From: a virus
Length of the DNA stretch: 49,228 bases
IMG/VR virus record: IMGVR_UViG_3300045258_000056
Coordinates: 1-49,228 of that record
Strand: one strand, 5' to 3'
The translations under genes were made by a program, and so were the position numbers. This document shows positions 1-49,228 of this stretch, piece after piece; positions within the stretch are counted from its first letter, which is position 1, and each line of letters starts with the position of its first letter. The notes below the pieces were generated by a model that saw nothing but the letters and a program-made list of their open reading frames with translations, was not told where the DNA came from and did not search any database.

Positions 1-127
1 ATTTGGCCCTATCATTGGCCCATGCAAATGTCCCGACCCGTCCGAATCCCGGCCCCCTGGAAACTCCTGCGGCCCGGCGAAATGCTGCATAGCAAAATGC
101 CCCTGCATCGCTTGGAATTGATCGGGA
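1..127. repeat. Left copy of 127-bp terminal direct repeat
   Basis: Bases 1-127 are identical to 49102-49228. An exact overlap of 127 bp at both contig ends is what a circular path leaves when assembled with k = 127, so this is most simply an assembly overlap of a circular or circularly permuted genome and not a biological terminal repeat. The unique genome would be about 49,101 bp. The repeat contains the start of the first small gene (ATG 22). Confidence 0.95.
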
Positions 128-234
128 AGGCCATGTTAGATCAAGGGCTTACGGTTGTGTTCACGCCTAGTCCGAGTGGGTATTTTGTGGAGTGTATGGG
201 ACGAAACGAAGCGGGGCAGACCGATGCCAGCTAA
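22..234 (+). CDS. Small hypothetical protein, first gene of the rightward operon
   Basis: Codes for 70 residues (68 if the second ATG, at 28, is used). The stop codon overlaps the ATG of the HNH gene by 11 nt, the same tight coupling seen through the whole early operon, which supports it being real. No domain recognised; it has a basic N-terminus (MQMSRPVRIPAPWKLLRPGE) and a C-terminal stretch with YFVECMG. A TATCAT hexamer at 10-15 sits just before the start, so the message could have almost no leader; no clear Shine-Dalgarno is visible. The gene start is repeated at the other end of the window because of the terminal overlap. Confidence 0.5.
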   Translation: MQMSRPVRIPAPWKLLRPGEMLHSKMPLHRLELIGKAMLDQGLTVVFTPSPSGYFVECMGRNEAGQTDAS

Positions 235-778
235 ATCACGCCCCGTTCGGAAGCAGCTTTCCGCCAAGACCCGCTTTGAGGTCTTTAAGCGGGATGGCTT
301 CGTATGCCAATACTGCGGCGGCCATCCCCCAACCGTGAAGCTCCACGCCGACCACATAATTCCAGTGGTCGAGGGCGGCAAGAACGGTATGGACAACCTG
401 ATTACGTCCTGTGAACGCTGCAATCTCGGCAAAGGGCCGCGCAGCCTTGAGGCGATCCCTCAATCCCTGAAAGACCGCGCCGCTGAGACGGCAGAGCGCG
501 AGGCTCAAATTCGGGGTTACGCCGAAGTCATGGCGGCCCATCGTGAGCGAGTCGAAAACGATTGCTGGCAAGTGGCGCAAATTTTCATGGGCCGCTGGAA
601 TCACAGCGACATTTCACGGGCAAATTTCCAGACCATCAGGGTTTTTGTCGAGAAGTTAGGCGTTCATGCTTGCATCATGGCAATGGAACTTGCCACCAGC
701 AAAATGCGCTATGACAACGCCTGCTTCAAGTACTTCTGCGGCATATGCTGGAAGCTCATCAGGGAGTCCGGCGAATGA
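224..778 (+). CDS. HNH endonuclease
   Basis: 184 residues from ATG 224; the frame is open further upstream to 155 but ATG 224 overlaps the previous stop and precedes the basic start MPAKSRPVRKQ. A complete HNH zinc module lies at residues 17-70: CQYCGG (two Cys), HADHIIP (first His pair), then NLITSCERCNLGKG (Asn, second Cys pair). The remaining C-terminal ~110 residues are helical and unknown. HNH proteins of this size are nicking or homing nucleases, or assist phage packaging; the early position speaks against a packaging role. The stop overlaps the next ATG (ATGA). Confidence 0.85.
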   Translation: MPAKSRPVRKQLSAKTRFEVFKRDGFVCQYCGGHPPTVKLHADHIIPVVEGGKNGMDNLITSCERCNLGKGPRSLEAIPQSLKDRAAETAEREAQIRGYAEVMAAHRERVENDCWQVAQIFMGRWNHSDISRANFQTIRVFVEKLGVHACIMAMELATSKMRYDNACFKYFCGICWKLIRESGE

Positions 779-1641
779 CAAACGATGCCCGTATCAGTAC
801 GGCCCTTCCGTCACACCCCAAGACCAAGAAGCTCTACCGCAGGCTGGGCGCTGAAGGATGCTGGTCGCTAGTGCGCCTGTTCCTGTGGGCCGCTGCGAAC
901 CATCCTGACGGCGATCTTTCGGGCATGACTGGCGAGGATATTGAGCTGGCAATTGACTGGCCCGGCGAGGATGGTGCTTTCGTGTCGGCCTTGATGGAAG
1001 TCCGGTTTCTTGACCGCCAGGAAGGCAGCTACCGAATCCACGATTGGCAGGAACACAACCCGTGGGCAGCGGGTGCCGATGCTCGCTCCGTGAAGGCCCG
1101 CTGGAACGCTGCAAAGCGCCACCATGGCGAAGCTGAGGCTGACCGGCTAGTACCTGAGTACCGTGCTAGTAGGAGTGCTACTAGCAAAGCCATTAGCACA
1201 ATCCTAGCTCAATCCCCCGGTGCTGGTAGCTTTGCTCCGTCTCCGTCTCCGTCTCCGTCTAAGAGCCAAGAGCATGTGCCGCAAGCGGCACGATTCCCCG
1301 AGTTTTGGGCCGCTTACCCAAGCCGGGCAGGCACGGCCAAGAAAAACAAAAAAGGCGCGAAGGCCAAATGGGTCGCTCGGAAGCTGGACGCGATTGCCGA
1401 CACTATCCTGGCTGACATTGCGACCCGCAAGCGCATTGACCAAGAATGGAAGGACGGCTATCCGCAAGACCCGGTGACCTACCTCAACCAAGACCGCTGG
1501 GACGATGATAAGCCCGAGGCTATGCGCCCAAATAACGTAGGCCCATCACCCCGACTTGACCTTGCTACCGAAGCCAACCGCAAGGCCGATGCGCTTCGCG
1601 CAATGCAAGCCCAGCACCGAGACTTGGGAATCACGCCATGA
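775..1641 (+). CDS. Phage replication protein (putative initiator/primosomal, DnaT- or O-like)
   Basis: 288 residues from ATG 775, which overlaps the HNH stop; the frame is open from 745 but that start would lie deep in the HNH gene. The N-terminal ~120 residues resemble the winged-helix domain of phage replication/primosomal proteins, with LYRRLGAEGCWSLVRLFLWA and IHDWQEHNPWAAG followed by a basic SVKARWNAAKRHHGE. A Ser/Pro-rich linker (PSPSPSPS) at roughly residues 158-166 separates it from a C-terminal part with FPEFWAAYPSRAG and YLNQDRWDDD, a pattern common in phage helicase-loader/DnaA-recruiting proteins. No polymerase or helicase gene is visible in the genome, so replication would depend on recruiting host machinery. 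Confidence 0.65.
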   Translation: MTNDARISTALPSHPKTKKLYRRLGAEGCWSLVRLFLWAAANHPDGDLSGMTGEDIELAIDWPGEDGAFVSALMEVRFLDRQEGSYRIHDWQEHNPWAAGADARSVKARWNAAKRHHGEAEADRLVPEYRASRSATSKAISTILAQSPGAGSFAPSPSPSPSKSQEHVPQAARFPEFWAAYPSRAGTAKKNKKGAKAKWVARKLDAIADTILADIATRKRIDQEWKDGYPQDPVTYLNQDRWDDDKPEAMRPNNVGPSPRLDLATEANRKADALRAMQAQHRDLGITP

Positions 1642-1793
1642 AAAAATCCACCTACCGCCCCACCGGCAAATGCCCCTGCGGCCAGCCAGCGACCAGCTCC
1701 ATTGTCACCCGCACCGAGCGTTTCCTATTCTGCCATCACTGTGCTGAGGCTTGGCATGTTCGATTTGTTGCGCGATTTACGGAGGCGGCATGA
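1638..1793 (+). CDS. Small zinc-finger-like protein
   Basis: 51 residues; ATG 1638 overlaps the previous stop (ATGA) and its own stop overlaps ATG 1790. The sequence has four cysteines in two pairs, CPCG near residue 12 and CHHC near residue 33, with a following His (AEAWH), so it should bind one zinc ion. Function unknown; similar little zinc-ribbon proteins are frequent in phage early operons. Confidence 0.6.
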   Translation: MKKSTYRPTGKCPCGQPATSSIVTRTERFLFCHHCAEAWHVRFVARFTEAA

Positions 1794-2056
1794 CTAACGA
1801 TGAGCGTATTGCATCCGTCAGAGAATTTGCCGAACGTTTCGCCGGAAAGAGCGATGAGGAACTTTCAAGACTGCTTGGCATAGCTGATCGTCGGCCCCTT
1901 CCAGGGCCTCTATTGGACGCGCTGGCAGTGCTGCTCAATGAGGAGTCGGATTTGCGAGGCCGTAAAGAATATGCAAGGGCGAACGATTTGAGCCATGCCC
2001 GCGCCAACATTTTCAGAGCTATCCGTGCCTCATGGGAAAAGGAGCCGCAGCCATGA
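1790..2056 (+). CDS. Hypothetical protein
   Basis: 88 residues starting MTNDERIASVREF at ATG 1790, which overlaps the preceding stop (ATGA). The frame is open upstream to 1751 but the coupled ATG is preferred. Charged and probably all-helical; the second half has LLNEESDLRGRKEYARAND. No family recognised. Confidence 0.65.
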   Translation: MTNDERIASVREFAERFAGKSDEELSRLLGIADRRPLPGPLLDALAVLLNEESDLRGRKEYARANDLSHARANIFRAIRASWEKEPQP

Positions 2057-2103
2057 CTTATCACTGTTCGGCGCGGTGGTATGAGGCGAGGTATCCGAAA
2101 TGA
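2053..2103 (+). CDS. Possible 16-residue micro-ORF
   Basis: An ATG at 2053 overlaps the previous stop, and the frame closes at TGA 2101-2103 that overlaps ATG 2100 of the next gene. The peptide MTYHCSARWYEARYPK has no recognisable feature. The perfect double coupling fits the style of this operon, but 16 codons are too few to prove coding. Confidence 0.3.
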   Translation: MTYHCSARWYEARYPK

Positions 2104-2444
2104 CCATGCCTGCCCCTTATTCCTGGCGCTTGCCTGCAATCGAAGGCGGCCAGCATCCTTGTCTGTGCTGCGGAACCATCGCCAGCATATTCGACCCCGA
2201 AAGCGTTATCGCTGTGGGCTTCGGTGGCGCTTCGCTTTCCTGCAATGGTGCGGAAGTTTACAACGAGCAGCAAGTCGAAAACGAGCAGTACATGACGGGC
2301 GCAGAGGCCGAGGCAATGGCCGCCAAGCATGATCCCGACAACGATTGGCGCATCACGCTCTATGGCCCATTGTGGGGCGGCACCTATCAGCGTCACGCGC
2401 CCGGTCAGTGGGTGATGATCGAGAAAAACGAGGGCTTCGCATGA
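2100..2444 (+). CDS. Hypothetical protein with Cys-rich N-terminus
   Basis: 114 residues from ATG 2100. The N-terminus has HPCLCCGTI, a possible half zinc site, followed by an acidic middle (EQYMTGAEAEAMAAKHDPD) and an aromatic C-terminus (GPLWGGTYQRHAPGQWVMIE). The stop overlaps ATG 2441. No family recognised. Confidence 0.6.
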   Translation: MTMPAPYSWRLPAIEGGQHPCLCCGTIASIFDPESVIAVGFGGASLSCNGAEVYNEQQVENEQYMTGAEAEAMAAKHDPDNDWRITLYGPLWGGTYQRHAPGQWVMIEKNEGFA

Positions 2445-2611
2445 AACCTGTTTTGAGGGAAGTCAGGAAAGAGATCGCTAAGGCCGATGCTCTGTTTCTC
2501 CTTTGGCGGCAGACTGGCGATGCGGCGATACAAGGCGAGTTCTATGACGCGGAAGAATACGCCAAGAAGCTTGCCTTGATGTATTGCCGCAAACCGCAGG
2601 AAAAGCCATGA
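2441..2611 (+). CDS. Hypothetical protein
   Basis: 56 residues from ATG 2441, coupled by ATGA to the gene before and to ATG 2608 after it. Short helical protein with FLLWRQTGDAAIQGEFYDAE. No family recognised. Confidence 0.55.
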   Translation: MKPVLREVRKEIAKADALFLLWRQTGDAAIQGEFYDAEEYAKKLALMYCRKPQEKP

Positions 2612-2814
2612 TCTCCCTAGGCGAACGCATCAGGGATTTTCTCAGAGAACACCCCACCCTTTCCGCCCCGGAGGCGATCAAGCTATGGCCCGAGAACACT
2701 CCCCGAGCGATAGAGTCGGCGCTGTACAAGTCACGGGACGCGGGGGTGATCGTTCCTTTGCCGGGGCGCAAGCCCAGGTTCTACAGAATCGCCGCGCTGA
2801 GGTTTCCGCTGTGA
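2608..2814 (+). CDS. Small winged-helix/HTH protein
   Basis: 68 residues from ATG 2608. The order of elements, IRDFLREHPTLSAPEAIKLW then AIESALYKSRDAGVIVPLPG then a short basic tail, matches a minimal winged helix in which the second helix pair would contact DNA. The gene at 5006 has the same type of N-terminus. Role unknown, perhaps a local transcription regulator. The stop overlaps the GTG of the next gene. Confidence 0.6.
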   Translation: MISLGERIRDFLREHPTLSAPEAIKLWPENTPRAIESALYKSRDAGVIVPLPGRKPRFYRIAALRFPL

Positions 2815-3068
2815 GCGGCGAAAAATACCGGCCAAGCAACGGCACCGAGGGCGAGCAGTTCATGTGCGCTTGGTGCTTTGAGTGCGAGCGCGACAAAGAG
2901 CAAAACTGTCCGATCCTGGCCGCCACGATGGCGCTTGATGAGGACGACCCAAATTATCCGGTAGAGTGGGGCTTTGATTCCGCAGGCTTGCCGCAATGCG
3001 CGGCTTACGTGCCGCTTGGCGATCCATTGCCGCGCACGGATGACAAGACCGGGGATTTGTTCGCATGA
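2811..3068 (+). CDS. Hypothetical Cys-rich protein
   Basis: 85 residues from GTG 2811, chosen because it overlaps the preceding stop (GTGA). Contains CAWCFECERD and CPIL, and a later CAAY, so a zinc site is possible. Acidic overall. No family recognised. Confidence 0.55.
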   Translation: MSGEKYRPSNGTEGEQFMCAWCFECERDKEQNCPILAATMALDEDDPNYPVEWGFDSAGLPQCAAYVPLGDPLPRTDDKTGDLFA

Positions 3069-3124
3069 CCCGCCTAGCCCTATTCCGCGCCGTCCATGAT
3101 GAGGCCCGGAAGGGGGCGGCATGA
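3065..3124 (+). CDS. Possible 19-residue micro-ORF
   Basis: ATG 3065 overlaps the previous stop and the frame ends at TGA 3122-3124, overlapping the ATG of ninB at 3121. The peptide is MTRLALFRAVHDEARKGAA. The double coupling is suggestive only. Confidence 0.3.
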   Translation: MTRLALFRAVHDEARKGAA

Positions 3125-3513
3125 AGCCGATTGACGCGAAGTGGCAGGAAGTGGGCCGGGAGCCTATGTCGCGCAAGCAACAGAAGCTCCTAAACGCGGC
3201 TTGCGGCGACCTAGAGGAACAGTTGCGCTGGCGTGGTCGGCGTATGTCGAAAGATAGCTGGCGGCACTTCTTTTGCGGAACGATTTTAGGGCATGAGCCG
3301 TTGCCAGGATGGGACTATGGCGACGGGCGCGAGAGCGTGATATACATGCCTAGGTCGAGCCTAGAACTTTCCAAGACGCAGGCAACCGAGGCGATCACGA
3401 TGGCGTTTTTTCTTGGCGACAATCCCTCCGATCAAGACTGTGGAAATATTCCGGTTCGCTGGTGCGAAGTGATTGTTAAGGCGCGGTGGATAGTGGCTGA
3501 TGGCGATGCGTGA
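3121..3513 (+). CDS. ninB: NinB-like recombination protein
   Basis: 130 residues, the usual length of the NinB family. The core reads LRWRGRRMSKDSWRHFFCG, then GHEPLPGWDYG, then SSLELSKTQATEAITMAFF, the same order as in lambda NinB (Orf), a recombination mediator that helps load RecA-type strand exchange in place of host RecFOR. Its partners would be the Erf annealase and YqaJ exonuclease in the leftward operon. The last 14 nt overlap the start of the methyltransferase. Confidence 0.8.
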   Translation: MKPIDAKWQEVGREPMSRKQQKLLNAACGDLEEQLRWRGRRMSKDSWRHFFCGTILGHEPLPGWDYGDGRESVIYMPRSSLELSKTQATEAITMAFFLGDNPSDQDCGNIPVRWCEVIVKARWIVADGDA

Positions 3514-4234
3514 ACTATCCCTTTTCACTGGCGCAGGCGGCGGCTTGCTGGGTACGCATTTACTGGGCTGGGAGCCTTGCGGTTATGTCGAATGGAACGA
3601 ATATTGCCAGCGCGTCATCGCCGCCCGAATCCGTGATGGATATTTGCGAGAAGCCCCAATCTTTACTGACGTGCGTGAGTTCGTTCAGTCCGGTGCAGCC
3701 GAGCAATACCGAGGAATTGCGGACGTGGTTACTGCGGGCTTTCCCTGCCAGCCGACCAGCAACGCAGGAATGCAGCTTGGAGCCGCCGACCCTCGGGATA
3801 TGTGGCCCGCCACGCGGGACGTTATTCGCATTGTTCGACCCGGACGAGTGCTGCTGGAAAACGTTACAGGGCTGCTTACCACTGGATATGCCGGAATCGT
3901 CGTCTCCGACCTGGCCGGCTTGGGGTACATGGGCCGATGGGGCGTCATATCAGCAGGAGCAACCGGCGCGGATCACGAACGCGAACGGGTCTGGTTTGTT
4001 GCCTACCCCGAACGCATCCGACAACCGCGACCGCGGCAACGTGTCGAACCCGTCTATCCAGCGCCGAATGCGTATCGGGAAGCAAGTGGGCTTGTCGATG
4101 CTGTTCGCCGGGGAACCGTGCCCTATGTGTGTCGAAGCCATCATGGGCGTTCCGCTGGGGTGGACCGACTTAGCGCCCTTGGAAATGCTCAGGTTCCAAT
4201 CGTGGCGGCAACAGCTTGGAGACTCCTTTCATGA
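3500..4234 (+). CDS. C5-cytosine DNA methyltransferase (Dcm-like)
   Basis: 244 residues, short for a C5 methyltransferase. All key motifs are visible: motif I LSLFTGAGGG (residues 6-15), motif IV with catalytic Cys83 in GFPCQPTS, motif VI ENV at 120-122, a motif VIII equivalent HERERVW (159-165) and motif X GNAQVP (229-234). Only about 60 residues lie between VIII and X, so the target-recognition domain is very small. It would transfer a methyl group to cytosine in phage DNA, probably to resist host restriction; no cognate nuclease gene is adjacent. Almost its whole length is overlapped by another open frame at 3510-4238. Start ATG 3500 or 3506. Confidence 0.88.
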   Translation: MAMRELSLFTGAGGGLLGTHLLGWEPCGYVEWNEYCQRVIAARIRDGYLREAPIFTDVREFVQSGAAEQYRGIADVVTAGFPCQPTSNAGMQLGAADPRDMWPATRDVIRIVRPGRVLLENVTGLLTTGYAGIVVSDLAGLGYMGRWGVISAGATGADHERERVWFVAYPERIRQPRPRQRVEPVYPAPNAYREASGLVDAVRRGTVPYVCRSHHGRSAGVDRLSALGNAQVPIVAATAWRLLS

Positions 4235-4238
4235 CTGA
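3510..4238 (+). CDS. Long ORF overlapping the DNA methyltransferase in another frame
   Basis: 242 codons from GTG 3510 to TGA 4238, same strand, different frame, lying over almost the entire methyltransferase gene. The C-terminal part looks like a genuine protein: GSGLLPTPNASDNRDRGN, then NPSIQRRMRIGKQVGL, then MGVPLGWTDLAPLEM with FQSW. I remember this pattern (LPTP..SD, then MG.P.GWTDL.PL) from phage proteins that are often annotated as methyltransferase-associated; this was not checked. Either both frames are expressed (true dual coding) or the frame is the relic of a gene that lay next to a methyltransferase. The start is uncertain and translation may begin further inside. Confidence 0.5.
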   Translation: MNYPFSLAQAAACWVRIYWAGSLAVMSNGTNIASASSPPESVMDICEKPQSLLTCVSSFSPVQPSNTEELRTWLLRAFPASRPATQECSLEPPTLGICGPPRGTLFALFDPDECCWKTLQGCLPLDMPESSSPTWPAWGTWADGASYQQEQPARITNANGSGLLPTPNASDNRDRGNVSNPSIQRRMRIGKQVGLSMLFAGEPCPMCVEAIMGVPLGWTDLAPLEMLRFQSWRQQLGDSFHD

Positions 4239-4740
4239 GCGAGTTTGCCAGTGGTGCGGTAAAGCATTCGGCAGGGCCGTGTATGGCGGGAAGCAGGAAT
4301 GCCGCCGGTCTTTTGAGAAGCGGCTCTATTGCTGCAAAGCCTGTTGCTTGGCTTCCGCAAACAAGCGGAGCCGGGACCACTACGCCGCCAATAGGGTGGC
4401 GATCAGGGCCAGGAAGTCAGAGGTGATGCGGGAACTACGGACTGCGAACCCGCCTAAATACAGGGCGCAGAGCCGACAAGCAAAGGCAAAACTTCGTGAA
4501 CAGCTTTTCCAAATATACGGGGCGGCGTGCGCCCTTTGCGGGTTCACCGATAGGCGTGCGTTAACGCTAGACCACATTCTCAAAAACGGGGCCAAAGAGC
4601 GCGCAGAGCTTGGCGAGCGCGGGGTCTATCGCCGGGCGTTGGTCGCGGAATTTCGGTCGGAGTACCGGACGCTCTGCATGAATTGTCAGTTCATTGCGCG
4701 TCACCCAGTGGCTGCACGCGCATGGCAGGAGCTAGCCTGA
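4231..4740 (+). CDS. HNH endonuclease with N-terminal zinc knuckle
   Basis: 169 residues from ATG 4231, which overlaps the methyltransferase stop; a TTG at 4216 would add five residues. The N-terminus has CQWCGKAFGR and CCKACC, a zinc knuckle. The C-terminal half holds an HNH site: CALCGF, then LTLDHILKNG (Asp-His), then LCMNCQ. A basic linker, RQAKAKLREQLF, separates the two. Likely a nicking or homing-type nuclease. Confidence 0.75.
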   Translation: MTERVCQWCGKAFGRAVYGGKQECRRSFEKRLYCCKACCLASANKRSRDHYAANRVAIRARKSEVMRELRTANPPKYRAQSRQAKAKLREQLFQIYGAACALCGFTDRRALTLDHILKNGAKERAELGERGVYRRALVAEFRSEYRTLCMNCQFIARHPVAARAWQELA

Positions 4741-5009
4741 TGCACAGCAAGAATAAGCCGCCAATGATGCCCAATGAGCGCGAGCATGTAGGCCGGGTTA
4801 AGGCGTTACCTTGCGCGGTCTGCGGCGCTGGCGGCGTGAGCGAGGCACACGAAATTGAACAAGGTAAGTGGTTCCTGAGCATTCCGCTTTGCGCCGATTG
4901 TCACCGAGGGAGCCACAACGGCCTGCACGGTCAAAAGGTCATGTGGCGCATCATGAAGAAAACCGAGCTTTCCTGTTTGAACGACACTGTGAGGGAGTTA
5001 GTCAAATGA
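4740..5009 (+). CDS. HNH-type nuclease (Ref/DUF968-like)
   Basis: 89 residues from ATG 4740, overlapping the previous stop. Zinc and His positions are CAVCGAGGVSEAHEIEQG, then PLCADCHRGSHNGLHG, the pattern of the small Ref/DUF968 HNH nucleases found in phage recombination regions. These cut DNA in a recombinase-assisted manner in the best-studied case (P1 Ref). Coupled by ATGA to the next gene. Confidence 0.7.
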   Translation: MHSKNKPPMMPNEREHVGRVKALPCAVCGAGGVSEAHEIEQGKWFLSIPLCADCHRGSHNGLHGQKVMWRIMKKTELSCLNDTVRELVK

Positions 5010-5536
5010 CGAAGAAACACCGCCCGCGCACCGGCCTAGCCGCCAAGGTTCGCGCATGGCTGAAGGACAATCCCGGCGGCACGTCCAGCGCCTGCGCTCA
5101 GGCATTGGGAGCTGACCTGATTCCGACCACTCAGGCCCTGGCAAAGATGGCGCAGGCCGGGATGCTGTCCCGCGTGGAACTGCCCCGAATGCGCTCACAA
5201 GCCGCCCTGTACGCCTACACGCTCGTTCGGGAGCCACCCGTACCGCTGACTGCGGAGGAAGCCCGAATCCGCTACAACGCCCGCCAGCGCGGTTATGCGG
5301 CCCGCGATTCTGCCAAGCGCAAGGCCGAGAGGGCTATTCTGGACGCGCAGGCATTGAGGGATGCGCCGAAGCTGGTTCAGCCCATCGCCAAGGTCATTGT
5401 CCGCGCCGAACCTGAAACCGTGGAGCAGTTTGTGGCCCGTGGCGGCGTAGTCACGAAAGAGAAGCCCTGCCAATACATCCCATCGTCCGTCATCCCTGCG
5501 CGGGCTTCGATGCGCGGTGCGAGTGCTTGCCCGTGA
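5006..5536 (+). CDS. HTH-containing hypothetical protein
   Basis: 176 residues from ATG 5006. Residues 8-60 (GLAAKVRAWLKDNPGGTSSA, later QALAKMAQAGMLSRVEL) form a winged-helix-like domain. The middle is strongly basic and helical (RYNARQRGYAARDSAKRKAE) and may bind nucleic acid. The C-terminal 60 residues are unstructured-looking. Role unknown. Confidence 0.6.
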   Translation: MTKKHRPRTGLAAKVRAWLKDNPGGTSSACAQALGADLIPTTQALAKMAQAGMLSRVELPRMRSQAALYAYTLVREPPVPLTAEEARIRYNARQRGYAARDSAKRKAERAILDAQALRDAPKLVQPIAKVIVRAEPETVEQFVARGGVVTKEKPCQYIPSSVIPARASMRGASACP

Positions 5537-5793
5537 GCCGGTTCTATGTGGGGCAGAGGGTGCGCATGGCTAGACCATGCCTCTCCTTCAATGCAGGAGC
5601 CGAAGGAGTCATTGCCGAGATTTATGCAGAGAGCATGGTGCATGGCGGCATTGTGAATTGTCGAGTAAAATTCGACCGTCCGGTGATTGGAAATTGCTGC
5701 CATACCAATCAGCTAGAGCCGATTATCCCGCCCGGCATGGAATCCCTATCCGAAACCCTGGCGCTGTGGTTGCCGGAAGGAGAGACGGCATGA
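5533..5793 (+). CDS. Hypothetical protein, SH3-like N-terminus
   Basis: 86 residues from GTG 5533, which overlaps the previous stop; a TTG at 5527 is the alternative. The start SRFYVGQRVRMARP and the pattern GAEGVIAEIY then NCRVKFD suggest a small SH3-like barrel as in many phage accessory proteins. No more specific role can be given. Confidence 0.55.
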   Translation: MSRFYVGQRVRMARPCLSFNAGAEGVIAEIYAESMVHGGIVNCRVKFDRPVIGNCCHTNQLEPIIPPGMESLSETLALWLPEGETA

Positions 5794-6017
5794 GCATTTG
5801 CTACGGATGCGGAAAGCTGCTGACCGATGGCGTAGGCAGGCCAGTGGACGGGGTGTCACGTGAAGTGGATGGAAACCCCGTCCGGCTGCACAAGGTCTGC
5901 GCTAAGACCTTCGATGCCGATATGGTGCGCGTGAGTTCAGCGCCTATGGAATGGGAGCGCGACCCCCAACCCGAGCCTGCCGCGCCGCCGATGCCCGAAT
6001 CCGAATTGAGGTTTTGA
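5790..6017 (+). CDS. Hypothetical protein with possible zinc site
   Basis: 75 residues from ATG 5790 (ATGA overlap). Begins MSICYGCGKLLTDG, a CxxC followed by LHKVC further on, so a zinc-ribbon is plausible. Pro-rich acidic C-terminus. No family recognised. Confidence 0.55.
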   Translation: MSICYGCGKLLTDGVGRPVDGVSREVDGNPVRLHKVCAKTFDADMVRVSSAPMEWERDPQPEPAAPPMPESELRF

Positions 6018-6019
6018 CC

Positions 6020-6457
6020 ATGAAGCCCATTGAGTTCCCGCAGCAAAACACCGTGTTCGCCAAAGAGCAGCCGGAATATCTTCCGCTGCCTGCCTATCGC
6101 ACACCGGACGGCCAAGAAGTCACGGCCTGCTGGGGCATGACTTGGCGCGAGCGCCTTCGCGTTCTATTCACTGGCCGCGTGTACGTCACGCTGCTAACCT
6201 TTGGCAAGCCACTGACGCCGAGCTATGTGACCGCAGCGATGCCCAACACTTGGCCGTTTTTCGTCTGGAGCCGCATGGCAAAAGGAAACCCGAACATGTG
6301 GGCGTGGATTGACTGCAAGGTCGGGCGCTACTGGTACGTTTTCATGTGGGTCAAAGGCCAGCGTCCGACACTGTACCGAAGCACCGATGCCACGCCGCCA
6401 TTCAACAACGAGCGCGGGCACAACGATGGGCGCTGGATTTTAGGCGGCTCAGCATGA
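6020..6457 (+). CDS. Hypothetical protein
   Basis: 145 residues from ATG 6020. Rich in Trp and Tyr, with ACWGMTWRERLRVLFTGRVY, then PFFVWSRMAKGNPNMWAW and GRYWYVFMWVKG. The aromatic content suggests membrane-surface association or a compact beta fold. No family recognised. Coupled to the next gene by ATGA. Confidence 0.6.
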   Translation: MKPIEFPQQNTVFAKEQPEYLPLPAYRTPDGQEVTACWGMTWRERLRVLFTGRVYVTLLTFGKPLTPSYVTAAMPNTWPFFVWSRMAKGNPNMWAWIDCKVGRYWYVFMWVKGQRPTLYRSTDATPPFNNERGHNDGRWILGGSA

Positions 6458-6645
6458 ACGCCCGCCTAGGCGCAAGACTGGCCGCACAAAGGCGCTGGCG
6501 CATGCAGCCGCCCCCGAGCTTGGCCGCTGACACGCTGCGCGAGATTCGGGAGCGAGAGGCCGCGCGGCATGCCTATATTCGGCGCATGATTGGCTGGTTC
6601 CTGGTCGGGTTCATCGCGGCCTTCGTGATTGAGGCCGCGCTATGA
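6454..6645 (+). CDS. Small single-pass membrane protein
   Basis: 63 residues from ATG 6454. A basic N-terminal half (ARLAAQRRWRMQ) is followed by one C-terminal membrane segment, MIGWFLVGFIAAFVIEAAL. The basic side should stay in the cytoplasm. Function unknown. Confidence 0.6.
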   Translation: MNARLGARLAAQRRWRMQPPPSLAADTLREIREREAARHAYIRRMIGWFLVGFIAAFVIEAAL

Positions 6646-6719
6646 ACGCCCTATGTTTCCTACTCGGCGCACTCTGCATGTCTCTGCTTGATCGGTGGCT
6701 GGATAGGAGGCTCCCATGA
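6642..6719 (+). CDS. 25-residue hydrophobic peptide
   Basis: ATG 6642 overlaps the preceding stop and the own stop overlaps ATG 6716. The peptide begins MNALCFLLGALCMSLLDRW and is mostly one short membrane segment. Small, but double coupling and hydrophobic coherence with its neighbour make it believable. Confidence 0.45.
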   Translation: MNALCFLLGALCMSLLDRWLDRRLP

Positions 6720-7192
6720 CCGACGAATCAACCGTGCTGGACGAAGCCGCGCCGAACGTGGACGCGGCACATTGGAACGCATGGGGGCCGCACATGCGGG
6801 CCTTGTGGGCTTACATGCAGGAAAAGGGATTGCGCCTTGGCGGGATCACCGAGGGTAGCGATGCAAGCGCAACAAGCGAGGATCGGGCAGAGGCCATTCT
6901 CGCCAGCCTGAAAGAAGGGGAGGCTGGGGGCTGGGAACTAGTCGCAGACATTGGCGAATCCATCGTGGACAAGCTCCGCGCCGACCTGAAGCCCCGGAAG
7001 TCCTGGCGGGTTAGGAAGGCGAAGCTGGAGGCGGAGGTTGCGAAATTGACCGCCACGGAAGCCGACTTGCGGTTTACCACGCGAGAGGCCAATTTGGCCG
7101 CGTTTGAGGCTGAGAAGTCCCTAGTCCGCTGGCGATTGCTAGTGCTGGCACACTGGGTCGCAATGCTGATTCTGGTGGCGTGGGGGTGGTAA
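6716..7192 (+). CDS. Coiled-coil protein with C-terminal membrane anchor
   Basis: 158 residues from ATG 6716. Residues ~80-130 are a charged helical stretch (KLEAEVAKLTATEADLRF) likely to form a coiled coil, and the last ~20 residues, LLVLAHWVAMLILVAWGW, form one membrane segment. Follows two small membrane proteins in the same operon. Role unknown. Confidence 0.6.
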   Translation: MTDESTVLDEAAPNVDAAHWNAWGPHMRALWAYMQEKGLRLGGITEGSDASATSEDRAEAILASLKEGEAGGWELVADIGESIVDKLRADLKPRKSWRVRKAKLEAEVAKLTATEADLRFTTREANLAAFEAEKSLVRWRLLVLAHWVAMLILVAWGW

Positions 7193-7195
7193 ATC

Positions 7196-7222
7196 GCCCC
7201 GCTACCGCGTCCGGAGCGGGGC
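7196..7222 (+). terminator. Hairpin at the end of the early gene block
   Basis: GCCCCGCT (7196-7203) pairs perfectly with AGCGGGGC (7215-7222) around an 11-nt loop. It lies just after the stop at 7192 in the first sizeable gap (113 nt). No U-tract follows, so it is an attenuator or an mRNA-end hairpin rather than a clear intrinsic terminator. Confidence 0.4.
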
Positions 7223-7305
7223 TGTGGTGCGGAGGCATGTGCCATTCGGGGCCTGCCGCGTGCATGCGGGCGGGAGATTAAGGGAATGTTAAACGGGAGT
7301 CAAGC

Positions 7306-8031
7306 ATGCCATTTGGAGTGAGAAAGTTCGGCTGCGAGAACGCAAACTTCAAAAATGCAGGATGGCACGTCTGCGAGCAATGCAATTGCCGGTTCCACAA
7401 CTACGTGAAAACTCGGCGCTTTTGCTCCCAATCATGCAGATCGAAGGCTCCCGAGAATATAGCTAGGCTAGGGCCAATGGCTAGGTTGCCTAGAAAGCCA
7501 AGGATAAAAAGGCCAAGGAAAGAGGGGCCAAAGAATCGGATATATCGCTATACCCCTAGGCCCAAGAGGCCAAGCAGGAAAGAGGTGCGCAATTGCCAGC
7601 AATGCCAAGGTGAGTTTGTGGTATATCGCAGCAATACAAAGCGATTTTGCAGCTACCAATGCCATTTAGATTCTGGTGGCGCACAGAGGGCTGGGCAGGC
7701 TTCAGCAAGGGTGATAATGCAAATCAGAGGAAATAAAAAAGACCTAAACCATGATGCCCTCGTGGCTGTTTTTAAGGAGCTTGGATGCAGCGTCATGGAG
7801 TGCCATAGCGTCGGAATCCCAGGGTTCCCGGATTTGGTTGTCGGGTGCCTTTTTAGGACGCATCTAGTTGAGGTGAAGAACCCGGAAACCTCTTATGGGC
7901 GCAAGGGACTAAACGCGAAGCAAGAAAAATTCAATGATTCATGGCGAGGTGGGAAAGTGCAGATTGTACGATCTTCCGAGGACGTTATCGGACTGGTCAA
8001 CCGCTGGCGAAAAGAGGCCGAGCCAGCATGA
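7306..8031 (+). CDS. Zinc-ribbon protein fused to a PD-(D/E)XK (VRR-NUC-like) nuclease domain
   Basis: 241 residues from ATG 7306, with GGGAG 6 nt upstream. Two treble-clef-like zinc sites, CEQCNCRFH...FCSQSC and CQQCQGEFV...FCSYQC, flank a strongly basic linker (PRKPRIKRPRKEG). The C-terminal third shows the nuclease signature GIPGFPDLVVG, then HLVEVKNPETSYGRKGL and QEKF, as in VRR-NUC or Holliday-junction-resolvase-like enzymes: catalytic Asp, then E-V-K. Likely a structure-specific nuclease acting in replication or recombination. The DNA is noticeably more A/T-rich than its neighbours, a hint of separate origin. Confidence 0.7.
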   Translation: MPFGVRKFGCENANFKNAGWHVCEQCNCRFHNYVKTRRFCSQSCRSKAPENIARLGPMARLPRKPRIKRPRKEGPKNRIYRYTPRPKRPSRKEVRNCQQCQGEFVVYRSNTKRFCSYQCHLDSGGAQRAGQASARVIMQIRGNKKDLNHDALVAVFKELGCSVMECHSVGIPGFPDLVVGCLFRTHLVEVKNPETSYGRKGLNAKQEKFNDSWRGGKVQIVRSSEDVIGLVNRWRKEAEPA

Positions 8032-8249
8032 AACCCGAAGCCTTCGAGGTCACTATCGAAACCGCGTGGTTCGACTTGCGGCTCGCCAAGAAGCCGCGAA
8101 CGTACTACCTGACCCCGGCGCGTCGGCTATTGTGGGGCTATCATTCGGGCCTAGAGGCGGGGCGCGAGATTGGCACCTATACCAGCAAGGTCACGCTGGA
8201 GGACTTCAGAAGCGACTGTTTCCACGTTTTGGAGGAAGCCAACGCATGA
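8028..8249 (+). CDS. Hypothetical protein
   Basis: 73 residues from ATG 8028, which overlaps the preceding stop. Contains WFDLRLAKKPRTYYLTPARR and HSGLEAGREIGTYTSKVTLE. No family recognised. Coupled to the putative late regulator that follows. Confidence 0.55.
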   Translation: MKPEAFEVTIETAWFDLRLAKKPRTYYLTPARRLLWGYHSGLEAGREIGTYTSKVTLEDFRSDCFHVLEEANA

Positions 8250-8716
8250 AAGCCCCGAACCCCTTTGAAGCCAGCCTCCAGCTATGGGGACGTTTGCTGG
8301 GGGAACACGGCGATGGCCCGGACGGCATCCCCCGCGCTGACCAAACGCGCTATCACGCCCTCGTGCGGGCGGCAGACTTCCCCCCTGGTTCCGCGTCTGG
8401 CCGGTCGGCCCGTTCTATGTCCCGCTTACGCCAATCCCCGACATGGGGCTTTGAGCCGGTGGTCTGCACCGAAACCCGGACGCACCGAATCAGCACCCCG
8501 GAGGATTTGCCTTTGGAGGTTCGGCAGGTGCAAAAAGCCTTTGAACGGCTGCATGACTACGCGCCGGAGCTGGCCCGGGTCTTGCTGGCTAACTACCATC
8601 GCCTGGGGCCGCAGTCGGACAAGGCGGATGATTTGGGGCTTCCCTATCGGCGGTACAAGGACAGGCTGAAGGGAGCGCGAGCGGGCATGTTCCTGCTGCT
8701 ATCGGAGGGTGCTTGA
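8246..8716 (+). CDS. Putative late-gene regulator (antiterminator Q-like, sigma-4-like HTH)
   Basis: 156 residues from ATG 8246. The C-terminal 50 residues, PELARVLLANYHRLGPQSDK then DDLGLPYRRYKDRLKGARAG, match the shape of the sigma-region-4-like helix-turn-helix in phage Q antiterminators. It is the last gene before the RNA island and the lysis genes, the usual place of a late regulator. The TGA stop lies within the -35 box of the Y RNA promoter. N-terminal half not recognised; assignment tentative. Confidence 0.45.
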   Translation: MKAPNPFEASLQLWGRLLGEHGDGPDGIPRADQTRYHALVRAADFPPGSASGRSARSMSRLRQSPTWGFEPVVCTETRTHRISTPEDLPLEVRQVQKAFERLHDYAPELARVLLANYHRLGPQSDKADDLGLPYRRYKDRLKGARAGMFLLLSEGA

Positions 8717-8741
8717 CAATTCGTGCAGAACGCCCTAAATT
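8713..8741 (+). promoter_or_regulatory. Sigma-70-type promoter of the Y RNA array
   Basis: Perfect TTGACA at 8713-8718, a 17-nt spacer, then TAAATT at 8736-8741. Seven bases downstream of the -10, at 8748, is the first paired base of Y RNA A, so the predicted transcription start and the RNA 5' end agree. The -35 contains the stop codon of the upstream gene, and the string GTGCTTGACA recurs almost unchanged at the tRNA promoter (10560). Confidence 0.8.
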
Positions 8742-8747
8742 GGCGTT

Positions 8748-8807
8748 GCGGTGGTGAAGGTGTCGGGTTCCTCGCCTGTAGATAGCCCGGCCCCGTTTGT
8801 TCCCCGC
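8748..8807 (+). ncRNA. Y RNA-like element A (minimal)
   Basis: 60 nt. Basal stem GCGG (8748-8751) with CCGC (8804-8807). Above it lie two boxes shared with elements B and C: 5' box GTGGTGAAGG (8751-8760) and 3' box CGTTTGTTCCC (8794-8804), which I take as the Ro-binding part. The upper stem GGTGTCGGG (8759-8767) pairs with CCCGGCCCC (8786-8794) with one mismatch, closing an 18-nt loop. There is no tRNA-like module. Known Y RNAs use a long, conserved terminal stem to bind Ro60/Rsr, and the Rsr gene starts at 9087. Confidence 0.7.
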
Positions 8808-8820
8808 ACAAGTTTTGAAA

Positions 8821-8910
8821 GCGCGTGGTGTAGGTTTTCCGTTACTTCTTCGGATAAAAAGACTGGCGGGTGTAAGTCCCGCCGATACCGGAGACCGCTT
8901 GTTCCCGCGC
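8821..8910 (+). ncRNA. Y RNA-like element B (with a T-arm-like hairpin)
   Basis: 90 nt. Basal stem GCGCG (8821-8825) with CGCGC (8906-8910). The shared boxes are GTGGTGTAGG (8825-8834) and CGCTTGTTCCC (8896-8906). The upper stem GGTTTTCC (8833-8840) pairs with GGAGACC (8890-8896) with one bulge. Inside is a perfect 6-bp hairpin GGCGGG/CCCGCC (8865-8883) with a 7-nt loop TGTAAGT, close to a tRNA T-arm but lacking the canonical TTC. It may be an intermediate between a minimal Y RNA and the full YrlA type of element C. Confidence 0.72.
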
Positions 8911-8923
8911 CCATTGTTGGAAA

Positions 8924-9058
8924 GCTGGTGGTGTAGAGGACGATTTCATCGACTGTTAATCGAGAGGTCGCGGGTTCGAGTCCCGCCATAGGCCGGAAGG
9001 TCAATGTAGCTCAGCCGGTTAGAGCGCTAAAAAAGATCGTTTTCGCTTGTTCCCCAGC
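8924..9058 (+). ncRNA. yrlA: YrlA-type Y RNA with permuted tRNA-Asn-like module
   Basis: 135 nt. Basal stem GCTGG/CCAGC (8924-8928, 9054-9058); Ro boxes GTGGTGTAG (8928-8936) and CGCTTGTTCCC (9044-9054); upper stem of 11 consecutive pairs (8936-8946 with 9034-9044, three of them G-U). Enclosed, in permuted order, is a whole tRNA: anticodon arm TCGA-CTGTTAA-TCGA (8949-8963), AGGTC, T-arm GCGGG-TTCGAGT-CCCGC (8970-8986), acceptor strand CATAGGCC, tetraloop GGAA (8995-8998), acceptor strand GGTCAATG (one A-A mismatch, one wobble), TA, D-arm GCTC-AGCCGGTTA-GAGC (9009-9025). Tetraloop-capped tRNA mimicry is the published hallmark of YrlA RNAs, Rsr partners. Confidence 0.87.
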
Positions 9059-9086
9059 CCTATCGTGGTATCCCCGAGGAGGCATC

Positions 9087-10391
9087 ATGCAAAGCAATGT
9101 AGCGCGGCAGTTCCGAGTTCAAACCGCTGGCGGCGCTCCCGCCTTCCCGCATCTTTCCCCGATTCAGCAGCTCCGGCGCTCGGTGCTGTCTTGCCTGTTG
9201 TGGGAGTCGGAGTTCTACGAGTCCGGCCAGCTCATCGCGGATCGCATCGAATCCCTGGCGGCCCAAGTCACCGCCGAGCAGCTTTCGGCGCTGGCGATTG
9301 AGGCCCGCGACGTTCACAACCTGCGGCATGTCTCGCTGCTTCTGTGCGTGGCGCTCGCCAAGCGTGGCGGTTCCAGCGTGGCCCCGACCATTGCCAAGGT
9401 TATTCAGCGTGCGGACGAACTGAACGAGTTCGTTTCGCTGTACTGGCGTGCTGGCAAGTCGCCGCTGGCGAAGCAGGTCAAGAAAGGCTTGGCGCTCGCC
9501 TTCCAGAAGTTCGACGGCTACCAGCTCGCCAAGTACGACCGCGAAAAGGCTGTGCGCCTGCGGGACGTGCTGTTCATGGTTCACGCCAAGCCGAAGGACG
9601 AAGTTCAGGCCGCGCTCTGGAAGTCACTGGTGGATGGCACGTTGCCGTCCCCGGACACTTGGGAAGTCGCCCTGTCTGCCGGTGGCGACAAGAAAACCGA
9701 GTTCACCCGCCTATTGACTGAGGGCAAGCTGGGCTATTTCGCCCTGCTTCGCAATCTCCGGAACATGGTGGAGGCTGGCGTGGATGAATCCCTCATCCGG
9801 GCGGCTATCGTGGCCCGTAAGGGTGGCGCTCAGAAGGTTCTGCCGTTCCGGTATGTGGCGGCGGCCCGCGCCTGCCCGCGCCTGGAGCCGAGCCTTGACC
9901 AAGCCTTGTCGGAAGCCATCGCCGAGTCGGCCCCCTTCAGCGGCAAAACGATTGTACTGGTGGACGTATCCGGTTCAATGGATGCCAAGCTGTCGGCCAA
10001 GTCCGACTTGACCCGCATGGACGCGGCCTGCGCCTTGGCGAGCATGATCCACGGCGACCTGCGCATGTTCAGCTTTTCCTACAAGCTGGTCGAAGTTCCG
10101 CCCCGTCGCGGTATGGCGGGCGTGGATGCCCTTGTCCGTTCGCAGGAACACGGCGGCACGGCCTTGGCTGAAGCGGTGGCGGCGGTCAACAAACTGCCCC
10201 ATGACCGGCTGATCGTCATTACCGATGAGCAGGCGACTACGGGAGGTATCCCGGCCCCGGTGGCAAAGCGGGCCTATATGGTCAACGTTGCCAGCAACAA
10301 GAACGGCGTGGGCTATGGCCCATGGACGCACCTTGACGGCTTCAGCGAAGGCATCCTTCGGTGGATGCGCGAGTCTGAGAATGACACCTGA
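9087..10391 (+). CDS. rsr: Ro60/Rsr-like TROVE-domain RNA-binding protein
   Basis: 434 residues from ATG 9087, Shine-Dalgarno GAGGAGG a few bases upstream. The N-terminal ~260 residues are the helical-repeat (TROVE) ring, with family landmarks SPIQQLRRSVLSCLLWE, KFDGYQLAKYDRE, VRLRDVLFMVHAKPKDE and LLRNLRNM. The C-terminal vWA domain (about 285-434) has an intact metal site: DVSGS (293-297), T358 in GGTAL, D380 in ITDE. Ro60 rings bind misfolded RNA ends in the central hole and Y RNAs on the outer surface; bacterial Rsr works with Y RNAs and exoribonucleases in rRNA and ncRNA handling. Size is near that of other Rsr proteins (around 500 residues), slightly shorter. Three Y RNAs lie directly upstream, an unusually complete phage RNP locus. 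Confidence 0.93.
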   Translation: MQSNVARQFRVQTAGGAPAFPHLSPIQQLRRSVLSCLLWESEFYESGQLIADRIESLAAQVTAEQLSALAIEARDVHNLRHVSLLLCVALAKRGGSSVAPTIAKVIQRADELNEFVSLYWRAGKSPLAKQVKKGLALAFQKFDGYQLAKYDREKAVRLRDVLFMVHAKPKDEVQAALWKSLVDGTLPSPDTWEVALSAGGDKKTEFTRLLTEGKLGYFALLRNLRNMVEAGVDESLIRAAIVARKGGAQKVLPFRYVAAARACPRLEPSLDQALSEAIAESAPFSGKTIVLVDVSGSMDAKLSAKSDLTRMDAACALASMIHGDLRMFSFSYKLVEVPPRRGMAGVDALVRSQEHGGTALAEAVAAVNKLPHDRLIVITDEQATTGGIPAPVAKRAYMVNVASNKNGVGYGPWTHLDGFSEGILRWMRESENDT

Positions 10392-10563
10392 GGAACTGGC
10401 GAAAGCCGGGGTGACGCTCTACGGCAAATGGGGCTGGCAGACACGGATGGCCGAAGCCCTGGGCGTGGATGGCAGTACGGTACGGCGCTGGGTTTCCGGT
10501 GCCGTGCCGGTTCCTGGGCCGGTTGTCGCGGCGCTCACTTGCCTGTTGGGCAGGTGTGCTTGA
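10381..10563 (+). CDS. Small HTH DNA-binding protein
   Basis: 60 residues from ATG 10381, overlapping the end of the Rsr gene by 11 nt, so probably co-translated with it. WGWQTRMAEALGVDGSTVRR followed by WVSGAVPVPG is a clear Cro/XRE-type helix-turn-helix with its recognition helix. It may regulate the adjacent promoters. The stop codon is part of the -35 box of the tRNA promoter. Confidence 0.7.
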   Translation: MTPEELAKAGVTLYGKWGWQTRMAEALGVDGSTVRRWVSGAVPVPGPVVAALTCLLGRCA

Positions 10564-10588
10564 CATTTGGCCCGACCCACCCGAAAAT
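10560..10588 (+). promoter_or_regulatory. Promoter of the tRNA operon
   Basis: Perfect TTGACA at 10560-10565, 17-nt spacer, then GAAAAT at 10583-10588 (four of six -10 matches). As at the Y RNA promoter, the -35 box includes the stop codon of the gene before it. About 70 nt of leader would precede the first tRNA. Confidence 0.6.
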
Positions 10589-10659
10589 CCGCTAACGTCT
10601 GTTTTTGCCCCTGCAACATTCCCGCGAGGCTTCTATGTCATCCCGAAGTTCAATCACAT

Positions 10660-10750
10660 GGAAGGGTGGCAGAGCGGCAATGCGTTCGCTTGCTAAGCGA
10701 TAGCCGGGCACGAAAGTCCCGCGCCGGTTCGATTCCGGCCCCTTCCGCCA
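10660..10750 (+). tRNA. tRNA-Ser (GCT)
   Basis: 91 nt with all arms: acceptor GGAAGGG/CCCTTCC, anticodon loop TTGCTAA (anticodon GCT), long variable arm GGGC-ACGAAA-GTCCC, T-arm GCCGG-TTCGATT-CCGGC, discriminator G and encoded CCA (10748-10750). First gene of the three-tRNA operon. Confidence 0.93.
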
Positions 10751-10757
10751 AGTTCAG

Positions 10758-10845
10758 GGAAGGTGCCGCTGGGTTGGCTGGCAGACAGCCTCGAAAACTG
10801 TAGGTGCCGTAACAGGTAGGGGTTCGACTCCTCCGCCTTCCGCCA
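10758..10845 (+). tRNA. tRNA-Ser (CGA)
   Basis: 88 nt: acceptor GGAAGGT (10758-10764) with GCCTTCC (10835-10841, one G-U), loop CTCGAAA giving anticodon CGA, stem ACAG/CTGT, variable arm TGCC/GGTA around GTAACA, T-arm with TTCGACT, discriminator G and CCA (10843-10845). The T-stem and the last pair of the anticodon stem are slightly imperfect. A tRNA-Sec identity was considered because of the long arms, but the loop does not carry TCA. Confidence 0.8.
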
Positions 10846-10847
10846 TT

Positions 10848-10933
10848 GGAGAGATAGACCGCTAAGGAGGCGGGACGGGCTGTAACCCCGTTGGCGCAAG
10901 CCCCGCAAGGCTCGATACCTTGTCACTCCACCA
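10848..10933 (+). tRNA. tRNA-Tyr (GTA)
   Basis: 86 nt: acceptor GGAGAGA with TCACTCC (one mismatch), anticodon stem ACGGG/CCCGT perfect with loop CTGTAAC (anticodon GTA), variable arm TGGC-GCAA-GCC, T-arm CAAGG-CTCGATA-CCTTG, discriminator A and CCA (10931-10933). The T-loop starts with C where T is usual. Last tRNA before the terminator. Confidence 0.82.
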
Positions 10934-10937
10934 CTTC

Positions 10938-10965
10938 AGCCCCGCCTAACCAGCGGGGCTTTTTA
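10938..10965 (+). terminator. Intrinsic terminator of the tRNA operon
   Basis: AGCCCCGC (10938-10945) pairs perfectly with GCGGGGCT (10953-10960) around CTAACCA, followed by a T run (10960-10964). It begins 5 nt after the CCA of tRNA-Tyr and separates the RNA island from the lysis genes. Confidence 0.9.
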
Positions 10966-11051
10966 CTGGGCGAAAGCCCATTGGCGGCAGTCTGCCGTCG
11001 CCGCCCGGCCCTTCCCTCGGGGGTCGCGGCGGCACCTTTTTGGAGTTGTCC

Positions 11052-11312
11052 GTGCCGGAAGCGATGTTCGTCAATTTCGCGCTGACCCTGCTAGCCGCTG
11101 GCTGCATTGGGCTGGTCGGGGCGCACCTGAAGCTGCGCTCTGACCTGTCCGACTTGCGCCTGCGTGTGGCTGAGAACTACGCCAACAAGGGCGATATTTC
11201 CAAGGTCGAGGCCGCCATGACTTCGGTTTCCAGTGAGCTTCAGGCGGTTCTGAAGGCCGTTTATCAAATCCAGGCAGACTTGAAGGCAAGTCAAGCTCAT
11301 GGCGGACGCTGA
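11052..11312 (+). CDS. Membrane-anchored coiled-coil protein (lysis region)
   Basis: 86 residues from GTG 11052, preferred because GGAG lies six bases upstream; TTG 11040 would add four residues. One N-terminal membrane segment (FALTLLAAGCIGLVGAHL) is followed by a helical coiled-coil-like region. Shape and position resemble the small pre-endolysin membrane proteins of phage lysis cassettes, but I cannot say whether it is a holin, antiholin or something else. Confidence 0.6.
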   Translation: MPEAMFVNFALTLLAAGCIGLVGAHLKLRSDLSDLRLRVAENYANKGDISKVEAAMTSVSSELQAVLKAVYQIQADLKASQAHGGR

Positions 11313-11649
11313 GGATTCGGCTGGCGCTCTAAACGAGGCAGCAAGGCGGCTGGAGGCTGCGAGTCGCAATTTTGCGACGGCCAACAGTAACCAGTCCACG
11401 GTGACCTTGCAGGCAGGCGGTGCCGGGGTTTGGGTAGCCACCACATGCTGCCTGATTATGTTGTTTTCAGGTCTGATGGGGGCGTTTTGGGTATCCAGAG
11501 AGTTCAATCAGATTGACGCTCAAATGACCACACTCCGCAATGACAATGATGTGATGCGCCAATATTTGAGCAGCATCTATCAGCAGGCCCCATGGCTCAC
11601 AAGGCCCACTGAAAAACAGAAAGAGGAAAAGGCTAGCGGTTCCAAGTAG
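11299..11649 (+). CDS. Single-pass membrane protein (lysis region)
   Basis: 116 residues from ATG 11299, overlapping the previous gene by 14 nt. A helical N-terminus (EAARRLEAASRNF) precedes one membrane segment around residues 46-68 (VWVATTCCLIMLFSGLMGAF), then a soluble C-terminus with a basic end. Its last 17 nt overlap the convergent HNH gene. Possibly works with the preceding protein in lysis timing. Confidence 0.6.
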   Translation: MADAEDSAGALNEAARRLEAASRNFATANSNQSTVTLQAGGAGVWVATTCCLIMLFSGLMGAFWVSREFNQIDAQMTTLRNDNDVMRQYLSSIYQQAPWLTRPTEKQKEEKASGSK

Positions 11650-12268
11650 TCTCTGTGAGCGCCCTTTCTACTGACCATCCGGCCTTTAGTCTGGCGTGGA
11701 GCGTGCTAGCTTGAACTCCAACCTTTCTAGCCCAAACGGCCATTTCGTAGGTCTCGCTATTGTAAGTGATGAGTTTTGCGCTTTTTGGGATGCGTCGGTT
11801 AGCTGATTGTTCTTTCCGCGTGGCCCAGCGGCAGTTTGATGGTTCGTAGTTGCCGTCATTGTCGATTCGATCAAGCGTGTGCTGCGGACTGGGCGGAGGC
11901 CCCATGTCATCGCGCCAAGCTGCGAAGTCATGCCGCCATTTGTCGCAGACAGAAATTCCCCTGCCGCCATAGTTTTCAAAATATTTGGTAGTGGGGTTGT
12001 GGCAGCGCGCAATCATGGCGACCCATACGCTATAAAGCCTGTCCCTGTTTTTACGGCCCGCGCCACCATGGGTGGTATGTCGTTCATCCCGAAGGCACCC
12101 GCAAGAACCGCTTAAACCGCGAGTTAAATTCCCATGCGGGATATCTCGAATCGTTCCACATTCACACCGGCATTCCCAAAGGGTGCATCTGCCTCTTTGA
12201 TAGTTTCGCCGATTTAGCACCGTCCATCGGCCAAAAGTTTGTCCATTTAGATCAATTCGTTTTGACAT
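11633..12268 (-). CDS. HNH homing endonuclease-like protein (opposite strand)
   Basis: 211 residues from ATG 12268 (MSKRIDLNGQTFGRW); the frame is open further upstream but this start fits the family. The N-terminus has LNGQTFGRWTVLNR and a zinc pair CRCECGT...GSCGC, then RLYSVWVAMIARCHNP, YGGRGISVCDKW, then the nuclease part TLDRIDNDGNYEPSNCRWAT, a well-known phage and mobile-element endonuclease layout. The C-terminus has an HTH-like segment. It is the only minus-strand gene within the plus-strand half, which marks it as an independent insertion in the lysis cassette. Confidence 0.85.
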   Translation of the reverse strand: MSKRIDLNGQTFGRWTVLNRRNYQRGRCTLWECRCECGTIRDIPHGNLTRGLSGSCGCLRDERHTTHGGAGRKNRDRLYSVWVAMIARCHNPTTKYFENYGGRGISVCDKWRHDFAAWRDDMGPPPSPQHTLDRIDNDGNYEPSNCRWATRKEQSANRRIPKSAKLITYNSETYEMAVWARKVGVQASTLHARLKAGWSVERALTETTWNR

Positions 12269-12334
12269 GATGGCACCTAGTTTGATGGTTGTCAGCACGT
12301 CAATTATACAATAAAGCAGGAGAGAGTTTTCTTC

Positions 12335-12505
12335 ATGTCGATCATCATCCTTACCCCGATGCGCCCCAGCCCGACACGGCCCGACCCCCTGCCCATTCCC
12401 CCGCCCGAACTTGTGCTGGCTTGTCCGCACACCGAGGCTTGGTACGACGAAGACCAAAACCTCATTTGCGCTGCCTGCTTCGCGGTCTTGGCCGAAGGCG
12501 CGTGA
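12335..12505 (+). CDS. Small Pro-rich, zinc-site protein before the endolysin
   Basis: 56 residues from ATG 12335 with a strong AGGAGAG upstream. Pro-rich N-terminus (MRPSPTRPDPLPIPPPE) and a C-terminal CPH...CAAC that could bind zinc. The stop overlaps the GTG start of the endolysin, so the two are translated together. Function unknown. Confidence 0.6.
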   Translation: MSIIILTPMRPSPTRPDPLPIPPPELVLACPHTEAWYDEDQNLICAACFAVLAEGA

Positions 12506-13032
12506 TAACCGGCGACACCCTGAGGGCCATCTACGGCGACACCATGGCGGACGAAAACGCCTGGTCGCTGCCGATTTGGACGGCCTGCCAGCGGTACGGC
12601 ATCACGACTCGCCTGCGCCTTGCCGCCTTTCTGGCGCAGATCGGGCACGAGTCGGGGCGGCTGCACTACGTCCGCGAGATTTGGGGGCCGACACTCGCGC
12701 AGAAGCGCTACGAAGGCCGCCTAGACTTGGGCAACACCCAGCCCGGCGACGGCAAGCGGTACATGGGTCGCGGCCTGATTCAGATTACCGGGCGCTCGAA
12801 TTACGACAAGGTTGGGCAGGCGCTGGCATGGAACTTCGTCGGGCATCCCGAATTACTGGAGGAACCCGGTTGGGCGGCCCTGTCTGCCGGATGGTTTTGG
12901 GACTCGCGCAAGCTGAACGTTCTGGCCGATAAGCCGGACTTCCTCGCCATTACCAAGAAAATCAACGGCGGCTACAACGGACTTGCCGACCGCCAAGCCC
13001 TGTATGACCGCGCTTTGAAGGTGCTGGTTTGA
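12502..13032 (+). CDS. Endolysin, GH19 chitinase/muramidase-like
   Basis: 176 residues from GTG 12502, which overlaps the previous stop (GTGA); the frame is open to 12289 but that region reads as non-protein. The active-site block LAAFLAQIGHESGRLHYVRE carries the catalytic Glu in HES (about residue 50), followed by KRYMGRGLIQITGRSNY and GWFWDSRKLN, the standard order for phage GH19 lysozymes. It should cut the glycan strands of host peptidoglycan. No signal peptide, so it needs a holin, probably the next gene. Confidence 0.88.
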   Translation: MITGDTLRAIYGDTMADENAWSLPIWTACQRYGITTRLRLAAFLAQIGHESGRLHYVREIWGPTLAQKRYEGRLDLGNTQPGDGKRYMGRGLIQITGRSNYDKVGQALAWNFVGHPELLEEPGWAALSAGWFWDSRKLNVLADKPDFLAITKKINGGYNGLADRQALYDRALKVLV

Positions 13033-13448
13033 ACATCAAGGGTTGGTCGGCAGCGGCGCTGACCCCGATAGTCGCGTTTGTTGCGTTGTGGCCCCAGGTG
13101 GAGCCGTTCGCGGACTGGCTGCTAAAAATATTCATGCTTGCGATTGACCGGCCCTTGTTTCAGATGGGGGCTTCATCCATTGTGGCGGGACTGGCGCTGG
13201 CGGCGTTCATCCCGCATATCCCTTACATCGGCAAGTGGCAGGCAGGCACTACAAAGGGATGGACTCGATTTAGCGCGGGACTATTCACGGCAGGGTTCTT
13301 CCTGCTTCTGACGCGCCCGACCACGCCGCCCCAGTGGGCCGATTGCGGCACCTTCGCGTTCGTCGCTGGTGGGTGTGCGGCGGCTGGCTGGACTACGTTT
13401 TCAGGCTGGTTTTACAAGGTGGTGGACAAGCCGGAGTCGCTGAAATGA
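13029..13448 (+). CDS. Multi-pass membrane protein, holin candidate
   Basis: 139 residues from TTG 13029, overlapping the endolysin stop. Four or five hydrophobic segments are visible: LTPIVAFVALW, WLLKIFMLAI, SSIVAGLALAAFI, FSAGLFTAGFFLLL and FAFVAGGCAAAGW. Small, multi-pass and directly linked to the endolysin, so the best holin candidate. No family assigned with certainty. Confidence 0.6.
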   Translation: MNIKGWSAAALTPIVAFVALWPQVEPFADWLLKIFMLAIDRPLFQMGASSIVAGLALAAFIPHIPYIGKWQAGTTKGWTRFSAGLFTAGFFLLLTRPTTPPQWADCGTFAFVAGGCAAAGWTTFSGWFYKVVDKPESLK

Positions 13449-13468
13449 ACGACCAATACCACGGATTC
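13445..13468 (+). pseudogene. Broken copy of the DQYHGF micro-gene
   Basis: ATG 13445 overlaps the holin-candidate stop and codes for MNDQYHGF followed by TGA. The same start occurs at 13836 as MKDQYHGF and goes on for 21 residues. The 16 of 24-plus shared bases at the two starts suggest a duplication, of which this copy has decayed. After it come about 130 bases with no gene that I can support. Confidence 0.35.
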
Positions 13469-13599
13469 TGAATTTTTGGCGGCGGCGTGGAAGGACACGC
13501 AGGTTACGTCACGTTCTAGCGCGGGGCTTTCGATCCGTAGTGCGACCCGTGAATAGCCGGAATCAAGTCCGGCCCGCCATTTCACCAAAGGCTGAACTG

Positions 13600-13839
13600 A
13601 TGCGTAGAATTACATGGACAGTCCGCCCCGAAAAGATCGGCTGGAACGTGGTGCGCGACGACAAGGCGCTCTATTGGTTCCTCTGGAAATTCCGGGCCGT
13701 AGCCTTCGCCCGCCGCCGCTGCAATTTTGAGCTTCAGCACTATCACCAGCCGAGTGAGTTGATGATCGCTGACCGGAAGGGGCGATATACGGCTGAGGGA
13801 TCGACTTACGGCAATGACCCAAGGAATATTCCCGGATGA
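13600..13839 (+). CDS. Hypothetical protein (DUF2188-like)
   Basis: 79 residues from ATG 13600 (frame open from 13540). Starts MRRITWTVRPEKIGWNVVRD and continues with aromatic and basic residues (WKFRAVAFARRR). The pattern VRPE..GW.V.RD recalls small DUF2188-type proteins. The stop overlaps ATG 13836. Confidence 0.55.
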   Translation: MRRITWTVRPEKIGWNVVRDDKALYWFLWKFRAVAFARRRCNFELQHYHQPSELMIADRKGRYTAEGSTYGNDPRNIPG

Positions 13840-13901
13840 AAGACCAATATCACGGCTTCATTGGCGCTGAGGACATTCGCACTGGCTTCGGTGACGGCTA
13901 A
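13836..13901 (+). CDS. 21-residue micro-ORF
   Basis: ATG 13836 overlaps the preceding stop and the TAA overlaps the ATG of Rz at 13901. The peptide begins MKDQYHGFIGAEDIRTGFG. Similar tiny DQYHG proteins are, as I remember, scattered in phage lysis regions. The near-copy at 13445 supports a real small gene. Confidence 0.45.
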   Translation: MKDQYHGFIGAEDIRTGFGDG

Positions 13902-14458
13902 TGCCTTTCTGGCTATTCTTGAAACCGTTCCTAACGGGCGCTATGGCGTTCCTGAAGGGTTTGCCGTGGCAGCTATGGGCTGGACTCGGGATAATGGCGC
14001 TGGGGCTGTTCTGGGGCCATCTGCGCTTCAACGCCGGGCAGACTGAAGGACTGGCCGAGCGCGACAAGGTTCAGGCCAAGTACGATGCCCACCTGAGGGC
14101 CGACACCGACGCGCTGGACGAAGCAAAGCGCGAGGCCAGGGCCGCTGAATCCGCCCAGAAACAGGCAATGGCCGATGCCAAAGCCACCTACGCCAAGGAC
14201 AAGCAACATGCGCTCGACGCAAAAGACCTGGTTATTGCTGACCTTCGTTCTGGCGCTCGCCGGTTGCAAGACAAGTGGCGGGGTTGTGAGTCCGGCCCCA
14301 AAACCGCAGGCGGTGGACAAGGAAGCGATGGCCTCGCCGACCTACGAGCAGAAAGTGCAGGGCGAATTGTTCGATACGCCGCCGAAGCCGATGCCCAAGT
14401 AACCTACCTGCAAGGGCTGATACGCTCGGCCCCTGCTTGTTTCAGGATTGAGCCGTGA
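13901..14458 (+). CDS. Rz: Rz-like inner-membrane spanin
   Basis: 185 residues from ATG 13901. One N-terminal signal anchor (LWAGLGIMALGLFWGHLRF) is followed by a long charged coiled coil (about residues 55-120, e.g. DALDEAKREARAAESAQKQA), as in i-spanins (DUF2514 type). It pairs with the outer-membrane lipoprotein encoded inside it to fuse both membranes at lysis. This implies a Gram-negative host. Confidence 0.82.
   Translation: MPFWLFLKPFLTGAMAFLKGLPWQLWAGLGIMALGLFWGHLRFNAGQTEGLAERDKVQAKYDAHLRADTDALDEAKREARAAESAQKQAMADAKATYAKDKQHALDAKDLVIADLRSGARRLQDKWRGCESGPKTAGGGQGSDGLADLRAESAGRIVRYAAEADAQVTYLQGLIRSAPACFRIEP
14208..14402 (+). CDS. Rz1: Rz1-like outer-membrane lipoprotein spanin, embedded in Rz
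   Basis: 64 residues from ATG 14208, wholly inside Rz in the +1 frame, the lambda-type arrangement. It starts MRSTQKTWLLLTFVLALAGC: basic end, hydrophobic core and lipobox LAGC with the Cys to be lipidated. The mature part is short and Pro-rich at the end (TPPKPMPK), as o-spanins are. The frame is open from 14175 but the signal peptide fixes the start. Confidence 0.85.
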   Translation: MRSTQKTWLLLTFVLALAGCKTSGGVVSPAPKPQAVDKEAMASPTYEQKVQGELFDTPPKPMPK

Positions 14459-14577
14459 GCCTATCCACTGGCGATTTGGTCATGGGAACCATAGGCATGC
14501 TGATTGTCTGGCTTATGGAGCCGCGCTTTATGGTCGCGGTCTGGAGCGCCCTTGAGGCGGCAAAGAAGCGGAAATGA
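14455..14577 (+). CDS. 40-residue membrane peptide
   Basis: GTG 14455 overlaps the Rz stop and the own stop overlaps ATG 14574. One hydrophobic segment (VMGTIGMLIVWLMEP) and a basic end (EAAKKRK). Too short for the usual gene cut-off but double-coupled. Confidence 0.55.
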   Translation: MSLSTGDLVMGTIGMLIVWLMEPRFMVAVWSALEAAKKRK

Positions 14578-14774
14578 CCGAAGCTGAACACAATGTCCGG
14601 GTCTTGCTGAACACGGTTCCCGCCGTTGATCGGGCCATTGTGGTATTTCCGGCTGAGGGCATAGAATCCAGCGTGCGCTGGGTCGGCATGACGGCTGAAC
14701 AAGTCGCATCTACCCTGTACCAAGTGGCCGATGAAGTGTTAAGGCAGCGGGTTCCTTTGAGGGAGCGGCACTGA
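14574..14774 (+). CDS. Hypothetical protein
   Basis: 66 residues from ATG 14574 (ATGA overlap). Soluble, with VPAVDRAIVVFPAEGIESSV and VASTLYQVADEVLRQR. Its stop shares one base with the next ATG. No family recognised. Confidence 0.6.
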   Translation: MTEAEHNVRVLLNTVPAVDRAIVVFPAEGIESSVRWVGMTAEQVASTLYQVADEVLRQRVPLRERH

Positions 14775-14974
14775 TGGACGGGATAGAGACATTATTGGCG
14801 ACATTGAGCGCCGATCCCGAGTTCAAGCGCAGGTTGGCCGAAAACAGTTTCATGCACAGTCTGGATTGGACGGATAGCCAACTAAAGCGGTACAACGCTC
14901 GCCTGTTTGACCTGGGCGCTCGGCAGATTCGCTGGCGGCCTAGCCGCTTGAGCCTTGAGGGTGTGCTGAGATGA
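14774..14974 (+). CDS. Hypothetical protein
   Basis: 66 residues from ATG 14774. Charged, helical, with LLATLSADPEFKRRLAENSF. No family recognised. Coupled to the next gene by overlap. Confidence 0.6.
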   Translation: MDGIETLLATLSADPEFKRRLAENSFMHSLDWTDSQLKRYNARLFDLGARQIRWRPSRLSLEGVLR

Positions 14975-15192
14975 TGACTTGGAAGCACTGGGCTGTGATG
15001 TGGCTAGTGCCTGACGCGCAGACTGAGGCCATGTGGTTGTTATATGCCAGACAGCTTGCTTTGGCGTTTGACAGCAATGTTCCGGCCATCGTCCTATTGG
15101 CGATGGTTTGGACGGTGCATGTTGTCATTGTCAGTGCCCTTATTTTCGGGCCGCTTATACTGATGGGATGGCCTGGGAATCATGGCCTGTGA
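14971..15192 (+). CDS. Two-segment membrane protein
   Basis: 73 residues from ATG 14971. Hydrophobic stretches include VPAIVLLAMVWTVHVVIVSA and LIFGPLILMGW. Possibly a lysis accessory protein; no family recognised. Overlaps the next gene by 25 nt. Confidence 0.55.
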   Translation: MMTWKHWAVMWLVPDAQTEAMWLLYARQLALAFDSNVPAIVLLAMVWTVHVVIVSALIFGPLILMGWPGNHGL

Positions 15193-15416
15193 CTCATGCA
15201 CTAGACGGCGCGAGCAGCTTATCCGAGCCGCTGCCATTGCCCGAGAGCGTGCCGCCCTGTTGTTCAAGCGCGTTAGTCGAACTACTAACCGCCCAAGTGA
15301 AAGCGATCAACGGGCTGATGGACGCAATAGACCGCCTAGCCCAAAGCAATGAGGCGATGGTGGATGCCTTGATTGCGGGCGAGGATGAAGAAGGGGCTGG
15401 TAGTCAGCACCTGTGA
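15168..15416 (+). CDS. Hypothetical protein
   Basis: 82 residues from ATG 15168; upstream extension to 15108 is unlikely because it would lie wholly over the membrane gene. C-terminal helical part LLTAQVKAINGLMDAIDRLA. No family recognised. The stop overlaps the GTG of the packaging-type HNH gene. Confidence 0.55.
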   Translation: MAWESWPVTHALDGASSLSEPLPLPESVPPCCSSALVELLTAQVKAINGLMDAIDRLAQSNEAMVDALIAGEDEEGAGSQHL

Positions 15417-15691
15417 GCCAATGGGCGCACCTCTACAACGCCCGATCCTGGCGTAAGCGCAGGGCTGAGCAGCTACGGCGTGAGCCACTATGTAAGTTCT
15501 GCCTAAGGGTGGGAAGGGTGACGGAAGCCACTGTGGCTGACCACCGGATTCCGCATAGAGGCGACCTTGTGCTGTTTGCTGGCCCTTTGGATTCGTTATG
15601 CAAGCACTGTCACGATAGCGTTAAGGCCCGTGAGGAAGGCGGCAACCCGATCATCGGGGTGGATGCGCAGGGATGGCCCTTGCATGGGTGA
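15413..15691 (+). CDS. HNH endonuclease, terminase-associated type
   Basis: 92 residues from GTG 15413. The short HNH domain reads LYNARSWRKRRAEQLRREP, then CKFCLRVGR, then VADHRIPHRGD, then LDSLCKHCHDSVKA. This type commonly lies just before terminase in HK97-like phages, where it supports DNA cleavage during packaging together with TerL. Here another HNH gene lies between it and terS. Confidence 0.85.
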   Translation: MSQWAHLYNARSWRKRRAEQLRREPLCKFCLRVGRVTEATVADHRIPHRGDLVLFAGPLDSLCKHCHDSVKAREEGGNPIIGVDAQGWPLHG

Positions 15692-16580
15692 TGAGATCAA
15701 GCGTTGTGGGATTGAAGGTTGCGAGTCGCCCGTTTGTGCGTTGGATATGTGCGTAAAGCACTATCAGCGGCAGCGGGCGCATGGCGACCCTATGTTTACG
15801 AAGCGTGGCCTAAGGGTAGAAAAGGCATGCAAATGCTGTGGGTTGGTCATGCGCTTGAAGCCTGCCAAGGCCAAACAGCGGCTTTATTGCTCACGGGCAT
15901 GTCAGGCAAAAGGGTCGGTTCTGTCTAAGGGGCTTAGCCCTAGGGCCGACTCTATGACCGCCTGCTTAGGGTGTGGCCTGCCTGTCACTAGGCCCATGAG
16001 GGCCAAGGATGCGGCTAAGTTCTGTGGTCGCTCCTGCTATGGGGTATGGAAGGTTAAGGCCCATGATGAGCGATGGAGTGAGCTAAGGCACGCTAAGGAA
16101 GCCGAAAGGGCTAGGCTGGCAGTAGTGCAGCCAGAGCTAGATGCGCTACATAGAATGGCCCGTTATGTAGAGAGGCCGTCTAGGCGCAAATGTGCTGGCT
16201 GTGATGCCTTGGTTATAAATCGAAAGTGGGCTAGGTTCTGCCCTTCATGCAGGGAGGCCGGGAAGAAGTCCGCTGCTAGGCGATTAAAGCTAACCCCCGC
16301 TTACAAGGCATTGAAGCTAAAGCACAAGACCCTGCGGCGAGCTAGGCAAGAGATAGAGGCTGAAGCCGTTAACCCGTATGTCGTGTTCCATAAGGCAGGC
16401 TGGAAGTGTCAGATATGCGGGGTGGATACGCCTAGGAGGCTGCGAGGGACATATGAGCCTAACGCGCCCGAGCTAGATCACATCGTGCCCTTGGCTAAGG
16501 GTGGCGGCCATACATGGGCTAATGTTCAGTGCTCATGTAGGCGGTGCAACGGGGCTAAGGGTGCATCCTTGGCGGCATAG
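15684..16580 (+). CDS. Large multi-zinc HNH endonuclease
   Basis: 298 residues from ATG 15684, overlapping the previous gene by 8 nt. At least four Cys pairs (CGIEGCES, CKCCGL/YCSRAC, CLGCGL/FCGRSC, CAGCDA/FCPSC) precede a C-terminal HNH site: CQICGVD, then ELDHIVPLAKGGGHTW, then CSCRRCNGAKG. Codon use differs from the neighbours: CTAG, TAGG and AGG are frequent, which suggests recent acquisition. Likely homing-type nuclease sitting between the packaging HNH gene and terS. Confidence 0.78.
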   Translation: MGDEIKRCGIEGCESPVCALDMCVKHYQRQRAHGDPMFTKRGLRVEKACKCCGLVMRLKPAKAKQRLYCSRACQAKGSVLSKGLSPRADSMTACLGCGLPVTRPMRAKDAAKFCGRSCYGVWKVKAHDERWSELRHAKEAERARLAVVQPELDALHRMARYVERPSRRKCAGCDALVINRKWARFCPSCREAGKKSAARRLKLTPAYKALKLKHKTLRRARQEIEAEAVNPYVVFHKAGWKCQICGVDTPRRLRGTYEPNAPELDHIVPLAKGGGHTWANVQCSCRRCNGAKGASLAA

Positions 16581-16650
16581 GTAGGGGGCGGAGGGTTCCC
16601 ACGAAAAAGCGATTCATAATGTACACCGCGCCAGACGGTTTCTGCGCACG

Positions 16651-16680
16651 TTTACAGTTGGTCGGACGACCAGAAATAAC
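16651..16680 (+). promoter_or_regulatory. Candidate late promoter with overlapping palindrome
   Basis: TTTACA (16651-16656), 18-nt spacer, AATAAC (16675-16680), 14 nt before the terS start. The spacer contains the perfect inverted repeat TGGTCG-GA-CGACCA (16659-16672), a likely operator for a dimeric regulator. The whole gap 16581-16693 has no gene. Confidence 0.5.
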
Positions 16681-16693
16681 GAGCCGTTAACAC

Positions 16694-17077
16694 ATGGGAA
16701 ACCCGAGACTTCCGATAGCCAAGGCTGAGGCTTCTGGCGCAGCCATGCTTCACCCTGAGCGACACCGGGGCCGGAAAGCCCCAAGACAGCGCCCGGTCGG
16801 TGAGCCTTACGCGACCATGACCGATGACCAGAAGCGGGTTTGGGCCGAATGCCAGTTGGACATGCCCTGGTTGAAGTCGGGTCACCGGCTGTTGCTGAGG
16901 CAGGTATGCGTACTTGCGGCCCGGATGGACACCGAGACAGACATGGGTATTTCCGCCCATCAGGCGCTTAGCGCCATGCTGTCGAAACTGGGGGCGACCC
17001 CGACTGATGAAAGCAAAGTGAGCTTTGATGCTGGCGAAGACGAAGACCCTGCCGATAAGTTCTTCAGACAGAACTAG
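16694..17077 (+). CDS. terS: Terminase small subunit (P27-like)
   Basis: 127 residues from ATG 16694. Family-like features are the basic start with HPERHRGRKAPRQRP, then MTDDQKRVWAECQLDMPWLK, a helix with LLLRQVCVLAARM and the SKLGATPTDESKV block typical of P27-family small terminases, which bind the packaging site and recruit TerL. It overlaps terL by 50 nt. No clear Shine-Dalgarno is visible. Confidence 0.82.
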   Translation: MGNPRLPIAKAEASGAAMLHPERHRGRKAPRQRPVGEPYATMTDDQKRVWAECQLDMPWLKSGHRLLLRQVCVLAARMDTETDMGISAHQALSAMLSKLGATPTDESKVSFDAGEDEDPADKFFRQN

Positions 17078-18890
17078 GCAGTATGCGGAGGATGTGGTTG
17101 CCGGGGCGATAGTTGCCGGGCCGCATGTTCGCAATGCCTGTCGGCGGCACTTGCTGGATTTGGAAAAGGGCCATGAGCGCGGCCTTTGGTTTGATGAGGC
17201 GGCAGCGGCCCATGAGATAGCCTACTTTGAGGGGGTGCTGAAACTGTCGGAAGGGCAGTTTGAAGGCAAACCGTTCCTGCTAGACCCGAGCCAAGCCTTC
17301 ATCATCGGCTCGCTGTTTGGTTGGAAGCGGGCGGACGGTGAGCGCCGGTTTCGCCGTGGCTATGCGGAGATGGGTAAAGGCAACGGGAAAAGTCCCCTTG
17401 CTGGCGGCATCGGCCTGAATGGGCTGGCTTCTCAGGGAGAGTCTGGGGCACAGATTTATTCGGCAGCGGCCAAGCGTGAGCAGGCAGGCATCCTGTTTGC
17501 TGACGCGGTGAAGATGGTCAAGCAGTCCCCCGCGTTAAAAAAGCGTTTGCAGTTTTCAGGCGGTGAAGGGCGCGAGTTCAATATCGCCCATCACGCCAGC
17601 GGGTCATTTTTCCGGCCTGTGTCGAAGGACACCGGCAGGACAGGTTCCGGCCCGCGTCCGTATTTCGTCCTAGCGGATGAGGTTCACGAATTACCTGACC
17701 GGACGATCTTGGAAACGCTGGAACGCGGCTTTAAGTTCCGCCGCTCGCCGCTGCTTTTCATGATTACCAATTCCGGCAGCAACCGGAACAGCGTCGCTTG
17801 GGAGGAACATGAACACGCTGTGAGGGTGGCGGCAGGCCATACGGAAGCAGTCAATGACCCGACCTTCGTGGGCGAGCCGTTGGATGACACGACCTTCAGT
17901 TATGTTTGCGCGTTGGATGAGGGCGATGATCCGCTGCATGACCCGAGTTGCTGGGTCAAGGCAAACCCGTTGCTGGGTGTGACCATTACCCATCAGTATT
18001 TGGCCGATGCGGTGGCGCTGGCTAAGTCTATTCCCGGCAAGTTGAACGGTATTTTGCGGCTTCACTTCTGTGTCTGGACCGACGCGGAAACGGCGTGGAT
18101 GACCCGCGAAACCTTGGAGCCTGCCTTGGCAGACTTTGAGATAAGCGAACACGCCGGAAAGGAAGTCTATCTCGGGCTCGACCTTTCACAGAACCGGGAC
18201 ATAACCGCGCTATCGGCGGTAGTGAAAACCGGGGAAATCGAGTGTGAGGTTTTGGTTGACGGCAAGAAACAAACCGTCCTGAAGCCTACGTTCGATATGT
18301 GGGCGGAGGCATGGACTCCGAAAGACACGATGGAAGCCCGAGAGCTTCGGGACAAACTGCCGTACTCGGTTTGGGTGGCGCAGGGGCATTTACACGCGCC
18401 CAAGGGCCAGAGCATTAGCTTCCGGCATGTGGCGCAGCGCGTGGCTGAATACGGCCATGAGTTCAACGTCAAACTGGTTGCTTATGATCGGTTTGCGTTC
18501 AAGCAGTTTGAAACGGAAGCCGAAGCTATTGGGCTGAAGCTTGAGTTTGTAGAGCATCCGCAAGGCGGCCTGAAAAAAGGCAAGCCCACGGAGGCCATGA
18601 AAGAGGCCGCGAAACGCGCCAAGAAAGAGCCGGAAGGAATGTGGATGCCTGGGTCGGTTCGGTTGTTTGAGGATGCTTTGTTAGAGGGTCGGCTTCGCAT
18701 CCGAAGGAATCCGGTTTTGGTTTCCGCGATCATGTCAGCGGTCACGGAGGAAGATAAGTGGGGCAATCATTGGCTCGCCAAAACGCGCTCCACAAACAAG
18801 ATTGACTGTGCGGTGGCAGGATGTATGGCGATAGGCGCGGCAAACGCTGTCCCCGTGGTCACGCAAAAGCTGGTGATGTTCGTTCTATGA
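17028..18890 (+). CDS. terL: Terminase large subunit (HK97/P27 partner type)
   Basis: 620 residues from ATG 17028 (TTG 17025 is the alternative). ATPase: a Walker A-like GKGNGKS at 116-122 and Walker B YFVLADE at about 212-218, followed by a coupling region ending FMITNSGSNRNS. The C-terminal nuclease half begins EVYLGLDLSQNRDITAL and includes LVAYDRFAFKQFE, the usual RNase-H-like acidic positions. It translocates DNA into the prohead and cuts it. Length and order fit HK97-like TerL. Confidence 0.93.
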   Translation: MLAKTKTLPISSSDRTRQYAEDVVAGAIVAGPHVRNACRRHLLDLEKGHERGLWFDEAAAAHEIAYFEGVLKLSEGQFEGKPFLLDPSQAFIIGSLFGWKRADGERRFRRGYAEMGKGNGKSPLAGGIGLNGLASQGESGAQIYSAAAKREQAGILFADAVKMVKQSPALKKRLQFSGGEGREFNIAHHASGSFFRPVSKDTGRTGSGPRPYFVLADEVHELPDRTILETLERGFKFRRSPLLFMITNSGSNRNSVAWEEHEHAVRVAAGHTEAVNDPTFVGEPLDDTTFSYVCALDEGDDPLHDPSCWVKANPLLGVTITHQYLADAVALAKSIPGKLNGILRLHFCVWTDAETAWMTRETLEPALADFEISEHAGKEVYLGLDLSQNRDITALSAVVKTGEIECEVLVDGKKQTVLKPTFDMWAEAWTPKDTMEARELRDKLPYSVWVAQGHLHAPKGQSISFRHVAQRVAEYGHEFNVKLVAYDRFAFKQFETEAEAIGLKLEFVEHPQGGLKKGKPTEAMKEAAKRAKKEPEGMWMPGSVRLFEDALLEGRLRIRRNPVLVSAIMSAVTEEDKWGNHWLAKTRSTNKIDCAVAGCMAIGAANAVPVVTQKLVMFVL

Positions 18891-19024
18891 CCGCCTGCCA
18901 AGGCTGCATCAGCCGCCAGCGCCGCCTAGTGAAATTGTTGTGCAAGAAGCCGGACAGTTCGCTTTGCCGTAGGGCAAAAGCGCGTCTGGACAGGATGCTT
19001 TTACCTACTGAGGCAAAGAAATGA
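18887..19024 (+). CDS. 45-residue basic Cys-containing protein
   Basis: ATG 18887 overlaps the terL stop, and its stop overlaps the protease start at 19021. Very basic (CISRQRRLVKLLCKKPD) with four Cys. It continues the operon without gap, so it is probably real; the frame is open to 18821 but that would lie inside terL. Confidence 0.5.
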   Translation: MTACQGCISRQRRLVKLLCKKPDSSLCRRAKARLDRMLLPTEAKK

Positions 19025-19572
19025 GCATGAATCGCGCTTACTCCGCTTTTGAAATCAAGGCGGTGGACGATGAAAGGCGAGTGATTACTGGCCTCGCCAC
19101 CAGCCCGGTTCCTGATCGGGCGGGCGACATTGTGAACCCGATGGGCGTGAAGTACGCCAACCCCCTGCCGTTCCTCTGGCAGCATCGCCACGACTCGCCA
19201 GTGGGTACGGTCATTTTCGACAAGCCCACGAAGAACGGAATTACCTTTACCGCAACGCTTCCCAAGATTACCGAAGCTGGCCCGCTGAAAGATATGGTGG
19301 ACATGGCATGGCAGGCGATCAAGGAAAAGCTGGTGCGCGGTGTGTCCATCGGATTTCGCCCTCTGAAGTACGCCTATCTCGAAAGTGGCGGCGTGGATTT
19401 TCAGGAGTCCGAAGTGTATGAATTGAGCGCGGTGACCATCCCAATGCACCAGCTCGCCACCATTCAGAACATCAAGGCGATGGATGCGGCTATCAAGCGC
19501 CCCGTCCGCCTTCTCACGCTCAAGAAAGACCACGAAAAACTTCCTGGCGGCGCTGTCCGCCTTATCCGCTAA
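19021..19572 (+). CDS. HK97-type prohead protease
   Basis: 183 residues from ATG 19021. Serine protease of the U35/HK97 family: the catalytic His lies in PFLWQHRHD (H55 or H57) and the Ser in LVRGVSIGF (S109), with the initial VITGLATSPVPDRAGDIV strand typical of the family. It removes the scaffold-like N-terminal arm of the capsid protein encoded next. Confidence 0.92.
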   Translation: MSMNRAYSAFEIKAVDDERRVITGLATSPVPDRAGDIVNPMGVKYANPLPFLWQHRHDSPVGTVIFDKPTKNGITFTATLPKITEAGPLKDMVDMAWQAIKEKLVRGVSIGFRPLKYAYLESGGVDFQESEVYELSAVTIPMHQLATIQNIKAMDAAIKRPVRLLTLKKDHEKLPGGAVRLIR

Positions 19573-19635
19573 GCAGGCATTGCCTCCCGTTGCACGGAGG
19601 CCATAGGGCTGCTCCTTTTCATCAACAGGAAAACC

Positions 19636-21060
19636 ATGAAGACCTTCGCTGAACAAATCGCTGCTTTGGAGGCCACTCGCGCCGCCAAGTCGGCCCGCAT
19701 GGCTGAGATCATGCAGAAATCCATGGATGAGGGCCGTTCTACCGATACGGCTGAATCCGAGGAGTTCGACACCGTTGAGGGTGAAGTCAAGACCCTTGAC
19801 GCCGACCTCGTGCGCCTTCGCAAGATGGAACGCATTGCCGCCGAGAACGCCAAGGCCGTGGATACCGCGCCCGTGCGTGATACCCCGGCTCGCCCCGATG
19901 GCCTCGTCACGCTCAAGACCGTGGAAAAGCTGGAGCCGGGCATCGCGTTCGCCCGTTACGCCATGTGCTTGACCAAGGCCAAGGGCAATCACCTGATCGC
20001 GTTCCAGTTGGCCGAGCGCCACTTTCCGCAGACCGAGTCTGTGGTCAAGACGCTGAAGTTCCAGTCGGAAGGCTGTGACTTGCAGGAAATGATGAGGATC
20101 AAAACCACGATCCCAGCGGGTACGTCCACCGATTCCACTTGGGCGCTCCCGTTGGTGTACGCCAATACCTTCGGTGGTGACTTCATCGAATACCTGCGTC
20201 CGCGCACCCTGATCGGTCAGGCACAGTTCCGCGCCGTTCCGTTCAATGTTCGCATCGGCGGCCAGACCAGCGGCGGCACGGCGGGCTGGGTCGGCCAGGG
20301 CAAGAGCAAGCCTGTTACGAAGTTCGACTTCAACGCCACGACCGTTCCGTTTACCAAGGTCGCGGCCATTGCGGTCATCACGCAGGAGCTGGCTCGTTTC
20401 TCCGATCCGTCGGCGGAGCGTCTGGTGCGTGACTCGCTGGCGGATTGCGTCATCGCCCGCGTGGACTCGGACTTGTTTGATCCCGATGTGGCGGCAGTCG
20501 CCAACGTCAACCCGGCTGGCCTGCTGAACGGCGTGAATCCGGTGGCTGGCCCGACCGGCAGCGACCCGGATGATATTCGCTGCGCGTTGCTTCGCCTGTG
20601 GGCACCGTGGGATTCGACCAACATCGGTGCGCGTCCGGCTTACTTCACGACTCCCGCTGTCGCTCGCTTCCTGGCGTTCATGCGTGATGCGTTGGGTACT
20701 CCGGCGTTCCCTGGCGTGACTCCGTTCGGCGGCTCGCTGGATGGCATCCCGCTGCGTGTTTCGCAGTACCTCGCCAACAACGGCGGTTCCGGTGGCGCTC
20801 CCTTCATCCTGGCGGATGAGGCGGAAATCTACTTGGCCGACGATGGCAGCGTGACGCTCGACCAGTCCGATCAGGCTTCCATCGAAATGACGGATGCTCC
20901 GGTCGGTTCGTCCAGCGCGTCGGTGACCAGCAATGGCTCGCCGTTCGTGTCCATGTGGCAGACCAACAGCATCGCGTTCCGCGCCGAAAGGTTCATCTGG
21001 TGGGGTGCCCGTCGTTCGGGTGCTATCCAGTGGATTGACGGCTTCCCGACCGCCTGCTGA
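19636..21060 (+). CDS. Major capsid protein, HK97 fold
   Basis: 474 residues from ATG 19636. Residues 1-110 are the charged, helical delta/scaffold domain (FAEQIAALEATRAAKSARMA) expected to be removed by the protease. The HK97 core follows, with VRIGGQTSGGTAGWVGQG, KVAAIAVITQELARFS, the conserved C-terminal SMWQTNSIAFRAERF and WWGARRSG. A strong terminator lies directly after the stop. Confidence 0.93.
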   Translation: MKTFAEQIAALEATRAAKSARMAEIMQKSMDEGRSTDTAESEEFDTVEGEVKTLDADLVRLRKMERIAAENAKAVDTAPVRDTPARPDGLVTLKTVEKLEPGIAFARYAMCLTKAKGNHLIAFQLAERHFPQTESVVKTLKFQSEGCDLQEMMRIKTTIPAGTSTDSTWALPLVYANTFGGDFIEYLRPRTLIGQAQFRAVPFNVRIGGQTSGGTAGWVGQGKSKPVTKFDFNATTVPFTKVAAIAVITQELARFSDPSAERLVRDSLADCVIARVDSDLFDPDVAAVANVNPAGLLNGVNPVAGPTGSDPDDIRCALLRLWAPWDSTNIGARPAYFTTPAVARFLAFMRDALGTPAFPGVTPFGGSLDGIPLRVSQYLANNGGSGGAPFILADEAEIYLADDGSVTLDQSDQASIEMTDAPVGSSSASVTSNGSPFVSMWQTNSIAFRAERFIWWGARRSGAIQWIDGFPTAC

Positions 21061-21070
21061 GTTGTACCCT

Positions 21071-21098
21071 GAGAGGCCCTTCGGGGCCTCTCTTTTCT
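21071..21098 (+). terminator. Intrinsic terminator after the capsid gene
   Basis: GAGAGGCCC (21071-21079) and GGGCCTCTC (21084-21092) form a perfect 9-bp stem with a TTCG loop, followed by TTTTCT. It starts 10 nt after the capsid stop and would let capsid mRNA build up over the downstream connector genes. Confidence 0.92.
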
Positions 21099-21108
21099 GG
21101 AGCAATAG

Positions 21109-21369
21109 ATGAAAGTCACCCCGATCAAAAAGAAGTTCGGCAAATACGCGCCGGGCGATGTGTTCACGCTGCCCGACAAGGCCGCCAAAATCTTCATCAA
21201 GGCGAATAGGCTGGAGCAAGCGGATAACGTTGCTGCTGAGCCGGTCCCCGGCACATATGCAACCCGAATGTTGACGGCTGAGCCAGTGGTTATCGTCGCG
21301 CCCTACGGCTTCAAGGCCGATGGCTCTCCCCGCGCCCGACCGGGCCGCCCTGCGGCGAAGACCGCCTAA
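21109..21369 (+). CDS. Small structural-region protein
   Basis: 86 residues from ATG 21109, Shine-Dalgarno GGAG about 8 nt upstream, within the terminator exit region. KKKFGKYAPGDVFTLPDKAA then an unstructured Ala/Pro-rich, basic C-terminus. Possibly a head-completion or decoration protein; no family recognised. Confidence 0.6.
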   Translation: MKVTPIKKKFGKYAPGDVFTLPDKAAKIFIKANRLEQADNVAAEPVPGTYATRMLTAEPVVIVAPYGFKADGSPRARPGRPAAKTA

Positions 21370-21564
21370 GTGACCAAGCTATTCGCGGCATTGCTGGCGA
21401 TCAACCCGCTGGCCTATCTGCTTGCGCTTGCCTTTTTGGGTGCGGCAAGCGTGGTCGCTGGCGTTGCGCTCCTTTTCGGAATCGGCTGGGCCTTCATTGC
21501 GTCCGGCGTATTCCTGCTGTCCGGTGCTTGGTTCATCACGCGAGGCATGAGCCAGAATGGCTAA
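21370..21564 (+). CDS. Two-segment membrane protein
   Basis: 64 residues from GTG 21370, directly after the previous stop. Two hydrophobic segments (AYLLALAFLGAASVVAGVAL and FIASGVFLLSGAWFI). A membrane protein within the head genes is unusual; it might be a superinfection-exclusion or accessory factor. Overlaps the portal start by 8 nt. Confidence 0.55.
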   Translation: MTKLFAALLAINPLAYLLALAFLGAASVVAGVALLFGIGWAFIASGVFLLSGAWFITRGMSQNG

Positions 21565-22909
21565 CCCGACGATTATGGCCGTGCTGAGTAACGCGGCCTC
21601 CCGCAAATCGCTTCATCCTGTCTATGACTCGCATGGTGGTCATGGCGGCTGGCGGCGAATCTTTGAGCCATTCTCGGGCGCTTTTCAAATGAATGTGGAG
21701 GAGGCTCGGGGCACCCTGTTCTGCTACCCGACCCTGTATGCCTGTCTGTCCCGAATCTCTCAGGACATTGGCAAGCTGCCGTTTGTGCTGAAAAGTCAGG
21801 ATGCAAACGGGGTATCGAAGATTGTCGAAAACTCGGCTTACTCCCCGGTACTTCGCAAGCCCAATCACTACCAGACCGCGCAACAGTTCCGCGAAGCGTG
21901 GGCCTTGTCTCGCATGATCCACGGAAACGCCTATATTCTCAAGCAGCGCGATGATCGCGGCGTGGTAGTGAAGCTGTACGTGCTAGACCCCTGCCGCGTG
22001 ATGCCGATGGTTTCGGACTCGGGCGATGTGTTCTACCAAGTCAATTATCCCGATGCCGCGAATCTTCTGCCGCAGAATTACCCAGCCGAGCAGTTGACGA
22101 TTCCAGCGCGGGAAATCATCCACGACCGCATCAATTGCTTCCACCATCAGCTAATCGGTGTGCCGCCTGTGTGCGCTGCCCATTGGCCTGCGGTGAAGAA
22201 TCTCAAAATCCTGAAGTCTAGCGCGGAGTTTTTCACAAACAATGCGCAGCCGGGCGGCATCCTGACCGCGCCTGCGGGCATGAGCGAAACCGATGCCGAC
22301 GCGCTGAAGGCTTACTGGCAGACCAATTACAGCGGCACCAATTCCGGCAAGGTCGCGGTGATCGGTGCTGACATGAAGTTCACCAGCTTCGCCATGAAGT
22401 CCGCTGACTCGCAGCTTGTCGAACAAATGCGTTATTCGGATGAGCAGATTTGCCAGCCGTTCGGTATCCCTCCCTTCAAAATCGGCATCGGCTCCATTCC
22501 TGCGGGTCTCGGCGTGGATGCCATCAATTTGCTGTATTACGATGACGCGCTCGGCGGCCCGATTGAGTCCATGGAAAACTTGCTAGATGAGGGGCTGTCT
22601 GTCGCTTCTCCGCTCGGCATTTGGATGGACACCGAGCCATTGCTCCGGATGGACGTGGGCAAGCAGGCCGACGTGGAGGTTAAATTGGTAGGCGGCAAGA
22701 TCAAGACCCCGGATGAAGCCCGCTTGCGGTTCAATCTTGCAGGCACTCCAGGCGGCGGCACCCTGTGGGGCCAGCAACAGGACTACCCGCTGGGCATGTT
22801 GGAGAATCGCGCAGACTGGGATCCGGCCATGCAAACGGCCCCCGCGCCTGAAGCTCCCGCGCCCATCCCCGATGACGAAATGGATGCCACTATGGACGAA
22901 GCCGCATGA
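21557..22909 (+). CDS. Portal protein (HK97 type)
   Basis: 450 residues from ATG 21557. Typical features: early YPTLYACLSRISQDIGKLPF, then HYQTAQQFREAWALSRMIHG, PAREIIHDRINC, then EQMRYSDEQICQPFGIPPF, all landmarks of HK97-family portals. It forms the dodecameric DNA gate at one capsid vertex and binds terminase and the connectors. Confidence 0.93.
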   Translation: MANPTIMAVLSNAASRKSLHPVYDSHGGHGGWRRIFEPFSGAFQMNVEEARGTLFCYPTLYACLSRISQDIGKLPFVLKSQDANGVSKIVENSAYSPVLRKPNHYQTAQQFREAWALSRMIHGNAYILKQRDDRGVVVKLYVLDPCRVMPMVSDSGDVFYQVNYPDAANLLPQNYPAEQLTIPAREIIHDRINCFHHQLIGVPPVCAAHWPAVKNLKILKSSAEFFTNNAQPGGILTAPAGMSETDADALKAYWQTNYSGTNSGKVAVIGADMKFTSFAMKSADSQLVEQMRYSDEQICQPFGIPPFKIGIGSIPAGLGVDAINLLYYDDALGGPIESMENLLDEGLSVASPLGIWMDTEPLLRMDVGKQADVEVKLVGGKIKTPDEARLRFNLAGTPGGGTLWGQQQDYPLGMLENRADWDPAMQTAPAPEAPAPIPDDEMDATMDEAA

Positions 22910-23790
22910 CCCCCGAAATTCAGAAGTCCATCCTGGGAGCCTGCGCCCGGTTCATCCGAAAGCAGCTTGAACCTATCACACGGGAGATTGGCGAGCTAAA
23001 GAGCCAGCTTTCGACGGTCACGAAAGCCGCGCCTGAACCTGTGCCGGTTCCTGAGGTTGTGAAGGAACTGCTTTCCACCGAAGGCCTGCAAGTGATGGTT
23101 GACTTGCATGTGGCCGAAGGCGTGTCAAAGCATTTTGAGGAACATCCGGTAAAGGATGGCGAGTCGGTTAGCCACGAGTCTGTGAAAGCGATGGTTGATG
23201 AGGCTGTCAAAGCCATCCCAGCGCCCCATGACGGCAAGTCGGTTACCGCTGAGGAAGTGTTGCCCGCGCTTATGGACGCCTTGCACAAGGCCGTTGCAGC
23301 CATTCCTAGGCCCAAAGACGGCGAGGATGGCAAGTCAGTATCTCTGGCCGACCTTGAACTTTTGCTGGAGTCGGCGGTGAACAAGTGGGCGCTGGAGTTT
23401 GAGCGCCGAGCGCAGGCTCAGATTGAACGCGCCGTTGACCGCCTGCCCGTTCCGAAAGATGGCAAGGACGGCGTAGATTTTGCGGAAGTCGAATTTGACT
23501 ATGACGGCGAGCGCACACTGACGATTCGCGGCAAAGGCGGCGAGATTACCAAGCGCCTGCCGATCCCGATTGATCGCGGTTATTACCGGCAGGGCATGGC
23601 CTGTGAAAAGGGCGATGTAGTCACCGAGTCCGGCAGCGCGTGGATTGCCTTGACCGACACCGACACGAAGCCCGGACACGAGCAGAAAGACGCTTGGCGC
23701 ATGATGGCGCGTAGGGGCAAAGATGGCGATAAGGGCGATCCTGGCAAGGCCTATGTGCCCCCGGCCCCGGTGAAACTGGACACACCATGA
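22906..23790 (+). CDS. Collagen-like structural protein with putative carbohydrate-binding module
   Basis: 294 residues from ATG 22906 (ATGA overlap with portal). The N-terminal third is helical (ARFIRKQLEPITREIGELKS). Collagen-like spacers recur: HDGKS, PKDGEDGKS, PKDGKDG and near the end GKDGDKGDPGK. Residues about 225-270 (YYRQGMACEKGDVVTESGS, then WIALTDTDTKPGHE) resemble a small carbohydrate-binding domain seen in many phage structural proteins. Probably a head or neck decoration protein able to touch sugars. It lies a few genes before the glycosylation cassette. Confidence 0.65.
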   Translation: MTPEIQKSILGACARFIRKQLEPITREIGELKSQLSTVTKAAPEPVPVPEVVKELLSTEGLQVMVDLHVAEGVSKHFEEHPVKDGESVSHESVKAMVDEAVKAIPAPHDGKSVTAEEVLPALMDALHKAVAAIPRPKDGEDGKSVSLADLELLLESAVNKWALEFERRAQAQIERAVDRLPVPKDGKDGVDFAEVEFDYDGERTLTIRGKGGEITKRLPIPIDRGYYRQGMACEKGDVVTESGSAWIALTDTDTKPGHEQKDAWRMMARRGKDGDKGDPGKAYVPPAPVKLDTP

Positions 23791-24182
23791 CCGACTTGGT
23801 TTCAACCACTGAGGCTCGCTCCCATTTGCGGCTGGATACGGTGCCTTCGGGTTCGCCGGATGATGTGTGGCTGGCGGTGTTTATCCCGGCTATTTCCGAG
23901 GCTGTGCTTGGCTGGTTGAAGGACGCATGGCGGGCCTATGTGCCGATGGAGGATTCCAGCGGCATCCTTGTAGATTCCAACGGTGACCCCATTCCGGCCC
24001 TTCCCTTGACGGCAAAGCCGGTTGTTAAAGCGGCGGTCTTGCTGGAGCTTGGCAATGTGTTCCGCTTCCGCGAAGGTGAGGGCGTGGATAACGTGCCCGA
24101 CCCCTCCGCAGGCTGGGGCTACACGCTGAACAAGACTTCCACGGCGCTGCTATCCGGTATTCGGAAAAGTACCCTGAAATGA
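23787..24182 (+). CDS. Head-tail connector (gp6-like adaptor)
   Basis: 131 residues from ATG 23787. Start DLVSTTEARSHLRLDT, then VFIPAISEAVLGWLKDAW and PLTAKPVVKAAVLLELGNVF are standard for the HK97 gp6/phage_gp6 connector family that sits below the portal. Coupled by ATGA to the next connector. Confidence 0.88.
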   Translation: MTDLVSTTEARSHLRLDTVPSGSPDDVWLAVFIPAISEAVLGWLKDAWRAYVPMEDSSGILVDSNGDPIPALPLTAKPVVKAAVLLELGNVFRFREGEGVDNVPDPSAGWGYTLNKTSTALLSGIRKSTLK

Positions 24183-24544
24183 GCATCGCAGCGGGCAGGC
24201 TTCGGCATTGGGTGACCCTGGAGCGGTTTACCTTTGTGCAGGACAGCGCGGGCGACCCGATTCAAGACCCGGTGTCGGGTGAGCTTCGCAAGGAATGGAC
24301 GGAAGTGGCGCAGCTTTGGGCGGCCATTGAGCCATCATCGGCGCGGGAGTTCATCGCCAGCCAAGTCGGGCAGTCTGAGGTGACGGGCAAGATCATCATC
24401 CGCTATCGCCCCGATGTGCTGGCAACGGACAGGATTGTGCATAATGGCCGGGCTTACCAGTTGTTCGGAGTGCTGGGGGATTTGTTCAGCGGCATGGAGT
24501 ATTTGACCTTGCCTTGTGGCACCGGACTGAATACAGGCGAGTAG
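24179..24544 (+). CDS. Head-tail joining protein (head closure)
   Basis: 121 residues from ATG 24179. MSIAAGRLRHWVTLERFTF, later VAQLWAAIEPSSAREFIA and the end DRIVHNGRAYQLFGVLGD match the phage head-tail joining family (PF05521 type), which stops DNA leakage after packaging. It is followed by the modification cassette rather than by the usual gp10-like gene, which comes only at 29111. Confidence 0.88.
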   Translation: MSIAAGRLRHWVTLERFTFVQDSAGDPIQDPVSGELRKEWTEVAQLWAAIEPSSAREFIASQVGQSEVTGKIIIRYRPDVLATDRIVHNGRAYQLFGVLGDLFSGMEYLTLPCGTGLNTGE

Positions 24545-24545
24545 C

Positions 24546-25073
24546 ATGGAAACGTGGGCCATTCTGGCAAGCGGCCCCAGCATGTCGCAGGCGATAGCGG
24601 ATTCGGTGCGCGGTCGCTGCAAGGTGATCGCGGTATCAGATTGCTTCAAGCTCGCGCCTTGGGCCGATGCGCTGGTGTCGCAGGACAAGCCGTGGTGGAA
24701 GTTTCACAAGCCCGAATTTTCAGGGCGCAAGTTCAGCGGCGGGGCGGAAAACATTGAAGGCACCGAGCGCGTAGAGTTTGAGGGCAGTATCGGCACGGGC
24801 ACGAATAGCGCGTTGCTAGCCTGTCATGTGGCGGTCAAGGTGTTCGGTGCAAAGCGGATTCTGTTGCTGGGCGTGGATATGGGTGGAACCCATTTTTTCG
24901 GGCCTCACCCTGAGCCGCTAAAGAACACGAAGCCGGAACGGTTTGAGCAAATGAAGTTGCAGTTTGCACACTGGGTTCACAAGGGCGTGGAAGTTTTCAA
25001 TTGTTCGCCTGATTCGGCGTTAACCTGTTTTCCAAAGGCGACCCTTGAAGACTGCCTATCTCGGCCTGCGTGA
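24546..25073 (+). CDS. DUF115/MptE-like Rossmann protein, possible glycosyltransferase
   Basis: 175 residues from ATG 24546. Starts WAILASGPSMSQAIADSVRG, then VIAVSDCFKLAPWADALVSQ; the later GTGTNSALLACHVAVKVFGA and ILLLGVDMGGTHFFG complete a Rossmann-like fold of the DUF115 (MptE-like) group, often present in sugar-modification clusters of bacteria and phages. First gene of a seven-gene cassette; it overlaps the next by 29 nt. Confidence 0.65.
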   Translation: METWAILASGPSMSQAIADSVRGRCKVIAVSDCFKLAPWADALVSQDKPWWKFHKPEFSGRKFSGGAENIEGTERVEFEGSIGTGTNSALLACHVAVKVFGAKRILLLGVDMGGTHFFGPHPEPLKNTKPERFEQMKLQFAHWVHKGVEVFNCSPDSALTCFPKATLEDCLSRPA

Positions 25074-25770
25074 AGGTCTGCCCTACCGCCGAGAGGCGTT
25101 CAGGGCCGGACTGGAATCGCTGGGCTACACGGTTCGGGAGTGCATCACGCTCAAGCCGGAGTCGGGCGACCTGTTGTGCCTATGGAATCGGTACGGCGAG
25201 AAGGACTTGGCGGCGCTGGCATTTGAGGCGGCAGGACTTCCCGTGCTGATCGCGGAAAACGGCTATCTCGGAAACGAGTTCGCCGGGAAGCAATGGTTCG
25301 CCTTGTCCCGGAACCAGCACAACGGGGCCGGAACCTTCTCGGAGGGTGGCCCGGAACGCTGGGACAGCTTGGGCGTGACCTTGCAGCCGTGGCGGGAAAG
25401 CGGGGAAACTGTCCTGCTTCCGCAGCGTGGGATTGGGCCTCCGGGCGTGGCGATGCCGAGAGACTGGCTAGAACGCACCCAGAAGCGGTTAGGCGGGGCT
25501 TCGTATCGTGTGCGGGTTCATCCCGGCACCCGGTCTTGTATGCCGCTTGAGGACGATCTAGCGGACGCTGGGCGGGTTATCACTTGGGGGTCAGGCGCGG
25601 CGCTGAAGGCGCTAACCTGGGGCATCCCGGTGGAGTCGGATATGCCCCGATGGATCGGAGCATGTGAAAACACGGACGCGGGACGGTTGGCGATGTTCCG
25701 CAGGCTGGTTCACGGCATGGCAACGCTGGAGGAAATAGCGGACGGGTCGGCCTTTAGGAGATTGCTTTGA
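25045..25770 (+). CDS. Putative GT-B-like glycosyltransferase (paralogue 1)
   Basis: 241 residues from TTG 25045 (no nearby ATG). It shares a pattern with its neighbour: SLGVTLQPWRESGETVLLPQ here versus SLGVRIEPWQEGGDEILIVG there, and both end with an Ala-rich helix before a Gly-Ile/Val-Pro-Val turn (ALKALTWGIPVESD). The pattern YRVRVHPGTR, then a Thr/Ser and small residues, is like GT-B enzymes that bind a nucleotide-sugar in the C-terminal domain. Donor and acceptor are unknown. Confidence 0.55.
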   Translation: MKTAYLGLREGLPYRREAFRAGLESLGYTVRECITLKPESGDLLCLWNRYGEKDLAALAFEAAGLPVLIAENGYLGNEFAGKQWFALSRNQHNGAGTFSEGGPERWDSLGVTLQPWRESGETVLLPQRGIGPPGVAMPRDWLERTQKRLGGASYRVRVHPGTRSCMPLEDDLADAGRVITWGSGAALKALTWGIPVESDMPRWIGACENTDAGRLAMFRRLVHGMATLEEIADGSAFRRLL

Positions 25771-26546
25771 AGGTCGCGTGTTTGATGACATTCGGGAATC
25801 GGCGTTACCGCCATATTGCCGAGGCCATGAGCCTAGGCATTGCGAAGTGCGGCGACCAGTCGGTCATTTGCCATGCGGCCTCCACGCCTAACGCCGATGC
25901 CGCTGTCATGTACGGTTGGAAGCTGTCCCACTTCGTTAAGCAGTACCCGCAGTTTGCTTATGCCGATTTGGGCTACTGGCACCGAAAGGACTACTACCGC
26001 CTGACCGTGAATGGCTGGGGGTCGGAAAGCTACGTCAAAGCGGGATTGCCTGCCGAGCGCCTGAAGTCGCTAGGCGTTAGGATTGAGCCGTGGCAGGAAG
26101 GCGGTGATGAAATACTGATTGTCGGCTCTAGCCGCAAGTCAGCATTGCAGCACGGCTTTCAATACATGGAGTGGGAGCGAAACGCAGCTAAGGCTTTGGA
26201 ATGTTCGGGCAAGCGGGTGGTGTATCGCCCGAAGCCTACTGACCTGGAGCGCATACCGATTGACGGCATTGGCTACGATGAACGACCGTTAGAGGAAGCG
26301 TTAGCGAAAGCCTGCCTAGTGGTCACGCATCATTCCAACGTGGCCGTGCAAGCGTTAGCCGCTGGTGTGCCGGTGCATTGCGTGACCGGCGCTGGCGCAG
26401 CGTTCAGTGTGCCGCTGGGTGACTTCACGCGACTGGAAGGCCGGGAACAATTCCTGGCCGATGTGGCTTGGCTGCAATGGAGTCTAGACGAAATGCGGAA
26501 CGGCACATGCTGGGCGCATATCAAGGAACGAGGGCTGATGTGCTGA
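25767..26546 (+). CDS. Putative GT-B-like glycosyltransferase (paralogue 2)
   Basis: 259 residues from TTG 25767, overlapping the previous stop. Paralogue of the gene before it (shared SLGV..PW.E.G core and the C-terminal VVTHHSNVAVQALAAGVPVH, a typical GT-B nucleotide-sugar pocket with GVPV). The N-terminus MTFGNRRYRHIAEAMSLGI suggests a Rossmann start. Acceptor unknown. Confidence 0.6.
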   Translation: MKVACLMTFGNRRYRHIAEAMSLGIAKCGDQSVICHAASTPNADAAVMYGWKLSHFVKQYPQFAYADLGYWHRKDYYRLTVNGWGSESYVKAGLPAERLKSLGVRIEPWQEGGDEILIVGSSRKSALQHGFQYMEWERNAAKALECSGKRVVYRPKPTDLERIPIDGIGYDERPLEEALAKACLVVTHHSNVAVQALAAGVPVHCVTGAGAAFSVPLGDFTRLEGREQFLADVAWLQWSLDEMRNGTCWAHIKERGLMC

Positions 26547-27244
26547 CGTTTGACGTGGTGACTACCTTCGCCCAGAAGCACTGGGAGTCTCATGCGCGGC
26601 GCTGTGTGGAAACCTTCGGCCTGTACTGGCAGGGCATCCACCTGACCACGTTTGATGATGAGGCGCTTGAATCGGGGTCGGATTGGTTGGCAGCTTTCAA
26701 AGAGCGACACAAAGACCGGCCTACGGATAACTACCGCAAGGATGCGGTGAGGTTCGCGCACAAGGTAGCAGCGATTGAGCTAGCGTTTCAGGGCGGCATT
26801 TCCGACTACCTGATTTGGATGGACGCTGATTGCGTGACCCATGCTCCGGTTGACGTGGCATGGCTGACGCGGTTGTCGCAAGGGGCGGACTTCGCCTATC
26901 TGGCGCGGGACAGGAAGTATTCCGAGTGCGGGTTCCTGATGATTCGCAGGAATCAGCGCGGCGAGAAGCTGATTAAACGCCTAGTGGACTTGTACCGCAC
27001 CGACAAGCTATTTCTGCTTCCGGAGTGGCATGATTGCTGGGCGTTTGACCATGCTAGGAACGGATTGCAGGGGCAGCTTCAGTGCGCTTCCCTGTCGGGC
27101 AATGCCAACCGCATGGCCCATCCGTTCGTTAACGGGCCGTTGGGCGAAAGGCTTGACCATTGCAAGGGCGCTCGAAAGGCGCAGGGCCGAAGCCATGCCA
27201 GCGATTTGAAAGTACAACGCACTGAGGCCCACTGGAATGTCTAA
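26540..27244 (+). CDS. Putative GT-A glycosyltransferase
   Basis: 234 residues from GTG 26540, chosen because it overlaps the preceding stop; the frame is open to 26468. LTFDVVTTFAQKHWESHARR is a GT-A-type start, and YLIWMDADCVTHAPVDV contains the DxD metal/nucleotide-sugar motif, followed by FAYLARDRKYSECGFLMIRR. So a nucleotide-sugar-dependent transferase is likely. Confidence 0.7.
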   Translation: MLTFDVVTTFAQKHWESHARRCVETFGLYWQGIHLTTFDDEALESGSDWLAAFKERHKDRPTDNYRKDAVRFAHKVAAIELAFQGGISDYLIWMDADCVTHAPVDVAWLTRLSQGADFAYLARDRKYSECGFLMIRRNQRGEKLIKRLVDLYRTDKLFLLPEWHDCWAFDHARNGLQGQLQCASLSGNANRMAHPFVNGPLGERLDHCKGARKAQGRSHASDLKVQRTEAHWNV

Positions 27245-27821
27245 GCGGTACGAGCAATTGATTCCGCTGATTCAGACGTGCAAGCCGCGCTGTATCGTGG
27301 AGGTCGGGGTTCACAAGGCCAAGCGGTCTGTGAAGATGTGCGAGGCCGCGCTAAAGTTCGGCCCGGTGCACTACATCGGCTATGACGTGTTCGACACGAT
27401 GGGAGCGCAGTTTCAGGCGGAGGCACTGAACGGCAAGGGTCCGGCTACGGAAGCCCATGCGCGAGACAAGCTGAACGCGCTGGCTAGGGTGCGGAGTGGA
27501 TTCACCTATGAGCTGATCGTGGGAGATACCCGAAACACCCTGCATGGACGCGGCGTTAAGGCCGACTTCGCCTTCATTGATGGCGACCACAGAGCGGAAG
27601 TGATCGAAGGCGACTATTTGGCGCTGCATCTTTCCCCGGTGATCGTGCTGGATGATTACTACGTCGAAAACGAAGGACGGATGCCAGTTGACCTTGCCAA
27701 GCATGGCGCTAACTCCCTGGTCGGGAACCTTCGTATTTCCGGGCATCGGGTAGAGGTATTCCCCGTGGCCGACTGGTGCAACGCGGGGCCGCTGGTGAAG
27801 TTGGCGGTGGTGTTCCGGTGA
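27237..27821 (+). CDS. Class I SAM-dependent methyltransferase
   Basis: 194 residues from ATG 27237. Motif I CIVEVGVHKAKRS (residues 19-31), acidic residue after the second strand in YIGYDVFD, and DFAFIDGDHRAEVIEGD (110-126) typical of the Methyltransf_24-like group. It would methylate a small or sugar substrate using S-adenosylmethionine. Overlaps its neighbours at both ends. Confidence 0.78.
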   Translation: MSKRYEQLIPLIQTCKPRCIVEVGVHKAKRSVKMCEAALKFGPVHYIGYDVFDTMGAQFQAEALNGKGPATEAHARDKLNALARVRSGFTYELIVGDTRNTLHGRGVKADFAFIDGDHRAEVIEGDYLALHLSPVIVLDDYYVENEGRMPVDLAKHGANSLVGNLRISGHRVEVFPVADWCNAGPLVKLAVVFR

Positions 27822-28456
27822 AGATGGTCAAGGGCTGGGCCGTTCCTGATTTTGATGACCAGTGGGAGGGCTTGATCGCGGAGGATGGGACTTACCAATA
27901 TCCCAACCTGATCGCAGCGGTATCCCGGTGCAAGCGGCTGCGGACGGTGATTGATGGCGGGGCGCATATCGGCACATGGTCTCGGGTGTTCGCGTCATTC
28001 TTTGATCGCGTGATTGCCTTTGAACCGTCGCCGGATACGTTCGAGTGCCTTCTGGAAAACGTGAAGCTAGGCAACGTAGAGATTCTGAACCAGGCCCTAG
28101 GCCAGAAGCGCGGCAAGGTCAGAATGACGCTGGATGGCTTTGAGGGAACGAAGCGGGAACACAATGCAGGCTCTCGCTACTGCGCCAAAGGTGGGGACAT
28201 TGCTCGGGTCACGGTGGATTCGCTGGAACTGAAAGACCTTGACCTGTTGAAACTTGACATTGAAGGCAGCGAAGTTCACGCGCTCAAGGGCGCGAAGCAC
28301 ACGCTGATTCGGTGTCGGCCCGTAGTTTTGTTTGAGAACAAGTTTGAGTGGAAGCGCCACGGCTTTAAGGAAAATGCGCCGCATCGCTTCCTGCGGTCTC
28401 TGGGCGCAAAGAAACTTGACCATGTTGGTGTGGATGAAGTTTGGGGTTGGAAGTGA
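27818..28456 (+). CDS. FkbM-family methyltransferase
   Basis: 212 residues from GTG 27818 (overlaps the previous stop); ATG 27824 is also possible. TVIDGGAHIGTWSRVFASFF (motif I), VIAFEPSPDTFECLLENV, then VTVDSLELKDLDLLKLDIEG and the LFENK end are the FkbM signature. FkbM enzymes O-methylate sugars or polyketides, which fits its place among glycosyltransferases. Confidence 0.85.
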   Translation: MKMVKGWAVPDFDDQWEGLIAEDGTYQYPNLIAAVSRCKRLRTVIDGGAHIGTWSRVFASFFDRVIAFEPSPDTFECLLENVKLGNVEILNQALGQKRGKVRMTLDGFEGTKREHNAGSRYCAKGGDIARVTVDSLELKDLDLLKLDIEGSEVHALKGAKHTLIRCRPVVLFENKFEWKRHGFKENAPHRFLRSLGAKKLDHVGVDEVWGWK

Positions 28457-29118
28457 TTGAGCTTTTCTGTGGATACGACCGGCGAGAAGCTGGCGGCTTT
28501 CATGCGTTCGTTTCTAGCGTGTTGGACAATGCTTCGGAATTGGTTTGCATCCGACCGCTCGGGGCTAAAGGACTTCCCGAGGGAACCAATGCCTTCACGT
28601 TTTCCCGGTTTCTGATTCCGGCGCTGATGGGATTCAAGGGCCATGCGATTTTCGCGGATGCCTGCGATATGCTGATGCTCGGTGACGTTGCGGAGTTAGA
28701 CAAGCTCTTTGACCCGAGCAAGGCCGTTCAGTGCGTTAAGCACGATTACCGGACACGCCATCCGATCAAGTATAAGGGCACCGAAATGGAGTGCCCGAAC
28801 CGGGATTATCCCCGCAAGAACCAAGCAAGCCTGATGATTATTAACGCTTCTCACCCTGCTTGGCGCGGCATGACGCACGAACGGGTGCTGGAGTTTGCTA
28901 CCGTCCCAACGCAATTGCTGGGGTTTGCATGGTTGCCCGATGAGGCAATAGGCGAGCTTCCCGACCATTGGAACCGGCTTGTGGATGAAGGTCAGCCAGT
29001 GGAGGGCGCGAGCGTTCTCCATTGGACTGCCGGTATTCCGGGGTTCGATTACTACAAGGATGCGCCAGGGGCCGAACATTGGCACCGGCAAGCAAGGCTG
29101 ATGAACGCTAATGGCTAG
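28453..29118 (+). CDS. Putative GT-A-like glycosyltransferase
   Basis: 221 residues from GTG 28453, overlapping the FkbM stop; TTG 28441 would add four. LFCGYDRREAGGFHAFVSSV and the segment FTFSRFLIPALMGFKGHAIF then ADACDMLMLGDV correspond to the donor-binding core of GT8/GT-A-like enzymes (metal-binding Asp residues in DACD). The C-terminus SVLHWTAGIPGFDYYKD agrees with that. Last gene of the cassette; overlaps the tail gene that follows by 8 nt. Confidence 0.7.
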   Translation: MIELFCGYDRREAGGFHAFVSSVLDNASELVCIRPLGAKGLPEGTNAFTFSRFLIPALMGFKGHAIFADACDMLMLGDVAELDKLFDPSKAVQCVKHDYRTRHPIKYKGTEMECPNRDYPRKNQASLMIINASHPAWRGMTHERVLEFATVPTQLLGFAWLPDEAIGELPDHWNRLVDEGQPVEGASVLHWTAGIPGFDYYKDAPGAEHWHRQARLMNANG

Positions 29119-29584
29119 CTTTAACATCGAAGGTCTTGACCCCATCCTGAAAAAGATGAAGGGCCTAAGCCAGAAGATGCAGCAGGCCGGAGTTAGGCGA
29201 GCGGGGCTGAAGGCCATGCGGCTTGTGCGCGATGATGCTAGGGCGCGGGCCAAGCAGTTTGATGACCCTTCCACGCCGAATAACATCCCGAAAAACATTG
29301 TCGTTCGCAACAATAGCAAAGCAGGCAAGCGCGTCGGCGGAGTGGTGATTCAGGTCGGTGTATTGGGCGGAGCGAAAAGCGAGCGTTCAACACGCGGCAA
29401 AAACGCCAGCAATGACAGCGGCAGCAAAATTTGGTACTGGAGGTTTTTGGAGTTCGGAACCAGCAAAATGCGGGCGCAGCCTTTCATGCGCCCAGCACTA
29501 GCTAACAACGTGGAAAAGGTAACGACCAGTATGGTGACCAGCCTGAACACCGAGATTGATAAAATTATTGCGAAGGGTGGCTGA
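29111..29584 (+). CDS. HK97 gp10-like tail completion protein
   Basis: 157 residues from ATG 29111. MASFNIEGLDPILKKMKGLS, then GLKAMRLVRDDARARAKQF, and WYWRFLEFGTSKMRAQPFMR are the standard elements of HK97 gp10-like neck/tail completion proteins. It should normally follow the head-closure gene directly, so the modification cassette has been placed between them. Confidence 0.9.
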   Translation: MASFNIEGLDPILKKMKGLSQKMQQAGVRRAGLKAMRLVRDDARARAKQFDDPSTPNNIPKNIVVRNNSKAGKRVGGVVIQVGVLGGAKSERSTRGKNASNDSGSKIWYWRFLEFGTSKMRAQPFMRPALANNVEKVTTSMVTSLNTEIDKIIAKGG

Positions 29585-29766
29585 TGATTTTCCCCAAGGC
29601 TATTGCCGATGCAATCATGAAGCGCTCGCCATTCAAGGGGGCAAATACTGGCGTGAACATTACTGTTAACGTCACGGACGTTTCCATTGACAAGCAGCTT
29701 GCTAGGCGCATTGCCGATCACATTGCCCGACTGCCTATCAAACTGCACCAAAGGAAGTTCAGCTAG
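29584..29766 (+). CDS. Hypothetical protein of the neck region
   Basis: 60 residues from ATG 29584, sharing a base with the previous stop and with the next GTG. GVNITVNVTDVSIDKQLARR followed by a basic end. No family recognised; probably a structural accessory. Confidence 0.6.
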   Translation: MIFPKAIADAIMKRSPFKGANTGVNITVNVTDVSIDKQLARRIADHIARLPIKLHQRKFS

Positions 29767-30161
29767 TGTTCCCACCACTATTCGCCACCCTCAACGCATC
29801 CTCGCCAGTCAAGGCGGTTTTCGGCACAACTCCATTGCGCGTGTATAGCTTCGGTGACGCGCCCGCGAAAGGCGCTCCGGGCTACGCGGTTCCGTATGCC
29901 GTATTTCAGACCATCACCGGCAACCCTGAGAACAATCTCAGCACGGTGCCGGACATGGACGGCTGGCAAGTCCAGATTGACGTATTCGCTGACAAGACCT
30001 CAAGCGCAGAGGGCACGACCAATGCCCGCAATGCCGCCAAGGTCATTCGTGACGCGCTGGAGCCTGTCTGCTATGTGACTTCGTGGAACGGTGAAGGCCG
30101 CGATACCGAAACTTTGCTTTTCAGGTACAGCTTTGATGTTTCGTTCCTGACCAGCCGCTAG
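29766..30161 (+). CDS. Tail terminator (DUF3168 family)
   Basis: 131 residues from GTG 29766. FPPLFATLNASSPVKAVFG, PYAVFQTITGNPENNLS and DMDGWQVQIDVFAD are the typical DUF3168 elements. These proteins cap the tail tube and set the joining interface to the head. Confidence 0.85.
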   Translation: MFPPLFATLNASSPVKAVFGTTPLRVYSFGDAPAKGAPGYAVPYAVFQTITGNPENNLSTVPDMDGWQVQIDVFADKTSSAEGTTNARNAAKVIRDALEPVCYVTSWNGEGRDTETLLFRYSFDVSFLTSR

Positions 30162-30204
30162 TATAATCATCGGGTGGAATGGGCGTTTCAGCGCCCACCC
30201 ACCC
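30162..30204 (+). promoter_or_regulatory. TATAAT box and long hairpin before the homing nuclease
   Basis: TATAAT at 30162-30167 is a perfect -10, but no good -35 lies 16-18 nt upstream. Then GGGTGG (30172-30177) pairs with CCACCC (30199-30204), and inside it GGGCG (30181-30185) pairs with CGCCC (30192-30196) around TTTCAG. Without a U-tract this is not a clear terminator; it may be a leader structure or the junction of the inserted HNH gene. Confidence 0.35.
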
Positions 30205-30231
30205 TAACCAATCGCCCTTTCTGGAGGGGTC

Positions 30232-31113
30232 ATGGCTGATGCGGATTCTACCTTAATTCGAGTTTGTACCAAGTGCGGGTTCGGCAAGCCGCATAGCGAA
30301 TACAGCAAGACAAAGCGGACTGTCATTGGGCGCGTGTCCAAGTGCAAGGCTTGTTGTGCGGAGTATGCCAAGGTTAACCGCGCACGGATTAGCGAGCTTT
30401 CATTGGCCCGGTACCATCGGCTTTTCGGTGTGCCACAGAGGAAGGCCAGGGAGGAGGAAAGGCAAGCAAAGCGAGTTCGCAAAGATAAGCGATGCGCAAA
30501 GTGCGGCGAGACAAAGGCGGTACAGTTCTTTGCAAAATCAAAGCAGAAGATTGACGGCAGGAAGCCGTATTGCAAGGCATGTGAAAACGAGGCCAGTAGG
30601 CAACGCAGGGTAGAAGACCCCAGTACAGGACGGGCGGCTTCTGAAAGGTGGCGGCTTGCTAATATGGATAGGGTTAGAGCAACCCATCGCCGCTACTACG
30701 AAGCCAATAAAGAAAGAATTTCTGTTAGACATGCAAAGTGGAAAATTGCTAGCTCGGACAAGATCAAGGCAGCTTATGAGCGCCGGAGGCAAAGGCCCGA
30801 GTGGCGGATAAAGCGGGCGATTAGTTCAAGAATCAGGATGCTTCTAGTAGAGAAAGCGGGCCGCAAGACTGAGGAGATTATCGGTTATTCGGCCAGCGAT
30901 CTTAGGAAGCACATAGAGAAACAGTTTCTTCGCGGCATGAGTTGGAGCAACTATGGCGAGTGGCATATAGACCATATAGTTCCAGTTTCTGCTTTCAATA
31001 TCCGAGGATTTGACTTAGCTGAAATACGCCGGGCTTGGGCATTGCCAAACCTTAGGCCACTTTGGGCGAAAGACAATATCCAAAAGAGTGCTAAACGCAC
31101 TCACCTAATCTAA
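30232..31113 (+). CDS. HNH homing endonuclease-like protein
   Basis: 293 residues from ATG 30232 with GGAGGGG upstream. Two N-terminal zinc modules (CTKCGFGKPHSEYSKTK, then CKACCAEYAKVN; CAKCGETKAVQFFAKSK, then CKACENEASRQRR) precede a basic helical part and the nuclease core EWHIDHIVPVSAF, ending LPNLRPLWAKDNIQKS, a common free-standing phage homing nuclease type. It sits between tail terminator and major tail protein and has its own terminator. Base composition is lower in G+C than the flanking tail genes, which suggests insertion. Confidence 0.85.
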   Translation: MADADSTLIRVCTKCGFGKPHSEYSKTKRTVIGRVSKCKACCAEYAKVNRARISELSLARYHRLFGVPQRKAREEERQAKRVRKDKRCAKCGETKAVQFFAKSKQKIDGRKPYCKACENEASRQRRVEDPSTGRAASERWRLANMDRVRATHRRYYEANKERISVRHAKWKIASSDKIKAAYERRRQRPEWRIKRAISSRIRMLLVEKAGRKTEEIIGYSASDLRKHIEKQFLRGMSWSNYGEWHIDHIVPVSAFNIRGFDLAEIRRAWALPNLRPLWAKDNIQKSAKRTHLI

Positions 31114-31138
31114 GGCAATTCCGCCTTAGTGAAAGAGA

Positions 31139-31161
31139 GGTCGCTTAGGCGGCCTTTTTTT
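31139..31161 (+). terminator. Intrinsic terminator after the homing nuclease gene
   Basis: GGTCGC (31139-31144) pairs with GCGGCC (31149-31154) around TTAG, with one G-U pair, followed by seven T (31155-31161). A small hairpin, AAGGC/GCCTT (about 31112-31127), precedes it. Confidence 0.8.
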
Positions 31162-31213
31162 GTGGCCCGCCATTGGCGGGTTCGCTACATAACCCGTAAA
31201 TGAGGACTGCAAA

Positions 31214-31678
31214 ATGAGCATCACTAGTCAGCGCACCCAGCTTTTCGTAATTGACACTTCCAACGACTCCATCTTGCAGGTCGGTTGCCCGACCAACATT
31301 GACGGCATTGACTCCACCGTGGGGCAGAATGAAACAACCTGTCTCGGTGACTCGACCCGCACCTATATGGCTGGCCTTGCCACGCCGGGCGCGGCCACTT
31401 TCACGATCAACTTCGACCCCGCCGACGCTTCCCACGTTCGCCTGCATCAGCTCAAGGTAGCGGGAACTACGCTGACTTGGGCGGTGGGAATGTCGGACGG
31501 CACGGCGGCCCCGACCTTCTACACGAACGGCGATTTTGACCTGCCGACCTCGCGTAGCTGGATTCAGTTCAACGGCTTCATGACTTCGTACCCGTTCACC
31601 TTCGCGCTGGATACCCCGGTGACTTCCAACATCGGCATCCAGGTGTCCGGTGACCCGGTGTTGACCGTCAAGGTCTAA
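31214..31678 (+). CDS. Major tail tube protein
   Basis: 154 residues from ATG 31214. The beta-rich sequence with early ITSQRTQLFVIDTSNDSILQ, AATFTINFDPADASHVRLHQ and FNGFMTSYPFTFALDTPVTS resembles lambda gpV/HK97-type tube proteins, and it lies right before the chaperone and tape-measure genes. It should stack as hexamers along the tape measure to form the flexible tail. Confidence 0.85.
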   Translation: MSITSQRTQLFVIDTSNDSILQVGCPTNIDGIDSTVGQNETTCLGDSTRTYMAGLATPGAATFTINFDPADASHVRLHQLKVAGTTLTWAVGMSDGTAAPTFYTNGDFDLPTSRSWIQFNGFMTSYPFTFALDTPVTSNIGIQVSGDPVLTVKV

Positions 31679-31749
31679 CTTTACCGGCGCAGGTCTGGGG
31701 CGGTAACTGCCGTTCCGTTCCCGCTGCGCCACCTACTAACGGCAGAAAT

Positions 31750-32253
31750 ATGGACATTAAGCAGATTCAGTCATTCGGGGGCTTCGTTACCCGAGTCCTG
31801 TTCAAGAAAGAAATTCCCGTTCGCCGCCCGGTTCTGAAACCGGCAGAGGAATGGGCCAATCCCGACGAACCGGAAAAGACCGGCGAGTTTGTAGAGGACA
31901 CGCTGACCGCGCACGTTCGCAAGCGGTCTTCCGCCGACTTCCTTGAAATGGTGCAGGCCACCGACCGCGACAAGGCCCATATCGCCATCCTGCGCTGCAT
32001 TTGCCACGAAGACGGAACGGAAGTTTTCGAGTCCCTGGCACAGTGCAAGCAGCTAGAGGAATGGCTGTTCATCCCGCTCATGCTGGCCGTGAATGAGGTC
32101 AATCAGTTTGGCCTAAAAAACTCTCAGCCGAAGACGAGTTCTGGCACGAGCTTGCCATCGTCTTCGGGTGTACGGTCGCGGAAGCTCAAGCGCGTTGCTC
32201 CGAAGAAGAGCGATCTAACTGGCTCGCCTACCGGAACCGACGCGGCCCCCTAA
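31750..32253 (+). CDS. Tail assembly chaperone G
   Basis: 167 residues from ATG 31750. Main chaperone part with EIPVRRPVLKPAEEW and AHIAILRCICHEDGTEVFES. After codon 122 the frame meets the slippery site A AAA AAC. If no shift occurs, translation goes on into a Ser/Thr/Lys-rich tail of lower complexity and stops at 32253. Proteins of this family bind the tape measure during tail assembly. Confidence 0.85.
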   Translation: MDIKQIQSFGGFVTRVLFKKEIPVRRPVLKPAEEWANPDEPEKTGEFVEDTLTAHVRKRSSADFLEMVQATDRDKAHIAILRCICHEDGTEVFESLAQCKQLEEWLFIPLMLAVNEVNQFGLKNSQPKTSSGTSLPSSSGVRSRKLKRVAPKKSDLTGSPTGTDAAP

Positions 32254-32441
32254 ACCCGATGCTCCGCGCCGACCGGAACGCAGCGATGCTGGCCGGTTTG
32301 ATTTGCGCAGCGGCGGGGCTGAAAGGCAAAGCCGGAACCGTGCTCACCGAATCCGATTTTGACCGCTACAACCAAGACCCCAAGCCCCCTGAGGAACTGA
32401 CCGTGGAGAAGCTGATGAAAGTGTTGGGGAGGAAGGGCTAG
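31750..32441 (+). CDS. Tail assembly chaperone GT (-1 frameshift fusion)
   Basis: Predicted product of a -1 shift at 32115-32121, about 230 residues. In the -1 frame the sequence goes on as KLSAEDEFWHELAIVFGC, then SEEERSNWLAYRNRRGP and ends EELTVEKLMKVLGRKG, which looks much more protein-like than the unshifted tail. The T part alone can also be read from ATG 32259. The ratio of G to GT sets tail assembly in lambda. The stop TAG shares a base with the tape-measure GTG. Confidence 0.82.
32115..32121 (+). promoter_or_regulatory. -1 ribosomal frameshift site A AAA AAC
   Basis: The heptamer AAAAAAC is in the correct phase of the G frame (CTA AAA AAC), so both tRNAs can re-pair after slipping back one base to AAA AAA. 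It is exactly where the -1 frame becomes the likely continuation of the protein. Confidence 0.87.
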
Positions 32442-34612
32442 TGGCTTCTCGGGGACTCGGCTCACTTACGCTCGATCTCGTTCTAAAACTCGGCGGCTTC
32501 ACAGGCCCGCTTGATAAGGCCGGGCGAGAGCTTGACCAGAAAACCAGGGCTATGCAGAAACGCGCCCTTGAATTTGGCAAGCAAATCGGAACGGCACTAA
32601 AGGTAGGGCTCGGGCTAGGAACCGCTGCGCTTGGTCTCTATATCCGCAACACGATTGAAGCCGAAAAGGTGCAGGCCCAGCTAACGGCCAGAATCAATGA
32701 CACGGCGGGCGCGGCTGGACGGTCACTTCAGCAGTTGAACGCTCAGGCTGAAAAGCTGCAATCGCTGACCGTGTTTGATGATGAAAGCATTGGTTCTGCA
32801 CAAGCGGCGCTGCTGACGTTCACGCAGATTCAGGGGCTGAACTTCGACCGCACCATTGAAGCGGCTACTGACCTTGCCACGGTCATGGGAACCGACGTTG
32901 CCGATGCTGCGAAGATTCTAGGCAAGGCACTGTCTGACCCGCTGGCAGGCATTGGCGCACTCCGAAAGGCAGGCATCACCCTTACCGATGACCAGAAGCT
33001 TCTTGTTAAGCAGTTGCAGGACACGGGGGACATTGCGGGCGCACAGGGCGTTATCCTTGATGCGCTGGCCGGGAAGATGGGCACGGCTGCGGAAGCGGCA
33101 AGAAACACGCTGGGCGGCGCTCTCCAAGGATTGCAAAACTCGTTCAATAACTTGCTGGAGGGAAACGGCAGCGATGCTGGGGTCAGGGACGCGACCAAGG
33201 CGATCAATGAATTTTCCGCATCGCTGGATAGCCCCCAGGCAAAGGCTAGCGTCAGCGCCATTATCAATGCACTGGTAACCGTGGCCGGATGGGTCGGCAC
33301 AGTGGCTTCGACCTTTGTAAAAGCGGCTCAGCAAATCGGCAACACGCTCGGGCTGCTTGGTCAGTACGCTGAGGCTTTGCAAAAGGTAGGTAAGGCCGCT
33401 CTATCGGGAGATTTTGAGGGGGTCAAGGCCGCCCGTGAGAAGTTCCTGTCTGATTACCGGAACTTTGTCGAAGAAACTAGGCGTACACGGGGTGACTTTG
33501 ATGCGGTGGTTAGCGGGACTACGTCAGGTCCGACGGTAGGCCGCCGAAGCGGCCCTAATGGACCGCTGAACAGGGTCAGGGTAACCGCAAGTAATGATAC
33601 CGAGACAACCCGCGCCAATACGGGGGCCACAAAGGAAAACACAGCCGCGAAGCAATCGGCGGCGACCGCCAATAATGACTTGGCCGAAAGCATAGAACGG
33701 GCAGACAAAGCAACCGAAGACTTCAACCATCAGCTTGAGGATTTGACGGCCCAGCAAGGCGGCCCACTGGCAGAGTCTCAGCTTCGCTATCGCCGGGAAG
33801 AAGAAGCCCTCACAAAGCTGTGGTCGGAAGGAACCAGCCCCGTTGCTTCGGAGCTTGAGGAGGCCATTACTAAACTCCATCAGGCTCGGGATGCGGATGC
33901 GGAATCCATCCGCAAGGGCCTGGATACGGGCGAACAGCAGCTTAAGCAAATGCGGGATGAGCTTCAGATTTTGCAGGCAACTAGCCAAGCTGAGCGTGAC
34001 CGTATCGCCTTCAAAAAGGCCAATCCTACTGCGACGGACGCTCAGGCTAATGAGGCCGTAGGGCTTGGTGTTCAGATTGATGAAACTAAGCGGGCCATCT
34101 CGGCAATGGATGAGTTCCGGTCCAGCTTTGAAGACAACGTGGCCGACGTTATCACCGGCTCCAAGAGCATCGGGGATGCCTTCAAGAGTCTGGCCGACTC
34201 TATCATTCAGCAACTTGCTCGCATCGTGGCTCAGCAACTCAGCGCCAAGCTGTTTGGCGACATGGGCACCACGGGCGGCGGTTCTTCGGGTGGCTGGCTC
34301 GGCGCACTGTTCAGCCTGTTCGGTGGCAGCGGTTCGTCGGGCGGCGGCTTCTCAGGAAGCGCAGGCGCAGCGGGCAGCATGTTCGCCTATGCGGGCGGCA
34401 CCGATTCTGCGGCGGGCGGTCTATCTATCGTCGGTGAGCGAGGGCCGGAGATTGTCAATCTTCCCCGTGGCTCCACGGTGACCCCAAACCATAAGCTGGG
34501 ACAATCCAACGTGTTCAATATCTCCATCGCCAACGGAACTCCGCAAGTGGCCCAGCAAGTCGCTAACGAAGTGGCCCGCAAACTTTCCTTTTCTAGCCGG
34601 GGCGGACGATGA
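32441..34612 (+). CDS. Tape measure protein
   Basis: 723 residues from GTG 32441. Long helical protein with an N-terminal part (LTLDLVLKLGGFTGPLDKAG, then MQKRALEFGKQIGTALKV), a middle of coiled-coil-like repeats, and a Gly/Ser-rich C-terminal segment (GTTGGGSSGGWLGALFSLFG) ending IVGERGPEIVNLPRGSTVTP, a hallmark of tape measures. At about 0.15 nm per residue it predicts a tail of roughly 110 nm. Confidence 0.92.
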   Translation: MASRGLGSLTLDLVLKLGGFTGPLDKAGRELDQKTRAMQKRALEFGKQIGTALKVGLGLGTAALGLYIRNTIEAEKVQAQLTARINDTAGAAGRSLQQLNAQAEKLQSLTVFDDESIGSAQAALLTFTQIQGLNFDRTIEAATDLATVMGTDVADAAKILGKALSDPLAGIGALRKAGITLTDDQKLLVKQLQDTGDIAGAQGVILDALAGKMGTAAEAARNTLGGALQGLQNSFNNLLEGNGSDAGVRDATKAINEFSASLDSPQAKASVSAIINALVTVAGWVGTVASTFVKAAQQIGNTLGLLGQYAEALQKVGKAALSGDFEGVKAAREKFLSDYRNFVEETRRTRGDFDAVVSGTTSGPTVGRRSGPNGPLNRVRVTASNDTETTRANTGATKENTAAKQSAATANNDLAESIERADKATEDFNHQLEDLTAQQGGPLAESQLRYRREEEALTKLWSEGTSPVASELEEAITKLHQARDADAESIRKGLDTGEQQLKQMRDELQILQATSQAERDRIAFKKANPTATDAQANEAVGLGVQIDETKRAISAMDEFRSSFEDNVADVITGSKSIGDAFKSLADSIIQQLARIVAQQLSAKLFGDMGTTGGGSSGGWLGALFSLFGGSGSSGGGFSGSAGAAGSMFAYAGGTDSAAGGLSIVGERGPEIVNLPRGSTVTPNHKLGQSNVFNISIANGTPQVAQQVANEVARKLSFSSRGGR

Positions 34613-35214
34613 TTGAGACCCCGCTGGATGATTGCGTGGCCTATGGCTTTCAGGCCATTCCCGGCTACTTCACGCAGATTGTGGCGCTCGACAACGGCAC
34701 TGAGCAACGCAACGGAAACTGGACAAAGGCCAAGCACAAGTACACGGCCCTGTTTGCCAATTTCACGCGGGCTGAGTTCGATATTCTGCTAGATACCTTC
34801 CATGCTGCCCGTGGCTCCCTGTATGCCTTCCTGTTCAAAGACGCTTTTGACTTCTCGGCTGTCGGTGAGTCGCAAGGAACGACCCCTGGCAACAATGCCA
34901 ATGCCGTGCAACTGAGGAAGACCTACATCTTCGGCTCGTTTTCGACTCAGCGGCAAATCACCAAGCCAAAGTCGGGAACCGTGGTCATGTATCAGGACAA
35001 TGGCTCTGGCACGTTTGTCGTTAAGGCAGGAACTTACAGTACGACCACGGGCCTTTTCACGCCAACGTCCAACTGGACCTCAGGCCGCGCCCTTCGCGCC
35101 GACTTCCAGTTCTACGTTCCGGTTCGCTTTGTCGGGGATGAGTTCCCATCCAGCTTTGATGACATTGACTCTATCAACACCACAGCCGAGCTGATCGAGG
35201 TCTTCGGGGAATGA
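34609..35214 (+). CDS. Distal tail protein, DUF2460 (GTA gp12-like)
   Basis: 201 residues from ATG 34609 (ATGA overlap). MIETPLDDCVAYGFQAIPGY, then FTRAEFDILLDTFHAARGSL and YAFLFKDAFDF are the DUF2460 landmarks. It is equivalent to gp12 of gene transfer agents and forms the ring at the distal end of the tail tube. Confidence 0.87.
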   Translation: MIETPLDDCVAYGFQAIPGYFTQIVALDNGTEQRNGNWTKAKHKYTALFANFTRAEFDILLDTFHAARGSLYAFLFKDAFDFSAVGESQGTTPGNNANAVQLRKTYIFGSFSTQRQITKPKSGTVVMYQDNGSGTFVVKAGTYSTTTGLFTPTSNWTSGRALRADFQFYVPVRFVGDEFPSSFDDIDSINTTAELIEVFGE

Positions 35215-36143
35215 AAACGATTCCCTCGCAGCTTCTCGCGCACCTTCAGCTCCCGGCTATCACGACCTGTCTTTTGACCAAGGTGGAGTGTGTCGGCACC
35301 TATGAAGGCACCATTCTAGGATTCACAAACCTAGACATTGATGTGACCTATGCTGATGACCCCGCACTGGTGGACTCCAACGGTCAGCCGATTGCCATTG
35401 TCTATCAGGCAGAGAATGGATTTGTCGCCCGCAGGCTGGCTCAGACTTCTACGGTGTCCGGCAATCAGACCGTGGACAACTCGGAACTGGATGGCGTTAT
35501 CTCCCCCAGCGGTATCACCGAAGCAATGGTGCGCTCTGGCCTGTTCGATTCGGCCAAGGTCACGATCTACCGAGTGAACTATGAAGACTTGACCCCAGGT
35601 AGGCATGAGATTGTCGCCTATGGCCGTGCAGGTGAAACAACCTATTCCGAATCCGGCTGGCGCACTGAGTTCCGCTCGCTGTCTCAGCTACTCACCCAGC
35701 CCATTAGTCAGCCCTACTCCCTAACCTGTCGGGCGCAGTTTGGCGATGCGCGATGCAAAAAGGTTTTCGTGTGGACAAATGGAACCGTGTCTGCCGTTGG
35801 CGCGGAGGTTGACCGGGAGTTTGAGGATGCCACGCTTTCTGCCGCTGATGGTTTCTACACCGTGGGCGTTGTGCAATGGCTGACAGGCTTGAATGCAGGC
35901 GCGGAAATGGAAGTGGATGTGTTCGCCGTCACGTCTGCCGGTGCGGACTTTGCCCTCTCGCTGGGTATGCCCTTTGCCATTCACGTTGGCGATACCTATC
36001 GCGTCCGCCAAGACTGCGGAAAGACCTTCGCGGAATGGTGCCGGGACACCCATGCCAATACTGACAACTTCCGGGGAGAAAACCTAATCCCCGTGGACGG
36101 AACCGCGCTAGTTCCCGGCGCTGAAATCAAGAGGGCGCGATGA
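35211..36143 (+). CDS. Baseplate hub protein, DUF2163 (GTA gp13-like)
   Basis: 310 residues from ATG 35211. MKTIPSQLLAHLQLPAITTC, later RRLAQTSTVSGNQTVDNSEL, LLTQPISQPYSLTCRAQFGD with a Cys (ARCKKV) and the Cys-containing end QDCGKTFAEWCRDTHANT are typical of DUF2163/BR0599 proteins. In the GTA tail the related gp13 binds iron-sulphur through Cys residues; several Cys are kept here. Confidence 0.87.
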   Translation: MKTIPSQLLAHLQLPAITTCLLTKVECVGTYEGTILGFTNLDIDVTYADDPALVDSNGQPIAIVYQAENGFVARRLAQTSTVSGNQTVDNSELDGVISPSGITEAMVRSGLFDSAKVTIYRVNYEDLTPGRHEIVAYGRAGETTYSESGWRTEFRSLSQLLTQPISQPYSLTCRAQFGDARCKKVFVWTNGTVSAVGAEVDREFEDATLSAADGFYTVGVVQWLTGLNAGAEMEVDVFAVTSAGADFALSLGMPFAIHVGDTYRVRQDCGKTFAEWCRDTHANTDNFRGENLIPVDGTALVPGAEIKRAR

Positions 36144-36547
36144 GACTGGATGAAGCCGCACAGAAGTACATGGGCATCCGGTTTCAGCACCAGGGCCGAA
36201 ACCCTGAGTTCGGCATTGACTGTATTGGACTCCTGTTTCTTTCCGCCACCGATTGCGGACTCAGCACTGAGGCCGACATAAAGGGATACAGCCGCACGCC
36301 GTCTAACGGCATGCTTGAAGGCGGATTGCGGAAAGCCTTTGGCAATCCTGTCCCCGGCCCCATCCAAGCAGGCGATGTGGTCAGCATTGACTACCTAGGC
36401 GCTACGCGGCACGTAGGCATCATTTGCAACCATCCCAAAGGACTGAGCTTGCTTCATACCAACATGGCCTTGGGCGAAGTCACAGAGGCCCTAGTGGATG
36501 CCAAATGGCTAAAGCGCATCACTGGCATTTATAGGCCGAATCTCTAA
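36140..36547 (+). CDS. NlpC/P60-like cell-wall peptidase (GTA gp14-like)
   Basis: 135 residues from ATG 36140. Cysteine peptidase of the NlpC/P60 group: Cys28 in FGIDCIGLL and His91 in RHVGII as the catalytic pair, with a third polar residue probably His98 or His106. It should cut peptidoglycan cross-links during DNA entry. Position between DUF2163 and the hub gene is the same as in GTA clusters. Confidence 0.85.
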   Translation: MRLDEAAQKYMGIRFQHQGRNPEFGIDCIGLLFLSATDCGLSTEADIKGYSRTPSNGMLEGGLRKAFGNPVPGPIQAGDVVSIDYLGATRHVGIICNHPKGLSLLHTNMALGEVTEALVDAKWLKRITGIYRPNL

Positions 36548-39516
36548 TGTCTGCCGGTTCTATCATTGGTGGCATCATTGGTGCGGTCATTGGCTACTTT
36601 GCGGGCGGCAATGTCGCGGCGGGCTGGGCGATTGGCTCAGCAATTGGCGGCTATGTTGACCCCGATCAAATAAAAGGCCCCCGGCTTTCAGACGGTCAGG
36701 CGGTCACTTCACAGGAAGGCATCGCCATTCCCTTCGGGTTCGGTACCTTCCCGATTGGCGGTAATCTCGTTTTTGCCGGTGAACTGATCGAGCATGAGGA
36801 AAAGGAAAGTGGCAAGGGCGGCCCGGAAGTCATCAACTACGTCTATACCCGCAGCTATGCCGTAGGCATTTGCGAGGGGCCGATCACGGCGGTAGTCAAG
36901 GCTTGGCGTAACGGAAAACTGGTCTATGACACGACCCCCGGCAGCGCCATCCTCGGACAAAATTCCAAGTTCCTGATGGGGCATACGTTCTACTTGGGAA
37001 CTGAAACTCAGAACGTTGACCCAACCATTGAAGCAGCCGTTGGTGTCGGTAACTCTGGCCCCATGCGCGGCCTGTGCTACATGGTCGCGGAAGATGAAGA
37101 CCTGACCGAAATGGGCGGCGCGGTCGCTCAGTGGCGGTTCGTGGTTCAAATGTGCGGAACGGTCACTGATATTCCCTCCCCCGCTGAACCTACACTTCTC
37201 ATGGGTGCTACTGAGTATCGCGGGCCGCCTGCGGCCTTGGGCGCTCTCAGTGGAACTGCCCCTACGCTGGCCCGGACCCACCATTCGGCCTCCTCAGTGG
37301 ATGGTATCGTGCTTGCCTGTGAAACAGGCTCCAATGACCTAGAAATATACCGCTGGAACGGCACTGTCTATGTCCTGCAAACCATCATCGGCACTACACC
37401 AGGAACCAGCGCCAATGCTATCGGTGATGTATGCGTTTCCGATGATGGCCTGTGGGTTATTTGCGCGGCCTACGATGCACAAGCCATCTACTCCTACAAG
37501 TTTGATGGCGTGTCCACCTACACGAACTTCAACACGGAGCCATACCCGATCTATCCGGCTGGCATTTGTTTCTCTCCGAGCGAGTCTGAGATTGCGGTAG
37601 CGGGCTACGCTTTCGCAGGCTCCTACATCACGCGCTACACCTTCAACGCTACCACGGGCGCTTTGAGTTCAGCCATTAACTCGCCTAGCGTGGGCGGAGG
37701 CATTACCCATTCGTCTGTGGACTGGTACGGCTCTAAGATATTGGCCTCCGATGGGACAGCCTGCAAACTGTTTGATGATTCCAGCATGGCGCAGATTGCC
37801 GTGGCCTCTGTCAATCCAGCAGGCCGGGCTTTCTTTAGCCGGGACGGACAGTATGTGTACCATCACAACTATGTTCTTGATGGTGGAACGCTTGCAACGA
37901 TCAATAGCTACACCTCCGCAGGCACAGGTTATGCGGACACGACCATCACCAAGGACCGTGGCTATTTGCTGATCGCAAATGCTAACACGGCCTGCGACCT
38001 GTATTCTTTGAATGGCTCTTTCATGTCTGCCATCACCGCGCCTGCGGTTATCACGGGCGGATTTGGCGCATTGTTCACGGGGCTTGGCCCTCCTGCCTCT
38101 TGGTATCCGGTGCCGGATGCTGAGAATGTGTACGTGGACTTGGACGGCATTGTCCATGCCGAATATTCTGGCGGTTCAGAAGTAAGCTCTTGCGGCGCGT
38201 ACCTCGATGACATTGTCGCTAACCTATGTGACCGGGCGGGCATTGAGCCGACCGAGTACGATGTTACCGACCTGTCCACAATTTTCGTCAAAGGCTATGG
38301 CTGCGCGGTGGAGTCCAGCGCCCAAGGCTTTATTGAGCCGCTGACTCAGGCGTTTTTCTTTGATCGTGGCGAATGGGACAAAAAGATTCGGTTCATCCTT
38401 CGTGGAAAGGCTTCAATCGCTAGCCTTGACCCGGATGACCTTGTGGCAATGGATGGTCCCTCCATTGTGAAAACCCGTATTCAGGAAGTGGAGCTTCTGC
38501 GGAAAGTGAATGTCATGTCCGCAGACCCACTGGCGGAATTTAACCTTGCCAAGCAATCCGCCGAGCGTCGGATTGGTACGATCCAAGCCAAGGGCGAAAG
38601 TACGGTAGAAATACCGATGGTGCTGGACGCGGATGCGGCGGCTCAGCTTGCCGACAAACGTATGAAGGTGGCATGGGCTGAAACTGACAGGTTCAATTTC
38701 GCGTACACCCTTGCGCATTCAGACCTAACGGCCACCGACGTTATCACCCTGACTGACAAGGCGGGCATCCCGAATCGCACGCGCCTAAACTCAATGGCCC
38801 AAGAGTCCGGCATTATCACCATTGAGCAGGGCATGAAAGACCGAGCCTCCACCTATTCCAGCACGGCAATTGGCGTTCAGAACCCTAACATTCCTGGCAA
38901 CCAATCGGACTTGATTGGCCCCACCTTGTTTAGCGCGATGGCCCTTCCCCCGCTTCGCAGCGAGGACAATACTCCGGGCCTGTATGTGGGGCTATGCGGC
39001 ATTCTGGACGGCTGGGCGGGCGCTACGCTGCTTATGTCGGTGGATGGCGGCGTGAGTTACACGGCGGTCTTGAGCGTGACCATTCCGACCATCATGGGGA
39101 ACCTGACCGCAGGGGAGGATAGCAATGGCGAGCCGATACAAGTGCGCGTGTATGGCGGCATACTCTCCAGCGCGACCCCGGCACAAGTGGCGGTCGGGCA
39201 GAATTGGTCAGCCATTGAAACCAATGACGTTGCTGAGATTATCTCCTACGAAACTGCGACCCAAACCGGAACTAAGACCTATGATCTAACCGACATTGCA
39301 CGGGCGGTAGATGAAACGGATTATGCCCAGCACTTTGAAGGCGATGAGTTTATGGACTTGAGCACGGCCTACTATCTGCCGATTCCGCAATCTCTGGCCG
39401 GAACCACGCTGTACTTTAAGGCGGTCGGGTTTGGCGTGTCGGCGGATTCGGTGGACGTGATTGCCATTCCCTGGCTAGGCGTAGAGTACGTTGAAGATGG
39501 CGGGGAGATTCCATGA
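36547..39516 (+). CDS. Large tail hub/host-specificity protein with beta-propeller insertion
   Basis: 989 residues from ATG 36547. Begins with a Gly-rich membrane-like motif (IIGGIIGAVIGYFAGGNVAA) common to phage tail-tip proteins of the GTA gp15/lambda J group, then GFGTFPIGGNLVF and YTRSYAVGICEGPITAVVKA. Residues about 225-520 are different: repeated blades with NAIGDVCVSDDGLWVICAAY, GICFSPSESEIAVAGYAF and GRAFFSRDGQYVYHH look like a YVTN/WD-type beta-propeller. The hub fold then resumes (CGAYLDDIVANLCDRAG). The propeller is probably a surface-exposed receptor-binding insert. Confidence 0.82.
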   Translation: MSAGSIIGGIIGAVIGYFAGGNVAAGWAIGSAIGGYVDPDQIKGPRLSDGQAVTSQEGIAIPFGFGTFPIGGNLVFAGELIEHEEKESGKGGPEVINYVYTRSYAVGICEGPITAVVKAWRNGKLVYDTTPGSAILGQNSKFLMGHTFYLGTETQNVDPTIEAAVGVGNSGPMRGLCYMVAEDEDLTEMGGAVAQWRFVVQMCGTVTDIPSPAEPTLLMGATEYRGPPAALGALSGTAPTLARTHHSASSVDGIVLACETGSNDLEIYRWNGTVYVLQTIIGTTPGTSANAIGDVCVSDDGLWVICAAYDAQAIYSYKFDGVSTYTNFNTEPYPIYPAGICFSPSESEIAVAGYAFAGSYITRYTFNATTGALSSAINSPSVGGGITHSSVDWYGSKILASDGTACKLFDDSSMAQIAVASVNPAGRAFFSRDGQYVYHHNYVLDGGTLATINSYTSAGTGYADTTITKDRGYLLIANANTACDLYSLNGSFMSAITAPAVITGGFGALFTGLGPPASWYPVPDAENVYVDLDGIVHAEYSGGSEVSSCGAYLDDIVANLCDRAGIEPTEYDVTDLSTIFVKGYGCAVESSAQGFIEPLTQAFFFDRGEWDKKIRFILRGKASIASLDPDDLVAMDGPSIVKTRIQEVELLRKVNVMSADPLAEFNLAKQSAERRIGTIQAKGESTVEIPMVLDADAAAQLADKRMKVAWAETDRFNFAYTLAHSDLTATDVITLTDKAGIPNRTRLNSMAQESGIITIEQGMKDRASTYSSTAIGVQNPNIPGNQSDLIGPTLFSAMALPPLRSEDNTPGLYVGLCGILDGWAGATLLMSVDGGVSYTAVLSVTIPTIMGNLTAGEDSNGEPIQVRVYGGILSSATPAQVAVGQNWSAIETNDVAEIISYETATQTGTKTYDLTDIARAVDETDYAQHFEGDEFMDLSTAYYLPIPQSLAGTTLYFKAVGFGVSADSVDVIAIPWLGVEYVEDGGEIP

Positions 39517-41216
39517 CCACAACCGTCATTATCCCGAAGCGCCGCCAAGAGCGCAGGGGTACGGCTGCGGCTGCGGCCCTGCTCAATGAGATTCTTCTCG
39601 CTGGCGAATGGTTCATTGAAACCGACACCCTGAAATTCAAAATCGGGGATGGGGTCACGGCTTACAATAGCTTGCTCTATGTGGGCGAGCTGGCGAACCT
39701 TGGCGACCCCGCAGCAGACCGGCTTGTCTATTGGGACAACACGATAAACCAGTATTCCTTCCTGAAACTTGGAACAGGCCTAGCGATTGGCAGCGGCGGC
39801 GATTTGGATGTGACGGTCACTGGCGGTAGCCAAGCATCCATCCAATTCAAAGACGAAGGGACCAACCTAGGCACATCCGGCACGGTTGATACCGTAGATT
39901 TTACCGGCTCTGTGACAGCCTCTCGTGCGGGCAATGTGGTGACTGTCAATGTCACTGGCGGAAGTGCTTCGGATGCCGTGGACACGCTGTCCAATCTGAC
40001 AATTGCTACCAGCCGCAGCGCAGGCGCGGAAACCATCGCGCTCAAAACCAAGGCAGGCACCGACCCGGCGAGTGGTGATGCCATTACCCTATGCTTCCGC
40101 GATGCCGCTTCCACCACAGGCGGCTACACGGCCCGCACGATCACGGCGGCCACTTCGCTAGTTATCAATTCCGGCGCGACCCTGGGCGCTGACAAGTCCG
40201 CTACATCAACGGTCACTATTGCCACGCCTGCGGTTGCTAGGCAGGGAAGTTCTGGCCCGGACTATCACCGCCAGCGCCCCGGAGATTCTTTCGTGTGGTC
40301 AACCACGGGCGCTTTGCCGACTGGCATCACCGCTGGTACGACCTATTACATTATCGAGGCCGGTTTCAGCCAACTCACCTTCCAATTCTCGGCAACGCTC
40401 GGCGGGGCAGCGGTCAATACGTCTGGCACTCAGTCGGGCGTTCACACGATCACATGGCTTCCCAAGCCCTTCCGGGTTTGGATTGTGGCAGGAGATGATG
40501 CGGGCACCATCCGGCTCGGCGTGATTAAGTGCTCGCTGCCCAACTTCAACGTGTTTTCCCTGCGCGACGATCAGATTGTCAGCTCGACGGCGATTGGCAC
40601 AGGCTCAGACAGCGCGGGGGTGTTCTACTCCGGCAGTGCGTGGACTTCCAAGGCCATCCGGATACTCGGCTATCTTGAGTACACCCTGACCGTTGCGGGC
40701 ACCTGGGATGCTGCGCCGACCTTCGTGCAAGTGTTCGGCAAAGGCATGTGTATGCCCGGCCAGATTGTGCAAGACCGCTATACCGACCTTCCGCTGATAA
40801 GCCAAGGCACAACACTTATCCCGTTCGACAATACAGTTCCTCAGTCCAACGAAGGAGACGAATATTTCAGCCTAGCCTTTTCGTCGCGTTCTCTGTGCAA
40901 CGTGCTGGATTTCAGTGGGGAGTTCACTTTTGAAGTCAACACGATTGGCAATAACTGCGCTGTGATTTTGATTAAAGACACAGAACCTTCAGCGGTTGCT
41001 ATCTCTATTGGCTCCCATGCCGCAACTGCAAGCCGTGCGAGACCGTTCTATCTTCGACACCGGCAATATGTACCCTCAGTGTCTAGCATTACTTGGCACG
41101 TCCGCGCGGGCTGTAACAACGCCAGCACGCTTTACCTAAACTCTACAAACGCAGGCGGAGCAAATTACGGCTGGGCCACCATCAGCGCCCTACGGGCCGT
41201 GGAGATAATGGCCTAG
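39513..41216 (+). CDS. Tail fibre protein
   Basis: 567 residues from ATG 39513 (ATGA). The N-terminus has RGTAAAAALLNEILLAGEWF then FKIGDGVTAYNSLLYVG, the 'tropism' module found at the start of many phage fibres. The rest is beta-rich and low in charge (GSVTASRAGNVVTVNVTGGS), ending with a compact domain. Probably the main host-binding fibre. Last plus-strand gene, 35 nt before the convergent leftward operon; a weak 5-bp hairpin, CCCTG/CAGGG (41217-41235), lies in between. Confidence 0.82.
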   Translation: MTTTVIIPKRRQERRGTAAAAALLNEILLAGEWFIETDTLKFKIGDGVTAYNSLLYVGELANLGDPAADRLVYWDNTINQYSFLKLGTGLAIGSGGDLDVTVTGGSQASIQFKDEGTNLGTSGTVDTVDFTGSVTASRAGNVVTVNVTGGSASDAVDTLSNLTIATSRSAGAETIALKTKAGTDPASGDAITLCFRDAASTTGGYTARTITAATSLVINSGATLGADKSATSTVTIATPAVARQGSSGPDYHRQRPGDSFVWSTTGALPTGITAGTTYYIIEAGFSQLTFQFSATLGGAAVNTSGTQSGVHTITWLPKPFRVWIVAGDDAGTIRLGVIKCSLPNFNVFSLRDDQIVSSTAIGTGSDSAGVFYSGSAWTSKAIRILGYLEYTLTVAGTWDAAPTFVQVFGKGMCMPGQIVQDRYTDLPLISQGTTLIPFDNTVPQSNEGDEYFSLAFSSRSLCNVLDFSGEFTFEVNTIGNNCAVILIKDTEPSAVAISIGSHAATASRARPFYLRHRQYVPSVSSITWHVRAGCNNASTLYLNSTNAGGANYGWATISALRAVEIMA

Positions 41217-41250
41217 CCCTGCACGTCCGCCAGGGTGGGCTGGGTTGGGG

Positions 41251-41454
41251 TCATGGGTCATACCTCCCGAGAATCCCCCAGTCATTGACGCGCTTAGTGA
41301 ACGAGTGCCCCGACCCTGCGAGCAGGACAAAGCACACAACCGTCCACCAGTAATAGCCCGGGGTTATCCATACAGGCACGATCATTGCTAGCAGTAGCAG
41401 CGCCAAGGTCTCAATCAAAGTGCAGACCAAGTAGACGACTCGAACCGCGTTCAT
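41251..41454 (-). CDS. Two-segment membrane protein
   Basis: 67 residues from ATG 41454. Two hydrophobic segments: VYLVCTLIETLALLLLAMIV and WWTVVCFVLLAGSG. Last gene of the leftward operon, overlapping the gene before it (ATGA). Function unknown; a role in the cell envelope is possible. Confidence 0.6.
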   Translation of the reverse strand: MNAVRVVYLVCTLIETLALLLLAMIVPVWITPGYYWWTVVCFVLLAGSGHSFTKRVNDWGILGRYDP

Positions 41455-42161
41455 TTATCTCCCCCGCGCCGCTCGGGGAGGGCATCAATCATTTGGCGCA
41501 GGCCGGAGTTAGGGCCGCACACGTTGCGCTTCCCATCCGTCATGTGAATCTCGACGTACTTAGATTCCAGCCAATCCATGCGCTGCTCATCGTCGGCGTT
41601 CTTCGCGTCCCGGTGGTAGTCGGACTTCCCGTGCGCGTACCCGAGCCGGTACTGCGCGTCCTCAGCATCCCCCGCTGGCGCGGCGTGGGTGTAGAGGGGG
41701 CCGTTGCGCGTGGCTTGAGTTTCGGCCCATTCGCGCAGCATCCGAATGGAGGCCGCGTGCCAGTTAAACGTGGAGCATCCGCGAGCAGGGTGTTCCGCGC
41801 CCTTCGGAATGGCGCTAATCCAGCTTTCGTAGGTTTCCAGAAGCAACATGACTTCTCGCATGTCCACCGCCCCCGCCTCAGCGGACGGAGGGGTGGGAGC
41901 GTTCAGCGTTGCGCCATCGCGCCAAGTTTCCAGCGTGTTCCGAGCCACGGCCCAGCCGTGCGTGTCGCCATGCTCAATCGCCAGCGCAATGATTTTGCGC
42001 ATGAAAGCCGCATCCACCGGCGGCCCTTCGCCACCCTCCTGCTTGGCTTCCTGCGCTTCCAGCAGGGCGGCTTGGTGGAGGATGCCGGGTGCTGGCTTTC
42101 CGTTCGCTGCGACTAGATCGCGCAGCATTGCGGCTATCTGCTTGTAATTAGGCCGTTCCAT
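41451..42161 (-). CDS. Hypothetical protein, mosaic of phage accessory domains
   Basis: 236 residues from ATG 42161. Early part AAMLRDLVAANGKPAPGILH, then AAFMRKIIALAIEHGDTHGW and MLLLETYESWISAIPKGAEH; the end DEQRMDWLESKYVEIHMTDG is like small phage EAA/DUF-type proteins. I cannot assign a function. Confidence 0.6.
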   Translation of the reverse strand: MERPNYKQIAAMLRDLVAANGKPAPGILHQAALLEAQEAKQEGGEGPPVDAAFMRKIIALAIEHGDTHGWAVARNTLETWRDGATLNAPTPPSAEAGAVDMREVMLLLETYESWISAIPKGAEHPARGCSTFNWHAASIRMLREWAETQATRNGPLYTHAAPAGDAEDAQYRLGYAHGKSDYHRDAKNADDEQRMDWLESKYVEIHMTDGKRNVCGPNSGLRQMIDALPERRGGDK

Positions 42162-42348
42162 TGGAAGCCCCCTTCTGACCAGCTAGTTCTTTTAGGTCGC
42201 CCATTACTTCTGGATTCTTGGCTATGCATATTGCTGCGCTTCGGTAGCGCGTCCAGCGCATCGGGGCATCGTCGTCAATGATCTGGCAAAGTGCCCATGC
42301 GATGCGATCAGTAACCGATGCGGTCTCTTTGTTGTAGGGCTGATACAT
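42148..42348 (-). CDS. Hypothetical protein
   Basis: 66 residues from ATG 42348. DRIAWALCQIIDDDAPMRWT then YRSAAICIAKNPEVMGDLKE. Overlaps the downstream gene by 14 nt. No family recognised. Confidence 0.6.
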   Translation of the reverse strand: MYQPYNKETASVTDRIAWALCQIIDDDAPMRWTRYRSAAICIAKNPEVMGDLKELAGQKGASNGTA

Positions 42349-42350
42349 GG

Positions 42351-42911
42351 TTACTTCGCCTCCGTGGTGGGTGTGCGGGGTTTGCTTCGTGGCGGTTGCT
42401 TGTAATATTCGGGGCGCGGAGCGCTCTCTAGATTTTGAAACTCGCCGTGAAGCCTCGCGCTTTCAGCAGCATAGGCAGCGGCAGCGGCCTCTGGCGTGTC
42501 GAATGTTCCAAGATGCAGGGACTTGCCCGCAACGCCAATCCGCGCGCAGTACCGGCCCTTGGGCGTCTTTCCCACTCCTTTAAACCCGGTAGTATTGTTC
42601 TTTGCCATTGGCCGGTTGCGCATGTTCTCCGCGCATGTCGCAAGCCGGAGATTTGAAAAGCGGTTGTCGCCACGAATGCCATTGATGTGGTCAATCTGAC
42701 ATTGCGGCCACTCCCCGGTGACTAGCGCCCATGCGACCCGATGCGCGAGATAGCGGCGCTTGTGCATGGCGATGTACCGATAACCGTCCTTTTTGATGGA
42801 GCCTCCCCGTTTTTCGCAGCGGCGGAATCCACGAAACCACTGGAACTCGCCAGTGTCCGGATCGTAGGTCACCATCGTCCGCACTTCCGCAACCGATATT
42901 CCAGGCTTCAC
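42351..42911 (-). CDS. HNH endonuclease with AP2 DNA-binding domain
   Basis: 186 residues from ATG 42911. N-terminal FRGFRRCEKRGGSIKKDGYR then YLAHRVAWALVTGEWPQCQI plus DHINGIRGDNRFSNLRLAT form the HNH site (His-Asn-Asn). The C-terminal AP2-like domain reads NTTGFKGVGKTPKGRYCARI, HLGTFDTPEAAAAAYAAES. This HNH-AP2 arrangement is the classic free-standing phage homing endonuclease. Confidence 0.88.
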   Translation of the reverse strand: MKPGISVAEVRTMVTYDPDTGEFQWFRGFRRCEKRGGSIKKDGYRYIAMHKRRYLAHRVAWALVTGEWPQCQIDHINGIRGDNRFSNLRLATCAENMRNRPMAKNNTTGFKGVGKTPKGRYCARIGVAGKSLHLGTFDTPEAAAAAYAAESARLHGEFQNLESAPRPEYYKQPPRSKPRTPTTEAK

Positions 42912-43615
42912 GGGCCTGCCTCCCCCGTCAGCCCCGCTGCAACGGGTGGCGAAGCCAAGGCAGTTGCCATGTCGTCTAGCAGCATCAGCAGTAATGGGCC
43001 ATCAGCAGGCACGTCAGCGTTGGCAATGCCAGCCTTGGTGGCAGCATCGCGAATAGCTTGGCCGTAAATGCGGGCTTGCTGCTCCCAAGATGGCCCACTC
43101 TCCGCAACGGGTGCGGCAGGGATTAGGGCGGCGGTGAGAGGTCGGCTGTCGGGAGCGCCAAACTTCACGCGCAAATACTGCATTGCGTGGTAAACGTCCC
43201 CTTCGTGCTTACCCAAATGCCGCGCCTGAATCTTGCTAGCCTCGTCGGACATTGCTAGCCATCCGGCCATCCCCTCATCCACCACGCCCACGGGCGCTGG
43301 GCGGGAGGCGGGGGCAAGCTCCGAGCACACGGCGATCATCAGGCGACCGTTCGGGCTATCGGGGTCAAAGATGCGAGTTTCCAGGCGAGTTTCGTAGCCA
43401 AACTGCTGGGCCAGCCGTTCATAGGCTTCGTGAAACTTCCGAGCTAGCAACTCCCCGCCCGCTACTTCGGCGGGTGGCGGTGGGGCGGCTGCGATGAAGG
43501 CTCGGTAAATGTCTGGCCAGTTATAGAAGTCCCGAGCCGTGCGCTCTTTCACGGATTCTATCATCGCCTCAGTCGGCTCAGCCGGGACTAGCACTAGCTT
43601 GTGGTCAGGGGTCAT
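42908..43615 (-). CDS. Hypothetical early protein (EAA-like)
   Basis: 235 residues from ATG 43615. Starts TPDHKLVLVPAEPTEAMIES then YRAFIAAAPPPPAEVAGGEL, the common opening of Eaa-like phage accessory proteins. The rest is Ala-rich and helical. Function unknown. Confidence 0.6.
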   Translation of the reverse strand: MTPDHKLVLVPAEPTEAMIESVKERTARDFYNWPDIYRAFIAAAPPPPAEVAGGELLARKFHEAYERLAQQFGYETRLETRIFDPDSPNGRLMIAVCSELAPASRPAPVGVVDEGMAGWLAMSDEASKIQARHLGKHEGDVYHAMQYLRVKFGAPDSRPLTAALIPAAPVAESGPSWEQQARIYGQAIRDAATKAGIANADVPADGPLLLMLLDDMATALASPPVAAGLTGEAGP

Positions 43616-43857
43616 GGGGTGGCCTGCTTTTCGTTGAAGTCGGTGATTTCCAGACTATCAATTTCTCCGTTGCGAAAGTCCACGCCTAGTAGCAGCATCA
43701 GTTCGTCCGCGATGCGCTCAACCTCATAGCCTCGCGGATTCGCATCCAGCCGAGCACAGAAGTCAGAGTACTGCTTGCGCGTCATGCTGGCCGACCCGCC
43801 CAAAGACCAGCGGCCCTCAATCGTGTACTGGACGGTCACTTGCTTACTCATGCTCAC
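43612..43857 (-). CDS. Hypothetical protein
   Basis: 81 residues from GTG 43857, which overlaps the stop of the gene upstream (GTGA); ATG 43851 is the alternative. TVQYTIEGRWSLGGSASMTR then YEVERIADELMLLLGVDFRN. No family recognised. Confidence 0.6.
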   Translation of the reverse strand: MSMSKQVTVQYTIEGRWSLGGSASMTRKQYSDFCARLDANPRGYEVERIADELMLLLGVDFRNGEIDSLEITDFNEKQATP

Positions 43858-44006
43858 TTCATTTCTCCCTCTCGGCGGAATTGTTCAGCGGCTAGCAGGA
43901 TGGCGCGGACGTATGGCTCGGGATTCTTCGTGAAGCTCGGCTCTCGCGGGTCATTCTTGACCTTGTTCGCGGCGGCGACGCAGGCTTTTACCTCGGCTTC
44001 GGTCAT
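43854..44006 (-). CDS. Small hypothetical protein
   Basis: 50 residues from ATG 44006: MTEAEVKACVAAANKVKNDP, with a helical C-terminus AILLAAEQFRREGEMK. Both ends overlap neighbouring genes by 4 nt, which supports coding although it is short. Confidence 0.55.
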   Translation of the reverse strand: MTEAEVKACVAAANKVKNDPREPSFTKNPEPYVRAILLAAEQFRREGEMK

Positions 44007-44287
44007 ACCAATTTCCAGACCGATTCCGGCACCGAGTAGCGGCCAATGACCTGAATGTCAGTCTTGCTCAGCTTCCCTAAATCTGTCAAATCTGAAATGC
44101 AGCGACGGATGGAAGTCAGCGGGGTTCGCGTGAACCCCATATCCGAGTGCAACTTGTGCGCCAGGGACGGACTGAGCGCCCCGTAGCGCCTGAATAGCGC
44201 GTGTACCCTATCTTCCTGTCTCGCGGCGCTTTCGATGGCTTGGCGAAGCTGGGAGTCGGTTAGGCGGGTGGTTTGGTGGAAGGCCAT
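44003..44287 (-). CDS. HTH DNA-binding protein
   Basis: 94 residues from ATG 44287 (GTG 44290 also possible). Helical; RVHALFRRYGALSPSLAHKL followed by MGFTRTPLTSIRRCISDLTD is a winged-helix pattern, and a short beta wing (QVIGRYSVPES) follows. It may regulate early genes or help replication. Confidence 0.6.
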   Translation of the reverse strand: MAFHQTTRLTDSQLRQAIESAARQEDRVHALFRRYGALSPSLAHKLHSDMGFTRTPLTSIRRCISDLTDLGKLSKTDIQVIGRYSVPESVWKLV

Positions 44288-44517
44288 CACAGCCCCCGGC
44301 GAACGCGGTCAGCAGCCTTGTGGTCGGCCCATGCAGCGCCACCGAGTCGGCGGGCACATTCGCGGCGCGATGAGTGGGGCATGTAGTTGCGGGGAATGGC
44401 GCGATCACGAATGGGGCGCGAATAGCGCGACCGTCCAGCACTTGCCATCGCTCCTTCGCCAAGACCCAAGGCGGCGATAAGCGCAATCACGGAAAGCGGG
44501 TTTCGATAAGACCTCAT
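44287..44517 (-). CDS. Small basic protein with hydrophobic N-terminus
   Basis: 76 residues from ATG 44517, with AGGAG at proper spacing upstream. The N-terminus RNPLSVIALIAALGLGEGAM could be a signal or membrane segment; the rest is strongly basic (RSRYSRPIRDRAIPRN). The 96-bp gap upstream (44518-44613) has no gene and only GC-rich sequence. Confidence 0.5.
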   Translation of the reverse strand: MRSYRNPLSVIALIAALGLGEGAMASAGRSRYSRPIRDRAIPRNYMPHSSRRECARRLGGAAWADHKAADRVRRGL

Positions 44518-44613
44518 GTGATTCTCCTAGAAAGTGGAACCGCTTACGGCGGTCAGTCGGCTCAGCGCCCGGGGGATTCGGGCCTTCGCATCGCGCCGGG
44601 GAGTGCGCGAGTG

Positions 44614-45126
44614 TTAGATGACATGCTTCCAAGTTATGCCTAGCCGCACTTTCTGAATATTCCCGAGTGCGATGCCATATATTTTTGCTAATTGTCGGGC
44701 CGAGTCCGTTGACGCCCGAATGGCCCTAACCTTGTCCGGATCGAGCTTTGCGCTGTGGTGTGTGACGCCTTGGCTCTTAAAATGGGAGGGGCGCTGCCCC
44801 CGTAGGCGGTTCTTGATTCGTCCGCGCGCCTTAGCGTCACGAGCGTTGTCTAGCAGCGAACCTTCGTACAAATGGTTCGGATTGACGCACGATGGGGTAT
44901 CGCACTTGTGGCAGGCCAGCATCCCTTCGGCTATGGGACGCCGCAGTTTTTGTTCAAGCGCATATCTGTGCGCTAAGCGGTGGCCTCCAGGGCGCTCTTG
45001 GAAATTTCCATAGCCCTTGATCGTTGAGCCAATCCATAGCCAGCAGCCTGCTTCCGGCACAGTGACATGCTGAGCATCGAATCTCTCCGCTGCCGACATA
45101 TAACGATGTGCGCTGGCGCGACTCAT
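44614..45126 (-). CDS. HNH endonuclease (HNH_3 type)
   Basis: 170 residues from ATG 45126. AGCWLWIGSTIKGYGNFQ, then HRLAHRYALEQKL, then MLACHKCDTPSCVNPNHLYE (Cys and HNH residues), followed by a C-terminal AKLDPDKVRAIRASTDSARQ HTH-like part that probably recognises DNA. Typical phage homing nuclease; it sits between the exonuclease gene and small genes. Overlaps the exonuclease stop by 4 nt. Confidence 0.85.
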   Translation of the reverse strand: MSRASAHRYMSAAERFDAQHVTVPEAGCWLWIGSTIKGYGNFQERPGGHRLAHRYALEQKLRRPIAEGMLACHKCDTPSCVNPNHLYEGSLLDNARDAKARGRIKNRLRGQRPSHFKSQGVTHHSAKLDPDKVRAIRASTDSARQLAKIYGIALGNIQKVRLGITWKHVI

Positions 45127-45824
45127 AGAGCGTTCAGTATAGCGAGTATGGTTTGAACCTCATCCCATGCGCCTATAACATCGCGCTCAATGCGAGCAAT
45201 AACTGCCTCATCTCGTTCGATTCTTTGGACGTAAAGTTGAAGGCGTGCCGGGAAATTGGGGTTGTAGGAAACGAAGTGCCACCACTTCCTTCCTGTCACG
45301 AAAAGCGCCCCCTGAATCTGTGCGACATGCTCAGGCGGCAAGCCTTCGCGCAGGGTCTTGGCATGGATGGCAATGTTGATCGGACACTTGATTTCCCCGC
45401 CGCCATCGTCGCCCGAGAGAAAATCCGGGGACGCACCCGCAAACGGAAACTTCGGGTGCCGAATGAAGCTGACCAATTCAACAAGGCCGCCCGTGTGCGC
45501 CTCATAAGCGGCAACCGCTTCTGGCTCCATCGCCTTCCCGTAGGACAGCGCACGGGCGGATATTTCCTCCGTGCAAAGTCCGGTCAGCAGTTCAGCCACT
45601 ACGCGGTCAATCTGCTTGTTCCGTGCTTCGGGCGAAGGGCGAGGCTGGCCCGCTTTCGCGCCGGACTTGTACGGGGTCTTATCCCATTCCAAATCCGCGA
45701 ACGTGGAGGCCGTGAAGCATCCACGCCGAGCCTCATGCCATTCCGCCGTGCCTTGAAGTTCGGCTGGGGCATCCTCTCCGATTTCCTCGGCTTCCATGCA
45801 CTCGCGCAGGGACATGATGCTCAC
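45123..45824 (-). CDS. YqaJ-like viral recombinase exonuclease
   Basis: 233 residues from GTG 45824, overlapping the erf stop (GTGA); ATG 45815 is the alternative. LQGTAEWHEARRGCFTASTF opens the YqaJ domain; the active site is formed by E near GKAMEPEAVAAYE, D134 in AGASPDFLSG and E144/K146 in GGEIKCP, then AQIQGALFVTGRKWWHFVSY. A lambda-Exo-like 5'-3' exonuclease that makes single strands for the Erf annealase. Confidence 0.9.
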   Translation of the reverse strand: MSIMSLRECMEAEEIGEDAPAELQGTAEWHEARRGCFTASTFADLEWDKTPYKSGAKAGQPRPSPEARNKQIDRVVAELLTGLCTEEISARALSYGKAMEPEAVAAYEAHTGGLVELVSFIRHPKFPFAGASPDFLSGDDGGGEIKCPINIAIHAKTLREGLPPEHVAQIQGALFVTGRKWWHFVSYNPNFPARLQLYVQRIERDEAVIARIERDVIGAWDEVQTILAILNAL

Positions 45825-46573
45825 TTGCGGGCCTCGGCTTCGCGCAGCTTATTCAGCCGCGCCGTGTAGGTCGCACGAATCCTGGCGAGCAGGCGGGGCG
45901 GCAGACCGCTTCCGGCAATCCCCGCGCCCACGTTGGACTTGAGCGTAGCCACGGTTTCCGCTTCCGCGATGGCCTGCAAAAACTCATCGGTCTTAGCCTC
46001 ATGCTCGGGGCTGATATACGCCCCAGCCGCGTTGCCATCATCGTCGGTTTCGCCCACGGCGACATTGAAAATGGACTTCAGTAGATACCGCTGGCCGTAG
46101 CTCATGGCCGACCCGGTAGCGTGAGTGCGCGTCATTACCGCCGGCCCCTGCGGCCCCTTGCCATCAGCAGGCATGTCAATCTGGAATCGCTGGGTATGGC
46201 CGCCGCGATGGGACAGAATGGCGATCACGCGCACCTCGGCAGCGTTGGCGGTCGGCTCGCTGGTGAAGCTCAGCGCGAACCCGTGCTGAATGTAGATCGG
46301 GCGCAAGGCCCGGTCAAGCGCCGCGTAATCGGCATACTTGCTCTTGGTCTGCTGGTTGTCTTTGTTCGGGGCTACGCGGGCCATTTCCGACTGCACCTGA
46401 TTCAGGGCCTCGTTGTATTCCTGCAACGCCACGCGAGCCAGTTCACGTTCGCGCATCGCGTACAGTCGCTCCATCTTGTCAATGTCCACGGTCGGGTCTT
46501 GCGCGGCCCGGGACACAATGTCCAGAATCGTTGTCGCCTGTGAGTCGTCCTGCGGCTTCAAAATAGCGCCCAT
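45821..46573 (-). CDS. erf: Erf-like single-strand annealing protein
   Basis: 250 residues from ATG 46573, Shine-Dalgarno GAGGGGG upstream. KSKYADYAALDRALRPIYIQ, then GFALSFTSEPT and THATGSAMSYGQRYLLKSIF, then GETDDDGNAAG are the landmarks of the ERF superfamily. It anneals complementary strands for recombination and genome circularisation together with the exonuclease that follows. Confidence 0.92.
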   Translation of the reverse strand: MGAILKPQDDSQATTILDIVSRAAQDPTVDIDKMERLYAMRERELARVALQEYNEALNQVQSEMARVAPNKDNQQTKSKYADYAALDRALRPIYIQHGFALSFTSEPTANAAEVRVIAILSHRGGHTQRFQIDMPADGKGPQGPAVMTRTHATGSAMSYGQRYLLKSIFNVAVGETDDDGNAAGAYISPEHEAKTDEFLQAIAEAETVATLKSNVGAGIAGSGLPPRLLARIRATYTARLNKLREAEARK

Positions 46574-46583
46574 AAATCCCCCT

Positions 46584-46769
46584 CTATCGAATGGAAGCCC
46601 GCGCCTTCGCGCCAGCCGAAAATGGTTCTTTGATTCGTGTCGCGTGATACACGGCTTTCTTGCCTTCCCATCGTTCGTTCACCGTTTCCAGCGAATAATC
46701 GGCAGGCGGCGCAGGCCATATGTTGTATGTCAGGCGCTCATACGGCGGCGGGTCGGGATGCTTGGTCAT
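46584..46769 (-). CDS. Hypothetical protein
   Basis: 61 residues from ATG 46769. TKHPDPPPYERLTYNIWPAP then NERWEGKKAVYHATRIKEPF. The ATG overlaps the stop of the gene upstream. No family recognised; probably structured only in part. Confidence 0.55.
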   Translation of the reverse strand: MTKHPDPPPYERLTYNIWPAPPADYSLETVNERWEGKKAVYHATRIKEPFSAGAKARASIR

Positions 46770-46960
46770 TGCGGCGGCTCCGGAAGTGGTTGCCAGTGGG
46801 TCGGCGGACGAAAAGGAGTGCCGCCCGCAAGACCAACTCGCATCATTTCTGGATGCGTGTAGCCAACGTGGCCTCGCGCAACTCCAGATGCGGGCCAGTA
46901 CAGCAGCACCTCGCCCTTCGGCGGCTTGTGCCAGTTGATCGGCTGCCAGCTCACACCCAT
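46766..46960 (-). CDS. Hypothetical protein (DUF551-like)
   Basis: 64 residues from ATG 46960 (frame open to 46990). GVSWQPINWHKPPKGEVLLY then GGTPFRPPTHWQPLPEPP: the pattern W.P..W..PP..G.VLLY and the end THWQPLPEPP are familiar from DUF551-type phage proteins of unknown role. Confidence 0.65.
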   Translation of the reverse strand: MGVSWQPINWHKPPKGEVLLYWPASGVARGHVGYTHPEMMRVGLAGGTPFRPPTHWQPLPEPPQ

Positions 46961-47037
46961 GCCAGCACCCCAACCGTCAGCGCCAAGCAAATCCCCAGCA
47001 CCGCGTTCTCGTTGTCGGGGTTGCGGAGCCAGTTCAT
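46951..47037 (-). CDS. 28-residue membrane peptide
   Basis: ATG 47037 overlaps the stop of the gene before it. MNWLRNPDNENAVLGICLAL followed by TVGVLAWV: one short hydrophobic segment. The 10-nt overlap with the next start supports coupled translation. Confidence 0.45.
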   Translation of the reverse strand: MNWLRNPDNENAVLGICLALTVGVLAWV

Positions 47038-47225
47038 GAGCCGTCCCTCTGACTGACCGGATTCAGCGGCCGCAAACACACCGGCAGCGGCTCGGCCAAC
47101 TCGGCCTCAATCTCGCCCTGCAACGTGTCGAAGTCCCCCAGCGCCTCATGCAGCACGACCTGGGCCTCGCCCACTTGGCCGCGCTCTAGGTGGTGGAGGG
47201 CGCGCTGGATTGCTTGGGCGGTCAT
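47034..47225 (-). CDS. Hypothetical protein
   Basis: 63 residues from ATG 47225. TAQAIQRALHHLERGQVGEA then VVLHEALGDFDTLQGEIEAE: helical. Coupled at both ends. No family recognised. Confidence 0.55.
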   Translation of the reverse strand: MTAQAIQRALHHLERGQVGEAQVVLHEALGDFDTLQGEIEAELAEPLPVCLRPLNPVSQRDGS

Positions 47226-47680
47226 GGAGCAGCTCCAAGGGCGGCAAAATTACCCCGCGCCCTTGCGATATATTCGTCTGAGTGCGGCCAGCTTCCATCA
47301 ATGATGGCCGCGTTGACCTGTTCGTGAAGTTCAGCGGACGCGATCATTCCGTACACGTCGCCTGCAATCCGGTCTAGCAGCGGGAACAGACGCTTGCCGT
47401 TCTGCGAGTCGGGCGCAATGAAGCCGATAGCGGCCTGAATTTCGTCGGCCCACTTCTTTGCCAGCGCAATCAATTCGCTGTCGCCCGTAGATTCGCGCTG
47501 GGCCAGCTTCGACACCGCAGCGGCAAGCTCGTCCCTCTCCGCATACAGGGCGGCGATGGTGGCGCGGGCTTCGCGCAGATTGGCATAACGCTGACTGTGA
47601 GCATTCGCTCGGCCAGCCTTCGCAATCTCGGCATCCAGCACAGCCAACACACCCCCGCCCACAGCGTCAGTCGTGGTCAT
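47222..47680 (-). CDS. Hypothetical helical protein
   Basis: 152 residues from ATG 47680 (frame open to 47692). VLAVLDAEIAKAGRANAHSQ and a long helix, NLREARATIAALYAERDELA, then IALAKKWADEIQAAIGFIAP. Overlaps the gene upstream by 14 nt. No family recognised. Confidence 0.6.
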   Translation of the reverse strand: MTTTDAVGGGVLAVLDAEIAKAGRANAHSQRYANLREARATIAALYAERDELAAAVSKLAQRESTGDSELIALAKKWADEIQAAIGFIAPDSQNGKRLFPLLDRIAGDVYGMIASAELHEQVNAAIIDGSWPHSDEYIARARGNFAALGAAP

Positions 47681-48401
47681 GGGGCACCTCATCGCACAGG
47701 AACAGGTACTTAGCGCCCTCGCTACCGCAGGCGATCAGCGCCTCGCAAGCGATTTCGGCGGACAGGGCCAGGATTTCGTCGCGGAACGCGGCGTAGGCGT
47801 TGGCGTTGGCGTTGGCGTAGGCGTTGGCGTAGGCGTTGGCGTTGGCGTAGGCGTTGGCGTTGGCGTTGGCGTAGGCGTAGGCGTTGGCGTAGGCGTTGGC
47901 GTTGGCGTTGGCGTTGGCGCGAGCCTTCGCTGTCACTCGGTTAGCTTTGCTGGTCGCCTCCACCGCCGCTTTGTGGTCTTTCGCGTTTTCCAGTTCAACC
48001 GCCACCGCTTCAAGGGCCGCATTATGTTCGCCGCCCTTACCCTTGCTGGCCGCAAAGCGCAGCACCTTGGGCAGAATCCGCGTCATGGAGCCGAACGCGA
48101 CCGCCTTGGCAAATTGCATTCCGTCAATGCCGGTGCTGCCGAGCTTGGCGATAGCCTCCCGGCGCATACCCTTGGCGCGGACGGCATCGCTCGACCAGTT
48201 GGAATCGTTCAGGCGAATGTCGAAGTCGCGCACGACCGGATGCACACAGGTCGGGCTATCGCCGTGTTCGTGGCCCATCGCGTAATTGATGGCGGCCATA
48301 ACGCACATCTTCCCCGGTTCGGGCTTGCCCACGCCCTTACACAATCCGGCGTCAATGACGGACAACACCTTGCGGGCCTGTTCTTCGGTAATCGTGTTCA
48401 T
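47667..48401 (-). CDS. Protein with Ala-Asn/Ala-Tyr dipeptide repeat region
   Basis: 244 residues from ATG 48401. The N-terminal ~130 residues look like a globular domain with [40 protein letters not shown] and [20 protein letters not shown]. Then comes a basic helix and about 43 residues of alternating Ala-Asn and Ala-Tyr, coded by a 130-bp hexanucleotide repeat, and a C-terminal domain [20 protein letters not shown]. The repeat may form a flexible or fibrous spacer. The opposite strand also stays open here as Val-Gly, a by-product of the repeat. Confidence 0.7.
47790..47919. repeat. Hexanucleotide tandem repeat GCGTTG/GCGTAG
   Basis: About 21 units of GCGTTG or GCGTAG (plus strand), reading Ala-Asn or Ala-Tyr on the minus strand. 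The unit is a multiple of three, so gain or loss of units changes protein length by two residues without breaking the frame. No spacers, so it is not a CRISPR array. Confidence 0.92.
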
Positions 48402-48742
48402 GCTCGTCCCCTCGGATAGAAGCCGTATTGACGGCGGAAATTGATTGCCCAGCGGCAGCGGTTCATTGCAGCACCAGGGGCGTAGCGGTCAAGCGGCGGA
48501 AGCAGGAACATGCAGCCGCCCGGAAGTGTCGGTTCGGTGTCGTAAATCCGCGCATCGTCCCAGCCACGGCGGCGCAGAACGTCACGGCGGCGGCTCAGGT
48601 GGCGCAAGTGTGCGCGGCCCTTGTGGTGCGCCAGCTTCCATGCCTTGCGGCTACCGGCGCGGCGCTGCACATACAGCGTCAAGCGGCCTTTGCGCGGGAA
48701 TTGGAAGCTGCACACTAGAGCCCCACCGCCCAAGCAACCCAC
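48398..48742 (-). CDS. Basic hypothetical protein
   Basis: 114 residues from ATG 48742. Very basic: RLTLYVQRRAGSRKAWKLAH, then HLRHLSRRRDVLRRRGWDDA; ends with [14 protein letters not shown] nucleic-acid-binding role is possible. Overlaps both neighbours. Confidence 0.55.
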   Translation of the reverse strand: MGCLGGGALVCSFQFPRKGRLTLYVQRRAGSRKAWKLAHHKGRAHLRHLSRRRDVLRRRGWDDARIYDTEPTLPGGCMFLLPPLDRYAPGAAMNRCRWAINFRRQYGFYPRGRA

Positions 48743-48804
48743 ACCGTAAACACCGCAGCGAGGACGATCATCGGGCGGACGTAGAGGCGGTAGGAAATGT
48801 TCAT
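48715..48804 (-). CDS. 29-residue membrane peptide
   Basis: ATG 48804 overlaps the stop of the gene before it (48801). MNISYRLYVRPMIVLAAVFT then VWVAWAVGL: one membrane segment. Overlaps the next start by 28 nt. Confidence 0.45.
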   Translation of the reverse strand: MNISYRLYVRPMIVLAAVFTVWVAWAVGL

Positions 48805-48986
48805 GCGCGTTCCTTCGTTTCGTTTTCGTATGCGGCCAGCGCGGCGTCTATGGTGGCGAATCTGCGGCCAGCGCGAGCCTGGACGGAGACCCACTCCACG
48901 AATGCAGAAACAGGGCGGCGCTCACGCTGCGGGAATCCGCCCATCGCCTTACGAGCGCGGGCCACAGTCTCGTTAGGGTTGGCCAT
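48801..48986 (-). CDS. Small hypothetical protein, first gene of the leftward operon
   Basis: 61 residues from ATG 48986 (the frame is open to 49052, but that start would lie inside the predicted promoter). ANPNETVARARKAMGGFPQR then FATIDAALAAYENETKERA. No family recognised. It follows the predicted leftward promoter by about 40 nt. Confidence 0.6.
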   Translation of the reverse strand: MANPNETVARARKAMGGFPQRERRPVSAFVEWVSVQARAGRRFATIDAALAAYENETKERA

Positions 48987-49023
48987 CTTCGTTTCCCCAG
49001 CCCCGGAGTGGGGCGATGGAGCG

Positions 49024-49052
49024 ACTATCCGCCGATATTTGCCCCGGTTCAA
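49024..49052 (-). promoter_or_regulatory. Candidate early leftward promoter
   Basis: On the minus strand TTGAAC (49052-49047), a 17-nt spacer, and GATAGT (49029-49024): four of six matches in each box. Transcription would start near 49017, 30 nt ahead of the first leftward gene. Confidence 0.45.
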
Positions 49053-49071
49053 CGCTATGGCTGCAACGGAG

Positions 49072-49096
49072 CGTTCTATTTTCAGAACGTCCGTTC
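49072..49096. promoter_or_regulatory. Operator-like repeats in the divergent control region
   Basis: Three half-sites: CGTTCT (49072-49077), AGAACG (49084-49089) and CGTTC (49092-49096). The first two form a perfect inverted repeat with a 6-bp spacer; the last two form GAACG-TC-CGTTC. They lie between the leftward and rightward operons, where a repressor or early regulator could act on both. Confidence 0.45.
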
Positions 49097-49101
49097 AGCT
49101 A

Positions 49102-49228
49102 ATTTGGCCCTATCATTGGCCCATGCAAATGTCCCGACCCGTCCGAATCCCGGCCCCCTGGAAACTCCTGCGGCCCGGCGAAATGCTGCATAGCAAAATG
49201 CCCCTGCATCGCTTGGAATTGATCGGGA
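49102..49228. repeat. Right copy of 127-bp terminal direct repeat
   Basis: Exact copy of bases 1-127; see the left copy. Contains the truncated start of the first rightward gene (ATG 49123), which is complete at 22-234. Confidence 0.95.

Follow-up and report, generated by a model that had tools for sequence, protein, structure and literature searches.

A tailed-phage locus with a predicted Ro60/Rsr protein and three Y RNA elements, one of them holding a circularly permuted tRNA with an anticodon arm

Why bacterial Y RNAs have a tRNA-like part is a standing question, and it is touched by a phage locus in which the longest of three Y RNA elements upstream of an rsr gene appears to hold a whole tRNA in permuted order. 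The sequence analysed here, hereafter the window, is the IMG/VR record IMGVR_UViG_3300045258_000056 (positions 1 to 49,228), which is possibly an incomplete record. It comes from a tailed phage and encodes terminase, major head, portal, tape measure and tail proteins, together with an endolysin, a spanin, a replication initiation protein, a RecE-like exonuclease and an Erf annealing protein. More than 250 bacterial and phage species are reportedly named in the abstract of Chen et al. 2014. PMC12282133 and PMC7765460 credit phage Y RNAs near Ro60 to Chen et al. 2014 and to Sim and Wolin 2018. Earlier reports of Ro proteins and of Y RNAs in phages make the system one of a known kind; its under-described feature is a whole tRNA, permuted and with a variable anticodon, that is predicted inside a Y RNA.

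The array spans 8748-9058, and its elements Y1, Y2 and Y3 (about 60, 90 and 135 nt) lie in tandem, all upstream of rsr (Table 1). The promoter-like sequence that a sequence-only reading of this DNA had placed before the array is present, and Y1 starts 7 nt past its -10 hexamer; the region holds three promoter-like sites, against 0.6 expected from shuffles. The rsr ORF starts 29 nt past the end of Y3 and is followed by a small overlapping helix-turn-helix ORF and then by three tRNA genes (Ser-GCT, Ser-CGA and Tyr-GTA), which have their own promoter-like site at 10560 and a terminator at 10938-10960.

Table 1. Predicted features of the Y RNA-rsr locus, in positions of the window
Feature	Position	Strand	Description
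sigma-70-like promoter TTGACA-17-TAAATT	8713..8741	+	-35 at 8713-8718, -10 at 8736-8741
Y1	8748..8807	+	minimal Y RNA; an upper hairpin on the basal stem, which has a bulged U; without tRNA-like module
Y2	8821..8910	+	intermediate Y RNA; basal stem plus T-arm-like hairpin GCGGG-UGUAAGU-CCCGC
Y3	8924..9058	+	tRNA-mimicking, YrlA-like Y RNA with full circularly permuted cloverleaf
anticodon arm of Y3	8948..8964	+	loop CUGUUAA, anticodon GUU at 8955-8957
T arm of Y3	8970..8986	+	GCGGG-UUCGAGU-CCCGC
acceptor stem of Y3	8987..9006	+	capped by a hairpin loop, leaving no chargeable free 3' end
D arm of Y3	9009..9025	+	GCUC-AGCCGGUUA-GAGC
rsr	9087..10391	+	434-aa TROVE-vWA (Ro60-like) protein

The product of 9087-10391 is, as predicted from its domains, metal site and fold, a Ro60/Rsr protein. 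Pfam identified a TROVE domain (PF05731, 45 bits over a cut-off of 23) and a vWA domain, and PHROGs placed the protein in the RNA-binding family phrog_850 (E=5e-52). The intact vWA metal site (DxSxS, T, D) that had been read from the letters was borne out by 28 homologues, in which D293, S295, S297 and D380 are invariant and T358 is at least 90% conserved. The AlphaFold model (pLDDT 83.8) showed a helical-repeat ring fold joined to the vWA domain, and Ro/TROVE structures made up the whole of its best 13 Foldseek matches (TM, relative to the query, up to 0.73), the best being 9KOP, the Ro60 of Thermus phage phiLo (9L5Y), human and other vertebrate Ro60 and D. radiodurans Rsr. The TROVE ring and vWA domain are common to the phage protein and to D. 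radiodurans Rsr (2NVO), vertebrate Ro60 (1YVP, 2I91, 9NEP) and phiLo Ro60 (9L5Y), whereas the phage protein is shorter and 15-24% identical to these over the structural alignments. Among named relatives, the closest come from Xanthomonas phages, where they are annotated as hypothetical proteins (71-72%), and from jumbo phages of Brevundimonas and Caulobacter (61-62%).

A scan for a basal stem plus two boxes upstream of the rsr ORF returned exactly Y1, Y2 and Y3, against an average of 0.00 in 20 single-base shuffles, in agreement with the three tandem elements described earlier; in the 1.5 kb downstream of rsr the scan found no element. The private basal stems proposed for them are all there (GCGG/CCGC in Y1, GCGCG/CGCGC in Y2, GCTGG/CCAGC in Y3), differing in sequence and keeping their pairing, and in each element a bulged U is followed by an inner GG opposite CC. 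The two boxes said to be the same in all three are slightly different in Y1, where they read GTGGTGAAG and CGTTTGTTCCC; the rest of that description stands. A covariance-model search had been suggested as a check, and our model R1, run over the whole window, detected Y1 (33.2 bits, E=2.1e-7) and Y2 (22.8 bits, E=1.6e-4), both of which are outside its training set, while the value for Y3 (E=7.5e-34) is that of a training-set member. Of the models suggested, YrlA, in its Rfam form (RF02553), matched Y3 at 35.1 bits, which is under the curated gathering score of 69, a library threshold and no defining property of YrlA. At the gathering threshold, Rfam reports no YrlA here or in six related phage loci. 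Because tandem tRNA genes in bacterial genomes yield weak YrlA matches of similar score, the Rfam match alone is no proof, and YrlA matches of 30-40 bits should not be trusted without a basal stem and rsr.

The rsr homologues used for comparison were gathered from viral contigs, genomes and annotated phages. Failure of the basal stems to covary in homologues had been named as what would speak against the Y RNA reading; among 67 candidate elements picked by the two boxes alone, with their flanks ignored, pairing at the five flanking positions reaches 90%, whereas 2000 shuffles or re-pairings average 55% and never exceed 61%. In 65 model matches from 44 loci selected by rsr, 94.4% of pair cells are paired (64.5% when shuffled, 44-49% when slid), with double-sided changes in 34 of 37 pairs, and in the anticodon stem 87% of cells are paired, with double-sided changes in four of five pairs; these counts lean towards structure, since the covariance model was built from elements first chosen by an anticodon-arm pattern and the alignment was fitted to the model. 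Consensus folding with no structure supplied, in two sets that both include the element of the window, gave the same five-way junction of anticodon arm, T arm, capped acceptor and D arm on the basal/closing stem: for 17 rsr-linked elements, the basal stem, closing stem and junction were recovered with 28 of 37 pairs compensatory, and for 28 mostly pattern-found elements 21 of 30 pairs were compensatory. By comparison, therefore, Y1, Y2 and Y3 are real Y RNA elements as far as their predicted structures tell, and the covariation, the rsr linkage in dozens of loci and the protein fold support the claim that the phage has an Rsr together with several Y RNA variants of its own; the further idea of the earlier reading, that the particle redirects RNA decay or host nucleases, is a conjecture.

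Y3 has a feature that the earlier reading overlooked and that is its strongest, a complete permuted tRNA with an anticodon arm. Its arms follow in the order anticodon arm, 5-nt variable loop, T arm, capped acceptor and D arm, and the permuted tRNA meets the Ro stem at the point where a tRNA runs from position 26 to 27. When Y3 was aligned to the Rfam YrlA model, the T arm, acceptor and D arm appeared in YrlA order, with a tRNA-Asn-like anticodon arm and variable loop between the Ro stem and the T arm. After modules of this kind were reset to tRNA order, ARAGORN called tRNAs in 50 of 51, against 0/51 shuffled and 0/51 mis-ordered; since the 51 modules had been parsed by demanding the arms, the mis-ordered control is the informative part. 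The reset Y3 module was called as tRNA-Asn(GTT). The first pair of the Y3 anticodon stem is an A.G mismatch, leaving four pairs, and in a single-sequence fold the stem has a pair probability of about 0.37 and is missing from the minimum-energy fold. The anticodon arm of Y3 may need the tertiary contacts of the tRNA fold, or it may be degenerating in this phage.

With its arms left in their own order, too, Y3 is called a tRNA-Asn by ARAGORN. This speaks for reading the elements as tRNA genes, misread or in decay, or else as transcription attenuators, in either case unconnected with Rsr, and the GenBank annotation of their equivalents in related phages as tRNA-Thr and tRNA-Ser points the same way. 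In Y3, however, the D arm comes after the T arm and the acceptor is capped, in place of the acceptor-D-anticodon-T order and free 3' end of a tRNA gene; the basal stems covary element by element, and the linkage to rsr extends across dozens of viruses and several bacterial genomes. Only two terminator-like sites occur within 8600-11050, a minus-strand one and one past the tRNA genes, and they give an attenuator no support. We consider this reading very improbable, and Y3 was rejected as a tRNA gene on its arm order and capped acceptor. The capped acceptor and permuted order also mean that Y3 would not be aminoacylated in the usual way and would be no translating tRNA.

The linkage to rsr also appeared in a search of viral contigs that was blind to rsr. 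The anticodon-arm pattern GNTNCTTCGACTNNNAATCG gave 64 non-redundant matches; a T arm at tRNA spacing accompanies 46 of them, and for 31 of these 46 a same-strand rsr ORF follows within 1.5 kb, compared with 3 of the 18 without a T arm. Several of the remaining T-arm elements end close to a contig or locus edge. Elements of the same kind, linked to rsr, are also found in several bacterial genomes, and YrlA-like RNAs found by the Rfam model can carry, at the position of the anticodon arm, a short hairpin whose 7-nt loop reads CUNNNAC; the arm is therefore not phage-specific.

The relatives include arrays of five elements each in Xanthomonas phages 10KY502B and Olaya, seven in CcrColossus, four in Rhizobium phage TM30 and two in Streptomyces phage Quantum, and these arrays mix minimal and tRNA-like elements, so the graded complexity in the window is a general pattern. 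Given the prior reports of phage Y RNAs and the longer arrays (five to seven) in relatives, it was too strong to suggest, as the earlier reading did, that a phage with three graded Y RNAs had no precedent. Y3 and rsr match Xanthomonas phages at 73% DNA identity and the remainder of the window from 1 to 20000 has no match, the pattern expected of a cassette travelling as a unit.

Compared with known systems, Y3 shares with YrlA and bacterial Y RNAs (RF02553; Chen et al. 2014 and Wang et al. 2018, as cited in PMC8394870 and PMC12282133) the Ro-type basal stem, the T-acceptor-D order with a capped acceptor and a gene adjoining rsr. Adjacency to rsr, here and in relatives, and a covarying basal helix joining the 5' and 3' ends were both found, whereas the tRNA-like domain of T arm, acceptor and D arm occurs in Y3 only, being absent from Y1 and reduced to a T-arm-like hairpin in Y2; Y3 itself differs from YrlA in scoring below the Rfam gathering threshold. 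The YrlA tRNA-like domain has been likened to the D, T and acceptor arms (PMC8394870), and both this published description and the Rfam consensus are without an anticodon arm, whereas Y3 and many relatives keep one with a canonical 7-nt loop. In the literature searched, which was that beyond the primary bacterial Y RNA papers, we found no mention of an anticodon arm in Y RNAs. The Salmonella rsr-yrlBA-rtcBA RNA repair operon (PMC7790460) likewise joins rsr to a set of Y RNAs that includes a tRNA-like one; here, in contrast, the array is upstream of rsr, and no rtcB was found in the 49-kb record, which may be incomplete. Listeria phage CKA15 also has an Rsr-like protein, found in virions as well, with three highly transcribed non-coding regions nearby that were proposed as Y RNAs in 2025 (PMC12282133), but its protein is distant from that of our phage (DUF2828/DUF7788 in its relative P100), and R1 gave only weak or tRNA-sized matches at the Listeria phage locus. 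We rejected P100 gp55 as the TROVE-like gene, as gp55 is ribonucleotide reductase and the TROVE-like gene is gp165. At the Thermus phage phiLo locus, R1 finds no Y RNA near the Ro60 gene.

A canonical anticodon arm, defined as a loop of exactly seven bases on a stem in which each of the four inspected pairs forms, was found in 28 of the 65 model matches, indicating that the arm is dispensable for some Y RNAs. U33 is kept in 26 of these 28 arms and a purine at 37 in 27, and yet there are 14 different triplets, GUU being the commonest (7); a wider set of 47 elements has 19 triplets, led by GUU (13) and UGU (11). Some arrays hold more than one tRNA-like type, as with Glu-CUC beside Asn-GUU or Thr-UGU in, for example, loci L041 and L040. 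The Glu-CUC element of Xanthomonas phages has a D arm that we take to be of Glu type, a likeness reaching beyond the anticodon. A kept U-turn loop with a free anticodon suggests, at the level of sequence, readers of the anticodon arm; these could be baited nucleases, modification enzymes or decay or repair partners. Phage tRNA genes are found near many rsr loci, and this raw frequency is compatible with a role in tRNA biology.

With these anticodons in view, the array might present uncharged, capped tRNA look-alikes, each with a particular anticodon, that occupy host anticodon nucleases and so spare the tRNAs of both phage and host. The intact loops with many triplets, GUU and UGU foremost, the mixed arrays and the nearby phage tRNA genes agree with such decoys, as do the proposal that YrlA, itself not cleaved, is a possible competitive inhibitor of anticodon nuclease (PMC7790460) and the assignment of jumbo-phage Ro proteins to RNA repair and tRNA-repair functions (PMC7824862). 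However, descriptions of Salmonella YrlA, an RNA of proven tRNA-like fold, include no anticodon arm, and the presence of the same kind of element in bacterial genomes means that phage defence need not be the role. We regard decoys of this kind as unlikely. A broader version, in which the arrays would be banks of decoy or bait cloverleaves, permuted and unchargeable, carried on the Ro ring, whose anticodons would have diverged in a conflict with host anticodon nucleases or would serve to draw in particular enzymes that recognise tRNA, is a speculation to which we give slightly less weight still.

On balance we lean towards a phage Ro ribonucleoprotein in which the tRNA disguise of Y3 docks a tRNA-binding enzyme. 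The phage Rsr would bind each Y RNA through its basal stem, with the Y RNA sitting on the outside of the Rsr ring. Y1 and Y2, which have a basal stem and little else, would cover or stabilise the ring, and Y3 would dock a host or phage enzyme that recognises tRNA, its capped acceptor excluding ordinary charging; the particle would then handle damaged tRNA or other structured RNA during infection. The weak anticodon stem of Y3, the lack of an RtcB in the window and the limited share of canonical arms among the model matches are points against docking. Analogy with RYPER of D. radiodurans, summarised in PMC7790460 and PMC8394870 and the sole bacterial Rsr mechanism established biochemically, offers another course: a Y RNA would tether Rsr to host PNPase, and structured RNA such as rRNA, host mRNA or tRNA fragments would be degraded to the benefit of the phage. 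That course leaves the retained anticodon arm and the variety of anticodons unexplained, and no PNPase-binding feature was identified at the locus; we hold it to be possible but doubtful.

The docking reading and its alternatives concern a system that is real, of a known kind and furnished with an under-described permuted tRNA, and that merits experiments. It carries the warning that some phage tRNA genes in GenBank are actually Y RNAs. If many Y RNAs show a full tRNA with a variable anticodon in a canonical loop, their candidate partners would narrow to readers of the anticodon arm, namely anticodon nucleases, modification enzymes and synthetases, and the cultured phages with long arrays, of Xanthomonas, Caulobacter, Brevundimonas, Rhizobium and Streptomyces, would be ready test systems.

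Immediately upstream of the rsr (Ro60-like) genes of three related phages, the tRNA-like Y RNA elements were found to overlap tRNA annotations in GenBank, and these annotations are probably misannotations. In bacterial genomes (e.g., the L146 locus), pairs of neighbouring tRNA genes matched the Rfam YrlA model (RF02553) below its gathering score of 69 bits, the T arm of the first gene being combined with the D arm of the next. Tandem tRNA genes are a source of false YrlA calls. tRNA genes close to phage rsr recurred in many relatives, and in the window three of them lie directly behind rsr, preceded by a small helix-turn-helix ORF that shares 11 nt with the rsr 3' end. A permuted tmRNA was also detected in the Brevundimonas jumbo phage Gurke (57.7 bits vs the Rfam threshold of 47).

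Features at the phage and bacterial loci
Locus	Feature	Coordinates	Strand	Remarks
Window	tRNA genes Ser-GCT, Ser-CGA, Tyr-GTA	10560-10960		own promoter-like site and terminator
Window	helix-turn-helix ORF	10381-10563		HTH_31/YdaS-like; scores under Pfam cut-offs
L040, related phage	tRNA-annotated element	4831-4898		Thr
L042, Gurke	tRNA-annotated element	3802-3876		Ser
L042, Gurke	permuted tmRNA	7378-7723
L043, related phage	tRNA-annotated element	3140-3207		Gln
L143, bacterial	YrlA-like RNA	~1307-1383
L141, bacterial	YrlA-like RNA	1340-1474
L139, Listeria phage P100 (DQ004855)	gp165	23570-25090	minus	DUF2828 and DUF7788 matches
L139, P100	three tandem elements	~25125-25430	minus	just upstream of gp165

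Ahead of the T arm, the bacterial YrlA-like RNAs at L143 and L141, too, have a small hairpin whose 7-nt loop reads CUNNNAC; it may be an anticodon arm in reduced form.

The three P100 elements share the box ACAGCAANUACU and differ in their self-complementary ends (GGAATC/GATTCC, GAGAGC/GCTCTC, and GGAAGC/GCTTCC). P100 belongs to the phage group treated in PMC12282133. Judged by eye, these elements look like a diverged Y RNA array.

What the first reader, a model, noticed from the sequence alone, without database searches (positions are those of the whole stretch)
8924..9058. YrlA-type Y RNA carrying a complete, circularly permuted tRNA-Asn
Read from the GGAA tetraloop outward, the module contains all tRNA parts: acceptor stem of 8 pairs with one mismatch, TA at positions 8-9, canonical D-arm with GG in the loop, anticodon arm with loop CTGTTAA (GUU, Asn), AGGTC variable loop and perfect T-arm TTCGAGT. 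Joining C9027 to T8949 would even restore the fifth anticodon-stem pair (CTCGA/TCGAG), so the sequence looks like a tRNA-Asn cut at position 27/28 and sealed at its ends. An 11-bp flanking stem holds the cut ends. Keeping a readable anticodon loop, as seen here, is more than tRNA mimicry of D- and T-arms would need.
Basis: partly seen in the sequence, partly recalled or inferred. Interest (0 to 1): 0.88.

Follow-up and report, generated by a model that had tools for sequence, protein, structure and literature searches.

The report
Phage Y RNA containing a permuted tRNA
Next to a phage gene for the Ro60 RNA-binding protein lies a small non-coding RNA whose head is a complete transfer RNA with its pieces in rotated order, including an anticodon loop; relatives in other phages and bacteria keep that loop but change which codon it would read, so it looks like a full tRNA mimic rather than a working tRNA.

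Summary
Window 8924-9058 is the third of three tandem Y RNAs between a sigma-70-like promoter (8713-8741) and a TROVE/Ro60 gene (9087-10391). Its head is a whole tRNA cloverleaf circularly permuted at 27/28, the acceptor stem capped by GGAA. Among 129 non-redundant permuted T-acceptor-D modules from related phage and bacterial loci, 69 carry a 7-nt anticodon-like hairpin (shuffled mean 17.4, max 27 of 200), with U33 in 65/69. Covariation, the 15-48 tertiary pair (Fisher 2e-17) and pair 27-43 across the cut (73/75) support the fold.

The Asn reading is not conserved: arms carry 37 different anticodons; orthologues in close phages read Thr, Asn or Lys. In the four closest pairs, positions 34-35 differ in 6 of 8 cases against 20 of 312 other positions.

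Best reading: a Ro60-bound tRNA mimic extended to the anticodon arm, probably a decoy or docking site for tRNA-recognising proteins, not a decoding tRNA. YrlA-type tRNA mimicry is published; the primary papers could not be read, so novelty of the anticodon arm is provisional. New variant of a known kind.

The parts
8713..8741 (+). sigma-70-like promoter (TTGACA, 17 nt, TAAATT) just before the Y RNA array
   Evidence: 10 of 12 matches, 1 found vs 0.2 expected in shuffles; consensus match only
8748..8807 (+). Y RNA 1 (short, no tRNA-like module)
   Evidence: GCGGTGGTGAAG ... GTTTGTTCCCCGC ends pair; folded; boundaries inferred
8821..8910 (+). Y RNA 2, with TTACTTC element and a T-arm-like hairpin (GGCGGG-TGTAAGT-CCCGCC) but no D arm
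   Evidence: boundaries inferred
8924..9058 (+). Y RNA 3: the RNA of the finding, carrying the permuted tRNA
   Evidence: Rfam YrlA 35.1 bits, below its 69-bit cut-off; model R1, which was trained on this sequence among others
8936..8946 (+). 5' strand of the 11-bp Y stem that holds the cut ends
   Evidence: MFE and centroid
9034..9044 (+). 3' strand of the 11-bp Y stem
   Evidence: MFE and centroid
8949..8963 (+). anticodon hairpin: stem 28-31/39-42, loop 32-38 CTGTTAA, anticodon GTT at 8955-8957
   Evidence: family level; in the window alone P about 0.38
8964..8964 (+). position 43, pairs across the cut with C9027 (position 27)
   Evidence: 73 of 75 modules; 42 G-C and 1 C-G of 44
8965..8969 (+). 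variable loop AGGTC (44-48); C8969 (48) makes the Levitt pair with G9014 (15)
   Evidence: 15-48 covariation, Fisher 2e-17
8970..8986 (+). T arm with loop TTCGAGT
8987..9006 (+). acceptor stem (66-72 with 1-7), one A-A mismatch, capped by C-GGAA-G
9007..9027 (+). positions 8-27: TA, D arm GCTC-AGCCGGTTA-GAGC, G26, C27
9087..10391 (+). TROVE/Ro60 (Rsr) protein, 434 aa, with MIDAS-type motif DVSGS in its vWA part
   Evidence: PF05731 1.1e-11, 45 bits vs cut-off 23; AlphaFold model matches Ro60 structures

Best explanation
It is a phage-encoded bacterial Y RNA of the tRNA-mimic (YrlA) type, encoded together with the Ro60 (Rsr) protein that would bind it. Its base stem would be held by Rsr (inferred from the known family). 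Its head folds as a complete tRNA whose chain is opened between positions 27 and 28, where the Y stem is inserted, and closed at the acceptor end by a tetraloop, so it has no free CCA and cannot itself be charged or decode (inferred). Shown by comparison: cloverleaf, tertiary 15-48 pair, anticodon hairpin with U33 and purine 37, and free variation of the triplet. Inferred: the head presents a full tRNA surface, anticodon arm included, to proteins that recognise tRNA. Most likely use: occupying or sponging enzymes that act on the anticodon arm, such as anticodon nucleases (about 0.35); next, docking an RNA-decay or tRNA-handling partner onto the Ro60 ring, as PNPase is docked in bacteria (about 0.3).
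For: Adjacent TROVE gene with Ro60 fold. Array of three Y units behind one promoter-like site. 129 modules from 96 loci. Anticodon arm enrichment and U33/R37 signature. Helix covariation: 97.2% of cells paired, 234 double changes vs 63.6 shuffled (rows were chosen for having an arm). 15-48 pair 99 G-C and 18 A-T. Pair 27-43 across the cut 73/75. Hexamers 33-38 identical to chromosomal tRNAs in 45/65 vs 29.8 when columns are shuffled. 37 anticodons and no stop anticodon among 136 arms. 34-35 changed in 6/8 vs 20/312 other positions in the four closest pairs. GNRA/UNCG caps in 50/129. Published: YrlA carries D, T and acceptor arm mimicry and links Rsr to PNPase (PMC8394870); a competitive-inhibitor role against an anticodon nuclease was proposed for YrlA (PMC7790460); phage tRNAs counter tRNA-cutting defences (PMC10264068, PMC11555353, titles and abstracts).
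Against: No RNA, protein-binding or infection data. 54 of 129 modules have no recognisable arm, so it is dispensable in many. The same arms occur at chromosomal loci of Caulobacterales and Acidobacteria (32 genome loci; some may be prophages), so a purely anti-defence role is not required. The close-pair result rests on four pairs and on cassettes that may have been swapped. Salmonella YrlA is reported not to be cut by the anticodon nuclease (PMC7790460). The window arm is only marginally stable alone.
Confidence: 0.6

Rival explanations
1. The anticodon arm is a passive relic: whole tRNAs (for example from tandem identical tRNA genes, which read as permuted tRNAs) were captured into Y RNAs, and the arm decays over time while D and T arms are kept for tRNA-type modification or PNPase docking.
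For: Two tandem identical chromosomal tRNAs score 62.7 bits with the permuted model. CCA follows position 72 in 9 loops vs 2.0 expected. D-arm and anticodon isotypes agree more than chance (p about 5e-4 or less), as expected after capture. Leu-type cassettes in Caulobacter/Brevundimonas phages have kept the long V arm and Leu D arm but lost the anticodon arm. 54 modules have no arm.
Against: U33 and R37 are nearly invariant while 34-36 vary, and the stems pair with a Y-specific TTCG 5' strand rather than copied tRNA stems, which implies upkeep of the loop. In near-identical orthologues mainly 34-35 changed.
Confidence: 0.2
2. It is a permuted tRNA gene: the Y RNA is cut at the acceptor loop and at the anticodon stem and ligated (RtcB-like) into a working tRNA.
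For: Rejoined cassettes are called tRNA by ARAGORN in 74/75 cases. CcrPW and CcrColossus have a cassette with encoded ACCA and a 34-nt acceptor loop and also carry RtcB. RtcB lies next to TROVE in two viral contigs.
Against: ARAGORN also-64 of 75 with shuffled arms. The window has no CCA and a GGAA cap; 50/129 caps are GNRA/UNCG. RtcB is absent from the window and from 36 of 43 records, many of them fragments. Ser and Leu triplets sit on class I bodies.
Confidence: 0.05
3. An ordinary linear phage tRNA-Asn at 8924-8994, as ARAGORN calls it; the rest is coincidence.
For: similar pieces are annotated as tRNA-Thr, tRNA-Ser and tRNA-Gln in phage records.
Against: Rfam tRNA gives no match above cut-off there. 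The D arm that covaries with V-loop position 48 lies downstream, not upstream. The 5' part is the conserved Y element.
Confidence: 0.02

Closest known systems
YrlA bacterial Y RNA (Rfam RF02553; Salmonella YrlA, PDB 6CU1)
   Same: Next to a Ro60/TROVE gene; long base stem; T arm, acceptor stem with cap, D arm in the same permuted order; the whole Rfam model aligns (1-114, E 5.5e-6).
   Different: Scores 35.1 bits, below the curated 69. In the Rfam consensus the strands flanking the T-acceptor-D block pair with each other and run into the Y stem, in place of the anticodon arm; here a separate anticodon hairpin is present as well and falls into insert columns.
Permuted tRNA genes of the red alga Cyanidioschyzon and some archaea (own knowledge)
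   Same: The 3' part of the tRNA is encoded before the 5' part.
   Different: Those are processed to working tRNAs; here the acceptor end is a short tetraloop without CCA.
Deinococcus Rsr, vertebrate Ro60 and Thermus phage phiLo Ro60 (PDB 2NVO, 1YVR, 9L5Y)
   Same: The predicted fold of the neighbouring protein matches them.
   Different: 16-25% identity; phage member of 434 aa.
Phage tRNAs with altered anticodon loops that evade tRNA-cutting defences (PMC10264068)
   Same: Phage-encoded tRNA shape with variable anticodon loop.
   Different: Those are real linear tRNAs.

Membership tests
YrlA / bacterial Y RNA | Encoded beside a Ro60 (TROVE) gene | tested here: met
   TROVE gene 9087-10391 starts 28 nt downstream
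YrlA / bacterial Y RNA | tRNA-like module with T, acceptor and D arms | tested here: met
   15-48 pair
YrlA / bacterial Y RNA | Curated Rfam RF02553 gathering score | tested here: not met
   35.1 bits vs 69; no module in 14 related loci reached it either. I therefore call it YrlA-type, not a member of RF02553 as curated.
YrlA / bacterial Y RNA | Binding of Rsr and of PNPase | not testable with these tools
   needs biochemistry
Ro60/TROVE protein | Pfam TROVE above cut-off and Ro60-like ring plus vWA fold | tested here: met
   45 bits vs 23; the best 13 Foldseek hits are Ro60/TROVE chains
ordinary tRNA gene | linear cloverleaf above the Rfam RF00005 cut-off | tested here: not met
   no match at 8924-9058
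permuted tRNA gene | 3' part encoded before 5' part | tested here: met
permuted tRNA gene | processable acceptor ends with CCA or leader/trailer | tested here: not met
   GGAA cap directly on the acceptor stem in the window; CCA in only 9 of 129 modules
permuted tRNA gene | mature charged tRNA produced | not testable with these tools
   needs RNA sequencing and a charging assay

The most novel reading that the evidence does not exclude
Some members of the family, above all the Caulobacter phage cassettes with encoded ACCA, a 34-nt acceptor loop and RtcB in the same genome, are true permuted tRNA genes of phages, matured by cutting and RtcB ligation on the Ro60 platform.
Probability: 0.06. Interest if true: 0.92.

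Novelty: new variant of a known kind. Interest (0 to 1): 0.7.

Why it matters
If right, the tRNA mimicry of Ro60 Y RNAs extends to the anticodon arm in a broad set of phages and bacteria, with the triplet diversifying. That points to partners or enemies that read the anticodon loop, and gives a testable link between Ro60 RNPs, tRNA repair and tRNA-cutting phage defence. It also shows that several annotated phage tRNAs are pieces of Y RNAs.

Tried and rejected
Single-sequence folding does not by itself give the anticodon hairpin. ARAGORN on rejoined cassettes is not discriminating (74/75 real, 57-64/75 with shuffled arms). Linkage to RtcB was tested and is weak: 10/71 loci with arms, 4/25 with armless modules, 7/102 without modules. 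The absence of stop anticodons (0 of 136) is not strong once position 36 is taken into account, since few triplets end in A. The covariance model R1 also rings on tandem ordinary tRNAs, so genome-wide counts with it were not used. Chen 2014, Wang 2018, Sim 2018 and Sim 2020 could not be read, and no paper on the phiLo Ro60 structure was found.

Full report
What is there. The window is a 49,228-base virus record with terminase, capsid and portal genes. Its TROVE gene is closest among named phages to those of Xanthomonas phages (about 71% protein identity) and its head genes to Stenotrophomonas phage SOVA965, so a host among Xanthomonas relatives is likely (inference). Upstream of the TROVE gene lie a promoter-like site and three tandem Y-type RNAs. 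The third, 8924-9058, is the finding.

Anatomy. Going 5' to 3': Y base stem, then tRNA positions 28-72, a GGAA-capped turn, tRNA positions 1-27, and the other strand of the Y stem. The chain is thus a tRNA opened at 27/28 and closed at its ends. C9027 (27) can pair with G8964 (43) across the opening.

Comparative test. I collected loci around relatives of the TROVE protein from IMG/VR, GTDB genomes and GenBank phages and scanned for T arm, acceptor stem, short loop and D arm in permuted order, without asking for an anticodon arm. This gave 129 non-redundant modules with a Y-type TACTTC-like element in 96 loci. Of these, 69 have a 7-nt loop on at least 3 contiguous pairs at the correct distance from the T arm (shuffles: mean 17.4, max 27), 40 have 5 pairs (shuffles 2.8), U33 occurs in 65 of 69 and a purine at 37 in 66 of 69. 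After clustering, 64 of 119 against 16.3. Position entropies follow the tRNA rule: 34-36 free, 37 and 38 restricted (position 33 was a selection criterion in that table, the unselected figure being 94%).

Tertiary fold. The Levitt pair links the V loop, upstream, with the D loop, downstream: 99 G15-C48, 18 A15-T48, few others (Fisher 2e-17). Pair 27-43 across the cut is possible in 73 of 75 arm-bearing modules against 55.6 after shuffling (p 2e-4); in 14 modules only the cross-cut partner fits, in 1 only the local one. On a 44-sequence alignment the structure has 97.2% paired cells and 234 doubly changed cells against 63.6 shuffled, with the caveat that rows were chosen for an anticodon stem. 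Relatedness between sequences is not fully removed in these tests.

Which tRNA? Anticodons are diverse: 37 triplets in 136 arms, 17 amino acids. Hexamers 33-38 equal those of chromosomal tRNAs in 45 of 65 cases against 29.8 for column-shuffled loops (reference tRNAs from four genomes), and D-arm type agrees with the anticodon more than chance overall; clear cases are Glu triplets on Glu D arms and 4-nt V loops (L001, L002) and Pro on Pro (L042). Yet Ser and Leu triplets never sit on Ser/Leu bodies, and an Asn triplet sits on a Glu-type D arm (L023). The window's own body is not Asn-like. In the orthologous RNA, the window, Olaya, 10KY502B and L006 read GTT, GTT, TGT and CTT in an otherwise constant frame CTNNTAA. 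In CcrPW and CcrColossus, 34-35 are the only changes in about 80 positions around the arm of one Y RNA. Over the four closest disjoint pairs, 34-35 differ in 6 of 8 and other positions in 20 of 312 (Fisher 4e-6); the number of pairs is small, and free drift at 34-35 in a constrained frame would look similar. So the loop's form is kept and its triplet turns over.

Function. The neighbouring protein has the Ro60 family profile and fold. Published work describes YrlA as mimicking D, T and acceptor arms, being modified by tRNA enzymes and linking Rsr to PNPase (PMC8394870), and proposes that the YrlA tRNA-like domain may inhibit an anticodon nuclease (PMC7790460). An added, diversifying anticodon arm on a capped tRNA body fits a mimic meant for proteins that look at the anticodon arm. 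I put a decoy or competitor role first and a docking role second. Working-tRNA production is unlikely for the window (GGAA cap, no CCA, no RtcB in the record), but remains open for the Caulobacter phage cassettes with encoded ACCA.

Known or new. The Rfam YrlA consensus has no such hairpin, and the window's anticodon region falls in its insert columns; no module in 14 related loci reached the curated YrlA score, while the Rfam tRNA model calls three false linear tRNAs on Y RNAs. I could not read the primary YrlA papers, so the anticodon-arm variant may have been noted there. I file it as a new variant of a known kind.

Noticed in passing
L001:1504-1571 (OQ622092 20624-20691); L004:1233-1307; L190:5140-5207; L191:5802-5876: tRNA-Thr, tRNA-Ser and tRNA-Gln annotated in GenBank phage records are pieces of tRNA-mimic Y RNAs, not tRNAs.
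   Followed up: partly
L003:1221 and L056:4187 (CcrPW, CcrColossus): A permuted cassette with encoded ACCA after the acceptor stem and a 34-nt loop with its own hairpin; both phages also carry RtcB.
   Followed up: partly
L003:1713, L005:1289, L193:5828, L194:5749: Cassettes with Leu-type D arm and long variable arm but no anticodon arm, suggesting capture of class II tRNAs.
   Followed up: no
window 10660-10933: Three ordinary tRNA calls after the TROVE gene: Ser(GCT), Ser(CGA), Tyr(GTA), all class II.
   Followed up: no
L019, L043: RtcB RNA ligase directly downstream of the phage TROVE gene, resembling the Salmonella rsr-yrl-rtcBA operon.
   Followed up: partly
window 11633-12457 (-) and 12289-13032 (+): HNH endonuclease on the minus strand and a GH19 chitinase-like, probable endolysin, ORF.
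   Followed up: no
arm-bearing modules in many loci: Anticodons with U36 (codons starting with A, the t6A class) are over-represented: 38 of 65 versus 41 of 117 chromosomal tRNAs, Fisher 0.003.
   Followed up: no

Follow-up and report, generated by a model that had tools for sequence, protein, structure and literature searches.

A cassette of seven genes lies between the genes for the head closure protein Hc1 and an HK97-gp10-like tail completion protein in a viral DNA of 49,228 nucleotides (IMG/VR record IMGVR_UViG_3300045258_000056, positions 1 to 49,228), referred to below as the window. The presence of this cassette (g1-g7, in order) is confirmed. It probably encodes a soluble cytoplasmic pathway that is made together with the virion proteins and decorates at least one of them with a short methylated glycan. 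A preliminary description had proposed that sugar transfer plus O-methylation would produce methylated glycans here, a reading that is now partly supported. Gene content, gene order, conservation, motifs and the occupied or empty state of the insertion slot were observed directly, and the folds of g1 and g2 were taken from predicted models.

Seven plus-strand open reading frames of at least 150 codons, closely packed and in the same orientation as the neighbouring virion genes, tile 100% of the gap between Hc1 and gp10 (24546-29118). The opposite strand contains no frame of this length, and in shuffled versions of the sequence the coverage by such frames was 3% on average and 28% at maximum. 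Both flanks match profiles (Table 1), the right-flank protein having 41% identity to D3 orf14, and the description of a sugar and methyl cassette between head closure and tail completion genes is borne out. It had also been stated that all starts overlap stops. This applies to most junctions, where overlaps of 4-29 nt are found, but not to Hc1/g1, with a spacing of 1 nt, or to g5/g6, with a spacing of 2 nt if g6 starts at ATG 27824. On the basis of alignment and overlap, this start of g6 and the GTG starts of g4 (26540) and g7 (28453) are the better choices. Promoters and terminators inside the cassette did not exceed the level in shuffled sequences, and no membrane-type hydrophobic segment was found in g1-g7 by crude hydropathy (maximum 19-residue mean 1.63).

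Table 1. Features of the cassette and its surroundings in the window.
Feature	Position	Strand	Evidence
Collagen-like/portal-associated protein, considered as target	22906..23790	+	Also present in empty-slot relatives
Head closure Hc1, left flank	24179..24544	+	PF05521 2.7e-21; phrog_25 7e-22
g1, Maf_flag10/GT42-like glycosyltransferase standing alone as one domain, probably the initiator, 175 aa	24546..25073	+	phrog_4603 3e-32; PF01973 in homologs; AF2 fold match
g2, predicted KpsC/WbbB-fold glycosyltransferase, 241 aa, first of paralog pair	25045..25770	+	AF2 model fold matches
g3, g2 paralog, 259 aa, second of pair	25767..26546	+	Profile-profile homology to g2
g4, glycosyltransferase of GT-A type, 234 aa with GTG 26540 as start	26540..27244	+	Weak Glycos_transf_2 E 0.012; invariant D-A-D
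g5, Methyltransf_24 protein (class I SAM methyltransferase) that probably O-methylates sugars, 194 aa	27237..27821	+	PF13578 9e-7, over cut-off
g6, FkbM methyltransferase that probably O-methylates sugars, 210 aa	27824..28456	+	PF05050 8.6e-17; phrog_8156 1.7e-28
g7, GT8-like GT-A glycosyltransferase, 221 aa from GTG 28453	28453..29118	+	phrog_28018 2e-27
HK97-gp10-like tail completion protein, right flank	29111..29584	+	PF04883 4e-6; phrog_5 6e-21

The first gene had been described as DUF115-like, which is correct and can now be narrowed: judged from its predicted structure, g1 looks like a stand-alone Maf-like domain with the Maf/GT42 fold. PF01973 (Maf_flag10) is matched by 31 of 40 g1 homologs, the window g1 itself scoring under the curated cut-off. 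The AF2 model (pLDDT 93.3) aligned best with Maf 5mu5 (Z 14.2, rmsd 2.7, 158 of 175 residues), followed by the Cst-I/II sialyltransferases (Z ~12); the Maf match came from a second-look structure aligner and not from Foldseek, which returned nothing at E <=0.001. The shared fold is that of the central catalytic domain of Maf, whereas the three-domain architecture of full Maf is absent from the phage-borne g1, a single domain without the N- and C-terminal domains. Cst-I and Cst-II (GT42) also resemble g1 in their CMP-sugar class, but their identity to it is only 14-18% and g1 is shorter. Maf enzymes carry out cytoplasmic O-glycosylation of a self-assembling protein, on the Ser/Thr residues of flagellin, with CMP-sugar donors, and a clostridial Maf accepts CMP-Kdo (PMC11339370); the role proposed here for g1 is similar. 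Furthermore, g1 precedes all other sugar genes at 93 of 95 loci, the position expected for an initiating enzyme.

The next two genes are paralogous, as initially described, with a local identity of 29% and an hhalign E of 2.9e-41 between the families. Judged from sequence, g2 and g3 represent two ancient clades with ancestral paralogy; in the tree their copies split into two clades according to gene order, and the g2-g3 order is fixed across siphoviruses and Caulobacter jumbo phages. The g2 model (pLDDT 95.5) has the KpsC/WbbB Kdo-transferase fold, with matches to KpsC 8fuw (Z 12.0), WbbB (Z 11.9) and KrkA (Z 9.9) in a range of 9.7-12.0, against Z <=6.0 for unrelated folds, and g3 is predicted to have the same GT-B fold through its homology to g2. 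Weak matches to DUF6716 glycosyltransferases occur in 10 of 39 members of the g3 family. KpsC (GT107), WbbB (GT99) and KrkA (GT140) are retaining beta-Kdo transferases (Pfam Capsule_synth); HP is the CMP-binding motif of KpsC-type enzymes (PMC12887879) and QXXXD the nucleophile motif of retaining Kdo transferases (PMC10148158, PMC12887879). The g2 family shares with them the predicted GT-B fold and the HP motif (37/37). However, g2 is a short single domain in which the QXXXD site reads QRGIG, Gly replacing the nucleophilic Asp, while g3 has no QXXXD and mostly carries K-P or K-G in place of H-P. Since both proteins are without the QXXXD nucleophile, the use of Kdo by g2 and g3 is uncertain.

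Of the two genes described as GT-A-like, g7 resembles GT8. The DxD motif of g4 is invariant (15 of 15 sequences in the alignment), but g4 is without a firm family, its profile giving no match in the PDB. PF01501 (GT8) is matched by 19 of 40 members of the g7 family, the best at 4.9e-9, and not by the window g7 itself. The DxD-type motif reads D-A-C-D in the window g7 and D-x-D in other family members, and the g7 profile gave weak WbbM, GT8 and glycogenin matches in the PDB. Some relatives of g4 and g7 lie outside virion operons, as in Pelagibacter phage Mosig. One class I and one FkbM methyltransferase had been described, and both were found. The g5 family profile matched O-methyltransferases in the PDB (best chain 6g7d, 1e-10), and g6 reaches 62.2 bits against PF05050, for which the cut-off is 22.7. 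A tblastn search with g5 gave no match among named phages, and the g6 protein alone as a query gave zero relatives in viral contigs.

A search for the same synteny in other phages, as the preliminary description had advised, recovered 73 non-redundant loci that contain the g2/g3 pair; g1 is present in 54 of these and g7 in 55, and at least two virion genes lie on the retrieved piece in 56. The order g1-g2-g3-...-g7 is fixed in unrelated phages and at differing operon positions. With megablast, the only phage match to the operon was one of 135 bases in the portal gene; a genome-contig search for the host gave six loci, none of which points to the host of this phage, and a literature search found no paper describing the cassette. 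The head closure and tail completion genes had been taken to be normally adjacent. Among 35 resolved loci sharing the same portal lineage, Hc1 abuts gp10 in 21, as it also does in Stenotrophomonas phage SOVA965, whereas an insert of 1.7-5.5 kb is present in the other 14. A portal tree covering 71 loci shows at least 12 changes between occupied and empty slots. The inserts vary in content, some consisting of g1 and one further gene. In Pseudomonas phage PAJU2, the g1 homolog (PAJU2 gp10), gp11 and a methyltransferase sit exactly in the slot between Hc1 and the HK97-gp10-like gene; in Pseudomonas phage D3, the gp11 and methyltransferase equivalents lie in this stretch and g1 lies between the capsid and Ad1 genes. 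Unlike the cassette, these sets comprise three genes without g2/g3, g4 or g7, and no description of them as a unit was found in the literature. Caulobacter Dolichocephalovirinae (CcrColossus gp126-gp131, CcrBL9) carry g1-g2-g3-g7 homologs in the same order, gp527 being the g1 homolog of CcrBL9, and a methyltransferase, but between the tail and lysis genes of ~300 kb phages, and no g4, g5 or g6 homolog was found among the genes of this module.

In the proposed pathway, the glycan would be added before or during assembly. Here g1 would attach a host-derived CMP-activated ulosonic acid to Ser/Thr, candidate donors being host CMP-Kdo, which Gram-negative hosts produce for their LPS, or a nonulosonic acid of the host; g2, g3, g4 and g7 would extend the glycan, and g5 and g6 would cap it by O-methylation. 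No nucleotide-sugar or modified-base synthesis genes were recognised among the scanned genes. We infer that a virion protein is the acceptor, and likewise which sugar is donated, how the steps follow one another and whether there is a benefit, through shielding, altered adsorption or stability. A more specific version is put forward tentatively, as a possibility: a portable protein O-glycosylation pathway of phages of Gram-negative hosts, in which capsid or tail proteins would receive a methylated glycan begun with host CMP-Kdo or another CMP-ulosonic acid; the initiator would be Maf-like, and g2/g3 would be a new pair of transferases, related to KpsC, that function without the known Asp nucleophile.

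The earlier suggestion that virion proteins are the likely targets is in keeping with the Maf-like g1, the lack of a membrane segment and the recurrence of the module within virion operons, but not as regards the collagen-like protein at 22906. This protein was rejected as a cassette-specific target because it is present regardless of whether the slot is filled or empty, including in SOVA965. None of the virion proteins compared co-varies cleanly with the cassette. In the window, MCP is encoded at 19636-21060 and MTP at 31214-31678. The Ser/Thr content in cassette-bearing versus other phages is 0.141 versus 0.129 for MCP (p 0.002) and 0.113 versus 0.095 for Ad1 (p 0.0008), which is a lead only, since 27 tests were made, uncorrected for relatedness. 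Self-glycosylation of capsid and tail tube by phage-encoded enzymes is known in mycobacteriophages, the glycosyltransferases of Che8 and Corndog acting on capsid and tail proteins (PMC12363180). The cassette resembles the systems of Che8, Corndog and Myrna in its phage-encoded glycosyltransferases, namely g1-g4 and g7 according to profiles and models. In Che8, with capsid and tail tube as known targets, gp108-gp110 comprise GT2, a Methyltransf_24 domain, GT2 and GT25, gp108 joining GT2 to Methyltransf_24, the family of g5. However, the Che8 genes are located close to the right end of the genome and not in the head-tail operon, and such enzymes have folds unlike the Maf and KpsC folds of the cassette. 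Homology of g1-g7 to gp108-gp110 was considered and is not convincing, with short, marginal local matches only.

The same enzymes could instead act late in infection on a polysaccharide of the host surface, either LPS core or capsule, and so keep released virions from re-adsorbing to debris, for instance, or exclude competitors. KpsC/WbbB, GT8 and FkbM enzymes are typical in LPS and capsule biosynthesis, soluble peripheral glycosyltransferases are able to act on lipid-linked glycans, and the position of the Caulobacter jumbo phage module between tail and lysis genes also suits such a role. However, the cassette has no flippase, membrane glycosyltransferase or polymerase and no membrane segment by crude hydropathy, and the nearest fold of g1 is that of a protein O-glycosyltransferase. 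Furthermore, serotype-converting gtr operons lie beside integration genes, whereas the cassette lies in the late virion operon and not next to integration genes; the flippase and membrane glycosyltransferase partners of such operons were not found in g1-g7 by crude hydropathy. An action on the host surface is therefore considered unlikely.

Independently acquired sugar genes without a joint product, kept as morons where the Hc1-gp10 junction tolerates inserts, would account for the varying content of the inserts (1.7-5.5 kb) and for a slot that is often empty. This explanation is quite improbable in view of the constant g1-g2-g3-...-g7 order in unrelated phages at varied operon sites, the ancestral g2/g3 pair that stays together and the invariant catalytic-type residues. 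Phage glycosyltransferases acting on DNA are known, such as the T4 glucosyltransferases, and a 5-methylcytosine methylase is encoded at 3500-4234. Nevertheless, glycosylation of phage DNA by the cassette is very improbable: hydroxymethylpyrimidine or other base-hypermodification genes were not recognised among the scanned genes, the cassette sits in the head-tail operon and the GT42/Maf and KpsC folds are not known from DNA glycosyltransferases.

Virion glycosylation by phage enzymes is known from experiments on a few mycobacteriophages, and the new element is this enzyme set in Gram-negative phages. If the proposed glycosylation of virion proteins is true, present gene labels such as 'alpha-2,3-sialyltransferase' and 'hypothetical' would need to be re-examined, and the cassettes would be a source of compact protein glycosyltransferases with Maf and KpsC folds. 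Virion glycosylation would then be a widespread trait, directly testable in existing isolates, including cultured Caulobacter and Pseudomonas phages.

The window is an unclassified virus record of 49,228 bases from an HK97-type siphovirus, for which a Gram-negative host is likely because its nearest named relatives in a terminase comparison include one Stenotrophomonas phage (60%) and Rhizobium phages. The late operon runs in the order terminase, protease, major capsid, portal, collagen-like protein, Ad1, Hc1, g1–g7 (the cassette), gp10-like tail completion, tail terminator and major tail protein (MTP); seven extra genes thus separate the head-closure and tail-completion genes, as noted in the preliminary description. 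Its statement that all starts overlap stops holds for most junctions (overlaps of 4–29 nt), the others being gaps of 1–2 nt. One strand of the 4.57 kb cassette is wholly covered by frames of at least 150 codons (shuffles average 3%), the G+C contents of g1–g7 (0.56–0.63) are similar to those of the flanking genes and no excess of promoters or terminators was seen within the cassette. Other features are collected in the table; no reverse transcriptase to accompany the tail fibre was recognised among the window genes scanned.

Features of the window and of outlying relatives
Sequence	Feature	Position	Remarks
Window	C-5 cytosine DNA methylase gene	3500-4234	Early region; PF00145, 2.9e-26
Window	tRNA-Asn	8924	Flanks TROVE/Ro60-like gene
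Window	TROVE/Ro60-like RNA-binding protein gene	9087-10391	Adjoins tRNA genes; the TROVE gene of CcrColossus (gp139) is also near its cassette
Window	tRNA-Ser, -Ser, -Tyr	10660-10933	Flank TROVE/Ro60-like gene
Window	g7	28453-29118	Metal-binding motif varies within the family alignment: D-x-D, or D-(A/G)-x-D with an additional residue
Window	Probable free-standing HNH-type gene	30232-31113	Between tail terminator and MTP genes; called from a zinc-finger-like pattern read by eye, Pfam HNH match not significant; likely a mobile insert within the tail operon
Window	Tail fibre gene	39513-41216	Weakly matches Mtd_N, the N-terminal domain of the major tropism determinant (9.7e-5, under Pfam cut-off)
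Hyphomicrobiales contig	GT8–Capsule_synth (KpsC/KpsS) fusion, single protein	7416-9602	g3 relative adjoins; lies shortly after a type I restriction system
Pelagibacter phage Mosig	Methyltransferase, g4, g7, sulfotransferase, glycosyltransferase cluster	7668-13502	Near ribonucleotide reductase genes; outside virion operon
Podovirus MW202713	TibC-labelled glycosyltransferase, g4, methyltransferase, g3, PLP-dependent enzyme	2165-6581	Immediately upstream of the large terminase
Rhodanobacter type-strain prophage	Region with lone g3 relative	9012-10711	Immediately after major capsid gene; capsid type unrelated

The product of g1 carries the PHROG label 'alpha-2,3-sialyltransferase', and most of its homologs match PF01973. 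Its predicted model (pLDDT 93.3) best matched the flagellin glycosyltransferase Maf in structure comparison (Z 14.2), followed by Cst-I/Cst-II (Z about 12) and the next fold at Z 9.8. Maf, the nearest relative of g1 by structure, attaches O-glycans to Ser/Thr of a self-assembling protein. Neither g2 nor g3 of the window matched a Pfam family at significance. The predicted g2 model (pLDDT 95.5) gave good matches only to the Kdo transferases KpsC, WbbB and KrkA (Z 9.7–12.0), every other fold scoring 6.0 or less. Of the motifs defined for Kdo transferases (PMC10148158, PMC12887879), the CMP-binding HP is invariant across 37 aligned g2 sequences, whereas the nucleophilic Asp of QXXXD is replaced by Gly. 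On model and motifs, g2 is therefore a predicted CMP-ulosonic-acid-transferase-like enzyme, yet one outside the retaining Kdo families; its E-N-G plus HP pattern is also reminiscent of sialyltransferases of GT52/GT80, which have D/E-D/E-G and HP motifs (PMC4202792). The paralog g3 has Lys in place of the HP His. A tree of 152 g2/g3 homologs resolved two supported clades (0.999 and 0.981) corresponding to the first and later cassette copies, and the duplication, judged from this tree, therefore took place before the module spread to siphoviruses and to the jumbo phages of Caulobacter.

Of the remaining genes, g4 has an invariant DxD in its alignment, g5 belongs to Methyltransf_24, its family profile matching O-methyltransferases of solved structure, g6 is an FkbM methyltransferase and g7 groups with GT8. 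The g2 profile matches the Capsule_synth domain of the Hyphomicrobiales GT8 fusion (E 1.8e-9), and this fusion beside a g3 relative indicates that g7-type and g2-type enzymes have been linked independently of phages.

Scans of viral contigs with alignments gave at least 547 related stretches for g1, 76 for g2/g3 and 446 for g7. The preliminary description had proposed a search for the same synteny in other phages: the g2/g3 pair occurs in 73 loci after removal of duplicates (g1 in 54, g7 in 55), and in 56 of these the retrieved sequence includes two or more virion genes. The commonest site is the Hc1–gp10 junction (16 loci); others lie between portal and Hc1, between MTP and TMP, downstream of TMP and ahead of the large terminase. 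The pair, g4, g5 and g7 occur together in eight loci, the window included, and g1 precedes all other sugar genes in 93 of 95 loci. Among 35 portal-lineage loci with both flanks visible, the Hc1–gp10 slot was empty in 21 and filled in 14, 13 of the latter with g1. A portal tree of 71 loci requires at least 12 filled/not-filled changes; by these comparisons, the cassette is an accessory module that has been gained and lost.

In PAJU2, exactly this slot holds g1, a 275-residue protein of no assigned family and a methyltransferase; D3 has equivalents of the latter two in its Hc1–gp10 stretch, with g1 instead after the capsid gene, and in Psp6 a comparable trio lies ahead of Ad1. A longer cassette precedes Hc1 in 'Tetraselmis viridis virus' S20, whose genes mark it as a tailed phage. 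In CcrColossus and CcrBL9, g1–g2–g3–g7 are accompanied by a methyltransferase and lie between the tail genes and the lysis genes. In all of these phages the genes are annotated singly, never as a unit. Virion glycosylation by phage enzymes is already known; the papers searched, with subscription literature mostly outside the search, held no description of this enzyme set, of its recurrence in virion operons of Gram-negative phages or of the ancient g2/g3 pair.

Gram-negative hosts make CMP-Kdo available for LPS, and no nucleotide-sugar pathway was found among the window genes scanned, several short ORFs lying outside the scan. Since g1 is Maf-like and a clostridial Maf accepts CMP-Kdo (PMC11339370), the donor would be a CMP-ulosonic acid supplied by the host; g2–g4 and g7 would then extend the glycan and g5 and g6 cap it. 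The collagen-like protein, previously suggested as one of the likely targets, is present whether the slot is filled or empty and so has no special link to the cassette, and none of the virion proteins compared co-varied convincingly with the cassette. The location in the virion operon suggests that a virion protein is the target. This step is supported by the mycobacteriophage precedent for virion glycosylation (PMC12363180), and also by the combination of glycosyltransferases with a Methyltransf_24 domain, the family of g5, at the Che8 locus.
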